This document shows, piece after piece, positions 1 through 64,000 of a stretch of 64,000 nucleotides of DNA; the stretch's first letter is position 1, and each line of letters begins with the position of its first letter. Made by a program: the position numbers and the translations under genes. This DNA comes from Membranipora membranacea (Eukaryota; Bryozoa; Gymnolaemata; Cheilostomatida; Membraniporidae): positions 16,860,948 to 16,924,947 of the forward strand of contig OU612071.1 in assembly GCA_914767715.1 (NCBI GenBank). Reading direction: 5' to 3'. The notes under the pieces are model-generated. The model saw nothing but the letters and a program-made list of their open reading frames with translations. It was not told where the DNA came from and ran no database searches.

Positions 1-18
1 GTTCTGCTTGAGACTTAC

Positions 19-3000
19 CGTGGAGAGATGATTTTCATATTGCAATTCATCAGCTTCAATGTCTGGAGCTGTGGCATTGCAGCAAATATATGACCTTGTC
101 TACAACATATCCAATTACAATCAAGTAATAACAGTCAGTGAGTGTTTGCCTGATTAGAAATATAAATGTGAAACAAGATTGTTTAAGAGTCAACATGGAG
201 ATATTTAGAACTTTCGAATTGATAGGCTTCAATTCATGTTCCCATACACAGTCGGTCACTGCGAGTCCCAAACTACTGGGCTAGTCTTTGTCTATCCTTA
301 TCAGTGTTAGAGAGGGTTGATTGGCAACTGACGAATGAGCCAAAAAATTCAGGAAGAAAAGAAACATATCGCTCTGGATAAAAAGTTTCAAAATACTACA
401 CCTAACTAAAATTTGTATCCTGCAACGCTAGAGCTATGCTTGTTAAGCAGAATTGAGTGGTAAGACAGCAGGTTAATGTGGTGAATCTGCAGTGGCTTTG
501 GCCATCAGGAACGAACTTGTAACCAAATTGATAAAAGAACCTAAGGCAGTCAGTGACAGCATGATGACGCTTAGTGTAACTACAGGAATGCACCCTGCAG
601 TAGTGATAGGTATTGACAAAGTTATTACATTAAATATTGTGTTGATGAGCTATTGAGTGTAACAATTTTTCAAGGTAGATAATATTTATTGGATGATCGT
701 GGGGTCAAGTGTAACCAAAATAAACCCTCTTCACTAACAGTCCCAACTAGAGTATACGCTGATATGTATACCAGTGCAAACACTGGTTTATAAACTAGTA
801 CTTATTCATGTGTATATAGCAGTGTATACTCCGCTGTCACATACCTAACCCAAGTCAGTGTTACTGTTACACCTAGGTAGGATTATACCAGTCTCCTCTA
901 ACATCATGCCTAATATGAATACCTATTTCATACTTACATCTCTGGGGATACTTGATTCTCACAGTGTGACAAGACGAACCACGTAATGCTGCTAAAATAC
1001 CTCAGAATGGCAGCATCCAATCTGTAAGAAAGATCAAAAGTATTTTTCACATAGATACAAGAAATTTTATTAACTTTGCTGACAAGCAATGATAAACAAT
1101 GGAGGAGGGCTGAGATATTGTGTCTCATGCCTGTCCAAGAAACACAGTAAGTCAGCGCTGGAATGCCGGAAATTTCTTTGTGAATTAATAAAAATGATCG
1201 AAATGGTTTGCAGCAGCCAATAAGATGATTGGTGATTTTGATTACTGAGCTGGTGGTTGAAATTTTGTCACTAGCCCTTGAAAGAATATCACATATATCT
1301 TGGTAACATTCTGCAGGAGCTCAGCTACCTCTACTGGCAATCTGTAAATGGTTGATAAAAATCGTCGATTAAAATCAGATGCCATATCACTTGCCACATC
1401 CCGAAGCATGGGCAGCGAAATTTAGTTGCTTTAAGGGCTAGGCCGCAATATCTGCGCCAGTTTGGTCTCAGTTTGCAGGCGGGTCGGAGCACAACTGGGA
1501 GCCAACCAAAACTCCAGTAGTCGATGGACCGCAGTGGGATTAGAACCCACGACCTTCAACACTTGCGTGTTGAAGGACAGGCGCTCTAACCAGCTGAGCC
1601 ACCTCCTACTCCTAAGATGAGATATTTTCTCCGAGAAAAACAAGAATTTCTAAAAGGTTTGGTGACAAGGAATGATATACTTTGAAAGAGGGTTGAGATA
1701 TTGTGGCTCGTCCCCGTCCGAATAACACAGTCTGTCAATATTTTTTCTGTGCTTAAATGGCGGAAGTTTGTTAGTTAATTAATAAAAAATGATTGGTATG
1801 GTCTGCAGCAGGCAATAAATTGATTGGATTGATTATTGAGCTAGAAGTTAAAACTTTGCCTCTTACCCTTGAAAGGATATCAAGTATAGCTGGGAAACAT
1901 CCTCCATGTGTTCAGCTACCTCTACCGGCAATGTAAAACACACTTTCATATTGGTAATGGAGGCTGTGTCTAGCTTATCTATGACATCTTTGAGTGTGTG
2001 CTGCTCCACATCATTCTTGATCCATGAAATATCTTGTGCGGAATCTTCTTCCTCCTTGAGTCTAACCCACATCGCTGATTGGTCAAATTCTGATCAGAGT
2101 AAAAAGTGAACATAAAATGCTCGTGCTCAAAGTATTGTTTTATTTTCTATGAGTTAATTTGATAATTTTGGTATTTATGCAAATGTTGAAGACCAACTGG
2201 GAGTATGTAGGATGTATAAATTGAACATTGAAAGTTTATTCCGGACTTTTATATACTAGGAACTAATCGTTAATGAGAGCTTGTGTAAACGAGTTTGGAT
2301 TTGGACACAGTATGGCTAAAATTTAATTTGTGGATATTTGCATTCCTTAGGGTTTTCTCAGCGTAAAGCCACCAAAATAAACCAGGCCAAGTGAATCAGG
2401 GTTTCCAATGAATCCATTGCATCGACCCTTCTATAACTTACAGAGACAGCAATGAAGTTGTTTTGGATGAACCGAGTTGAAAAAGGTTCATGACTGCAAG
2501 ATTAGGCCAACATGTCATATTATTCAAAACACGTTAAATCATATGAATGTGTTACCTTGAGTAAGCTGAGTTTGAGCCTCCGATGGCAGGCTAGGCCACC
2601 ACAGCCCAATGCGAGCCGCAACGATCAATCTGCGGAGTGAAGCTACATCATTACCACCCTCAGTGTAATATACATGGTCGAAGAACTGTTCAATTGTCCT
2701 ACACGGATGTGTCGTGAACAAGACCTGAAAAAAAGAGCTTCCCTTTAAACTTGACTGATGAATTAATTTTGTCCCTATTAACTAAAACTATCATAAATTA
2801 TGGTGTACCCATTACTCCCCTCTCAGTATCGTATGATCTGAATTTCATGTCAATGGCCACATGGCCTAAAACTATTGAGGTCAAGTTTCACTATCATAAA
2901 AATTGAGTTTTTAAAACAAATATAGTGTTTAATTTCAGATTAATCAGCACATCATGAGAATTGAAAGCTCTAAGCAAATAGGTTGATGTACATATGATAA

Positions 3001-6000
3001 TTACTTGCTGGAACCAGACTGGTTGGAGTAAAAAAGGACTGGGGATCAGTAAACTAACTGAATAGAATAAATAAGGGATAGACAATCAATTTTGTGAAAT
3101 TGATGGTAAGCAAAAATTAAATCTTGTATCGAGATGAAATTTTGTTCGATAACTTAAACAGAAATACCAAATTTAATTTATGCTTCCCTTTACTTATTAA
3201 GAACCAAATTAGGGATACATTTATAATACAAGTGTGAATTAACTTAGCATGTTATTGTTTGAAAGCATTCATATCACAAATTTCCTTCACTCATGAAACC
3301 AAATCTCAGAAATGTATGAAGAATCATGACATGCAAAAGTTATTTTGAGAAGGTATCCTAAAACTACAGCATCACACAACGCTGAACTATGTTGAGATTC
3401 ATTGCATAAAATCTGAAACGCTCATAGTTAGTTAGTATCTGAATTATGTACAAAGGAGCCTTCTTGGAGGTCCCCGCTACTTGGATTGTTTACTTCAGAT
3501 CTTATATTTAGTACAAATTCCATATTCCCTCCAACTTACCTTTCTTGAAGTTCCATTCTGAAAAATATGGGCATTTTCCTCTATGTACTTTACAGACTGC
3601 GCTGACTTACACACCATGAGTTGTAGGGCCCAGCTGTTATCACCATCTGCTCCTTCAAGTTTCTTGAGTGCACAAGCACCATCAGATATCCTACATCTGA
3701 TCAGTGTGAAGTTGGCAACCCTCAGAGCCAAAACAACTGCATCATATTCAGACTGTGAGAATCTGTCATCGACGAAAAGAATTCCGCACAGTTTATGCTG
3801 AACGTTAGAAACAGGTGTAGTGTTGAGGCTCGCAAACAGCTCTTTGTTACCTACGCATGCTGAGATCAATTTCAAAATAGCACTTTGAACGATGACGTCT
3901 CCAGGTCTGCCTAATGATGCAATATAAGTGAGTAGATCATAGAATGGTTTGTATTCTATCAGGTCTTTCGCATATTCTTGGCTGACAAGTCCTAACTTAA
4001 AGTTAAGATACTGTGTGATCAATGAGTGATTTTCATTCTGTGACATCCATTGCTTCATAACGGCACATGTTGACTCAATATTATTCATGACAGTTAGAGA
4101 GCTATCAAGCTCAAACAGATATGCAAACTGCAGAATCGAGATTGTTCCATTGTAGGACTGGATGAATGGTGCTGTCAGCACATTTTCAAGGAACCTCTTA
4201 TTACTTCCCAAATGTCTTTCAAATCGTGCAATGTGGCGAAGCAACTCCATTCTATCTTTGTGTTGACCGGTCTCTGCAATTAATGACTGAACATTAAATA
4301 CAATAATTTTCTTTGTGAAATCCTTCAATCAAAATTATAAGGCGATGTGGGCAATGAAATAAAAATAGAAATATTGATATTTATCAAAATTTCTATTTTT
4401 AAAAAGGAAATATTGATATCTATCAAATAGGCATTCAGAAAGAATTCGAAAATTCCTTGTAGCCAGCATACTGTCATTGCCACATGAGGCCCGGCAGCGG
4501 CATTGGTTACCTGTTTGCCAGGGAAACCCTTAATAAATGTGGCTATATATACTGTGTATCTTTGTGTTGACCGATCTCTGCAATTAATGACTGAACATTA
4601 AATACAATAGTTTTCTTTGATAAATCCTTCAATGAAAAATTAAAAGGCGATGTGGACAATGAAATAAAAAGGGAAATATTGATATGTATCAAACAAGCAT
4701 TCAAAATCCGAAAATTCCTTGTAGCCAGCATACAGTAATTGCCACATGGGGCCCGGCAGCGGCATTGGTTACCTGTTAGCCGGGGAAACCCTTGATAAAT
4801 GTGGCTATATATACTGTGTGGGGCCGAGGTGATTATTTTGCAGAATTTGTTGAGTTCATCACAAAGCGGGTGCTGTACATTAAAATATAATTGTAGTTAT
4901 TTTTTTTATCACTCCAGTACATCTACACCAGATAATAGGAACAAAAATATAGCCCTCTCACATTGCAGACAAGCAGATAACTGTCAAAAGCACTACCAGC
5001 AACTGGAGCGAGTGTAATCAAAGACCATGCTTTCGCTTCTTGTGTGAGGGGAGTAGGAGATGGCTCAGTTGGTTAGAGCGCCGGTCATCAGTGATCAAGT
5101 GTTAAATTTTAGTGACCAAATACATGAGAATTTCCTAAAATTTGGTCAACAAAACAAGCATTAATAATTTGGGTATTTGGATGCTTATTTAAACCAAATA
5201 TCAAAATCATTCCCCTGTGCAAACGCTGGATCAATGCGGAATTTGATAATTATCAAATTGCACCCATCTCAGCCCGGTTTTGGCTATGCTGCGCATGCTG
5301 AAGGCATCCCAAATGTAGAGAGGGCAACTCTTAATATAGGATCAAATTTTGTTCAGAAAGATGTCTGTACATACCTTCACTATCTCTCAGCAGGTCAGTA
5401 AATATAATGAAAAAGTCGCTTCGCACGTCTAAAATTGAAAAAAAAAGAGAATATTAAAAAGTAAACTACGTATGTGCAGCTGTCTAAGCTCGGATTGGCA
5501 CAAATTTTAAAAGAGGGAGACATACATTTCGGTAACAACTTTATCGTTTAGAGTAAAATTTAAAACAGGGATGCCTACAATACAGACCACTCATCAAGCC
5601 TCTACTGAGATCAGCGCAAAATTTAATTTATCGAATAGCAATCAGGAGACTCAATTGTAAAGCTTTTTCCCGCAAACTGCATCTTGATCAATAATTTAGG
5701 TTGTTCGCATACCTCTTAATTGATCCCGTCCGACAAAAAAACTGTACCGTAGAACCATTTGCTTGAAAGACCAGTCTACGCACAAAAACAGACATACTGC
5801 TCCATCTGTAAGGACTAGCTCTGATATCAGCTGCCTGTTGTCTATTACCGTTGATATATCTGGTTCAGTAGAGAGATCAACCTGATCATGGAGATAGACA
5901 AGTCCGACTACAAAAACATCAATTTTATTTTTAAGGTTATGTAGTCTTTAGGCATTTATGAATATAAAATCGGTTGCTACAACACATGTGAGTCACAGTC

Positions 6001-6399
6001 CCTGTTTTGTCTTGAAGGTGGAGAGGCTGCGAGACAGAGATCCATTTTTTTGCATTTGGGAGTTCAAACAGTGCAGTTTAATATAAATCTTCTGCATCGC
6101 GGAAACTTCTCTTCTATATTTTGATATATTAAAAGAGATTATATTGTTCTAAATGTGACATTCATACATTGATTACACATTGCTTAGGCCTTCTATCTTA
6201 GCTTTTATAAATGGTGTTTGTGAATTTTGTGTCACTATAGAGCGGAATAAAAATGTTGGTGTTAAAATTACATACACCCTCTATGGATTTCCATCTTCAG
6301 TTCTCCAATAGTAGATACTGGTGACATCTGTAGATTACAGACAGTGCTGCGGATACGACTCTTTACACATACTGGTATCAGCACACACTCTTCTGCCAT
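19..6399 (-). CDS. LRR-ROCO-caspase fusion, copy A, 5' part only (continues left of window)
   Basis: This is the same gene as the one ending at 35322, cut by the window start. Exons by homology and matching phase: 6399-6276 (ATG), 5907-5713, 4273-3540, 2724-2556, 2089-1867, 99-19. All six keep open frames and GT-AG sites, so this copy looks functional as far as it is visible. Compared with copy B it has a 12-nt in-frame deletion at the start of exon 2, loss of most of the Asp run, one residue fewer in exon 3, and a shorter exon 4. Amino-acid substitutions are dense in exons 3-5. Later LRR exons, Roc-COR and caspase would lie to the left and cannot be seen. Confidence 0.75.
1346..1616 (-). mobile_element. 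tRNA-derived SINE, present only in copy A
   Basis: On the minus strand there is an A box (TGGCTCAGCTGGTTAGAG) and a B box (GGTTCTAATCC) about 40 nt apart, followed by non-tRNA sequence. An acceptor stem does not pair, so this is not a tRNA gene. Copy B has the uninterrupted site near 49610-49625. The anticodon arm is replaced by a perfect CTTCAACAC/GTGTTGAAG hairpin. Confidence 0.75.
3540..4273 (-). CDS. ROCO-caspase A, exon 3: N-terminal helical domain
   Basis: The exon gives 244 residues, from an AATTGCAG acceptor (phase 1) to an AAG|GTAAGT donor. It aligns end to end with 51151-51887. Conserved cores include QFAYLFELDSSLT and GLVSQEYAK, with scattered, mostly non-synonymous differences elsewhere. 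Just upstream (4557-4800) its acceptor region is duplicated, which copy B lacks. Confidence 0.75.
4254..4800. repeat. Local tandem duplication around exon 3 acceptor, copy A only
   Basis: The block TATCTTTGTGTTGACCG... through GGCATTGGTTACCTGTT occurs twice, near 4254-4540 and 4557-4800. Copy B has it once (51873-52140). Confidence 0.8.
5053..5100 (+). mobile_element. Truncated SINE head (A box only), copy A
   Basis: Has the A-box sequence ATGGCTCAGTTGGTTAGAGC of the SINE family seen at 1346-1616, without a B box. The same relic is at 52366-52413 in copy B, so it predates the duplication. Confidence 0.5.
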
Positions 6400-9300
6400 T
6401 CTGAACTTTCACTCAATGCTACAAAATAAACAATGCCAGCACCTTACAGATACAAAGGGTCTGATAAGACCCACTAATAATTCAGGATAAAAGACAAAAA
6501 AAGTCAATAAAAATTAATTCAACGGTCACCAGCCTGCCTTGCCCTTGAGAAGTAAGATGTAAAGAAATTTTACCGGCTTAATTAAAAGATACAATAGGTG
6601 TCCAGATGTGGTTCATTCTTCGGAGTTGAGTGAATGTACTGCTGGTATTGGTTGGGGTTTGGTGTTCTGCCTCATATTCAAATTCTGCCTAAAATACAAC
6701 AGTGATAAGGAGCATGAGAATATTGGCCCGATATAGGATCATATAGGCATATAGGACTTTCAAATACGGGCTAGACATAATGCATAGAGTCCTGAGTCGT
6801 TAGGTAAGCACCCTAGTACAACACACTTACAAAGTAACCAATACAACCATAGACAACCATAGACCACCATAGACAACCATAGACAATTGTCTATGAATAC
6901 AATCGACAAACTAGTTATGTTCATTGGGCAACAAACAAAGGAATGTCTCAATATGATCAGAAAATTATATTGTTTTATATTGTTTAGGAGTTGCCTGACC
7001 TTGTCTGTGGAGCAGACAACTCCAGAAAGGTGATGGTTGTCACGTTGAGTCTTCGCTGGGAGTTTGGGACCCAAACTCCCTGGTCATAGCAAAAAGACCA
7101 CTTAGTTTGATAACCAATGCAAAATCAATGTAAAGCATTGAAACTTAAATCCCTCTGGATTTTATTTTGGACCAACGTTATGTAAAATTCGAGGCTCAAC
7201 TCATTGCCAGTAGTGTGTAATTATATCGTGTACTGCAGGCTTGATATCTGATTCTGCCTGGATTGATATATTGTATTTTTTGTACATTGTCTACCTGTAT
7301 ATCCTCTGAGTTACACTGGTGAGGAACCTCAACACTTTGACTTGTCCTTTACTCCTCTGACAAGGGGTCTATTAGTCTCTGTGAGTATGAATTGGAGTAA
7401 TTAGGAAGATCTAACCATTTGCATCTTCTGGGATCTAAAGAATTACAAATGAATAGACTGTCATCTTAAATGTCAACTGTTGATGCTTGCCAGAGACAGT
7501 ATAAAGTGCATCACCTACAAAAGCACACCAAAATTATGGGGAAGAGATGGGGGGGGTCATTGTCATTGCACGATGAAGTTGATGGAGATGGACAATGCTG
7601 TTGACTTTGCTTAATTAATTTATTAAAAACTGCTAAGACAACATGGTTGTTAAAGAAACACATTGTAGGGCCTAACCAGAGGATCCAAGACACAGATTCC
7701 ATTCTTAAACCGTGATCTCAGAACACGTAATTGAATATATATCTAAGCAATTCTCATACTTTTGGGGGACGAAAATCCAGGCCTATGACCTAGTTGTCTC
7801 AAAAGCCTTGGCCCAAGGTTATGAATCCCATTTCAAACCTTGAAATATCTCAGTACTGAAGTTTGCTTGGAAGTCAAGTGCCAAGGTGGTCCAGGCCTCT
7901 CAACAACAGATAATCATGGAACTGATCACTGATTTCAGAGAGCTATTTATTTTCTTACAATAAAAGGCATGAATGTAGCACTGCACTGATATTCTGCACG
8001 GATTATAGGTTATAAATCAGTTCCGAAAATACAACACGACCAGTCATTAGCCATGCTGAATGAAGGCTAGCAAGGGCATCCACTTCGGATTAGAAGACAG
8101 TGACTGCTTTTTGATGGCCAAACACATGGCACGCAAGCTGTCTTGGGATGTGAGGCTGTCCTGATAAAAGCGGTGTCAACTGATTGAATACCAAAGCGAA
8201 CTTGAAGCGGGAAAAGCCTAAAACTAGTATCAATGCATCTATTTGTGTCAACAGTAACGTTTGGTCCATGTCCTTGATCATGGATAGAACCAGCCTGTCT
8301 TAACAAGCTTGCTGGTGGGGTAGGGAGAAAAAGCTTGTCGCCTCTTGCATCGAACTGTCGAGAAGAGATTTGTGTGATCCTCTATTCAACCCTTATATAA
8401 ATTGGATCTCCAGCTGTGACTTAAAGGAACCTATTCATTCATTGTCTGTTGATCACAAACGTAAACTAATTTTGAAAGCTATGTAAACACTAGGGGATCA
8501 ATTGTTTGTTCCCCTCTGTGGTGTTGGAGGGATATCGCGCGATTGTCAGGTATTGAGGCGGCAAGCTACCCAACATCACAAATCACCTCTCCGCCACCAC
8601 GGGGAAAACAACATTTTCTTAGATCATTGGTATGTGCATAGGTCACACGCTTGTTTGTAACTCCAGATGCCCACTATCTGTGGAGTAGTCAGACTAGCTA
8701 ACTACACACATCATATCTGGAGCACTACACTGAGTACAACCTAAAGTATACCTGCCTCCAGATACTACTCAGACTGTTTGAGTACTATTAAGTGCTGCGC
8801 TAACCTCTTGGGTAGGTACTACGCCATCAATATCTGGGAAGAATCCTCTGGTTGTAACCTTTCATGGTAAGTGAACTACTAAATACTGCTAATAGTTTAT
8901 CCTAAGTTAAACTGTTCATGGCTGCCCATCCTGGTTCAGTAGGAACTCTTGGGATCTTTACACTATCTTTTGAATTGAATAGCTTAACTATAAACAAGCC
9001 TCCCCAGCCCAACCAAGCCAGCCAGGCAGTTTTTAGACGCTGTATCATCCAAATGGATTGAGTGAGTACTTTAAACAACACGGCATACATGGCTTGGTGG
9101 TCTGAGGATAGGCTAAAAAGTGTGGCATATGATGAGGCGGTCACCCCTTCCCATAGAAGAAAATTACAATGGTCATGACAGGCTCAGTTGAGTTTCATTT
9201 CTCTTCTCTGCATTCTTCATTATAATATCCCATCCTCATCATCACACATTACAAACCTGTACTCCTCTCATAGGCCATATACAAACGTTGTCAGATCTTC

Positions 9301-10542
9301 AGACTGTGTGTTGGCTGGTCTGGTCCTTATTTGACACAAGCAGTACAGGCGTAGAGTGTTCAGAGAGGTAAACAAAACATGTAATCGCTCAAAATAATTT
9401 GCAACTAGAGTGAATTTCCACACTTCCCTGTCTGGCCCGAGTTTTGCTATGTTGCATTGAATATTTTCCGAGACCGAATTATAGATCCCCGTGTGATGTG
9501 AGCATAGTACTTAGGCAATATTGGCAAGCCCCGCCCAATTTCAACTACCACCGTTATTTAAATACCATCGTGTAGTTCCAATATGAATCCAATATTATAC
9601 ACCTAAATTCAATCAGTCTAGTTTTGAGATATATATATAGCTAAAATCCTAATCACTGAATGAGATTCTTCCAAATAGAACCGAAGATGTTTAAGAGACC
9701 AGGCTAAATATCCGCCAATGGCAACACACAGTTCTTGTTTCTATAAACAACATGGACGGATTGGTATTGATAGTAAAATAAAGTCCAAGAGGGCTCTATC
9801 AAACTGATTATTTTGTAGCAAAGCAGAGGGTTCCTGTCTTGGTAGAGTACTAAATTTGGCACACATGGATTACTCTTCAGGAGATTATTTTATTCAGGTA
9901 TTTACAAAATGAATTATATCAAATTCGACCCAACTATCCACAATCGGCATGAGATGAGTGAAGAGGATGCAAAAAGTTAGGCCCACCCACTAGCTAGTCA
10001 GGTACTACTACTAACTACTACTTGCTTGTAACTAATATTAGTTATTCATTGGCACAAAAAGCAATGAGAATATTCTATTCAAGATGCTATTCATTTGTTG
10101 GTGCTACTTTTGCTAGATAAGGTCACAGCAGGGAGAATGGTCACAGATTCTGCTACATTTTAGGTGGATGTCTGGACTAAAAATAAAATATTAAGTAAGG
10201 GTCTAATAATCTAGTAGTTTAGATATAGGTATCTACCTAACAAGTTTAGACAGTCTGGCTAGGGTACAAGCATCTTATCATCATACCGTCATAGTTACAA
10301 GTATTGCGCAAGGCAGCGAACATAGGCTAAGCATCCCTAATTTGTTTGACTCTGACTTGCACAACATTGTTGTCAGTCCTGATATAAGCCTTAGCTATGA
10401 TGCATTTATCTGTGAGAAAACCTCTTATTAACTCCCCCACTCCAACAGTCTCCCTAAAAACTAAGTAAGTATAAATAACGATGACATTCCAACAACACAT
10501 TGAAAATTTTCAACATAATCACAATGTTATTGTGTTTTACAG
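6400..10542. promoter_or_regulatory. Intergenic region between divergent ROCO-caspase and ARM/FN3 genes, copy A
   Basis: About 4.1 kb, no supported coding exon, closely matched by 53758-59011. It must hold both promoters and the first ARM/FN3 leader exon(s). It contains an ACCATAGACA direct-repeat cluster at 6843-6895. ORFs at 6760-7074 and 8067-8306 are open in both copies but lack family support. Confidence 0.45.
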
Positions 10543-10619
10543 GTCGAAGATTCTAAGACACTTTCTCAATTAATGCCATCAATACAACACCAGTAGGTGT
10601 GTAAATCACCATAGGAGTG
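10543..10619 (+). other. 5' UTR end of ARM/FN3 copy A
   Basis: A GTGTTTTACAG acceptor at 10541-10542 starts an exon that has in-frame stops before the ATG at 10620, so it is untranslated leader. The same site is at 59010-59011 in copy B. The first leader exon was not located. Confidence 0.5.
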
Positions 10620-13600
10620 ATGTCTGCTCACTGGAGAGATGTAGATTATTTTACATACTTACTGAAGGACTTAGACGGTGCCTGTTCAGCTCTGGAGTAT
10701 ATGGTAGATGATCTACATCTAGACAAAGATCACACTGTCAGCATATTCCTCGATCACGCTGGATCAGAGGACTTTCTATGGAGTCTAGTCAAATTTCTGG
10801 GGAATACTAATCCAAGGTATATAATGGGATAACATAAAGAATTGATGGCGGCACTTTGTTTTAAAATCTTGTCTACGGGTCAATATTCGATCCTTACCAA
10901 GGTCTACGTGATTGTGACAGAATCAAGAATTTTGTATCATTCTAAAGTTCCCATTCTAGTTTAGATTACTGCTCTACAGGGTCATAACCAGCCTTTGGCC
11001 CACTGAATTTCACTCAAACGTGATGAGTGGGTAGGCCTAGTAAAAGGTACTGTTTTTCATTATTAGGCCTATTATGAAAATAGTACCTTTCCATTTCAAC
11101 TTTGAGTGGAAATCAACAGGCAGTACGTTAACCAAGAGCGGTATTTGAACTTAGACTGAAACTGACAATGATACCAAATATCTGGTTCTTTTACCCTGGT
11201 TATGCATTGTTTAGCATCCGCTTCGAAATGACAGATGGAACTTAAACTAGTGGGCCTTTAATTGTAAACAAATGGTAGAAACAAATTACACTAGCTTACT
11301 ATTTGTGTTATGCTGTCTCTGATAAGAGTACTGTCTGTCAATATGATTTGTTGTTACGTTGAGTCAAGCATGTTTGACAACTTGTTGTGTTATCATGTTT
11401 GTTTCATCACTGCCCAACAGCAACACTCACCCCACTAATCTTTATTGAGTGTCCAGTTACTTGGGTGCTCCAATGTTGACCTTGCTGATGGTAGTAGCCT
11501 TTCATTATCGAACACATTCCCTGCAATCAGATTGGTGATGTGGTTGATAATGAAATGCTTCTAACATCAAGCCTGGCAGCATTTGGACACTTGAAGTAGA
11601 TTTCCAGTTGTGGAAGAATATACCCACGCTTTAAATTATGTACTGAGGTATTACTGAAGGCCAGTAGACCATGAAAAATGCCTGTCACCAACCGTTTACG
11701 TGGCTAAAAAACCTAACGGCTGAATTGTTTTATTGTTTTGCCCCTCCCCACAGAGTTGTTTACAACTTTATATGCTTCTATAACATGGGATATTGTATCA
11801 AACAGTGGTGGATTTAGAAGGTAGGTGTCCCTCCTCGCAAATAATTCTGAATTTACAGACCTGAGTGTTGGTACGAGAGGATACATGGGGTGTTTCAATT
11901 AGAAACAGACAACAATTCAATCTATTCGCTCTCTCATTGAGTGAGCGATACCTGCTAGGCTCTCACTTTCAAATCGCTCAGTCATTGATGTAACTATATA
12001 TATTTTGAGTGAGTGATTTGGGAACAAATTTGTCTAATTGAAAGACCAAGTGAGTGATAAATATTAGCAGTGTGATGGTGATAATTTGCTTTAGTAAAGC
12101 ATCAATCATTCTAATTTAAAGTCCCCCTGGATCTCCAATTTGTTTTTTTTGTGATTGTTGCTCAAGTGTACTACTTCAAATAACTTGATCCGAAATGTTT
12201 CAACGTGAATTTTATCCCCTGGTAGCCAAAGACATATACCCACCCCTGAAATTATGGGCCTAATATAATATAATTCATTACCAGTAAAAAGTCAAATCAA
12301 CTGCACTCATTGTGAAGGACTGTTAAGTTTCATACAATGCAAATTTCACTCTCTACTGAGATTAACAAGGATTGGATATGAATTAAATTATAAGTAAATC
12401 AATTTTTCATGCTGACAATGTAAAAGCGTTGTATTGACCTATTGTATTTTGTGGTATTGAACCAGGATAATACATTCTATTTTTAAATTATATTGGTGCA
12501 ATTTCAAGTGAACAACTATGCTGCTACGATCTAAATATTACTTCAATGAAATCATTGACCGTGCTTATGACCCAATAAACTTTCGTCACAAATGTAGTAC
12601 CTAGCCATTCGCAGTGTAAACTGCGCCGCGCATGATTCACCAACTGTATTATCATGAGACCCCCCCCCCCCCCAATTGCATGTCACTTTTAAAAAGTTTC
12701 CCTATGAGCAACAAAACTGTGCCCATTGTCTTATATTGCTCACAATTCAGTTGATTCTGTTGATTGATTGAAACCTCATCACATTTGAAGAGCTCTTTTG
12801 ATGAGCAACAGAACTATGTCACTTGTTCAATATTGCACACAACCTTAAGATAGGTTTTCATTGGTTGATTCTTTCAATTGATTGAGACCTGATTGTTATT
12901 GTCACTCGAAGGGTCGCTGGTAATGCTGCTTATATACTTGGTACGCTAGCCGAGTCTGTGAGCGGACGACGTCGTGTTATATCGCTGACTGAGAGCCGAC
13001 ATGATGAGAGAATGAGAATACTACCAGACTTAGTCTATCTACTCAGCTCTACTGACTCTGAGAGTGTGATGAACGCTGCGGGCACTATCGGTACCCTCGC
13101 TGAGTCTGACGAGGTTTGTTTCTCTCACTGACATCGAGGTTACACCATTCACATGTGTATCTCTGATCTATAGAGTCAATTTGGTAGCAGTACCTAACAT
13201 GTACCCACCCCTAAATATTAAAATTGAACACGGGTCATCACACCACATTCCTTGTGATGGTACTACTACTAAGTGAATTAATTCACTCTCTATCAATCAG
13301 AGATATACCTGCAATAGTATATCACGTGATCAGTGTGTTTGTTTGTTCAATTTTAAGACCCTCTCTCCAGAGATTTTTACATAAAATAAAAAAAACTAGT
13401 GGGTGCATAAAATTGCTAAGAAGAGTACCCCGTGAGTGAGGTAAAAGCAAAAAATAAATAAATGAATATATAAAAACTAATACTGACTGACTTTATGTAA
13501 CTTGTGTTACACAGCATCGCTTTGCCTCTTTCGTACACAGATAGTCGTCAACAAAGTCTCAATGGAATTATGGATTCCTAGTTTTTAAATTTGTGTCAGC

Positions 13601-16600
13601 AGCAGGCTTAAAAGTTCCAACTTCATATGCGTTGCCGGTGGGTTGTTGAATGGAATGCCACTACAAGCTGCACCGACAAAATGTACACACTAAACATAAT
13701 CTGCATGCATTGTAACACCTTCAATATACCTGGTTGCGGCCATTTACCTATAAGGGTGCTTTGAGTTAACAATATTTTGTATTTTTCAGGGTAGAGACTG
13801 GTTACTACGGGAATCTTGTACACAACTAATGGTGGAAAAGGTCACGTCTTTACTGACCAATGAGAATGCCTGGACAGCCTCAAATGCAGCCTTAGTTCTT
13901 GCCAGACTCACCATATCAGAGCGGGGGTGTGAGCTACTTCTGGATAATCATTTTAATAAGATCATTCTCTCTCAGCTTATATGCTCCCTTGGAACAGATG
14001 AAGCAGGTTTGTTCATACTTTCATATGATAGGCCTTGATCTAAAAGTGTTAGATCCTAAATTGATGTCAAAAGTGTATTTTCTCATCCACTCAAACATTG
14101 ATTATACCTTCAGGGTGATACTAATGTCAAAGAAAGGGGTGCTCAGGCAGTGTCAGCATGTTGTCCGTAAATCTCGCGGGCAATCTTCAGCTCTCCACAA
14201 CAATTCTGATAGCAAAGACAAAGACATTGTCCCCTCCGTCAAGATTAGCAGTTATAGGGCCATCTCCGTACTGAGATGATAGAGCCTAGCAACCTAGCAA
14301 CTCAAAGGTCATTTCATCGTGCTAGATTGTACCAAAGAGCTGAAAGTCAGGGGTCGAAATTTGAAATATTTATTTTGGATCTAGGACAGTAAAGTCGTTT
14401 TGTTTTTTTTAACAATAGATGTTTGTAAGTTAATTGTGGTTATGGGATAATTGTCTACTATTTTCTCAGTTAAAGCTTCATTCTTGTTGTGTCAGCCCAT
14501 TCGAAACTGCCGAACTTTATCACTGCGCCCCCAAATAAAGAGGGGCTTAGTGATAAGGCTCCCAACTACTAGCTTATATATATTGTCACAACCCCTAGCT
14601 ATCTCATATTCTTTAAATGCCTAAATCCTCAACTATGTTTTGGCTATAAGCTTATTTGATCCCTTTCCCTGCCGTAAAAAGAAAACATACCCCCAAGTTT
14701 CAATACACACAAATATCTGCTTTTCACAAACCGTTATCTATCCAAAGCATTGTGGCTTATCTAAAGTACATTGTATCTAGATTAGTAGTACTTACACATA
14801 GTTGTCTCTCTTAATCGGTTTTGTGCTCCATTTGGAGGCTTTTATTTTATTCCACCTACACTGGTCCACCCTTATCTATTTTGATGTTTACACTTAGCGT
14901 TGCACTCTCTGTCTGGATCATAGACGTAATGATAGTATCAAGGTTAGATTCAGGGACATAGTGTCTTCCAGTAATGATTTTTGTGGCCACTCAGTGAGGT
15001 CCACTCTGAGTCGTTTGCAAAGGAGTTCATATTATCATAGTTGATTTAAAAAAAATTCAGTCCGCTTTTTTTTACCCAACGTATCGATCACCTTTCAAGC
15101 TTCATTTGGTTACTCTTGTCCATTGTCTCATCTTATTATCCATGTAACAGGTAGAGGGATGAATGCAGCCTTCGCTATCGGTCGACTTTGTGACATAACA
15201 AAAGGAAGAACCATGCTACTAACTCTGCCTGAAGCTAATAAGATGGTCACTCATCTTGGTATGTATTACTTTAATTTCGAATCCAATCATATTTATTGTT
15301 CAATTTAATTTAAACACTCTAACCTAACAGATCCCTCCTCGCTTATCAACGTGATTGCCACGTGCTCATTTTCAAATTTCTTGAAGTTCTCGAGCCATGG
15401 AACCACTGGCTGAGGCTATCATGTACCATATTAACAACGTTCCACAATATCCAGGAGTATCAGGCCAAACTAATAAGTTATACTACTCCCTCATCCCAGC
15501 CTGGGAATTCCAGATAATTGCATTGTGGGATATGTTTGATTATTATAATCACTTTTCTTCTTTCTATATCTCACTAGTTAAACCTGCACTCTCTTCTCCT
15601 ATGAAATACATGGTCTATGCATATTTATATTTTCACAGCTAACATGTTATGTTCCGACGATAGCGGGTCTAGTAAGAACGCCTGCTTCGCTATCAGCTGT
15701 CTGGCTGCCAGCCCTGAGGGACATGAGAAGTTACTGAGTAACTCGATGTGTGACAGGGTGATGAACACTCTGGCTACGCTCCTGTCTGCTGAGGACTTTG
15801 AGACTGGCTGGTTTGCTGCAATGTGAGTTATTTCAGTAACATCTTGTTAATCCAGGCGAAGCTGCTGTAGTCCTAGGCTTTCACTGTACCTTTTTTATCT
15901 ACATAGGTAGGCAGGATAAGGGCCAGCATGTCTTGACAAGCCAACAAAGCTTTTCAAGACAGACAAGATATGGGCCAGCTCAGAAATGATCATTCATATG
16001 AGAAAATACCACTGTACTCCCATTGTTATGGAAATGAAAACTGCTGCGGATTCAATCATGGTTGAACTAATGTAAGGTAGCACAAACTTTCGCCAAAATA
16101 GGTGGAAGTTAGGTGGAGTAGATGTTAGCGAGCCTTAAATTTCTCATGTGCTAACTGTGGCGAACTTTTTCTCCTGTGAATACTTAACTCCTTTAGGATT
16201 ATAGTATTTCATGTTAGTGGGAACCTAGTTTGATCTTCACAATGGAGCATCTAAACAACAACCCTTATGCGCGACTTTAACATGGAACTCCAAGAAATAA
16301 TCAGGTTAGGGCAATGTGTTCACTATAACCATCTAACTGATTTCAATGGGAATGGGATACTTGTCAACCCTCCCTAGCCGATGTATACTGAGTTGGTAGT
16401 CGGGATGATTGGGTTTAGTTTTGCCTTTTATAAGGTACAAAAGATAATCAAGATTAGACACAGTAACATGTTATTTATTCATTCCTTGATCTCTCATTGT
16501 TTGTAGGACATTGAGGACATTTTCTAGTCGACCTAAAGGTTGTATAAAGCTAAGAGAATTATCACGTATAGTACCATGACTACAGGCAGCTGTGACATTG

Positions 16601-16630
16601 TGTCCTGATAATGATGACATGATCAGAGAG
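10620..16630 (+). CDS. ARM/FN3 protein A, exons 1-6: ARM-like repeat block
   Basis: Six exons encode a repeated pattern of about 40-50 residues seen in AGNAAYILGTLAES, MNAAGTIGTLAESDE, SNAALVLARLTISERGCELL, MNAAFAIGRLCDITKG and KNACFAISCLAASPEGHEKLL. This is the helix-2/helix-3 signature of ARM repeats. The exon junctions fall inside the repeats. Exon 2 in this copy uses a GAAG acceptor where copy B has GTAG, and exon 1 uses GTATAT where copy B has GTAAAT. Confidence 0.82.
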
Positions 16631-19600
16631 GTGAGATTTTTTTGTGCAAAGATAGACTTATAAATGTGCAATAACAGTAAAAGATCCCCAATCGCCTCTA
16701 TGAAATGAAGAGTACAGTAGTTTTGCGTAATTACTTTTGCCCCCCCCCCCCCCGACACCTGTACTCAGGAGAAGATAACACTTTGCATGTTAAGGAGGAC
16801 CTGGTTGAAGGTTAGGGTGATTTAATTGCAGCCTTTCTAGCTAACAAAACAGCTGCCATTGCAGTCTAAGTTGTTTTGGCCTTCTATAATCGGCCAGTTC
16901 GTAATTGCTGGAATACCACTACCGGATAACTGAGCAGAGTTTGAGCACAGTTGACATTTTCAGTTAGTTTAGTTTCCAGAACAACACCCTCTTTCAATAA
17001 GAGCAAGAGATGCTTTACGAAATCAAAGTATCACTATCACATCGCACAAAATTATCACTCACTTGGTCTTTCAATTAGACAAAACCGCTCCCAAATCGCT
17101 CATTCAGAATGTTTATAGTTTCTTCGAAGAGTGAGCGATTTCGCAAATATCGCAGGTACCACTCACTCATTGAGGGATCAGTTTTAAAATTTTGGCTGTT
17201 TTCAATTGAAAGACCCCCCAGATTGAATTAAGAGAAATTTGGTGTGGCTCTTCGGACACCGCAACGCTATTTCTGTGTAGCGCGTAACTTATTTTTGTAA
17301 GTCATTTTAGGCCAAGGATACTGAATTAGATTTAGACAAAATGGATAGTTGACCTACATTACCCACCGATATCATTGAATTATTTGTTTACCCATTTACT
17401 ACGCAATCCAAACCACTTGAAAGTGTGTGTAGTGTTTACTTTATTAATTCGTATGTTGACCGCTCACACTTTGAGAGTATTTGAGAAACCCTCGAAAACA
17501 GTTTGAGTGTTTGGAATATAATGTTAACTTTACTGGTGTTTATTTTTATCTGAGTAAGTATTATTCAATTACTACGTCAAGGTCAGTTTGAAAGGCGTGT
17601 GCTGTTCATTTGAACAAGGTCATGTTTGTTAGATATATGTTGTGTGTTGTGTCCGATACCTGAAATAAGAACTCAAGCAAGTTCATTTTTTCAAATTATT
17701 GAGGGAGTTATCCTACTTTAATCAATGAGAGGATAACCATACAGTGAGCTTAACTGTCACAAGTGCAGGAATGGTGGGGTGAGGTCCCACCCTCACTGCA
17801 GGGTGGTATTAATCTCCATGTATCACTATGTGGAACCATATAAGATTTCCAGGATTCTACAGTTGCCCTGATTCAGATGATAACACCATATGCTTACTAT
17901 TGCAGGTAGAAGAGACACTATTAATACTGAAGCTACTAGAGAGACCAGATCCACCTGCTGCGTCTGTTCTCGGGCCGAGAGAAGTACATGTTAGCTGGAG
18001 TAAAGTAGAGACTAAGAGTGGTCTACCCGTCACTTATAGATTACTAGATGGTAAGTTAGATCTAAACATTGTAGAACATTTATTATGAACATAACGACAC
18101 ATAATGACCTTGAATGCTCACCCAGCGATTGTTGTAACTAGTATAAAAAAGACCAGTAAATGGAGATGATCAAATAATTCCAATGACAACCTCTTGTTTA
18201 GAGGGAACCAAACAGAGTTGCTGAGTATTTGTTATGCTGCCACCTTCCACTGCACACAGTAGAAGTGTCAAGGACTGGTATAACGTGACCAGTACAGAGG
18301 GGGGGGGGTCCCTGTGGCCCCTACAAGTCTAGCTCATTGTTAATGAATCCAACTAATTTGTTGGGGACTTATTTCAGTCCCTATGGTATTTGTTAGTCTG
18401 TTGCATCTGGTTGTGAAGTTGGGAAGATTAAGAAATTTATTTTCTGTCAGAGTTTTGTTACTATCCATCTCTTTCCAGTAATGTCAGAGTTGTAGATCTT
18501 CTCTCTCAGAGTGTCACCTTCTGTTGTCTCTGGCTACTGCAAAAAAGTTAGAAGTTTGATTATTTATAATTCTTGCAGTTCTCTACCTAACTAAAGCTAC
18601 AATAATTGCTGTTGCTTTATAGTAAGCTGTGCCAGTTCAAGCATTCTGCTAGGTACCTACATAAAAAGTGTTACAGACATGATGTGAATTTGTTGATACA
18701 TCAAGTTTTGGCCTCAATGTGGATATAATCAGATAGTCACTTATAGGCCTTGTCATTGTTGTTGAGGGAGAAGGGGTGGAAAAACCTCAATGCATTGATT
18801 TAGCGTTAATCATTTGTTGATTCCATCTAGGCATACAAATTTTGACCAGTTTTCACTACCAGTATTGAGGGGGACTGTTGTGCGTCTAGTAGTTATTAAG
18901 TACTAGAAAGTCGTAAATAGTCACATTTGGTTTCAGAGAGGTAATACAGTTATTCATTTTGGATTTAAGGCTGATATTGTAAGGTGTTGATACACTCTAC
19001 GCATATTGATAGTAGTTATTCAGTACGAGATGATAAAATAAAGTGGAGAGAGAGGGGATAACTTACCGACAGAATCCATGATCTGGTAGCCATGATAAGC
19101 GAGGAATGATAGAACTACTATAAGTATAACCTGTAGCCACTCAGGAGCTGTAACTAATATAGACAGCGCTACCCTGTAATAAAGTAACAAAGAACTAAGT
19201 TATAATAATACACTCAAGTTAGCAGTGGAACAGTCTTTACCACAGGCTCTGATGGTAGCACTCTTTGGTTCCATTGTTGTTGCGAGTTCAGGGGATAAAA
19301 ATTTGTCCACACATTTATCTCCAAGATAATAAAAGCTATGTGATCATTTTCCACCTAGGCAGCTCTTGCATGCACTTGGCGTTTTGATGTTAACATGCTA
19401 GCCTGCTATTAGCCAGTCTGCACCAAAAGCTGTGATAAATTCAGAAAATTTGTCTCAACATCAACTGCCATAAACTTTGGGCAACTCTTCCGCATCCCTA
19501 GAGATCATTGTCTATTGCTGAGATCAGCGTCATGCCTGTTTGGCTCTCTAATAGAGACCGTATTATTATATTTCACCTACCTGCATAAACAGATATATAT

Positions 19601-22600
19601 AACAATGATTGCTATGATGATGGCTATGTCTCTGAAAAGAGTCAAGATATCTTCTAAATCCCTTGCCTGCAGAATAAAGTAAAACAGTGTTAGTTTTTTG
19701 TGTGAAGCCCAGGCATTGGGATGATAACTATTGTCAAAAATTATTAGTGTTATAACACAGGCCGCATTAGATTGAGCGATTCAGGCTGAGGCTTAGTTGG
19801 GCCTGTGTAACATCTAAACACTAAGTTGCCGACTCATCTAGTGAATTGAATTACTGACTCTAACGATACATAGTCTCACAGATATGCCCACATATAACAA
19901 ACTGCATACTCTAAACCTGCTGCGCCAAGGAGTTTAACATCTCAAACTCTTTGGTTTAGTTGCACACTACATCAATCACTTACTGTCCCCTACGGTATTT
20001 GTTTGACCAATTTTATTCCAATGTATTCACCAGGTGGTGACAGTAATAACTGGACGTACCAGCTGAGCCGAGTAACCTTACACTATTAGCCTTCACAGCT
20101 ACTCAACTAAAGATAGGCTGGGAGCCTCCAACTAAACAAACGCCTGCGGTACAATCAAATCTTATCACATCTTCTTAGGTAGGTATTGTGCTTGATACAA
20201 AGTTGTAAGCATCCCATATTGGCCTGTTATTTTCGCACCCACTGCCATCCACTTCCTTCGTCTACTTAATGTTATTTAATCTCAGAATCTTTTTTTTTTG
20301 TTCCTGTTTGCCGCTCATAATGTTGTGTTTGTGTCCGCTGTTCATTCCTAGGAACCAGATTGCTCCAAAACATTTTCATCGCCCTGCCTCTCCTACAATG
20401 CTTGGTAGGGTTGCTTGTTTGTGTTTCCCTTGTATTAAAATATTGAATAAAAGCATTCTCCTGTGTTAGTAATGTCTCAAACTGAGATGTTATCAGAGAT
20501 AATTATGTCCTCTCCAGGAATGAGTGCCTATTAAATTCTGGATAGTTCAAAGATAAAAAATGAGGCTTCAATCTCAGCGTTATCATATAATGAACAATAT
20601 ATTTGAAGAAACTGATCATGGAGTGAAATAAATGGCTGAATGATGTCACAACACAGGTCAAATATGTCACGTCTCACCCTGACAATCAGTTTGTGCAAAT
20701 TAATTGCTCATTATAGGACAATTCTGAGATAGCATTGTCAGCAGGTTAGCTTTGAGCTTTACAGAGTTGGATGAGCACACATTTCCCCCGAGTGGCAGCA
20801 GTAAGTAGTAATTTTGTACAGCCAATGTGGAACTTACACTTACACCATCAGCTTACTATAACCATTGAATTTGTTTTCTTCAGATAACAGTCACATAGAA
20901 CACACCACGGAGCTATCATGTATTATATCAGGACAAAAAGAGCAAACATCATACAATGTACAAGTATGCGCTACTTCAGTAAAGGGCCGAGGACCTAAGG
21001 CTAATCTAGAATGTATTACAGCTAACCTAGGTGAGCATTAATACAAAGAGTGGTTTTTTTAGAAGAATGGTCACACTGATAGCGTGACTATTGCATGATA
21101 TCTCTGATTAATACATCATGAATTAATTCGCGTAGCTTGAGTACCAACAGAGGGAAATAAGTGTGGCGATACGACGCTAATTTTTATAGAATTTGGGGCT
21201 GGTATACGGAATGCACTCGGACTAAATTGACTCAAACGATGAGAGATACACATCCTGATCTGATAGTGTATTTCGATGTCAGTGTTGGTCAAATCTGCAA
21301 AACTGTGGAGACTATGCTAGATGCCAATACATCACAGAGCCATTAATACGTATGTGGTCACCTAGATAAGGTGTAATGCATATAGCTGTTCCACACTGAC
21401 GTCGAGATTACACTATCGGGATGTTTATCTCTGATCATTAGAGTCATTTTAGTCTGAGTACCTCCAGTGTGACCGCCCCTAATTTAAGTAATTCACCTCC
21501 GGTTGTCACCCAACTTATTCCTTCTGTTGGTACTCAAGCTACATGGGTTATTTCATGCTATATCGATAGGAGATATACATGCCATAGTACATCATATTAT
21601 GATCAGTGTGGCTGTCCATAAATTTTGATATGTGTTGCCTACTCAGTTATCACGTTCAATTATTGGTCACTGGGGCTGGAAATAGTAATCGCATCCTCAG
21701 GCGTGACATTAAGAGAAACCCCTAACATATTCTGGAAAATCTATCGCCAAAACACAAAAACACAAATACATTATATATTATGTGAATGTCTAATTTTTAA
21801 CCATCTATCCCTGCAATAAGGATAGTATTAGACTCAGAACTAAAAAGAGTACGGGTTGAGTTGTAGCATAAAAACAGTTTGTGATTTTCTAGAATCTGCC
21901 TTTTATCAGCTTCAATCCACAGTTGTCATTTTAATTACTTACAGGTGACCATTGTCCGAGTAAGCCTTCCTTATCAGCTCTCGGTAGGACGTGGAATCCT
22001 CCTCAAGTACCACTCGGCAGGTGAGAGAGCATAGAAACGGGATAAAACTATACACAGAACTGATTTTAGCACTCTTGCTAAAAATGCCGAATTAAATGCT
22101 GTTTTAAAATCTTCATCATGCAAAGTTTTAAATTTTAGGGAAATTTGGGAACTTACGTTCCAGATAGGTTCTCTTTAACGATCATGGAATTTTTTGACAT
22201 GCTTAACCACCTCCAATCTATCATGGACACTCACCATGATCCCACTGTAAATATTGACCCTGAACTGAAATTTTGCTTCCTTGTATGTATGTTTGCATGT
22301 ATATTGTATTGTTATGAATACTTGATAAAATTCATTGTTGTTTTGCTCTGTGATGCCAAAAAAATATAGAAAAAGCTGAATTTCCAATATGAAAGCTGAA
22401 TATGTTTGACCCAATCTGAAAACTGTAATGTTTTCCTCCCTGATGAAGCCGGGGAGTTTGATGTGATTTGGCTCAACTCCCTGGTTAGACATTGGATTCT
22501 TTATGAATTATTGCTCCTTTATTTTAGCTTTGTCGGCCTTGACGGTGTATACTTCACCTTATACATTCAATCCAATACTCTTCATTTAACTTGTCAAACT

Positions 22601-25529
22601 GTAATAAAGAAACATTGTGCTAGTTGCTGCATAATGGAATTGTCCTCTCTCTGAACTAAAATTTTTTTTAGAGGACAACTCCAAGTTACCATGTAATTAT
22701 TTTAACACTTTTTCAGGATAACACGATATGATGTGATGAGGAATGGAAAAGTGATATACTCTGGTAAAGAGCTTCACTGTACATCTCAGCATCTTACCCC
22801 TAATACAGAGTATACTTTTGTGGTAAGTTACAACTTCATTAGACTCAGTTAATTTGTTCGATTGACTTTCTGAACTTTGCAGTATTCATGATTAGGCAAT
22901 GTGTTGGCCCTGATCTGCGTGGTTGATGTGTTGGAAGGGGACAATGTCAGATCACTGAAAGGACCTATTGAGATATAGTGAAAGTAAGACTGAATTACTT
23001 TCACATTCACTATATATCAATAGGTACTTTCAGGAAAGTACCATCTGACTTAACTTTGACTCTCATCCTGCCAGCTACCTGCCAATCAGAACTATTATCA
23101 CAGGAAAATTACACACCGCCAGGGCCGACACAATCTCACAGTGTACAATAACCCGACCTTACTGCTGACTTTTTGTATATAAATGTGAACGAAATACTTG
23201 CCCTATAATATTGCTTGTCCCAGTGTCACATAAAATACACTTTGTACTTTGTTTTTATACATTGTTTTGTTGTTGATGCAGGTTATGGTGATTACTAATG
23301 AAGGACCACAGAGAAGTAAACCTTCTACTAAGAGAACAGCTAAAGATGAGTGTAGGTTTCCTATCAAATTACTATCTAATTTATTACAAACTTTATGTGT
23401 TTAATGAGGTTGAGAGGCCCCTTACTATAGCATGACCATACTCTGATTGTTTCATGGCTTGGGGTTCGAGCTCATATTGTTGTCATAGATAGCACTAACC
23501 ACCTTGAGCGTTCACACAGAAAACATCAGCCTGAGGTAATGCTTGTACCAAATTATGATATTTTTCCCTAGCTGTAAGCCCCAGCTGTAAGCCCCAGCTG
23601 TAAGCCCCAGCTGTAAGCCCCAGCTGTAAGCCCCAGCTGTAAGCCCCAGCTGTAAGCCCCAGCTGTAAGCCCCAGCTGTAAGCCCCAGCTGTAAGCCCCA
23701 GCTGTAAGCCCCAGCTGTAAGCCCCAGCTGTAAGCCCCAGCTGTAAGCCCCAGCTGTAAGCCCCAGCTGTAAGCCCCAGCTGTAAGCCCCAGCTGTAAGC
23801 CCCAGCTGTAAGCCCTAGCTGTAAGCCCTAGCTGTAAGCCCTAGCTGTAAGCCCTAGCTGTAAGCCCTAGCTGTAAGCCCTAGCTGTAAGCCCTAGCGTA
23901 CGGCTGTTTAGGTTTAGGTTGAAGAGTAAATTTCATCAAATGTCCCGCTAACAAAATGTCATTCACTTTCATTATCGTTATTATGTTATATATTTCAGTT
24001 GATCTACAACGAATGCCTTTATATGCGCCACCAATCAAAAGGGACGACACAAAACTAGAATCATATCTATCGCAGCCATTCTCTAGTAGAAGGAGGAAGA
24101 AAAAGACTTCAGTTGGAAAACTGATGATAAGAGAGAAAACTTTCTCTGCTAACAAATCTAAATCTAGTCTCAAAGTAAGTCAGGGCAGTGAACTTATTTT
24201 CTCTTTTGTTCGGGAGAGTCTGCTAGGTGCTTCATTTAATTAGGATTGGCCCCAAATCTACACCTGATAGTGCCCGGTCGGTGAAGAGAATACCCTTGTA
24301 GCTTGCTGTCTAGTACTGAAATCATTCACAGTTTATATTTCTATACGCTAGGTCGTATTTGACGCCTTATTTAACGGGCCCCCTTAAGCGCATGTGACTT
24401 GTGTTGGGTAGTACGCTATACCCTTGCTCACTGTTGTTAGCTACTCGTTCTAAAAGAGGCAACGGGGGATCTTTTTTCTACATGCAAGCACACAGTAGGC
24501 CTCCTATGTTTGGGGTACTGATCTGAATAGACCTGGCTGGGATGAACGGCTTGCCAATGCGGAAACAGAAATCAGGAGTCATGGGAGTTGCCTGCTCTTT
24601 CTCATCCAACAGACAAGTAAAAAAAAGTCGTTAGTTAGGTTGACATAAAAATAGTTTTGATCATCGGCAGTCATCAGTTTTGTGGATTGGGTATCCGATT
24701 GTCCATCTTCAAATGACCTTCTTCTGTTACAGATAGTTGCTCAACAAAACGGAACATCAACCCCTGACAAACCCAACAGTGCTGGTAGGTGTAACTTATC
24801 ATATTATAGTTACATTCTCATTTTGTTCACAAGGATTGAGTTGGTGGTACAATTTTCACAATTCAATTCTATATTCTTAGTTATATAAGTTGACACTTAC
24901 ATCCACTTGCATGGATAGACTTGCCAATGTAAGAAGGTCAAAACCTGTGGCGTATTCACAGATGAAATTCTCTCAATACAACATTTATCTTATTTTTTGA
25001 ATAATCACTCATGTTTTCATCAACCTAATCAAAAGAAGAGCTGCATTTGACAATGTGGTTGGTTCTTTTTCAATGTTAGTTCGATTCTGTGTTAAATGTT
25101 GTGTAGTATTGATGATGTCATTTAATCTCAAAAGAAGCTAACATTTTACTCTTTCTTTCAGGTTCCGATTCTCCTTCCACTGAAAGTAAAGAACATTCCG
25201 ACACCCAATCAGCCCAAGTACATCCTCCAATATCTCCAGTACGGCCCCCGCTCACACATAGCCGACTAAGGACTGATGTGAGTCTGCACAGGGGAGATAA
25301 TACCCAATCTCCCATGAGCCACCGATCTATAAATAGTAACACTGACAACCACCATAGATTTAATTCATCCAGTGCAGCCAGCTATAAACACTCCGGTTTA
25401 TCTAGTCATAAAGGCTCTCACAAAGGCTCTGTTACTAGTTTAGAGCAGGATCAGCTGACTAGAACACTGACTAGTTTGAATATAGCCACCTTCGAGCCTA
25501 TGCTTCCTCCTACATTGGATAAGAGATAG
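10620..25529 (+). CDS. ARM-repeat and fibronectin III protein, copy A, 14 coding exons, one in-frame TGA
   Basis: Exons: 10620-10816, 12912-13113, 13790-14006, 15151-15258, 15639-15822, 16507-16630, 17906-18050, 20884-21030, 21945-22020, 22717-22822, 23282-23351, 23999-24174, 24733-24784, 25162-25529. They total 2172 nt with all phases consistent, about 723 aa. Residues 1-340 form ARM-like helical repeats; 354-441 and 442-525 are fibronectin III domains; 526-723 is a basic, then Ser-rich, tail. No signal peptide or membrane segment is seen, so the protein is probably intracellular, possibly a scaffold. Codon 327 is TGA (16577-16579), so the copy is either recoded, a pseudogene or a sequencing error. 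It is divergent to, and about 4.2 kb from, the ROCO-caspase start. I do not recognise the family. Confidence 0.8.
11887..12130. mobile_element. MITE with GGGG(T)CTTTCAATTAGA-type ends, copy A
   Basis: The ends GGGGTGTTTCAATTAGAA and TTCTAATTTAAAGTCCCCC are inverted. The interior has repeated gagtgagcgat motifs. The orthologous element is at 60381-60628 and a reverse-oriented relative at 17025-17219. Confidence 0.65.
13120..13350. repeat. ~220-bp interspersed repeat, copy A intron 2
   Basis: CACTGACATCGAGGTTACAC ... GATCAGTGTGTTTG. Homologous to 21395-21625 (another intron of the same gene) and to its duplicate at 61615-61850. Confidence 0.7.
16577..16579 (+). other. In-frame TGA stop in exon 6 of ARM/FN3 copy A
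   Basis: The frame entering from exon 5 reads ...ELSRIVP, then TGA, then LQAAVTLCPDNDDMIRE up to a strong GAG|GTGAGA donor that is in phase with exon 7. Every other codon of the 14-exon model is sense. The matching exon of copy B lies beyond the window. Confidence 0.75.
17025..17219. mobile_element. MITE of the same family, opposite orientation
   Basis: Shares GGTCTTTCAATTAGAC, CTCCCAAATCGCTCA and the end TTCAATTGAAAGACCCCCC with the elements at 11887 and 60381. It lies in the ARM/FN3 intron between exons 6 and 7. Confidence 0.65.
17906..23351 (+). CDS. ARM/FN3 protein A, exons 7-11: two fibronectin III domains
   Basis: FN3-1 (exons 7-8) has the conserved Trp in VHVSW (375), the Tyr in TSYNVQVCA (416) and a closing GRGP turn. 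FN3-2 (exons 9-11) has RTWNPPQ (Trp458), ITRYDVMRNGKVIYSG, PNTEYTFV and NEGPQRSKPS. Both have standard length. Each is split by introns inside the beta-sandwich, typical of animal FN3 exons. Confidence 0.85.
19067..19666 (-). CDS. Putative nested membrane-protein exons inside ARM/FN3 intron 7
   Basis: Two minus-strand exons, 19666-19581 and 19173-19067, have good sites (TTCTGCAG acceptor, GCAG|GTAGGT donor; TTATTACAG acceptor, TCG|GTAAGT donor) and matching phase 2. Together they encode about 64 residues with two hydrophobic segments, IAIIIAIIVIYICLC and VILIVVLSFLAY, separated by a short loop (APEWLQ). This looks like part of a multi-pass membrane protein. I could not find phase-compatible flanking exons, so it may be a fragment or pseudogene. 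The family is not recognised. Confidence 0.45.
20500..20815. mobile_element. Foldback MITE, family member 2
   Basis: The right part (ATCAGTTTGTGCAAAT ... GAGCACACATTT ... TGGCAGCAG) matches the element at 47190-47575; the left part is more diverged. It lies just before FN3 exon 8. Confidence 0.55.
21395..21625. repeat. ~220-bp interspersed repeat, intron 8
   Basis: CACTGACGTCGAGATTACAC ... GATCAGTGTGGCTG, a diverged relative of 13120-13350. Confidence 0.65.
22956..23035. repeat. Imperfect hairpin in ARM/FN3 intron 10
   Basis: CTGAAAGGACCTATTGAGAT ... AAGTAA pairs with TTACTTTCAC ... CAATAGGTACTTTCAG around a 7-nt loop. Confidence 0.65.
23570..23894. repeat. 13-bp minisatellite, 25 units
   Basis: 325 bp = 25 x AGCTGTAAGCCCC, with the last units reading AGCTGTAAGCCCT. 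Within intron 11 of ARM/FN3, about 100 bp before exon 12. Confidence 0.95.
23999..25529 (+). CDS. ARM/FN3 protein A, exons 12-14: basic and Ser-rich C-terminal tail
   Basis: Exon 12 carries a basic cluster (SSRRRKKKTS, a possible nuclear-localisation or phospho-site region). Exon 13 is 52 nt. Exon 14 is low-complexity, rich in Ser, His and Pro, and ends with a short conserved-looking LTSLNIATFEPMLPP before TAG at 25527-25529. The tail is probably disordered. Confidence 0.78.
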
Positions 25530-25620
25530 TTTCAGAAAGATTAATGGTCCTGGAACCCTGGTTATGTGGTAAAAAAATTTAATATAGAAAAGATATTGCA
25601 AAGGAATTTTGGAGGCATGA

Positions 25621-25833
25621 GCAAGCCCTGCGGGCACAGCCCATCGAGCGGTCGACCCTGAGGCTAAAATACCCACCAAAAGAGAGTCCACTCCGACCGT
25701 CAGCTGGACTGAAGCTGCTGACAACAACGATGCAGAACAACTTATGTACAAAGAAGCTGTAGTAGGCCTAATGTGGCTGAGCACTGGTCTGAATTTCTAT
25801 CTATTTGTTATTCTGGCAAGTGTTCTATTTTAG
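25621..25833 (+). CDS. Coding-like ORF with C-terminal hydrophobic segment
   Basis: There are 71 codons open from a TGA at 25618 to TAG at 25831-25833, more GC-rich than the surroundings. The frame ends in a membrane-like stretch, LNFYLFVILASVLF. It lies just 3' of the ARM/FN3 stop. It could be an alternative last exon, a separate gene's last exon or chance; no start codon in good context is seen. Confidence 0.25.
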   Translation, partial: ASPAGTAHRAVDPEAKIPTKRESTPTVSWTEAADNNDAEQLMYKEAVVGLMWLSTGLNFYLFVILASVLF

Positions 25834-28800
25834 GTGAATGAATTGTACTCAAATTGGTTACATTTTACCTTGGCTAACGCAGACTAATGCTAGAATATTA
25901 ATTTTTCATTTTTTCCTATTACTGACCCAGAATTAAAAAGGTGTGTCAAGTGTTTATGACACATGTAGTTATTAAACTATAGCCCCTCACCTGAATCTGG
26001 ATAATGGTTAGTATTGTCAAAGTCGCTATGGCTCTGTTTGTCTTTGTTTGGAATAGATAATATGATTCCTATAAATAATATCACATCTCCATTAGCTGAG
26101 TAATACATTATACCCTCATCAGGTTGAGCAAATTATATCAACTCTGTATACCTTAGGGCCCCTTGTATTATTCAATGCAAACTACGTCATAAATTGTTCT
26201 CATCCTCAGAGGTGCTGTTGTTTACTGCTATCATCACTTTACTTGCACAAAATGTTATCAAAATGGAGAGTTCTTGGATAAAACTTGAAATAATTGTATC
26301 ATTCTTGCTTTAATTATATGACAGCTGAACTTTGTGACCAGGCGCAATTTATTCTTCATCCATTTCAAGATTATGTCTTTCACCTAATAATCCTACCATG
26401 GTAATGATTGCCTCTCATTATTCATTGGGACCAACATCTGTTAATCTTGTACCATACCTTCGTACTATTTTGTGCATACAGTTCAGGATTGTCTTGTCTA
26501 AGAAACGGAGCCTGCTGAGGAAACTCGAATCAACCTTGATTCTGGTCCCTTAACGACTTATAGATCTTCCCTGAAAAAATTTTAATCTAGAATATCTGTT
26601 CAAAACACCCAAGAATACAATTAATGGGCTATGTCTTTGAACATCAGCAAACACTAAGTTAGGTTAGAAGCGTGACTTCTCCCGGTATCGGCATTCTTTC
26701 GTTATAACTAAAGCAACAGAGTGTCATTTTTGCCATTGGTATATTGGTAAATGAATTGTAATATCCTGACAAGTTAATTGAAGGAACTTGTTATTCTAAT
26801 AGTATCTTAATTAAACATAAAGCGCACTGTCATTTTGTTTCGTAATTATTAAATGCCTTCCATATTTATGGCGATTGCCTACCCATCATTTCATCCTGGT
26901 TCTATCACTGATGTTGTATCGAATACTCCCGTTTTATCCCGTGAATGACGCAGGTGTAAGAGTGCAAAGAATTTTATTTATCTCCAATAATCTGGTAATC
27001 CTGTAACATAGATTGATTCGTTTTAAGACATGTTTGAAAGGTATAAGCGTTTGCAACAAGATTGACATTATGCAAAGACGAGATCATAATGGCATTGTAT
27101 GGAAAAGTTATGGTTTTACATAAATACAAAATTAACTTTGAACATTACAATTGATACAAAACTCACACATTATGGGGGAATAGAAAATCCGATAGTGAGC
27201 AATAGTGAGCAATTATGAATGGTGACTAGTCGGGATTACATCTAGCTAAAATAAGAATGCCAAAATTATAATAGTATGTCAGAAGAATGCAACTGAAATG
27301 AATATCTGATACCACAGAAAACAAAGTCCACATGTAATGTAATGAGATGAAATGTAATGCAATTATCAGTAAGTTATCAAACTGTAGGAATATAAAAGTA
27401 AGAACCACAGTCTTACAATATTGATTAGAGCGCTTGGCTAAAAGATGTATCCGTTCCAATGTCTGGGTGACTAGTGACAGTAAATGGTTGAAAAGGTGAA
27501 AAGCTTTAAATTGGTGAAAAAGCTTTCACCATTGTATTGAAAGCGATGACTCAAAGTTAGAAAGAAAGCTTCTTAGATAAAGCAGTAAAAACATCATGAA
27601 CGCAGTTTTAGAACAATGGTGGGCTTTGCCAATGCTATAACACTACCAGACCCTTAACGCCAAGCGCAACTCCCACAGTTACACCCCCAACAGACAACGC
27701 AGTTTTCTCTCTAGTCAGTGGTAGGTTGCTGTTGATGTGGAAGTAGGAGGACTAGTTTGTGTATGGGTCTGTCGAGAAGCTGACCATTGCCAAGATAGTT
27801 TTGCTTGTCAATAGCAAATACTAATTATGATTAATCCCCGTGCACCACCTTTGGCGGAGCGTTGCTCTTTAATGTTTAAATCACTGCTGCCACAGCTGGG
27901 CTTTGCCCAGCATAGCCACCAGTCAAAATTTTAAATGGAGAGTTGTGGCATCAAAATATCTAGCCAGTAGCTTTGAATGGTGTTATATGAGGTCTCAAAA
28001 TGTAGGGAGTATCTTCCTACCTCTGCCATCCACCATTAGTGATGACATATGTTGAGGTTGACCAATCAGGTGCCTTTAAAATCTAGCTGAGATCCAACAC
28101 TATTAAAATTGTTGGATCTCAGCTAGATTTTAAAGGCACCTGATTGGTCAACCAAATTTTGTCAAAACTAAGAATGTGATAAACTTGATTCCAGGATGTA
28201 TACAGCAGAGAAAACGTACTAATGGATTCCCACTTAAATGTTAAATCACAATCCAAGGAGAAAACAGCATTGCTATTTGACAAGACTGAGAATTGGGAAA
28301 ATGATGAATAAACAGTTTAGATGGTTGGTTGCATTGTGGGCTGAAGCTCGATTATTGATGTATGTAAAGACCTTTTACTATGATTATAAATTTCTCAAGA
28401 TTTGATTGTCCTAGTTTTTCAACAGATCAATAAAATAGATTAACGTCTTCTTAGTAACAAAACTAAAAACTTATAATCTTAACAGCAGAACATGACCCTC
28501 ACAAATATAGAGGAGCAGCGTCAGGCTGCTCTGGCCGTGCATATAGAAGTTTTACCTCAGGAGGCTCATATACCATATAAATAATTGATAATCATAAGAA
28601 ACACATTAGGAATGTGGTGGAAACCTTCTGATCTATCTAGTATCATGAGATTGAAACGGAGGGGTGAATGTTTCAGCTAAAATGAGGGTCTGTGGTACAA
28701 ATGATGTATCTAAGACCTCCATACAAAACTATGACAAAATTATGATTGATGAGCATTCACAAACACCTAGTATTTCTATTTATCAGCCAATTTTGTTACA

Positions 28801-29482
28801 CTCTATATTTTAGTCATTCAAATTGTAACACATGACAGTAAAGTATTGCATACATTTCCAGCCATAAATAGCAATAATTGACATCAGAAACTGACCACGA
28901 ATCATTTATTATTATACACCTAACTAGTTTAAAAAATTTCTAAAATTCCCTGACAAGAGGCAACAACGTAAATTATTTATTATTATCCTCATTAACCAGT
29001 TCCAAAAAAACGCTTCCTACAAACATTACAGTACTTACAATAACTGTATATCCTTTATATCCTGTATCCTATAAGTGGCCAGTCCATGATGCGAATCGTT
29101 GAGGATATTTCCTTTCCTATTTGCTTGGTCATCAATCTCAAAATATTTTATTTCAACCTTAAAAAGCTACATTACCATAAAAATCTGCGATTACACTACG
29201 GTATAAAAGCAGGGGGAAAATCTGGAGAGGTCACACACTTAAATCAGCGACACAGAACACAGCTTCTTTGAAGATATACATGTAAGTAATGTATATAGAT
29301 ATACATATATAAAACTTATACAGACCTGCACAAAAGACAAAGATCTTCCGCTAGTAAAAAAGAATCAGGCGCTGTTTTGAATGGCTCTCAATATTTTACT
29401 AAGGCAATGTTTATCCCCCTTGCCATGTCATTATCTTTCTGGTCCTGCAATTCATCATTGCAAGTATGTTTTCTGTTTTAGA
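25834..29482. other. Intergenic, no confident gene
   Basis: AT-rich sequence with no long ORFs. It holds the perfect hairpin at 28056-28153. A short coding-like frame around 28490-28590 could not be supported as an exon. Confidence 0.4.
28056..28153. repeat. Perfect 44-bp inverted repeat with 10-nt loop
   Basis: The left arm 28056-28099 is the exact reverse complement of 28110-28153; the loop is CTATTAAAAT. The arms start GGTTGACCAATCAGG. No flanking direct repeat stands out. Confidence 0.9.
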
Positions 29483-29531
29483 ATGAATAAGTTGATTCTC
29501 ATATCACTTCTATTCACGATCATCGGTGAAA
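29483..29531 (+). CDS. Putative signal-peptide exon
   Basis: An ATG at 29483 is followed by MNKLILISLLFTIIGE and a GAAA|GTAAGT donor, a typical secretory signal cut by a phase-1 intron. It lies about 0.5 kb upstream of the basic-repeat reading frame and may be its first exon, but I could not identify the acceptor that joins them. Confidence 0.4.
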
Positions 29532-29999
29532 GTAAGTACTATAGCTTGGTTGGTCTCTCAGTTGATGTGTACAGTGTTTGCAGCGTATGTTGAGAAGGGT
29601 TCCTTGAGAGGCTTTCTAAGGGTACTAGGTCAATTGAGAATGGTGTAAGCTTGTTAATTTGAACCCTGTTAATATAAAATTCCTTTTAATTCAGCCAAAT
29701 GAGTGCGGTCCCAACTCAGCCAACGGTTTTTACTCCCTGTTTATTCAAGGTTGTAACTGGATTTCGAAGTTGTCTTCTCTTACCAATGAAGAAAGAAACT
29801 CCATATTCAGAGGGCTCATTAGTCAAAGGGGTTGATTATGATCTGTATTTAACACTTTTAAACAACGGTTCAACCCTGCTGATCTACTAGTAATACTACT
29901 TTTCAGAGTATTATTTCCATTACCACTTGCATAGCACAACACAACAGATAATATGTTTCTTAACGTTGAAAGAAAGTCTGTGTGTCAGATCCTTGAAGT

Positions 30000-30764
30000 A
30001 TGAAACACACCAATGGTGAAAGAGAAATTTGTGGTGAGGTGACAACAGATAGTAGAGGACCAGCAACGAAGAGAACAGAAGAGCCAAGACAAGCCGCTAA
30101 GCATGACGGTAATATGGGTGAAAGACGAAACGGAGGGCTAAGAGCAGGAGCTAAGCGCGCTGGAAAGAAGACTCATGGCAACATGAAAACTGGAGGAGCT
30201 AAGCATGACGGTAATATGGGTAAAAGACGAAACGGAGGGCTAAGAACAGGAGCTAAGCGCGCTGGAAAAAAGACTCATGGCAACAAGAAAACTGGAGGAG
30301 CTTAGCATGACGGTAATATGGGTAAAAGACGAAACGGAGGGCTAAGAGCAGGAGCTAAGCGCGCTGGAAAAAAGACTCATGGCAACAAGAAAACTGGAGG
30401 AGCTAAGCATGACGGTAATATGGGTAAAAGACGAAACGGAGGGCTAAGAGCAGGAGCTAAGCGCGCTGGAAAAAAGACTCATGGCAACAAGAAAACTGCA
30501 GGAGCTAAGCATGATGGTGATATAGAGCAAAGAACCAAGAGAAGCACAGATGAGCCAAAACAAGCAGCTCAGCACAACGGTAACATGGGTGAAAGAAAAA
30601 CCGGAGGGTTAGGGGCAGGAGCTAAGCACGATGGAAAAAGCACTCATGGAAACAAGAAAACCGCTGGAGGAACTGACCACAACAGTTATATGGGTACAAG
30701 ACCAACAGGAGGGTTGAGATCAGCAGATAAGCATGACGGAAAAAGGACTCATCAAACAAGGTAA
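30000..30764 (+). CDS. Basic 34-residue-repeat protein, interrupted by one TAG
   Basis: The frame is open from ATG 30000 to TAA 30762 except for a TAG at 30303-30305, where the other repeats have AAG (Lys). The product is a low-complexity Lys/Arg/Gly protein built on a 102-nt unit. Each unit has MGKRR, AKRAGKK and NKKTGGAK, i.e. repeated Gly-dibasic sites like those in peptide precursors. A donor-like AAG|GTAAAT at 30761 could end the exon. The repeats become degenerate after 30510. Possible function: a secreted precursor or matrix protein, if the upstream signal exon belongs to it. No family is recognised. Confidence 0.4.
30096..30510 (+). repeat. 102-bp tandem repeat, about four units
   Basis: Near-identical 102-nt units start near 30099, 30201, 30303 and 30405; a fifth starts near 30507 and decays. 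The multiple of three and the conserved reading frame suggest coding repeats. Confidence 0.85.
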
Positions 30765-33700
30765 ATAAATTGGTTCTCGCTCAATAAGATTATGTATGTA
30801 TGGTGAGATAATCAGAACTACATAGATTTGACTTGCTATATAGATCTGACTAACATAGCAAGTGGCCATGGCATTTCTTTGTTCTTTAAAAGCTGTGTTG
30901 TTATTTTGTTTATAGAGAAGGATAACTCCAGCATGTGATACTGAGTAGAGAAGAATGGTACAGCAAAAGTTCAACACAATTCATTGATTATTAAACAAAT
31001 ATATTTAGATATAAATTAAATTATGAACTAATAAATCTTGTCTGACATGACCAAACAACTGGCTAGACTTCCTTAGTTTTAACAACCATCAATTGATTTA
31101 GTTAAGGATATCTTGTTTGTGCTAGTGCAAATGGGAGCATGTAGGATAGAAGAAGGCTTTATATTTAATCAGGACTAAATATGCATTTTGCCTCATCATT
31201 GCAGCAGTGTGGTAAACATGGGAAATATAATGTATGGGGAAAATGCACAAGGCCACTCAAAATAAGCAATATCAAGAATGCACAAGTCAGAATATTGGAA
31301 CAAGCAGTGGATTGTTCGACCATGGACCTTTCATCATATGAAGTGCTGATTATTGCGCAGAATTTGTCCCACATAGATCAACACCACTGCTCAAATATTT
31401 AGAGCACTTTATATTGTTGTTGACAAAATGCGATAAGTCCCTAAGGCACCAAGTTGTGACCGGTGTTGTTTATGTACATCAAAAATTTGGAATTTGAGGT
31501 TGTTCATGGCCTAAAATATGCCTATCACACTTTTTACAAGCCTTGTTCTAGCAATAGCCAATTATTTTTAGTGAGACTAAACCGTGATGGCCTTGAAACA
31601 TTATACAACTCTTACATCAGATCTATTTAACTGTATGGCGCCTGACCTGTATGGGTTTTGGGGTTGGATGAACTCCATGCTCGTTTTTCTTAACCCATTG
31701 TTAACACTGTGTACAGTAAACCTATAAGAGTGTGATACTACAGGTTTTCCACAAATCACTAGAAAAAAAAAACATTCTAAACAATGATGCCTTTCTGGTC
31801 GTCTTAGTACTGCAGCTGCTTATGGGGCAAAGACTGTCTCTTGAGGCATATGTGCATCATGATCATTGAGATTCCTTTTCAAATGCAAGTTTGACACTCT
31901 AATAGCAAGCTCCTTTTATGACAAGGTAAATGTATCCTTTTCTCACAACATTTTTTAATGTTTGTGATAGATAATGAATCAATCAGTCAATCAAATGTTG
32001 GTCATCCATGATAAATAGAGTTTATCTTTTCACATGAGTCATTTTAATCACCTATTATGGGGTAACCATTTGATATTATTTTCTATCTGTCAGATGTACT
32101 TGACTAGGCTCTTCAGGAAATGTAAGTCAAGAAAGTATATTTTGAGGACGACGTCTCAATGCCTTTGTAACAAAAAAAGATAGAAATCGTTTTGGGCCGA
32201 TCATTCAAAATTAAAAATTAAATATAAATGAGAAATTTTTGGACTGAAAGTTTCTGATTTGATACGTTGAACACTATAGTAAGCAAATAACAACCACTAT
32301 TCATATCAAAGGAATCTCATATAGAGATAACCAAAAAAACCCAGGGTCTAGAGTATGTTTTCTCCCCTGCAAAAAAATAAGACTTAGGTATATTCAACTA
32401 GACTACTTTTGACGGATACTTTTTTGTGATATTTTTTGGTGTAGGTATAGCAGCCTAGTCGCTGTCCTAGACAACCCAGCTAGGCTTACTGCTATAATGT
32501 CAATGAATCACCGTTTCAATGTTAATCTGTCGCAGGGGAGAAAACAGTTATTGACTAATAAGTGATCATGTTGTTAGTAGGTGATTGGCAGTCAACCGCT
32601 CAAGGGGTAAAGTTTGTAGCATATCCATTCAAGTTCGTGTTCCACCGTAAGGGTGCGCAGTCCGTACAAGTTGTGGTGGGTATTTGTGATCACTTAGAAG
32701 TACTACGCTACTTCGTTTATTAGATAGTAAAACAATATATATGAGACATAAAATATCTAAACCAATAGTGAAACAGCAGTTCATATGATGGTAACAAAAG
32801 GTAGTTAGGATACAGCGAGCAAATGAATATTCAATCAATTAATTTTGATGACAGCACAATCAGTCATGAATCTTGGCACATTCTTAAATATGGTGACATA
32901 TTAATGATGATGATATGAATTTGTCTATTCACATCTGATGTCATCCTAACATCACGACCTACCAGAGCTATTGTTTGCCTCAAAAAAAATTATTTGCTGT
33001 CATTGCGTCTTTGTTATTTCTTGGTGTCGTAAGCGAATCGTGGTGTAATTCAGTCATAATTATAGGTCGCTGTTCAACACGCTTGACTAATTTTTATTGT
33101 GATAACATATTAGTGCCATCTTCAGTATCATTATTTTACAATTTTTTTTACCTGACTGACACAAACAACTATTCATGCATAACTCATGTAAATCACAACC
33201 TCATTGGTATCACATGGTTTTTTGGTTGGATGAATAAAGTTTATATTCTCATTATTGTCCAGACATGTGCGATCAGTGAACAAACCTTAAGATTCAGGAA
33301 AATGTAAACATAATGTCACTGCAACTGAAGAGCTAAGCTGGCCAACATGGTACTCAGTGTGCAGGCTTCAAGTGTGGTAATTAAGAGAGGGTCTTCTCTC
33401 ATGGCACGATTATAACAACACCTCGAAGGTGAGGGCTCATTGATGCATCTCTCACAGCAACAGGTTACACTTAAAAAAATTACCTGAGGGCAATCTACAT
33501 CTCCTAATCAGTGGGTTGATGTGTTGACATGCAAAGGTGTAAAAGTATGTTTCTGTGTATTATCTGCACAAAAGTTCGCTTTCCAATAGCATGTTTATTG
33601 TTAAAACATGCTCTACAGTCTACATCATCATAAGATTTATCTGATTTCATCTCACTGATACATGAGGTAACTGAACGGACAGTGAGTGTTGATTCATTGT

Positions 33701-35230
33701 CTTACTGAGAGTGTGACTTCAGCTGGCAATATTATAATGTAAAATAGTTTAAATTGGGCGAGCATAACATTGATGCTGACAGAGACCATACCCAGGTCTA
33801 TTGTGAGCCAACTAGCCCAATGCCTGTTATTTATAAAGTCAACTGCATAAAACAGTGAAAATCGTAGAATTTCAGAGAAAATACCAATGATATCAGTAGC
33901 TTCTCAGAAAACACTGCATGTGAGCGTGAAATTTCTCAAACTTCAACAAAAAACTGATAGACTTTACCTTAGGACAACACTGTTAGCCAGAGAGATATTC
34001 ATCGAATCCCATTCACCAATGAGAAGGATCATAGAATGCCTCGAGAGGTATCACATGGGGGTGGCTATGAGTACGGACTGAAATAATATCAAAGAGTTTA
34101 AGTTAAAAAGAGTTATAAGTGATGACTTTTAGTATTCAAGTATGCAACAATATCCAGAGAACTCTCAAGTGAGTTCAGACTATGAGCTGAATGCCTAAAA
34201 TTATTTTGCTTGTAGCCTCCATGGAATTTCTAAATGCTATCGTAAATAAATTATCTCTAGAGTAAACACAGAAGCCAGTCTAGGATACAGACAGACAGAA
34301 GTTATTTGCTGGATTGTGACGCTACCAATGCTGTAAATTAGAAGTTGGTGGAGATGTTCAGCAGATAAAGTTAATCCTTTGCAGATCACATCTATAGAAT
34401 TTAAAGTTTGCTTTGTTGCGCTTGCCATGTCATTGTGACCTGAATGAGTCATAAGTAAGATGGAGAATGAATCATTTTCACAGTGCGAGTTATACAGCAT
34501 GGCATCAACATTCAAGCCATTCATGGCTGCTATAAAACTGAGAATATACTCAAAAGCTCCTATTTATGCTTCAAACATCCAGATATTGTGCAGTCAGGGA
34601 GACAATTGCTTATAATAAAAGCCAGACTCTTTTTACAAAGCAATAGGATACATGAAACTATAATAGATTTACTGTAAAATATATATTTTATATGAATATA
34701 GTATAAGCCACACTATGATATAAAATAGAGATAATGTATACCAAACTTCATTGGGTTTCTATGCATGGTGACTCATGAATAGGCATCTTTCATTAATTTG
34801 ACTTTGAGGGAGACCAGCACCCTGATAACCATTGCTATTGGTAATGTAAATGACAAACATTGAATTTGGAAGAGTTATGACATCTCTGCGTTATAAAATG
34901 ATTAGCGATAATATTTTAAAGAGTTGTAAAAAAAACAGCACCAATATCTACTTTACAATGATCATTTACATCATAAAACTGGTACAGATGAGTGATTGGT
35001 TTAGATATAAAGAGTAACTAGAATAACAACTGCGTAGTGGTTGAGACTTGTGCTCCCACTTGACTACAGATTCGTTACGGAGAGCATGTAACGATATTAA
35101 CAAAATATACATAAATATTCATTTTAGGACAAACGATGATTTGTCTTTTTGCTCTACTTAGTGATAAATGAATGAATATTTACAATGTTGCAATGTTTGT
35201 TGGGTAATATCATTGATAGAAAAATACTCC
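30765..35230. other. Intergenic, no confident gene
   Basis: AT-rich, only short ORFs without splice-site or family support. A poorly defined minus-strand ORF at 34237-34524 was considered and not called. Confidence 0.4.
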
Positions 35231-35236
35231 TTTATT
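35231..35236 (-). promoter_or_regulatory. Polyadenylation signal of the ROCO-caspase gene
   Basis: AATAAA on the minus strand, about 85 nt after the caspase stop codon; it is the first such hexamer downstream. Confidence 0.55.
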
Positions 35237-35321
35237 TTACATATACGGGTAATATATACATGATGTGTATGTACACCGAACATCAAGTCCAAATTTACTG
35301 ATCTGCCCTCTTGTAGCTGAT

Positions 35322-36435
35322 TCAGTGACAGTTAGGGAAGAGATAGACAGCCCTGTCTCCTGTAAATGTACAGCTGATATCTGGTATCTGTCCCTTTGGT
35401 TTAGTTTTCTCAACACACTTTTCTATACTCTTCAGTTCAACCTGAGCTCGAACCTGGAAACAAGTGAGATAGTTCTTAGTACAGGTGAACGGTTACTAAT
35501 ATGGAAGAACATTCGTTGGTTTGACTGACTGAGGTCACACAAAATTGGCAAAATTGCACTTTTTCTAGATATAGACAGAAACATAAGAGTGAGCCAAATA
35601 GTAGGTTTTTGACTGACTGAGGTCTTGTCTTACGCCAGGTATGATTATAGTTGATCAACTTCTTTGCTTTCAATAACTAATATTAGTGAGAGGTGGGACT
35701 CTGGAACGAGATGAACTTCCTTTGGTGATGCTCAACAGAACAACCACTATTACAGTAAAGTAAAATAAGCCCATACCAAGCTGGACAAACATCATCAAAT
35801 TAACAATTATTGTTACCATCTTTGGTCAGGATGAGCCTTTCAGATAACTTACATTTTCAGCCAGTTGCCTCAGGTCAGCACAATGCCCGTATCTACTGAA
35901 CATAATCACTATAGCTCTGATGAGCCAGGATCCATTTCTGTGATGTCTCATCGATCCAAATTCTAAGAATATTCAGAGAATTTATAAAATACAACATTTA
36001 AATATTAATGAAGACAGATTTGTTACCTTATCTGTATACTTTACTTGCGAAGGTGAAAAATGTTTTAATCTGGCTTGTTTTGTTGAAGGAAGCCAACAAA
36101 TTATGGTTGTCCTAATGATTTCTTCGAAACATATTTACAATCTATAATTGTTGGAATGTATCAGGGTACAATATAATACAATAGCTGACAACAACTTGCA
36201 ACTGATATCAATAACAATTTTACTTCAATTTACTCCTCACCTGGTAGACTTGACTTCAGCACAAGAAAATGTGACCGTCTCAGAGACACGTTTTGATCCT
36301 CAGTTGCATCATAGTTTGGCAAGTTGCCAGCATCCCTGAACTCATTATCAGAGGTGCTCAGCTTTATTGGCTTCTTTGGAATCGCATGTTTCATTCTTGC
36401 CTCACCTCCGGCAGCGGAAATGTTATCCATTAGTC
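35322..36435 (-). CDS. ROCO-caspase B, exons 15-17: caspase small subunit (p10) and stop
   Basis: Exons 36435-36241, 35962-35853 and 35453-35322. Exon 15 encodes an Asp-containing interdomain linker and then HFLVLKSSLP, the family's AYSTxPG-like strand. Exon 16 encodes EFGSMRHHRNGSWLIRA: Arg1542 fits the S1-pocket Arg and GSW is the p10 hallmark. Exon 17 carries the last strands (GQIPDISCTFTGDRAVYLFP) and stops at 35324-35322 (TGA). The protein ends where caspases normally end, so the caspase is the C-terminal module. Confidence 0.92.
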
Positions 36436-39400
36436 CTAAGAGATAATGAACCAAGTGAATGAAAGACCTAGCATATAGGCTGTTGGTACCATCGACTTAA
36501 AGACTTTGTTTTAGGCTGCTCTTTTGTATCACATCTTATTCTCCATATTTTATTCTATCATGTGAGCGATTTTCAGCTTTAGAATCCAAATATTGAGGAA
36601 GTTATGGCCTCTCAAACTTCCAAGGTGACGGCAATTTATCGGCAGTAAAAATGAGCCGGCAATCCCTAGGGTACGTCACAACCTGCTAACCTAGTTGGTC
36701 CAAGTGGCGTGATGGTAGCGTCGTTGCCTATAGCTATGGGGACCCGGGTTCAATTCCCACCCAATTTTGATCATCAATTATTATGTGATTATTAGTGTAT
36801 TAACTAATAACTCATAATGTCTATGTCACATGTCTATGGTTGTGACATACCCCAGGGGAAACATCCGCTTATTCCCAATGCCGATTGAAGGCAATCACCC
36901 TGGAAGTTTGAGAGGCCATAACTTCCTCAATATTAGGATTCTAAAGCTGAAAATTGCTCACATGATAGAGTAAAATATGGAGAATAAGATGTGATACAAA
37001 AGAGCAGCCTCAAACAAAGTCTTTAATAATAAACCTAGAGAGGACACTGTATGGAGCATAAGCAATAAGGCACGTTGTGGGCGACGTAAAGACAATTTTT
37101 GGCGACGTAACGATTTGTGAAAGAGTAGAAGCAATGATGCTATCATTGATTTACTGGCCAAAATCCGGGTTTTGTGTCGATAGCTTGATCAATTTTGATA
37201 GGATTTTGGGTTTGAAAATCACAATAGATTAAGCAGCTCGTCCTAAACAGTTTGATACTAATTTATGGCAAAATATTTTTCAGAAATTTCAAATTCAAAA
37301 TCCGATCATAATTGATCGACTTACGAACAAAGATCCTAGACTATGGAGAGTAACACAACGATAGCATCGATGCTTATACAACTTCCAATGACGTTACTTC
37401 GCCCCACAATTAGGTACCTCGCTTCAGCTGTGTGTAGTGTCCTGTCTAGGTTAATTATTAAGTCTATGGTTTATAGCCGCTTCGCGGAAACAATAATTTA
37501 TCAGACTCATCCTCACCCATCTTGAAATCTTTTCAGTTATATAACTTCGAGTCTATGCCATACAGCATGTAACCAATACTGTTACACATACACACATGTG
37601 ACGGTGAATATGAATCCTGTCAATTCAGATTTCTTCCTAATTCAGAAAGTTGCAAGACTGACTCTAACTAGTAGTAACACAGCTTTTTTATATTTCATCA
37701 AAACTGTCGATGACCTACATGAGTAGTTATAGAATATGGTGAGAGTCAGAGAAAATCAGCAAAATGCATATCAATTGCTGTAAATGCGACTCACTCAGCT
37801 TTTTCAGACACAAACCTTTAGTACACTATCATCAGAAATAAGGGACCAATACCTACCTACCAATAGAGATATAATATCTTACCGTCAGAACATGACTGTA
37901 CAATCACCAGTTTCGGCTTATGAGCCATTGCAGGAAACTTTGTACCACCAAGAAGACCATAAATATCCTGGAGGCGGACACTCCAATCGTCATTACCATG
38001 AATGACACCGTCGGTACCATGTGACATGATGGCCAACACAAACATACCATAAATGTTGTGCTCTGGTCTCTTAGTCTCAGCTATGATGGTATCACAGATG
38101 TCCTAAAGCATACAAATCTTGATATTAGCAAAAGAATGCTGCTACCAACACTTCAACAAATTTTAATTTTAAATAAAAAATATAATAATATGTTAAATCC
38201 TCAACATTCATGTAATCAACAAATTACCTATAATTTACACATATTTATTAGGTCAACCTTGCTAATCTGAAGCAATCAATTCATCATTATTATTGATTGG
38301 TAGAAATGAAATGTGACAGTCATAAGTTTCAAACCATATTACGGATTATATAATCTAAGGTTTCACAGCGTGTTCATAAATGTTTCAAGAAAAGACCTCT
38401 TCTACTGATATTTATTTTTCCCTCACATCTATGTTTAGGATTACTTAGATATCTTCTTACCTTGGCAGTATAATCTTTATGTTCGCCAACCACATCAAAG
38501 TGGAATCTCTCAAACATTATTTTGAGATTATTGAAGTCTTGCTCAGAGCCAGGACGTGGAGAGCTAGAATAAGCATTTGACACTATGAGTACTCTACCTC
38601 TGATTCGTTCACTCATCAGGTACACCTGTGTAAAACGGGAGAAGAATCTGACCTAAATTTTACACAGTAGGCATCCAATACTTCTTCATACTAATAAAGA
38701 CTAAAACGAAGTGATAACAGGCAGTATAGATAGCTCACATTCAACTCATGTCCAATAATTATTATGTATGCGATGCTAGATTCGATAATGATTCCTGTTA
38801 TTCATATATTTTGGATAACACCTTGTCGTCATTAGGAAACAGGTGCTTGATATAATCAGGCGTTGCGTGAGGAACGAGATCGATGTTATCCAAAGCTGTG
38901 TCATCCATTAGAATATCGGGAGTACGGAATGGATCCGAACCATGTCCATCATATCCAGCCTGGTTAGACTGCTGTAACCCCAAATCTGTTGGGACTGCGA
39001 TGAATCCTCCACCTACAAAAATTTATGATATGCATAAATTTCTTAGGAGAAAGCAAATATTTAGATTCTATAAACGGCGTATTTTCGGTTGGACCAAGAT
39101 GTCAGTCGAATGCATAAAATTTAGGTATCTTATAGATGAAATTCACAGCCAATAGCTTTGTGTCTTCACACCGGAATAATCTAGGAGATTACAAACTGGT
39201 ATATAAATACTACCTGCTGTTTCTCCACTCAACAGAGACAAATGAGTTTCTCGGTAGCTTCTCAACTCAACAATTCTCTCAGGGGATAAGTTCTTGCCTG
39301 GAATGAATCAATAAGAGCTCCAATCAAGGAAGAAGAAAGGTTTACAACAAGATTTTCAGTTAGATCAATTTTCGCTTCATTAATCTTCTACAAACACTTT

Positions 39401-42400
39401 GCGCCTACAGATCTAATTTCACTCACATGGTTTCAGAAAAGCTGCTGGAACATCGGCACCTTCTGCAAGACAGTGAATTTCGTCATTCTCGTCGCATTCC
39501 ATCTCATCAGAGAGCATCCATCTTGGGTTGTGAACCATATGAGGTCTCAATTGCTGGGTGAGCAGGCAGCTTCCGCAGCAAAACATGACAGCAGGGTGAG
39601 TGCCTTTCCACGTACTCTTCATGTAGGTAAGAAGGTTTTCTAAGCACATCCTCATCCTCCCCCATGATCGACAGAGGTCATGTACAGAGGTTGACACTTG
39701 AAGAGTGACATTTGCTTCATGGTAGTGGTGAATGAAATGTGTGGTTGATCCTCCATGGAAAATCTTTGCGCCATTCCTGGCCACTGTACATTTGTCATCA
39801 GGACTTCTTGATGAATCAAGTACTACTATGGAAAGCTCATGGTATATGTGATGTGGTAATGGCAGCATGCTCTCAAAACTTATCAAAACTCTCAGTTGAA
39901 ATTCACCGTCAGATTTCCAACTCCTATCGTTGTATTCCGTGGTGAAGTATGGGACAACATAGCATTGCAAACCATCCTGGATCGGCACAATCGGGCCATG
40001 AATCAGCCTAAACTTCTGCAAGATTCCGAGGGCTATATCTATTGGGAATGTTGAGTCTTCACCAATAACATGATTGAGGAGCTCTTCAGAGATCAACCCA
40101 GTTTGCTGGTAATGGAAGACATGATTCTCAAATTCTATCTTTGTTGAAATCAACCTCACAAACGAATTTGGGACATATACATACTCTTGTATGCGTTCTT
40201 CCCATTGCTTTGTGGCATCATGATTGAAGAGTAGAGCTATGAGACTCCTCAATGATATGAAATCATGGAAAATGGGAAACTGAGGGCAGTCTTCCAGCCA
40301 TAATAATCTGCCAGATTTGTGCATTAACCTTAGCACAATTTTCAGTGACGGTATATTTTGCTGATAAAGCGACTCAAGAGACTGAATATCTAGGTACGAG
40401 GCTTCAAATGACTCAATATCAGCAATCATGGCTAACCATAAAGGGGGCAGAAACTTGATGTGACCACAGGAGATCTCATCTATGCACTGAATAATGCCAT
40501 CGAACTGATCAAAGGCTGGATCATCTCCAACCACAAATATATTTGATCGTTGGAAAAGTTGTCTGTTTTCATCAGAGAAAACTCTAATCGCGGGTCCATG
40601 TTTCTCCTCTGCTGTGCGGTCTCTGATAGTAATCCAGGTTTGTCTACGTAGGAGCTCAACTGTGCGAATGAATACTTTCATCTGATAACTTACATCAGTT
40701 TCGGATAGCTTATCTTTGTGGGTTAGCACCAGCAGGGGTGGGCCCAAATCAGGGTTAGCTAGGTAAAAGTGAGCTATCCAGTCAAAGCACAGTTGCTTTA
40801 CCGCTTCACGGGGATCTTGTGTCGCTAATGTTTTGAACTCATGAAGGTTAACTACTATGACTGGAATGAAGTCCGCTTTCAGTGCGATTTGATATGTAGG
40901 GTGGTAGACTCCATTTCCACCTAGATCTATGATGCGTATTTCCTTTACGGAGTCCATTTTAAGCTTCTTATGATTGAACACAGTTGTGGTTTCATCACTT
41001 GGGTCACCTTTCATCCGCTTTGTTAGGTATCGCTTTCCTTTCCTTAGAGACTCTATGACACTTGTTTTACCTGAGTATGACTTTCCGATCACACCTACGG
41101 TTAGGGATGGTAGCTTTTCAAACAATTCAGCTTCACTATCGAGAAAGAATAACTTAATCGCTTGTAATCCCTGCTCAGCGATAGCAGAGGGGGGACAACT
41201 CAAGTTCTCACACCCATCGAGGTTTAGGTGAGTGAGAGCTTGATGTCCGGGAACAGGCAACACCAACCATTCCAGACGCTTATTGTGGGCCAAGTTTATG
41301 CTGGATAAACTATTTTGGGAAAGCCATGACATGGTTGAAAACTCAGTAAAACGATTTCGGTCGAGCATCAGTTCCTTCAGGTTGACAAGCAGTGAAAGCC
41401 TGCAATCAGTGAATATTGAGTCATATTTACCCATTTTAACCATTAACACCATTGCGATATTGTAAATTGTAATTGAGCTTTGAAATTACTTTGCATTCAT
41501 TATAGTAATGTTGAAACAACACACAACCCATTCAATAGCTTTACTCTTGCAATATTTGAGGTTACAGCAATATTAACAAGGAACATTTAAATATTGAAAA
41601 ATGGAACTCCCCTATTCAGGCTTAACAGGCTTCTCTCAACTGAAATCTTTGCGACCAGGGAATAACTAACTTGCAGGCGAGGACCAAACATCAATTAACT
41701 TATTGATTTCTGACATATTCTCAGTGTATAGCTAAAAAACATGGAAAATGATGACTCCAAATTGTTCAGTGATTAAGCAGATTAGGTTTACAAGGTTTTG
41801 CTTGGGATGTCAGTACTATATTTTGAGATGAGGGATCTTTGATATAACTATGAATACATACTGTTGAGGCACTCTAGAAAGCTGATTCCTGCTCAAATCG
41901 ATCGTCTCCAAGTTCTCTAGATTGGTTATTCTATAAAAGATAACAAATACAGTGTAAGCTGGTTAATTAGAATCCTGTTAATTCGAAAATATCTGTTAAT
42001 TCAGACACCTGACTGTGTGTGTGTGTTCGTGTTTGTGCGTGTTAATGCTCAATGAACTACAGTGCACTCCTCTTAATTCAGACTTTATATTTCAGCACTC
42101 AGAGTTCAAACAAAGATAATTGGTCCCTTCAGCTAAATGTGGATTCATTCTTATTTAATTTGATTCAAACTCTGCTTAATTAGGACACAATTTGATGGTC
42201 CCTAGAAATTTGAATTGAGTGGAGTGTACTGTACATAATTATATTTGCAGAATAATTATATCTGCATAAGAAAAATTATATAACATAAAAAATATAGTAT
42301 ATATGCAACATATTATATTTACAGAATAAGAAGAAGGTCAAAGAATGAAGGATGTGGAAGACAAGTTTTGAAGAGAACCTTCTTATGCACCAACCTGTCA

Positions 42401-45400
42401 CTGAATATTTGCAGCTTGTTACCTGCCATTATGAGCGTTCTCAACTGTTTAAGGTCACCAATACTACAACGGCAAGATGTGACAAAATTCACGAAACGAA
42501 GCAACGATAGACAATAGAGAAACATGAGTCAGCTGTTAGTGAAAAATATTTTTATTCTTTACCTTTTCTGATTCATACTAGTTAGTGTAATGCTTGGGTG
42601 TAACTATTTCTATCATTCAATACATGACAAAAGCTCTATTTATTACTGTGTATTGTGTTGGTCATGGATTGTTTGTTCTCGATATAACAGATATTTAGCA
42701 TATGCATTGACAAATCACAAAACACTAGACAGCACACAGTATCACATGAAATTTATGCAGCAAAATCAAGTGATAGAAAACTCAATTGATATTTTGAACA
42801 TGATGTAACTCACAGGTGAAAGTCTAACATTTGGAGAAAACAATGTAGGTCAACAGTTAGCTCCTGTAATTTTTCATTCTTTGAATGATGCATTACTGTT
42901 CAATAAAATGTACATTTTGGGACAAAATGGTTTTTTTTTCCGGTTGAGACTTTAATGATCTTGCCTTGTACATTGGTACAAGGCTTTTCTATTTTGAATT
43001 CACTGTGGTCCAGTAAAGTGAGGGTTGAGTTTCTATTACAATAGGGAGAGTCAAACTTAGGAATTAGGTTTGAAATAATTGGCTGTTCAAAGCGGTATCC
43101 GGACATTTTCCCCAATGTCATTTTCCCACCAAGCCATTTTCTCACATCCCTTTATCCCTTTATCCCACCTAGCCATTTTCCCACCAAGCCATATTCCCAC
43201 CGAGCCATTTTCCCACCAGAACATTTTCCCACATATTCGTTTTTCCACCAATAAGATTTCTCACTGATCCATTTTCTCACCGGGATGTTTTCCCACCGAT
43301 CTGTTTTCCCACCATGATATTTTCCCACCTGGGCGTTTTCTCACCAATCCATTTTTCCACCCTGACATTTTCCCACCCGGACGTTTTCCCACTTGCTATT
43401 TTCCCACTATTGCTTTTTTCAAATGAACACTGGTAGCTTCTTTCTATTTTTTTGTTCCTTTTCCTTCTGCTCTTTTTCAGTCATTAAAAATGTTAATTGA
43501 AATTAGTGCTAGAGTCTGGTCATAAAAGTTTGTTGTTCCTTTTTTATTACAGAATCCTAAAGTCTATGACCGTTGGTGTTAAAAATTTTGGCAAAGGTTA
43601 TGAAATGACTTGAACAGTTTTCTTATGATTTTACAAAACTTCGCTCTTGTACAATTCCTTGTAATAACACATAGTTGTGTTCACCCAAGGAGTTAAAGAC
43701 TCCTCGGTTCACCTAAGTGACTGTTGTCAGATTTCGTTAGTGCTTGACCATTGTTTGCAGATGAATATACAAAGGGTCACTGTTTCTCTTTCAGTATTTC
43801 ATTACCATTTCAGTTTTTGCACTAAATTCCTGCTTGATCCCATCTAGCCATCAGAAATTAAGTCCCTCATCATAAACAGATGTGAGTGCCTTTGTGAATG
43901 ATCATCATTAATTTACACAATTATTTTGGGGGGTTGCTCTTGCGTTGATTCTATATACTTATGTAGTCTATGTTCAATCCAGCACTTTTTATGTTCATTC
44001 CAGGGTTTTCGACTTTCATACCAGTCTACTTTCATTCCAGCTAATTTCAATCCCGTCGGCGTTCATTCCAGCCAACGGTCATTCCAATCCGCTGCGCACA
44101 CCAGCATATGATATGATCAAATTCTAGGGTGCATGACCTGATATTCCGATTTGTATTTTTAATTGATCACAAATAAATTGTTTTGTTTCGCCAATTCTTG
44201 TTTGGAATTGGATGAAAATTTTTAAATTATTGGTTTTCAATCAAATCGCTTTATTCTTCTGAAGAGAAGACTAAATACTATTCTGCGTTTAATCAATATT
44301 AAGTCACTAACAAGGAGTGAGTACGAGCTGAGAGCAGGAAGATCCATAGCGAAATCCTCCGGTAAACCTGGCGAAGTGCACAAGGGCGCCCGGAAAACAG
44401 GGAGCACTGTGCGCATTTGAAACAATTTTAATAGAAATAGATCACATCATTGTTTTTCTTTCTTCCTCTAAAATGTTTCACCTCAGTATTGCAGGTAGTT
44501 GTCCCTTCATTTTACAAGTGGAAACAACTCGAATGTTTCAAACTGTTGATATGGTAAAAGCAGGGAGGGTGGGATATACCTCTCCCACCCTCCCTGGTAA
44601 AAGCAGGAAGGGTCCCTGGTGAAAGCAAATAATTGTAGAAACTTTATTATCCTTCATAGTCATTTCGGAAAGGATCTTGTGCGTAAATATACATAGAGTG
44701 GAAATTTCCTTACATTGTTTGGTGGTTGATTGATAAAAGCTTGTAAAACAGTAAAACAATCTTTACCGAAAGCCATTTGGCGGAAAACGTATGATGTTAG
44801 CTTAATTTTGTAGAGTGATATGGCCAATAACAGTAATATGAAATTCTCTTCAGCTCGGGCAATGATTAAATGGCTCAAAACTTTTGAGAATTGGCATAGG
44901 CACCATCAATTTGTTTTGTCGAAAAAGAAGTTTATAACAAGGAGGCATTTTTGATGACTAACTTGTGCAATAAAAAACTCAAATCAAAATCAACATGTTA
45001 CTTATAAAATCAACTCACAGCTCCATTTCCAAAGCTATAACTTTCTCCAGTGTGGGCTGGATGTGAACATTGTTAACGTATTTGTGAATGTGAACAGCTT
45101 AGCTTGCAAAGAGGCTGCGAAGGAGAAAAATTTGTGTGGTGGGAAAACAGCACTGTGGTAAATTGTCCTGTTGGGAAAATTGTTTGGTGGAAAAATGGCC
45201 TGGTGGGAAAATGGCTTGTTGAGCAAATGTCTGGGTGGAAAAATGGATTGCTGGGAAAACTTCCAGGTGGGAAACTAGATTGGTGGGAAAACGTGCAGGT
45301 GGGAAAATGGCACAGTGGGAAATCAACCAGGTGAGATAATGGCTTGGTGGGAAAATGTCCAGGTGGGAAAACAACAGAGTGGGATAATGGGAGGTGGAAA

Positions 45401-48400
45401 AATGACTTGGTGGGAATATGACATTTGGAAAATGGGGTGGATTGGTTCGTGTTGCTTTGCATAACGCTTGCAAGATTCAATCACTAAGGTCCCATGCTTC
45501 GATTTTGTGGTTCACTCCGATTTCAAATGGTTAGAATCCAGTGGATTCTAACCATTCCCGTGATGGGAAAAACATGAAAAGAAACTGCCGCAGCCAGGAC
45601 TTGAACCCGGCATACCGCGTGTGATCCCTTTGAAGGCAATGGGTGCAAGCGCTAACCATTCAGCCATGCCACCAATTTGGAAATAGGTCGAATAAACACG
45701 GTATGGATATTCGCGTCCAAAAAGTCATTCGTCACAATCGGAATTTGATTTTAAGGCTGTTTCCATGGGGCGATTACTCCCGAAATCCTTACAAAACCGA
45801 CACATGGGAACATAGTGATTGAGTGAGCAGTGAGCTGATCTGACAATCAATTCATTGTTGTGTGCATTCTACAAGAAGATTACATCAGGACTTCATCCTC
45901 TATACCTCTATTATTAATAATCAGTGTAAAATCCCATGCGCAGTAGCTCTCAACTGTGTATGGGATTTTACATTGATTATTAATAATCAATTTTATTACA
46001 GTAGGTAAATTCGGCCCTTGGTATATATATTAAATAATCCTTAATCATAATCATTTTCATGGGGAAATCCAACTGGATAGATTTTATGATTAGGTATATG
46101 GTTTTTCAATGATATTGACATGAAACTTAGAATTATCTCCTCATTGGTAATAGGGAGACAACTTGAATTCAAGTTGGATTCAGTTGGATTTCCCATGAAA
46201 ATGATTATGATTAATGATTATTTAATATAGATACCAAGGGCGCGAATTTACCTATTGGAATAGGTCGGCTTTTGCCTAATAACACCTTGCCTATTACATC
46301 TTTTTCTCCCTATCCCTCTCTGGATCGCAGTTTTTCCATTTCTAGCAGTCATGACCGTGATAATTGGCCATTTATTTTTTTCTTTATTGATGTTTAATGC
46401 CTTACAAACTCTTTTTAATTTGTTGTAATTAAACCGAAATAAAATGTCTTGAAGGGAACAAACCATTTAGTTGTAAATTAAGTTGACGGAGGAAGAATAA
46501 AGATATTACTCATTAATTAAACTCCAATAATAAACAAATGATAGATCAACGATAGGGCATGATGTAACTAGAGTGGATAACATACCAATATCAACATGGA
46601 ATGCTCAGTAACTTAGTATACAGACATGCTCCAACCAATCTTTGGCCTGAATCCTAGACTATATAAATATCTCCCCAGCCTCAGTCATACCATAATGCTC
46701 AATTCTTCGTAAATAAAGTATCTAGAACCCACAGGCAAATTAGTATGTAAACTCACAATTCAGGCACATTGGGTAGCTGATTGTTGGACAGATCCAAGAA
46801 CTCCAACTGCTTCACATCACTCAGTCTTTAAACAGAACATAATACAAATCAAATCAGCGGATGTGAGATTGCTATGGTAAAATTGTGGTATGGCCAAAAT
46901 CTATCATACATCAAAAATTTTGGCTTTTATTTCACCATGAGGCTTAAATGTGAGAGCAACTGTCGCAATCGCACTACCCCTGAATTGATAGCATTCAGAA
47001 GAGAGGTAATGGAATCTAGTTGTTTCCCAAACGTTCAGAATTTGGAGGCTGCCATCTTGCTATGCTATGGTATAACAGGGTATCACAAATGTGTGATACA
47101 TTACTTTCTCCATAACTGTGACCATTGATGCATAAAGATTATAATTATACATACAGACGGCTTGATGAAAATGTCACATACAGGAACTGATACTTAAACT
47201 ACTGCTGCCACTCATGCAAATTTGTGCTCATTGAATTCTGCATAGCTCCAAGATGATTAATTGAGACTTAAATCTCATAATGCTCTCCTAATGGACAAAT
47301 AATTTGCACAAACTGATCTTGAAAATCAGGGCATGAAATCTACGCACCAGTTTATGACGTGTAGTGTGCACTAGTAAGACGGTAACTACGTCACCGGATG
47401 CGGTAGATAATTAATTTCATACCCTAATTTTGACGATCAGTTTGTGCAAATAATTTGCTGATTAGGTGACAATTCTGAGATTGCAGCCTCATTTTATTAG
47501 TTTTGAGCTACACAGAATTCTATAAGCACACATTTGGCTGTGTGGCAGCAGTGGTTTAAGGAACAATTGCACACAGCTGGTATCAACTGCTTCTATTAGA
47601 CCATTTCCTTAAAATGTTCTGAGCATACTAGACTACTTCTGTTTATAATGAAATGATTATGACACCATGGTAGAAAAAGCTTCATAGTTGTATTATTCAC
47701 TTGCCAAATGGACCCTCAAAAACATTCTAAATGCTATTTAGAGTTCAGGAAAAACCGCCTGAAAAGTTGCCACTGCCTTTAATAATCTTTTAAGGGTTAT
47801 GGTGACAAGAGATCAATTCCAGATGTGTATGAAGATGAACACTAAGAGCATGCAATTGAAAGAGTTAACTGCATGGCGGCTGCGGCTCCATACTGAAGCT
47901 GAAAAACTTTCAAATAAAAGATAATTAAAACCTCCCAGTAAATGAATTCACAGTTCGCATAAGTTCTGCTTGAGACTTACCGTGGAGAGATGATTTCAAT
48001 ATTGCAATTCATCAGCTTCAATGTCTGGAGCTGAGGCATTGCAGCAAATATATGACCTTGTCTACAACATATCCAATTACAAGCAAGTAATAACAGTCAC
48101 TGAGTGTTTACCTGATTAGAAATATGAATCGAAACATATTTGATTCAGAGGCAACATGGAGATATTCAGAACATTCAAATTAATGCAACTATGCGTGGTT
48201 GTTGTAGTGATAAATTAAATATATCAATACATATAAAGAGCTCATGGTGGCAGAGGTGGTGTTGGATGCTTGATCCTATAGCTGTACCAAAACACAACAG
48301 ACTCCTGTATCCGAGGACTGATGACAATGATGTACTGGATAAAAGTTATCATCAGTCAAGACTTCATGTTAACCTCCCCGTGGTCAACACTGGTAAATGG

Positions 48401-51400
48401 AGATTTCCAGGCTAACAGCATTGATGATCTGTGTGATGATGACCCAGACAGAAATACATCCAGAGAAGCAACAATCTGCGAGAGCCTGATAGGCTTCAAT
48501 TCCTGTCCCCATACACGGTCATTTATTGCGGCTACTGAACTACTGGGCTAGTCTTGGTCTATCCTTATCAGTGTTAGAGAGGGTTGATTGGCAACTGACA
48601 AAATTTTTGTCAGCAAATCCAAATGAGCCACAAAATTCAGGAAGAAAGGAAAGATATCGCTCTGGATAAAATACTATACCCAACTAAAATTTGTATCCTG
48701 CAACGCTAGAGTTATGCTCGATTGGCAGAATTGAGTGGTAAGATGTAAATGTAGTGAATCTGCAGTGGCTTTGGCCATCAGGAACGAACTTGTAACCAAA
48801 TTGATAAAAGAACCTAAGGCAGTCAGTGACAGCATGATGACGCTTAGTGTAACTACAGGAATGCACCCTGCAGTAGTTATTACATTAAATATTGTGTTGA
48901 TGAGCTATTGAGTGTAATACCAATAGTGTAACAATTTTTCAAGGTAGATAATATTTCTTGGATGATCGAGGGGTAAAGTGTTACCAAACTAATCCCTCTT
49001 CACTAACACTCCTAACTAGAGTATACACTGATATGTATACCAGTGCAAACACTGGTTTATAAACTAGTACTTATTCATGTGTATACAGCAGTGTATACTC
49101 CGCTGTTACATACCTAACCCAAGTCAGTGTTACTGTTACACCAGGGTAGGGTTATTCCAGTCTCCTCTTACATCATGCCTATTATGAATACCTATTTCAT
49201 ACTTACATCTCTGGGGATACTTGATTCTCACAGTGAGACATAACCAACCACGTAATGCTGTGAAAATAACTCAGAATGGCAGCATCCAATCTGTAAGAAA
49301 GATCAGAAGTATTTTCCCAGATTATTGCAAGAATTTTCAATAACTTTGGTGACAAGCAACGATAAAAAATGGAGGAGGGTTGAGATATTGTGTCTCATGC
49401 CCATCCAAGAAACACAGTAAGTCAAAATGCCGAAATCTTGTTCTTGAATTAATAAAAATGATCGAAATGGTTTTCAGCAGCCCATAAAGATGATTGGTGA
49501 TATTAATTACTGAGCTAGTGGTGGAAATTTTGTCACTAACCCTTGGAAAGGATACCAAATATAGCTCAGTAACATTCTGCAGGAGCTCAGCTACCTCTAC
49601 TGGCAATTTGTAAGAGATATATGAGATATTTTCTCAGAGATATGCAGAAATTTGTAAAAGGTTTGGTGACAAGGAATGATATACCATGGAGGAGGGTTGA
49701 GATATTGTGTTTCATCCCCGTCAAAATAAATCAGCCTGTCAATATTTTTTCTGTGGAAATCTGTTCATGAATTGATCAAAACGATTGGTATGGTCTGCAG
49801 CAGCCAATAAATTGATTGGAAATATCGATTATTAAGTGAGTGGTTATAAATTTGCCACTTACCCTTGAAAGGATATCAAGTATAGTTTGGAAACATCCTG
49901 CATGTGTTCAGCCACCTCTACCGGCAAAGTACGACACACTTTCATAATGGTCATGGGGGCTGTGTCTAGCTTATCTATGACATCTTTGAGTGTGTGCTGC
50001 TCCACATCATTATTGATCCATGAAATATCTTGTGCGGAATCTCCTTCCTCCTGGAGCCTAACCCACATCGCTGATGGGCCAAATTCTGATCAGAGTAAAA
50101 AGTGAACATAAAATGCTCGTGCTCAAAGTATTGTTTTATTTTCTATGAGTTAATTTGATAATTTTGGTATTTATTCTGATGTTGAAGAGCAACTGGAAGT
50201 ATGTAGGATGTATAAATTGAACATTGAAAGTTTATTCCGGACTTTTATATACTAGGAACTAATCGTTAATGAGAGCTTGTAAATAAAGTGGTTTGGATTT
50301 GGACACAGATTGGCTAAAATTTAATTTGTGGATATTTGCATTCCTTAGGGTTTTCTCAGCGTAAAGCCACCAAAATAAACCAGGCCAAGTGAATCGGAGT
50401 TTACAATGAATCCACTGCATCCACCCATCTACAACTAACACTTTACTGACTTATGGACCAATAGAGATAGCAATGAATTTGTTTATTATGAGCCGAAATT
50501 ACGGTTATAAATAAGAAAGAGTTCATGACTGCAAGATTAGGCCAACATGTCATATTATTCAAAACTCGCTAAATTATATGTGTTACCTTGAATGAGGGAT
50601 TCGGGCCATTGCTGATTTTGAGCCTCTGATGGCAGACTAGGCAACCAAACGCCAAAGTGAGCCGCAGCAGCCAATCTGTGGAGTGAAGTTACATCGATAC
50701 CATCCTCAGTGTAATATACATGGTCGAAGAACCATTCAATTGTCCTACAGCGATGCGTTGTGAACAAGACCTGAAAAAAGAGTTTCCCTTTAAATTGCAA
50801 TAACTTGACTGTTCAATTAATTTTGTCCCCATTTACTATAACTGTTATAAATTATGGTGTTACATTACCCATTCCTCCCCTCTCAGTATCGTATGATCTG
50901 AATTTTATGTCAATGGCCACATGGCCTAAAACTATTGAGGTGATATTTCACTATCATAGAAAATTGAGGTATAGTGTTTAATTTCAAGTTTTCAACACAT
51001 CAAGAGAATGGAAAGGTCTTAGCAAATAGGTTGATGTATGTATGATAATTACTTGCTGGAACCAAAGGAGCCTTCTAACAGGTCCTCACTAGTAAGATTG
51101 TTACTTCAGATCTTATATTTAGTACAAATTCCATATTCCCTCCAACTTACCGTTCTTGAAGTTCCATTCTGAAAAATATGGGCATTTTCCTCTATGTACT
51201 TCACAGACTGCGCTGAGTTACACACCATGAGTTGTAGGGCCCAGCTGTTATCACCATATGCTCCTTCGATTTCTTTTACAGCACAATCAGCACCATCAGC
51301 TATCCTGCATCGGATCAGTGTGAAGTTGGCGACAATCAGAGCCGAAACAACTGCATCATATTCATACTGTGAGAGTCTATCATCGACGATAAGAATTCCG

Positions 51401-53757
51401 CACAGTTTATGCTTAATGTTTGAAACAGGGGTAGTGTTGAGGCTCGCAAATAGCTTTCTGTTACCTATGCATGCTGAGATCAATTTCAAAATACCACTTT
51501 GAACGATGACATCTCCAGGTCTGCCTACTGATGAAATATAAGTGACTAGATCATAGAATGGTTTATATTCTATCAGGCCTTTCGCATATTCTTGACTGAC
51601 AAGTCCTAACTTGAAGTTGAGATATTGTCTGATCAATGAGTGATTTTCATTCTGTGACATCCATTGCTTCATAACGGCACTTGTTGACTCAATATTATTC
51701 ATGATAGTTAGAGAGCTATCAAGCTCAAACAGATATGCAAACTGCAGAAGCGAGATTGTTCCATGGAAGGACCGGATGAATGGTACTGTCAGCACATCTT
51801 CAAGGAACCTCTCATTACTTAGCAAGTGTCTTTCAAATCGTTCAATGCGTTGTGGCAACATCGTTCTATGTTTGTGTTGACCGATCTCTGCAATTAATGA
51901 CTGAAAATTAAATACAATAATTTTCTTTGTGAAATCATTCAATGAAAATTATAAGGCGATGTGGACAATGAAATAAAAAGGGAAATATTGATATCTATCA
52001 AATAGGCATTCAAAGAATTCGAAAATTCCTTGTAGCCAGCATACTGTCATTGCCACATGAGGCCCGGCAGCGGCATTGGTTACCTGTTAGCTGGGGAAAC
52101 CCTTGATAAATATGGCTATATATACTGTGTGGGGCCGAGGTGATTATTTTGCAGAATTTGTTGAGTTCATCACAAAGCGGGTGCTGTACATTAAAATATA
52201 ATTGTAGTTATTTTTTTTATCACTCCAGTACATCTACACCAGATGATAGGAACAAAGATATAGCCCTCTCACATTGCAGACAAGCAGATAACTGTCAAAA
52301 GCACTACCAGCAACTGGAGCAAGTGTAATCAAAGACCATGCTTTCACTTCTTGTGTGAGGGGAGTACGAGGTGGCTCAGATGGTTAGAGCGCCGGTCATC
52401 AGTGATCAAGTGTTGAAATTTAGTGACCAAATACATGAGAATTTTCTAAAATTTGGTCAACAAAACAAGCATAAATGATTTGGGTATTTGGAAGCTTATT
52501 TAAACCAAATATCAAAATCATTCCCCTGTGCAAACGCTGGATCAATGCGGAATTTGATGATTATCAAATTGCACCCATCTCAGCTCGGTTATGGCTATGC
52601 TGCGCATGCTGAAGGCATCCCAAATGTAGAGAGGGCAACTCTTAATATAGGATCAAATTTCGTTCAGAAAGATGTCTGTACATACCCTCAAAACCTATCA
52701 GCAGGTCAGTAAATGTGCGGTAAAAGTTTCTTCGCATGACTAAAATTGAAAAGAAAGAGAATATTAAAAAGCAAACTACGTATGTGCAGCTGTCTAAGCT
52801 CGGATTGGCACAAATTTTAAAAGAGGGAGACATACATTTCGGTAACTACTTTATCGTTTAGAGAAAAATTTAAAACAGGGATGCCTACAATACAGACCAC
52901 TCATCAAGCCTCTACTGAGATCAGCGCAAAATTTAATTTATCAAATAGCGTTCAGGAGACTAAATTGTAAAGCTTTTTCCCGCAAACTGCATCTTGATCA
53001 ATAATTCAGGTTGTTCGCATACCTCTTAATCGATTATCATCGTCATCATCATCCCAGCTGACAAGAAGACTGTCCCGTAGAACCGTCTCCATGAAAAACC
53101 AGTCTACGCACAAAAACAGACATACTGCTCCATCTGTAAGGACTAGCTCTGATATCAGCTGCCTGTTGTCTATTACCGTTGATATATCTGGTTCCGTAGA
53201 GAGATCAATATGATCATGGAGATAGGCAAGTCCGACTCCCGTTTCATCTACAAAAACATCAATTTTATTTTTAAGGTTATGTAGTCTTTAGGCATTTATG
53301 AAAATAAAATCAGTTGCTACAACACATGTGAGTCACAGTCCCTGTTTTGTCTTGAAGGTGGTGAGGCTGCGTTGACAGAGATCCATTTTTTTTGCATTTG
53401 GGAGTTCAAACAGTGCAGTTTAATATAAATCTTCTGCATCGCGGAAACTTTTCTTCTATATTTTGATAAATTAAAAGAGATCATATTGAGGGATTAAAGA
53501 TTGTTCTAAATGTGACATTCATACATTGACTACACATTGTTTAAGCTTTCTATCTTAGCTTTTATAAATGGTGTTTGTGAATTTTGTGTCACTATAGAGC
53601 GGAAATAAAAATGTTGGTGTTAAAATTACATACACCCTCTACAGATTTCCGTCTTCAGTTCTCCAATAGTAGATACTGGTGACATCTGTAGATTACAGAC
53701 AGTGCTGCGGATACGACTCTTTACACATACTGGTATCAGCACACCCTCTTCTGCCAT
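35322..53757 (-). CDS. LRR-ROCO-caspase fusion protein, copy B, complete, 17 coding exons
   Basis: Predicted cytosolic multidomain protein of 1616 aa. Exons: 53757-53634, 53247-53023, 51887-51151, 50770-50587, 50085-49863, 48061-47981, 46825-46757, 42463-42395, 41930-41862, 41399-39427, 39297-39214, 39012-38822, 38625-38461, 38102-37883, 36435-36241, 35962-35853, 35453-35322. All junctions are GT-AG and all phases agree (4851 nt, divisible by three). Domains: N-terminal region 1-116, helical region about 117-510, LRRs about 500-660, Roc GTPase about 690-880, COR about 890-1240, linker 1252-1343, caspase 1344-1616. Roc proteins are GTP-controlled switches, and caspases cleave after Asp using a His/Cys pair; both pairs of key residues are visible. 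Inference: a sensor whose GTPase state controls a covalently linked protease. The weakest points are the first two exons and the poor donor (GTGTTA) after 38822. Alternative: two neighbouring genes, which phase continuity argues against. Confidence 0.85.
36497..37025. mobile_element. Foldback element with ~135-bp arms around a tRNA-like core
   Basis: The left arm (36497-~36635, starting TTAAAGACTTTG) is the near reverse complement of the right arm (~36890-37025). The centre (36695-36765) has an A box (TGGCGTGATGGTAGCG) and a B box (GGGTTCAATTCCC). It lies in the ROCO-caspase intron before exon 15, between the halves of the protease. Confidence 0.75.
37024..37460. mobile_element. Second inverted-repeat element abutting the first
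   Basis: The ends TAATAATAAACCTAGAGAGG and CCTGTCTAGGTTAATTATTA are inverted copies, and inner segments (around 37190 and 37310) also pair imperfectly. It lies in the same caspase intron. Confidence 0.55.
37883..38625 (-). CDS. ROCO-caspase B, exons 13-14: caspase large subunit (p20)
   Basis: Exon 13 (38625-38461) and exon 14 (38102-37883) encode p20. Exon 13 holds RGRVLIVSNAY and SPRPGSEQD, in which Arg1367 matches the substrate-pocket Arg of the SxRxGTDxD motif. Exon 14 holds SHGTDG with catalytic His1426 and QSCSDG with catalytic Cys1469, where most caspases have QACRG or QACQG. All residues needed for catalysis are present. The S1 pocket Arg is supplied by the small-subunit exon at 35853-35962. 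Confidence 0.93.
38822..39012 (-). CDS. ROCO-caspase B, exon 12: linker into caspase
   Basis: A 191-nt exon rich in Gly, Asp and Pro, likely disordered, ending PNDDK. It contains many Asp residues (ILMDDTALDNIDL) that could be processing sites for release of the protease; this is inference. The donor AAG|GTGTTA is weak, but the next exon continues with VYLMSERIRGRVLIV, the expected start of a caspase p20 (K-V-Y-x-M-x-x-x-x-R-G). Confidence 0.65.
39214..39297 (-). CDS. ROCO-caspase B, exon 11: linker
   Basis: An 84-nt exon between CATTCCAG and GCAG|GTAGTA, phase 1-1. It encodes a helical linker containing LSPERIVELRSYRETHLS. There are no death-domain or CARD features; it connects COR to the caspase. 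Confidence 0.7.
39427..41399 (-). CDS. ROCO-caspase B, exon 10: last LRRs, Roc GTPase and COR domain
   Basis: One long exon covers residues 594-1251. Two or three LRRs come first (LSSINLAHNK, LTHLNLDGC). Roc follows: P-loop GKSYSGKTS at 699-707, a Thr-rich switch I near 729-734, DLGG at 752-755, and THKD at 820-823 in place of NKxD, as is usual in Roc domains. COR begins near LPPLWLAMIADIES (about 890) and ends with a Cys-rich tail (CCGSC, then PRWMLSDEMEC), similar to the tail seen in MFHAS1-like ROCO proteins. GTP-binding motifs look intact, so activity is expected. The acceptor is GATTGCAG and the donor CAT|GTGAGT. Confidence 0.93.
41862..41930 (-). CDS. ROCO-caspase B, exon 9: leucine-rich repeat
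   Basis: A 69-nt, phase 2-2 exon with acceptor TTTATAG and donor CA|GTATGT. It encodes ITNLENLETIDLSRNQLSRV, one LRR. It joins exon 10, which starts with a further repeat (LVNLKELMLDRNRF). Confidence 0.8.
42395..42463 (-). CDS. ROCO-caspase B, exon 8: leucine-rich repeat
   Basis: A 69-nt, phase 2-2 exon with acceptor TTGTAG and donor CAG|GTTGGT. It encodes IGDLKQLRTLIMAGNKLQIF, one LRR with the conserved Asn. The intron before it is 4.3 kb and full of repeats. Confidence 0.75.
43119..43405. repeat. Degenerate minisatellite, CATTTTCCCACC type
   Basis: Roughly 15 imperfect units of about 18-20 bp sharing CATTTTCCCACC. It is the reverse complement of the array at 45130-45425. It lies in the 4.3-kb intron between LRR exons 7 and 8. 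Confidence 0.85.
43950..44095. repeat. Degenerate repeat, GTTCATTCCAG type
   Basis: About seven imperfect copies of a phrase like TTCATTCCAG, spaced about 18 bp. It sits between the two inverted minisatellites. Confidence 0.6.
45130..45425. repeat. Degenerate minisatellite, GGTGGGAAAATGG type
   Basis: Imperfect units of about 18-20 bp sharing GGTGGGAAAATG, i.e. the opposite strand of the 43119-43405 array. The two form an inverted pair about 1.7 kb apart. ORFs across it are repeat artefacts. Confidence 0.85.
45587..45672 (-). mobile_element. tRNA-like SINE head
   Basis: On the minus strand: GGCATGGCTGAATGGTTAGC (A box) and CCGGGTTCAAGTCC (B box), 40-50 nt apart with a longish insert like a class II tRNA. 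The flanks do not pair as an acceptor stem. Confidence 0.55.
45915..45992. repeat. Stem-loop, ~28-bp arms
   Basis: ATTATTAATAATCAGTG...AAAATCCCAT pairs with ATGGGATTTTAC...ATTATTAATAAT around a loop of about 24 nt. It lies just left of the MITE-like element at 46005. Confidence 0.7.
46005..46258. mobile_element. MITE-like element with ~75-bp inverted ends
   Basis: The ends share TAGGTAAATTCG and CCCTTGGTAT, then a long nearly identical stretch ending GGGAAATCCAACTG, in inverted orientation. The inner part is unique. No transposase ORF. Confidence 0.75.
46757..46825 (-). CDS. ROCO-caspase B, exon 7: leucine-rich repeat
   Basis: A 69-nt exon, exactly one 23-residue repeat, phase 2 at both ends (TTTAAAG acceptor, TT|GTGAGT donor). 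It encodes LSDVKQLEFLDLSNNQLPN, a textbook LxxLxLxxNxL repeat. Confidence 0.8.
47190..47575. mobile_element. Foldback MITE, family member 1
   Basis: Inverted halves: CTGCTGCCAC, GCACAAATTTG-type and CAAATAATTTGCACAAACTGATC on the left match CAGTTTGTGCAAATAATTTG and TGTGGCAGCAG on the right. A related copy is at about 20500-20815. Confidence 0.65.
47981..48061 (-). CDS. ROCO-caspase B, exon 6: first leucine-rich repeat
   Basis: An 81-nt exon, phase 2 at both ends, with acceptor TTGTAG and donor CG|GTAAGT. It encodes MPQLQTLKLMNCNIEIISP, a standard LxxLxLxxCxI leucine-rich repeat. It is the only LRR exon also present in copy A inside the window (19-99). Confidence 0.75.
49549..49613 (-). pseudogene. 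Degraded duplicate of the 3' half of ROCO-caspase exon 5, copy B
   Basis: Encodes LPVEVAELLQNVTELYLVS, matching LPVEVAEHMQDVSKLYLIS of exon 5. Flanking intron sequence (GGTGACAAG..., GGAGGAGGGTTGAGATATTG) is also duplicated about 330 bp apart, so a segment of exon plus intron was copied. The first half is missing and the donor is GTTAGT. The copy-A counterpart is near 1262-1341 with a GC donor. Confidence 0.5.
49863..50085 (-). CDS. ROCO-caspase B, exon 5
   Basis: The exon runs from a CTGATCAG acceptor (phase 1) to a CAAGG|GTAAGT donor (phase 2). It is helical and acidic, containing VEQHTLKDVIDKLDT, and ends LPVEVAEHMQDVSKLYLIS, an amphipathic segment leading into the first LRR exon. A degraded copy of this 3' half lies downstream at 49549-49613. 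Copy A is the same length (1867-2089) with about 11 residue changes. Confidence 0.7.
50587..50770 (-). CDS. ROCO-caspase B, exon 4
   Basis: The exon gives 61 residues between a TTTTTTCAG acceptor (phase 0) and a CAAG|GTAACA donor (phase 1). It includes CRTIEWFFDHVYYTEDG and a Pro-rich PSLPSEAQ segment. No family is recognised. Copy A (2556-2724) is 15 nt shorter near the 3' end, still in frame, and shows about 13 substitutions in 56 aligned residues. Confidence 0.7.
51151..51887 (-). CDS. ROCO-caspase B, exon 3: N-terminal helical domain
   Basis: The largest N-terminal exon gives 245 residues, from an AATTGCAG acceptor (phase 1) to an ACG|GTAAGT donor (phase 0). The open frame extends 5' to 51942, but a better-phased start is the acceptor at 51888. 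The residues are mainly amphipathic helix, with Leu/Ile repeats such as LLQFAYLFELDSSLT and ILKLISACIGN, suggesting a HEAT/ARM-like solenoid; no named family is recognised. Its counterpart in copy A differs at roughly 40-45 residues, far more than the introns around it differ. This makes it a good candidate for a ligand- or partner-contacting region. Confidence 0.75.
52366..52413 (+). mobile_element. Truncated SINE head (A box only), copy B
   Basis: Counterpart of the relic at 5053-5100, with GTGGCTCAGATGGTTAGAGC. It lies in the ROCO-caspase intron between exons 2 and 3. Confidence 0.5.
53023..53247 (-). CDS. ROCO-caspase B, exon 2
   Basis: The exon has 75 codons between a TTTTTGTAG acceptor and a GAG|GTATGC donor, phase 1 on both sides. 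It may complete a ubiquitin-like N-terminal domain. Near its end lies an acidic run of six Asp residues (DDDDDD). Copy A keeps an open frame here but lacks 12 nt directly after the acceptor and most of the Asp run. Confidence 0.6.
53634..53757 (-). CDS. ROCO-caspase B, exon 1 (start codon)
   Basis: The ATG is at 53757-53755 and the frame begins MAEEGVLIPVCVKSRIRS. The exon gives 41 residues and ends in phase 1 before a GTATGT donor. The frame is also open in copy A at 6276-6399 with about three residue changes, which supports it as coding. The VCVKSRIR start followed by STIGELK resembles the first two strands and helix of a ubiquitin-like fold. That is only an impression, and this start is the least certain part of the model. 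Confidence 0.6.
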
Positions 53758-56700
53758 TCTGAACTTTCACTCAATGCTACAAAATAAACAATGCCAGCAC
53801 CTTACAGATACAAAGGGTCTGATAAGAGCCACTAATAATTCAGGATAAAAGACAACAAAAGTAAATGAAAATTGATTCAACGGTCACCAGCCTGCCTTGC
53901 CCTTGTGAAGTAAGATGTAAAGAAATTTTACCGGCTTAATTAAAAGATACGACGATACGTGTCCAGATGTGGTTCATTCTTCGGAGGTGAGTGAATGTAC
54001 TGCTGGTATTGGTTGGGGTTTGGTGTTCTGCCTCATATTCAAATTCTGCCTAAAATACAACAGTGATAAGGAGCATGAGAATATTGGCCCGGTATAGGAT
54101 CATATAGGCATATAGGACTTTCAAATACGGGCTAGACATAATGCATAGAGTCCTGAGTCGTTAGGTAAGCACCCTAGTACAACACACTTACAAAGTAACC
54201 AATACAACCATAGACAACCATAGACCACCATAGACAACCATAGACAATTGTCTATGAATACAATCGACAAACTAGTTATGTTCATTGGGCAACAAACAAA
54301 GGAATGTCTCAATATGATCAGAAAATTATATTGTTTTATATTGTTTAGGAGTTGCCTGACCTTGTCTGTGGAGCAGACAACTCCAGAAAGGTGACGGTTG
54401 TCACGTTGAGTCATAGCTGGGAGTTTGGGACCCAAACTCCCTGGTCATAGCAAAAGGACCACTTAGTTTGATAACCAATGCAAAACCAATGTAAAGCATT
54501 GAAACTTAAATCCCTCTGGATTTCATTTTGGACCAACGTTATGTAAAATTCGAGGCTCAACTCATTGCCAGTAGTGTGTAATTATATCGTGTACTGCAGG
54601 CTTGATATCTGATTCTGCCTGGATTGATATATTGTATTTTTTGTACATTGTCTACCTGTATATCCTCTGAGTTACGCTGGTGAGGAACCTCAACACTTTG
54701 ACTTGTCCTTTACTCCTCTGACAAGGGGTCTATTAGTCTCTGTGAGTATGAATTGGAGTAATTAGGAAGATCTAACCATTTGCATCTTCTGGGATCTAAA
54801 GAATTACAAATGAATAGACTGTCATATTGAATGTCAACTGTTGATGCTTGCCAGAGACAGTATAAAGTGCATCACCTACAATAGCACACCAAAATTATGG
54901 GGAAGAGAGGGGGGGGTCATTGTCATTGCACGATGAAGTTGATGGAGATGGACAATGCTGTTGACTTTGCTTAATTAATTTATATAAACTGCTAAGACAA
55001 CATGGTTGTTAAAGAAACACATTGTAGGGCCTAACCAGAGGATCCAAGACACAGATTCCAATCTTAAACCGTGATCTCAGAACACGTAATTGAATATATA
55101 TCTAAGCAATTCTCATACTTTTGGGGGACGAAAATCCAGGCCTATGACCTAGTTGTCTCAAAAGCCTTGGCCCAAGGTTATGAATCCCATTTCAAACCTT
55201 GAAATATCTCAGTACTGAAGTTTGCTTGGAAGTCAAGTGCCAAGGTGGTCCAGGCCTCTCAACAACAGATAATCATGGAACTGATCACTGATTTCAGAAA
55301 GCTATTCATTTTCTTACAATAAAAGGCATGATTGTAGCACTGCACTGATATTCTGCACGGATTATAGGTTATAAATCAGTTCCGAAAATACAACATGACC
55401 AGTCATTAGCCATGCTGAATGAAGGCTAGCAAGGGCATCCACTTCGGATTAGAAGACAGTGACTGCTTTTTGATGGCCAAACACATGGCACGCAAGCTGT
55501 CTTGGGATGTGAGGCTGTCCTGATAAAAGCGGTGTCAACTGATTGAATACCAAAGCGAACTTGAAGCGGGAAAAGCCTAAAACTAGTATCAATGCATATA
55601 TTTGTGTCAACAATAACGTTTGGTCCATGTCCTTGATCATGGATAGAACCAGCCTGTCTTGACAAGCTTGCTGGTGGGGTAGGGAGAAAAAGCTTGTCGC
55701 CTCTTGCATCGAACTGTCAAGAAGAGATTCGTGTGATCCTCTATTCAACCCTTATATAAATTGGATCTCCAGCTGTGACTTAAAGGAACCTATTCATTCA
55801 TTGTCCGTTGATCACAAACGTAAACTAATTTTGACAGCTATGTAAACACTAGGGGATCAATTGTTTGTTCCCCTCTGTGGTGTTGGAGGAATATCGCGCG
55901 ATTGTCAGGTATTGAGGCGGCAAGCTACCCAACATCACAAATCACCTCTCCGTCACCACGGGGAAAACAACATTTTCTTAGATCATTGGTATGTGCATAG
56001 GTCACACGCTTGTTTGTAACTCCAGATGCCCACTATCTGTGGAGTAGTCAGTCTAGCTAACTACACACATCATATCTGGAGCACTACACTGAGTACAACC
56101 TAAAGTATACCTGCCTCTAGATACTACTCAGACTGTTTGAGTACTATTAAGTGCTGCGCTAACCTCTTGGGTAGGTACTACGCCATCAATATCTGGGAAG
56201 AATCCTCTGATTGTAACCTTTCATGGTAAGTGAACTACTAAATACTGCTAATAGTTTATCCTAAGTTAAACTGTTCATGGCTGCCCATCCTGGTTCAGTA
56301 GGAACTCTTGGGATCATTACACTATCTTTTGAATTGAATAGCTTAACTATAAACAAGCCTCCCCAGCCCAACCAAGCCAGCCAGGCAGTTTTTAGACGCT
56401 GTATCATCCAAATGGATTGAGTGAGTACTTTAAACAACACGGCATACATGGCTTGGTGGTCTGAGGATAGGCTAAAAAATGTGGCATATGATGAGGCGGT
56501 CACCCCTTCCCATAGAAGAAAATTACAATGGTCATGACAGGCTCAGTTTCATTTCTCTTCTCTGCATTCTTCATTATTATAATATCCCATCCTCATCATC
56601 ACACATTACAAACCTGTACTCCTCTCATAGGCCATATACAAACGTTGTCAGATCTTCAGACTGTGTGCTGGCTGGTCTGGTCCTTATTTGACACCAGCAG

Positions 56701-57325
56701 TACAGGCGTAGAGTGTTCAGAGAGGTAAACAAAACATGTAATCGCTCAAAATAATTTGCAGCTAGAGTGAATTTCCCCACTTCCCTGTCATTGTCTGGCC
56801 CGAGTTTTGCTATGTTGCATTGAATATTTTCCGAGACCGAATTATAGATCCCCGTGTGATGTGAGCATAGTACTTAGGCAATATTGGCAAGCCCCGCCCA
56901 ATTTCAACTACCACCGTTATTTAAATACCATCGTGTAGTTCCAATATTATCCGATATTATACACCTGAATTCAATCAGTCTAGTTTTGAGATATATAGCT
57001 AAAATCCTAATCACTGAATGAGATTCTTCCAAATAGAACCGAAGATGTTTTAGAGACCAGGCTAAATATCCGCCAATGGCAACACACAGTTCTTGTTTCT
57101 GTAAACAACATGGACGGATTGGTATTGATAGTAAAATAAAGTCCAAGAGGGCTCTATCAAACTGATTATTTTGTAGCAAAGCAGAGGGTTCCTGTCTTGG
57201 TAGAGTACTAAATTTGGCACACATGGATTACTCTTCAGGAGATTATTTTATTCAGGTATTTACAAAATGAATTATATCAAATTCGACCCAACTATCCACA
57301 ATCGGCATGAGATGAATGAAGAGGA

Positions 57326-58640
57326 TGCAAAAAGTTAGGCCCTACTACTACTACTAACTACTACTTGCTTGTAACTAATATTAGTTATTCATTGGCACAA
57401 AAAGCAATGAGAATATTCTATTCAAGATGCTATTGATTTGTTGGTGCTACTTTTGCTAGATAAGGTCACAGCAGGGACATGGTCACAGATATCTGCTACA
57501 TTTTAGGTGGATGTCTGGACTAAAAATATAATATTAAGTAAGGGTCTAATAATCTAGTAGTTTAGATATAGGTATCTACCTAACAAGTTTAGGCAGTGTG
57601 TGGCTAGGGCACGGCATCTTATCAACATACCCTCATAGTTACCAGCATTTGCACTCGGCAGCGAACATAGGCTAAGCATTTGTTTGTTGGCACTGGCACT
57701 ATGGCCATCATAAGGCCACGTGACTTTGATATAGCATGTGATTTTTGTCAGTGGGGGGGAGGGCGAGAAGAGAAGAATGAGTATAGGGGGGAACCATCAA
57801 TGTAGTCTCATGATACTTTTTCGATGTGTTTGTGTGGGTATCTATATATAAAGACATAGATATATATAGATACCCACACAAAATTGAAAAAAAAACACAT
57901 CGAAAAAGGATCATGAGATTACATTTATGGTTCCCCCCTGTCTCTTTCACTCATCTCCCACTCTCACCCACTGACAAAAATCACAGGCTATATCAAAGTC
58001 ACGTGGCCTTATGATGGCCATGAAGAAGATGCAAAAAGTTAGGCCCACTATCTAGTTAGTACTAACTACTACTTGCTTGTAACTAATACTAATTATTCAT
58101 TGGTACAAAAAGCAAAGAGAATATTCTATTCAGGATGCTATTGATTTACTGGTGCTACTTTTGCTAGATAAGCTCACAGATATCTGCTACATTTTAGGTG
58201 GATGTCTGGACTAAAAATAAAATATTAAGTAAGGGTCTAATAATCTAGGTATCTACCTAACAAGTTTAGACAGTCTGGCTAGGGCACAGGCATCTTATCA
58301 TCATACCCTCATAGTTAAAAGTATTGCGCAAGGCAGCGAACATAGGCTAAGCATCCCTAATTAGTTTGTTGGCGCTCACTGATCATTGACTTTAGCATGA
58401 AGAAGATGCAAAAAATTAGGCCCACTATCTAGTTAGTACTAACTACTACTTGCTTGTAACTAATACTCGTTATTCATTGGTACAAAAAGCAAAGAGAATA
58501 TTCTATTCAGGATGCTATTGATTAGACAGTCTGGCTAGGGTACAAGCATCTTATCATCATACCCTTATAGTTACAAGTATTGCGCAAGGCAGCGAACATA
58601 GGCTAAGCATCCCCAATATGTTTGCTGGCGCGCACTGATC
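57326..58640. repeat. Local triplication, copy B only
   Basis: Segments beginning GATGCAAAAA(G/A)TTAGGCCC and ending GGCAGCGAACATAGGCTAAGC occur near 57326-57680, 58028-58350 and 58408-58608; copy A has one (9968-10332). Confidence 0.8.
57703..58021. mobile_element. Foldback MITE inside the triplicated block
   Basis: About 320 bp, nearly a full palindrome: the ends ATGGCCATCATAAGGCCACG and its reverse complement, meeting at a centre with TATCTATATATA-type sequence. Absent from copy A. No clear target-site duplication. Confidence 0.8.
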
Positions 58641-59088
58641 ATTCGACTGTAGCATAGAATACTTATTGTAACTCCAGATGCCGCGGTCTCACCATGCTGT
58701 TGGCTCCAACTTCACAAAAGTAAAGAACGTTCAATACTCACAATATTGTCATCAATATGAATGCAAGAGCTACTAGCCATTGGTTGGTTCTCTCACAACG
58801 GCTGACTAGCACTAAATATCCCTCTGACTTGCACAGCATTGTCAGTCCTGATATAAGCCTTCGCTATGATGCATTTATCTGTGAGAAAACCTCTTATTAA
58901 CTCCCCCACTCCAAAAGCGTCTCTAAAAACTAAGTAAGTATAAATAACGATGACATTCCAACAACACTTTGAAAAATTTCAACATAATCGCAATGCTATT
59001 GTGTTTTACAGGTCGAAGATTCCAAGACACTTTCTCAATTAATGCCATCAATACAACACCAGTAGGTGTGTAAATTACCATAGGAGTG

Positions 59089-62000
59089 ATGTCCGCTCAC
59101 TGGAGAGATGTAGATTATTTTACATACTTACTGAAGGACTTAGACGGTGCCTGTTCAGCTCTGGAGTATATGGTAGATGATCTACATCTAGACAAAGATC
59201 ACACTGTCAGCATATTCCTCGATCACGCCGGATCAGAGGACTTTCTATGGAGTCTAGTCAAATTTCTGGGGAATACTAATCCAAGGTAAATAATGGGATA
59301 ACATAAAGAATTGATGGCGGCACTTTGTTTTAAAATCTTGTCTACGGGTCAATATTCAATCCTTACCAAGGTCTACGTGATTGTGACAGAATCAAGAATT
59401 TTGTATCATTCTAAAGTTCCCATTCTAGTTTAGATTACTGCTCTACAGGTTCATAACCAGCCTTTGGCCCACTGAATTTCACTCAAACGTGATGAGTGGG
59501 TAGGCCTAGTAAAAGGTACTGTTTTTCATTATTAGGCCTATTATGAAAATAGTACCTTTCCATCTCAACTTTGAGTGGAAATCAACAGGCTGTACGTTAA
59601 CCAAGAGCAGTATATGAACTTAGACTGATACTGAGAATGATACCAAATATCTGATTCTTAAGCCCTGGTTATGCATTGTTTAGCATCCGCTTCGAAATGA
59701 CGGATGTATCTTTAACTAGTTGGTCTTTATTTTGTAAACAAATGGTAGAAATAAATTACACTAGCTTACTATTTTTACCATGCCAGTGTTATGCTGTCTC
59801 TGATAAGATACTGTCTGTCAATATGATTTGTTGTTATGCTGAGTCAAGCATGTTTGACAACTTGTTGTGTTATCATGTTTGTTTCATCACTGCCCAACAG
59901 CAACACTAACCCCACTAATCTTTATTGAGTGTCCAGTTACTTAGGTGCCCCAATGTTGACCTTGCTGATGGTAGTAGCCTTTCATTATCGGACACATTCC
60001 CTGCAATCGGAGTGGTGATGTGGTTGATAATGAAATTCTACTACCATCAAGCCTGGCAGCGTTTGAACACTTAAAGTATATGTCCAGCTGTGTAAGTATG
60101 TACCTACGCTCTTAATTATGTACTGAGGAATAACTGAAGGCCAGTAGACCATGAAAAATGTCAGCATTGGTTTGTGGCTTAAAAAGCCTCTAACGGCTGA
60201 ATTGATATATTGTTTCGCCCCTCCTCACAAAGTTGTTTACAACTCATTCATTATACTATAACTCATAACGTGGGATATTGTATCTAACAGTGGTGGATTC
60301 AGAAGGGTGAGCGTGTAGAGTGTCCCTACTTTGAAATGATGATGAATTTACAGTCCTGAGTGTCGGTACCAGGGGATACAGGGGGGGCGACTTTTTATTA
60401 GAAACAGCCAAAATCGCCATCTGATCGCTCAATCAGTGAGTGAGCGATACCTGCTAGGCTCTCGCTTCCAAATCGCTCAGTCATTGATGGAACTATTTAC
60501 ATTCTGAGGGAGCGATTTGGGAGCGATTTTGTCTAACTGAAAGACTAAGTGAGTGATCATTGATAGCGATGTGATGGTGATAACTTGCTTTATTAAAGTA
60601 TCGCTCATTCTAATTGAGAGACCCCCCCTGGATCTCCATTATTTTTGCGATTGTTGCTCAAGTGTATTTACTTCAAATATCTTGACCCAATATTACTTGG
60701 ATTTTATCCCCTAGTAGCCAAAGGTAAATATCTACCCCTGAAATTATGGGCCTAATATAATACAATTCATTACCAGTAAAAAGTCAAATCAACTGCACTC
60801 ATTGTGAAGGACTGTTAAGTTTCATACAATACAAATTTCACTCTCTACTGAGATTAACAAGGATTGGATATGAATTAAATTATAAGTAAATCAATTTTTC
60901 ATGCTGACAATGTAAAAATATTGTATCGATCTATTGTATTTTGTGGTATTGAACCAGGATAATACATTCTTTTTAAATTATATTAGTGCAATTTGAAGTG
61001 AACAACTATGCTGCTACGTTCTAAAATATTACTTCAATGAAATCATTGACCGTGCTTATGACCCAATAAACTTTCGTCTCAAACGTAGTACCTAGCCATT
61101 TGCAGTGTAGACTGCGCCGCTCATTATTCACCAACTGTATTATCATGAGACCCCCCCCCCCCCATACATGTCACTTTTAAAAAGTTTCCCTATGAGCAAC
61201 AAAACTATGCCAATGTCTTATATTGCTCACAACCTTAAAATAAGTTTTTATTCAGTTGATTGATTGAAAACTCATCACATTTGCAGAGCTCTTTTGATGA
61301 GCAGCAGAACTATGTCACTTGTCCAATATTGCACACTACCTTAAAATTAGTTTTCAGTGGCTGATTCTGTTGATTGAGTGCAATCTGATTGTTATTGTCA
61401 CTTGTAGGGTCGCTGGTAATGCTGCTTACATACTCGGTACGCTGGCTGAGTCTGAGAGTGGACGACGTCGTGTTATATCGCTGACTGAGAGCCGACATGA
61501 TGAGAGAATGAGAATATTACCAGACTTAGTCTATCTACTCAGCTCTACTGACTCTGAGAGTGTGATGAACGCTGCGGGCACTATCGGTACCCTCGCTGAG
61601 TCAGACGAGGTTTGTTTCTCTCACTGACATCGAGGTTACACTATCAACATATATATCTGATCTATAGAGTCAATTTGGTAGCAGTACCTCATATGTACCC
61701 ACCCCTAAATATTAAAATTGAACACGGGTCATCTCACCACATTCCTTGTGATGGTACTACTACTAAGTGGATTAATTCACTCTCTATCAATCAGAGATAT
61801 ACCTGCAATAGTATATCACGTGATCAGTGTGTTTGTTTGTTAAAAATTAAGACCCTCTCTCCAGAGATGTTAACATAAAATAAAAAAAACTACTGGGTGC
61901 ATAAAATTGCTAAAAAGAGTACCCCTTGAGTGAGGTAAAAGCAAAAAATAAATAAATGAATATATAAAAACTAATACTGACTGACTTTATGTAACTTGTG

Positions 62001-63836
62001 TTACACAGCATCGCTTTGCCTCTTTTGTACACAGATAGTCGGCAACAAAGTCTCAATGGAATTATGGATTCCTAGTTTTTAAATTTGTGTCAGCAGCAGG
62101 CAGCCTCTTTCGAAATGGACTCAAGTATTTTCAGGAGATTGATGCTTGACCAACTGCCAGTGCCAGACAGAATACCTGAATGTATTTTCTGACAAGGGCC
62201 ATATATCTTAAAAGTTCCAACTTCATATGTGTTGCCGGTGCCCCGACAAAATGTACACACTAAACATAATCTGCATGCATTGTAACACCTTCAATATACC
62301 TGGTTGCGGCCATTTACCTATAAGGGTGCTTTGAGTTAACAATATTTTGTATTTTTCAGGGTAGAGACTGGTTACTACGGGAATCTTGTACACAACTAAT
62401 GGTGGAAAAGGTCACATCTTTACTGACCAATGAGAATGCCTGGACAGCCTCAAATGCAGCCTTAGTTCTTGCCAGACTCACCATATCAGAGCGGGGGTGT
62501 GAGCTACTTCTCGATAATCATTTTAATAAGATCATTCTCTCTCAGCTTATATGCTCCCTTGGAACAGATGAAGCAGGTTTGTTCATACTTTCATATGATA
62601 AGCCTTGATCTAAAAGTGTTAGATCCTAAATTGATGTCAAAAGTGTATTTTCTCATCCACTCAAACATTGATTTTACCTTCAGGGTGATACTTATGTCAA
62701 TGAAAGGTGTGCTCAGGCAGTGGCAGCATGTTGTCTGTACATCTTGCGGGCAATCTTCAGCTCTCTACAACAATTCTGATAGCAAAGACAAAGACATTGT
62801 CCCCTCCGTCAAGATTAGCAGTTATAGGGCCATCGCCGTACTGAGATGATAGAGCCTAGCAACCTAGCAACTCAAAGGTCATTTCAAGATGCTAGATTGT
62901 ACCAAAGAGCTGAAAGTCAGGGGTCGAAATTTGAAATATTTGTTTTGGATCTAGGACAGTAAAGTCGTTTTGCTTTTCTTCAACAGTAGATGTTTGTAAG
63001 TTAATTGTGGTTATGGGATAAGTGTCTACCATTTTCTCAGTTAAAGCTTCCTTCATGTTGTGTCGGCCCATTCGAAACTGCCGAACCTTATCACTGCGCC
63101 CCCAAATAAAGAGGGGCTTATTGATAAGGCTCCCAACTACTTGCTTATATATATCGTCACGGCCCTAACTATCTCGTACTTTTTAAATACCCAAATCCTC
63201 AACTATGTTGTGGCTATAAGGTTATTTGATTCCTTTCCCTGCCGTAAAAAGAAAACATACCCCCAAGTTTCAATACACACAAATATCTGCTTTTCACAAA
63301 CCATTATCTATCCAAAGCATTGAATCCTACTGTGGCTTATCCAAACCACATTATATGTAGATTAATAGTACTTACACAGTTTTCTCTCTTAATCGGTTTT
63401 GTGCTCCATTTGGAGGCTTATATTTTATTCCACCTACACTGGTCCACCCTTATCTATTCTGATGTTTACACTTAGCGTTGCACTCTCTGTCTGAATCATA
63501 GACGTAATGATAATATCAATGTTAGATTCAGGGACATAGTGTCTTCCAGTGCTGATTTTCGTGGCCACTCAGTGAGGTCCACTCTGAGTCGTCTGCAAAG
63601 GAGGACATATTATCATAGTTGATTTCAAAAAAATTCAGTCCGCTTTTTTTTACCCAACGTACCGATCACCTTTCAAGCTTCATTTGGTTACTTTTGTCCA
63701 TTGTCTCATCTTATTATCCATGTAACAGGTAGAGGGATGAATGCAGCCTTCGCTATCGGTCGACTTTGTGACATAACAAAAGGAAGAACCATGCTACTAA
63801 CTCTGCCTGAAGCTAATAAGATGGTCACTCATCTTG
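59089..63836 (+). CDS. ARM-repeat/FN3 protein, copy B, exons 1-4 (continues right of window)
   Basis: Exons 59089-59285, 61408-61609, 62360-62576 and 63729-63836, with the same phases as copy A. The protein is almost identical to copy A: I see one change in exon 2 (Glu for Val in LAESESGRRR) and none in the others. Splice sites here look stronger than in copy A (GTAAAT donor of exon 1, TTGTAG acceptor of exon 2), so B may be the better preserved copy. Exon 5 would start about 0.2 kb past the window end. Confidence 0.8.
60381..60628. mobile_element. MITE of the same family, copy B
   Basis: Counterpart of 11887-12130; ends GGGGGGCGACTTTTTATTAGAA and TTCTAATTGAGAGACCCCCC. Confidence 0.65.
61615..61850. 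repeat. ~220-bp interspersed repeat, copy B intron 2
   Basis: Duplicate of 13120-13350 with few changes. Confidence 0.7.
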
Positions 63837-64000
63837 GTATGTATTACTTTAATTTCGAATCCAATCATATTTATTGTTCAATTTAATTTAAACACTCTAA
63901 CCTAACAGATCCCTCCTCGCTTATCAACTTGATTGCCACGTGCTCATTTTCAAATTTCTTGAAGTTCTCAAGCCATGGAACCACTGGCTGAGGCTATCAT

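Follow-up and report, generated by a model that had tools for sequence, protein, structure and literature searches.

Can a sensor, a GTPase switch and a caspase, which animals usually link as separate proteins through adaptors, be carried by a single chain? This question is raised by a locus of the bryozoan Membranipora membranacea. In the window, the whole 64-kb stretch of DNA analysed here (C7:16860948-16924947), a first-pass annotation had read one protein with leucine-rich repeats (LRRs), a Roc-COR GTPase and a complete caspase, encoded by 17 exons (1616 aa). We spliced the genomic sequence into a minus-strand gene model of 19 exons and 1662 aa, which corrects both figures and reproduces the start (ATG, 53757) and the stop (35322) given earlier. 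The frame is free of internal stops, and 18 of 18 introns are GT-AG. The encoded order is an N-terminal region without known family, LRRs, a Roc GTPase, a diverged COR, a linker and a full-length caspase; the LRRs and the motifs listed in the first reading (P-loop GKSYSGKTS, DLGG, THKD, SHG and QSC) were all present in this one frame.

Gene model and domains of the window copy

All exons lie on the minus strand and are given in window coordinates. The N-terminal region is encoded by exon 1 (53634-53757; start codon, donor GTATGT, conserved in tandem copy B at 6399-6276), exon 2 (53023-53247), exon 3 (52686-52739), exon 4 (51151-51887), exon 5 (50587-50770) and exon 6 (49863-50085), which runs into the LRRs. 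Exon 7 (49207-49290) is LRR-like. Exons 2 and 4 to 7 were placed by the gene model and comparison with copy B. Of all junctions in the model, that of exons 3 and 4 is the least secure; an alternative start of exon 4 at 51900 looks stronger by eye, yet is out of phase with exon 3. LRRs follow in exon 8 (47981-48061) and in three 69-nt exons, 9 (46757-46825), 10 (42395-42463) and 11 (41862-41930), where Pfam was used together with the model and copy B. Exon 12 (39427-41399) holds the last LRRs, Roc and COR in a single exon, and two relatives align with nearly all of it (P0001, 40% identity and 98% cover; P0002, 30% and 95%).

The linker after COR is encoded by exon 13 (39214-39297) and the acidic, Asp-rich exon 14 (38822-39012), both placed by the gene model and copy B. 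Since these two exons intervene, the direct junction from 39427 to 38625 proposed earlier is not expected in the full-length form. The caspase starts with its large subunit in exon 15 (38461-38625; S1 Arg1413 at 38556-38554) and continues through exon 16 (37883-38102; His1472 at 38021-38019, Cys1515 at 37892-37890), exon 17 (36241-36435; inter-subunit linker and start of the small subunit) and exon 18 (35853-35962; small subunit, S1 Arg1588 at 35948-35946) to exon 19 (35322-35453), which carries the caspase end and the stop codon. An AATAAA lies downstream of the stop on the same strand (35231-35236). Poly(A)-signal hexamers were also found in introns 15-17 and in exon 17, so shorter forms with a cut caspase are possible.

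Rfam (at gathering scores) and tRNA scans of the 64-kb window gave no matches. Two related minisatellite-like stretches in opposite orientation (43104-43420 and 45139-45434) occupy part of the large intron 9. Elsewhere in the window, we observed, at 30065-30752, internal repeats that carry a Gly-, Lys- and Arg-rich open frame and, at 23495-23827, an open frame of repeated GLTAGAYSW-like units, probably satellite.

The full protein was then searched with Pfam, as the first-pass annotation had suggested for its own model. Peptidase_C14 (PF00656) matched aa 1398-1650 at E=7.2e-34, with 117.9 bits against a cut-off of 21.4 and profile positions 1-229 of 233. Roc was weak (E=0.02, below cut-off), and COR gave no hit. 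By phmmer against PDB, the caspase part aligned with caspase-9, caspase-3 and CED-3. Alignments to one caspase-3 and one caspase-9 placed both S1 arginines, the catalytic His (MSHG) and the Cys (QSC) in register. We take His1472 and Cys1515 to be the catalytic pair and Arg1413 and Arg1588 to be the S1 (P1-Asp pocket) arginines. The earlier description of a complete caspase therefore held for profile coverage and key residues and not for the pentapeptide, which is QSCSD in place of QACxG; the predicted protease activity of the window copy is uncertain for this reason. Pfam detected no CARD, DED, death domain, NACHT, NB-ARC or kinase in the 1662 aa, and no CARD or DED in the linker before the caspase up to E=10. 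This protein is not a classical initiator caspase with a death-fold prodomain, as it has no CARD or DED, and it is not an NLR/STAND receptor, as its switch is a Roc GTPase and NACHT and NB-ARC are absent.

For Roc, a profile search matched the window domain (aa 739-955, borders approximate; 40454-41104, P-loop 41086-41060) to Roco chains including CtRoco and LRRK1/LRRK2. Its predicted fold matched LRRK2/LRRK1 Roc among other GTPases in Foldseek; in one run the first rows were mostly RhoA/Cdc42-type GTPases and LRRK1 stood at rank 4. The two structure predictions, made from 3 and 5 sequences, had mean pLDDT of 47 and 42, and only the Roc part was usable; the COR region was of low confidence in both. 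The COR domain of the first reading (aa 956-1297, borders approximate; 39428-40453) matched neither the COR-A nor the COR-B profile of Pfam in the window copy, even at E up to 1, and was recognised in aligned relatives. At E up to 1 and with scores below the Pfam cut-offs, COR-A was found in the right place in four of five aligned members (best 3.3e-7) and COR-B in three of five (best 0.011). A COR-only profile against PDB reached CtRoco at E=0.79, no better than unrelated chains. These results suggest that the window protein is a Roco GTPase with a predicted GTP-binding Roc, its COR being assigned through relatives.

The LRRs were matched by LRR_8 (E=2.6e-14, best stretch 553-611) and LRR_14 (521-716). 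The approximately 540 N-terminal residues gave no significant match in Pfam or in phmmer against PDB; for residues 117-544, PDB yielded nothing at E up to 10, and the single Pfam match, DUF7833 (E=0.21), did not reach its cut-off. A ubiquitin-like N-terminus was considered and dropped, since neither Pfam (E up to 10) nor a phmmer search of PDB returned a match. The closing stretch of exon 6 (LPVEVAELLQNVTELYLVSF) recurs in the intron before exon 7, at window positions 49547-49606, and comparable extra matches were seen in copies D and E (C7:17034454 and 16807815). It is possible that this repeated end serves as an alternative exon.

Tandem copies, genome-wide pairing and a second bryozoan

A search of the genome found five copies of the gene, in the order E, B, A, C and D, within C7:16796975-17038734, the window gene being copy A. 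Among matches of at least 60% identity, which do not include exons 1-5 of copy C, the Roc-COR exon was followed by the caspase exons in order in all five. The window itself holds part of this array: positions 1-15422 are a tandem duplicate of 47963-64000, with long blocks of 84-96% identity, and exons 1-8 of copy B lie on the minus strand at 19-6399, exons 9-19 being left of the window. Two near-identical plus-strand open frames of 127 aa (13896-14279 and 62466-62849) were duplicated with the segment. The unevenness of block identity (about 84 to 96%) suggests gene conversion or blocks of unequal age.

Compared with copy A, all mappable splice dinucleotides were conserved in copy B (its exon 2 acceptor is unmappable owing to a deletion, and an in-frame AG at 5907 was taken), and changes of exon length were multiples of three; such a pattern would not be given by chance. 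Copy B translates to 1643 aa and exons 12-19 of copy C to 1020 aa, both without internal stop. A pseudogene was rejected, as the frames are open in A, B and exons 12-19 of C, and exon 12 is open in D and E, which were left unspliced and judged on that exon. An assembly or gene-model artefact was rejected on the evidence of the five copies and of a second species, a gene-model artefact being judged unlikely also from the genome-wide pairing given below.

We examined the pairing of Roc-COR and caspase sequences across the genome (18 contigs, 339,339,785 bases; C7, 28,508,536). Two Roc-COR queries gave at least 67 and at least 64 matches, merged into at least 82 places, and two caspase queries gave at least 145 and at least 150, merged into at least 190 exon-level places. 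These are lower bounds because only the best candidates were scored (for caspase, 140 of 515 and 150 of 207; for Roc-COR, 67 of 237 and 64 of 265). Matching was exon by exon and one gene may yield more than one caspase place, so the 190 places are not 190 genes; one of the two queries of each kind was taken from the window gene, a choice that favours relatives of that gene. Pairs were called by distance and strand, independently of gene annotation. In 60 of the 82 Roc-COR places found, a same-strand caspase place lay at most 3 kb downstream (62 within 12 kb), and a caspase partner was upstream in none of the 82 and on the other strand in none. When loci were displaced by 50 kb to 2 Mb on their own contig in 1000 shifted controls, the mean was 0.36 pairs and the maximum 3, against the 60 observed. 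When the queries were restricted to the caspase profile and the window Roc-COR exon, 45 of 67 places had a partner at up to 12 kb, against a control mean of 1.02 and a maximum of 5.

Among the candidates scored, 20 of the 82 Roc-COR places had no caspase match within 12 kb; 18 of these were on C3 (C3:14.2-28.1 Mb), and the others were at C1:30534579 and C11:2957876. The caspase is thus perhaps not the sole partner, and these places may have a different partner, or their caspase may be diverged or have gone unscored. Four Roc-COR matches lay within very long open frames (1634-2462 aa). Of the caspase places, 130 of at least 190 were not assigned to a Roc-COR place at 3 kb or less, and caspase clusters were seen on C1, C3, C5, C8, C9, C10 and C11 (for example C1:33.2-36.7 Mb and C5:4.1-7.6 Mb). 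Only 9 CARD and 12 Death matches were found in the genome search against at least 190 caspase places, counts that can miss diverged domains or domains split by introns, and on the contigs compared none was within 600 kb of a Roc-COR place. This scarcity fits adaptor-free activation as one possible account.

A COR-caspase query against NCBI proteins found two from the cheilostome bryozoan Watersipora subatra, both annotated as 'uncharacterized protein'. The first, P0003 (1176 aa), covered 94% of the query at 31% identity and had LRRs and a caspase above Pfam cut-offs with weak Roc and COR matches between them. The second, P0004 (917 aa; 79% covered, 29% identity), matched Roc and COR-A weakly and has a caspase, although its model lacks most of the small subunit. 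They are two genes on contigs of different length, and both join Roc-COR to a caspase; an Asp-rich linker between COR and caspase is common to the window gene and Watersipora. A longer query (residues 640-1662) gave no hit among 5373 candidates, though P0003 was within the length range, so that negative is not trustworthy. Pattern scans with A1 of viral and genome contig collections gave 37 and 34 matches, with 0 relatives among them.

These data bear on whether the locus holds two adjacent genes, one for LRR-Roc-COR and one for the caspase, joined only by conceptual splicing, so that any fusion would be read-through. The one-chain model is indeed a conceptual splice of genomic sequence alone, and the caspase part could begin at a Met in exon 15. 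Against this, the frame-compatible junctions were retained in copies B and C, a hexamer scan found neither AATAAA nor ATTAAA between exons 12 and 15, both parts are present in each of the Watersipora NCBI proteins, from two genes on contigs of different length, and the 60 of 82 genomic pairs are fixed in order and strand. We therefore regard two separate genes as extremely improbable. The single chain of LRR-Roc-COR-caspase claimed by the first-pass annotation is strongly supported by the five C7 copies, the dozens of genomic Roc-COR/caspase pairs and the two annotated proteins of a second species, and with the open frame and the conserved residues the architecture is established at the level of predicted protein.

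Among the array copies, dN/dS over the compared codons was 0.63 (A-B), 0.53 (A-C) and 0.50 (B-C); the values are raw ratios from small counts, with B-C region borders off by up to three codons, and, only moderately below 1, would fit moderate constraint. The N-terminal part, compared between A and B only, had 0.71 and was more divergent between copies than most other regions. Positive selection there was rejected, as the ratio is 0.71, dS is also high and identity varies along the duplication; given the high dS and the uneven identity, gene conversion is an equally good account of the N-terminal divergence.

The Roc motifs (P-loop, DLGG and THKD) were kept in all five array copies. Copies A, D and E read QSCSD at the caspase pentapeptide and copy B reads QSCSG; QACSG is found in copy C, P0003 and P0004. 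QSCSD in place of QACxG in three of five copies, and a linker that is freer between A and B (dN/dS 1.36; 0.28 in A-C and 0.65 in B-C), could mean that the window caspase is a pseudoprotease, used only for signalling or scaffolding as a decoy or regulator of active copies. However, SHG with its catalytic His, the catalytic Cys and both S1 arginines were conserved in all five copies, P0003 has QACSG, and dN/dS of the caspase part was the lowest of the regions in A-B (0.42) and the second lowest in A-C (0.35) and B-C (0.48). We consider a pseudoprotease unlikely.

Proposed mechanism and function

Initiator caspases activate by proximity. According to the available part of PMC6337361, CtRoco, a bacterial model Roco, is mainly monomeric with GTP and dimeric when nucleotide-free, and its nucleotide change is relayed among LRR, Roc and COR. 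Given this monomer-dimer switch and the activation of caspases by proximity, a one-chain receptor is the simplest inference, in which GTPase switching or COR dimerisation would bring the caspases together and bypass adaptors. We moderately favour the reading that the locus belongs to a bryozoan-expanded family of intracellular one-chain receptor-proteases, gated by the GTPase through COR pairing and probably used in immunity. The LRR/N-terminal part would sense a ligand or stress signal and alter Roc-COR in both nucleotide state and monomer-dimer balance; through pairing of COR, two caspase domains would then come to lie side by side, where they could activate by proximity, release themselves by cuts in the Asp-rich linker and cleave targets, with inflammation-like signalling or cell death as the outcome. 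Such a protein would work as a single-chain counterpart of the apoptosome or inflammasome, in which a Roc GTPase replaces the STAND NTPase and which has no death-fold adaptor. As CtRoco is dimeric without nucleotide, the direction of the switch may oppose a simple model in which GTP is the on state.

The same Asp-rich linker, present in the window gene and in Watersipora, could also mean that the caspase mainly cuts its own or sister chains to switch off or release the Roco part, the GTPase module being the effector. S1 arginines are a feature of caspases acting in trans, and they are conserved here. An effector joined to a Roco switch is, moreover, a known layout, with ROCO-TIR and ROCO-kinase proteins described in the accessible portions of PMC9334734, PMC5094078 and PMC6337361. 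We consider a mainly self-directed protease highly improbable, and cleavage of other targets after COR pairing is the reading retained.

An immune role would be the likeliest use because the family has expanded in arrays. Bryozoans regularly destroy and rebuild their feeding bodies (cyclic polypide breakdown), and the family could instead serve development or regeneration of this kind, the immune reading being drawn from family expansion. By analogy, however, tens of dispersed and clustered loci would resemble receptors of changing ligands more than a fixed programme of development, and the N-terminal divergence noted between A and B may be read in the same way. A developmental use in place of immunity appears to us rather unlikely. 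More tentatively, and with somewhat less confidence than doubt, the at least approximately 60 Roc-COR/caspase loci might form a large repertoire, private to cheilostomes, of one-protein inflammasomes, in which the GTPase state directly gates the caspase without CARD/DED adaptors and tandem duplication diversifies the N-terminal region and the LRRs for recognition of pathogens or in colony fusion.

If the favoured reading is true, the family would provide a direct, single-molecule link from a Roco GTPase (the LRRK2 family) to proteolysis, and caspase activity could serve as a read-out of the GTP state. It would mean that death-fold adaptors are dispensable for an animal receptor that activates caspases, and that such a receptor can grow into a family of tens of genes, with a bearing on inflammasome origins and on defence in colonial invertebrates. 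The family size and the adaptor-free layout would surprise specialists.

Relation to known Roco, caspase and immune systems

Roco proteins with kinase, death, CARD and TIR domains have already been published, as the parts available of PMC6337361, PMC11378527, PMC9334734 and PMC5094078 indicate, and the section of PMC11378527 at hand counts up to forty ROCO domain combinations in animals, among which the caspase combination may be drawn. From what is accessible of PMC5094078, PMC9334734 and PMC11378527, ROCO-TIR proteins occur in sea anemones (NG1) and Aplysia, CARD and death-domain ROCOs in Trichoplax, and ROCOs with a C-terminal IPR009003 peptidase in brown algae. In those portions of the three papers, no ROCO-caspase is named. 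These proteins, as described there, resemble the bryozoan one in placing a Roco switch and an immunity, death or peptidase module on one chain, whereas the bryozoan effector is a C14 caspase and its family is numerous in one genome. In the open-access literature, which leaves subscription papers and preprints outside its scope, we found no description of a Roco-caspase; the novelty lies in a new effector, the caspase, on a known Roco switch.

Bacterial STAND and AP-GTPase conflict systems network caspase-like peptidases with NTPase switches, sometimes in one chain, according to the available text of PMC7159879 and PMC8195603. They differ in having prokaryotic caspase-like families and other partners, and we do not claim descent from them.

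The Group 1 Roco proteins CtRoco and MFHAS1 likewise have LRRs directly before Roc and, as in the COR assigned here through relatives, COR after it, whereas the bryozoan protein adds a caspase after COR and a long N-terminal region without known relatives. LRRK1 and LRRK2 share the predicted LRR-Roc-COR core and an enzyme after COR, and their Roc matches that of the window by profile and fold; the bryozoan enzyme, however, is a protease and not a kinase, and Pfam found no WD40, ankyrin or armadillo repeats in the bryozoan protein. In the apoptosome and inflammasome, an NTPase with a repeat sensor recruits caspases through death-fold domains. The bryozoan protein is similar to these systems (Apaf-1/CED-4, NLRs) in that an NTPase switch and a repeat sensor would govern caspase proximity, but what they assemble from several proteins through death-fold domains is here laid out in one chain, with a GTPase and not a STAND NTPase as the switch.
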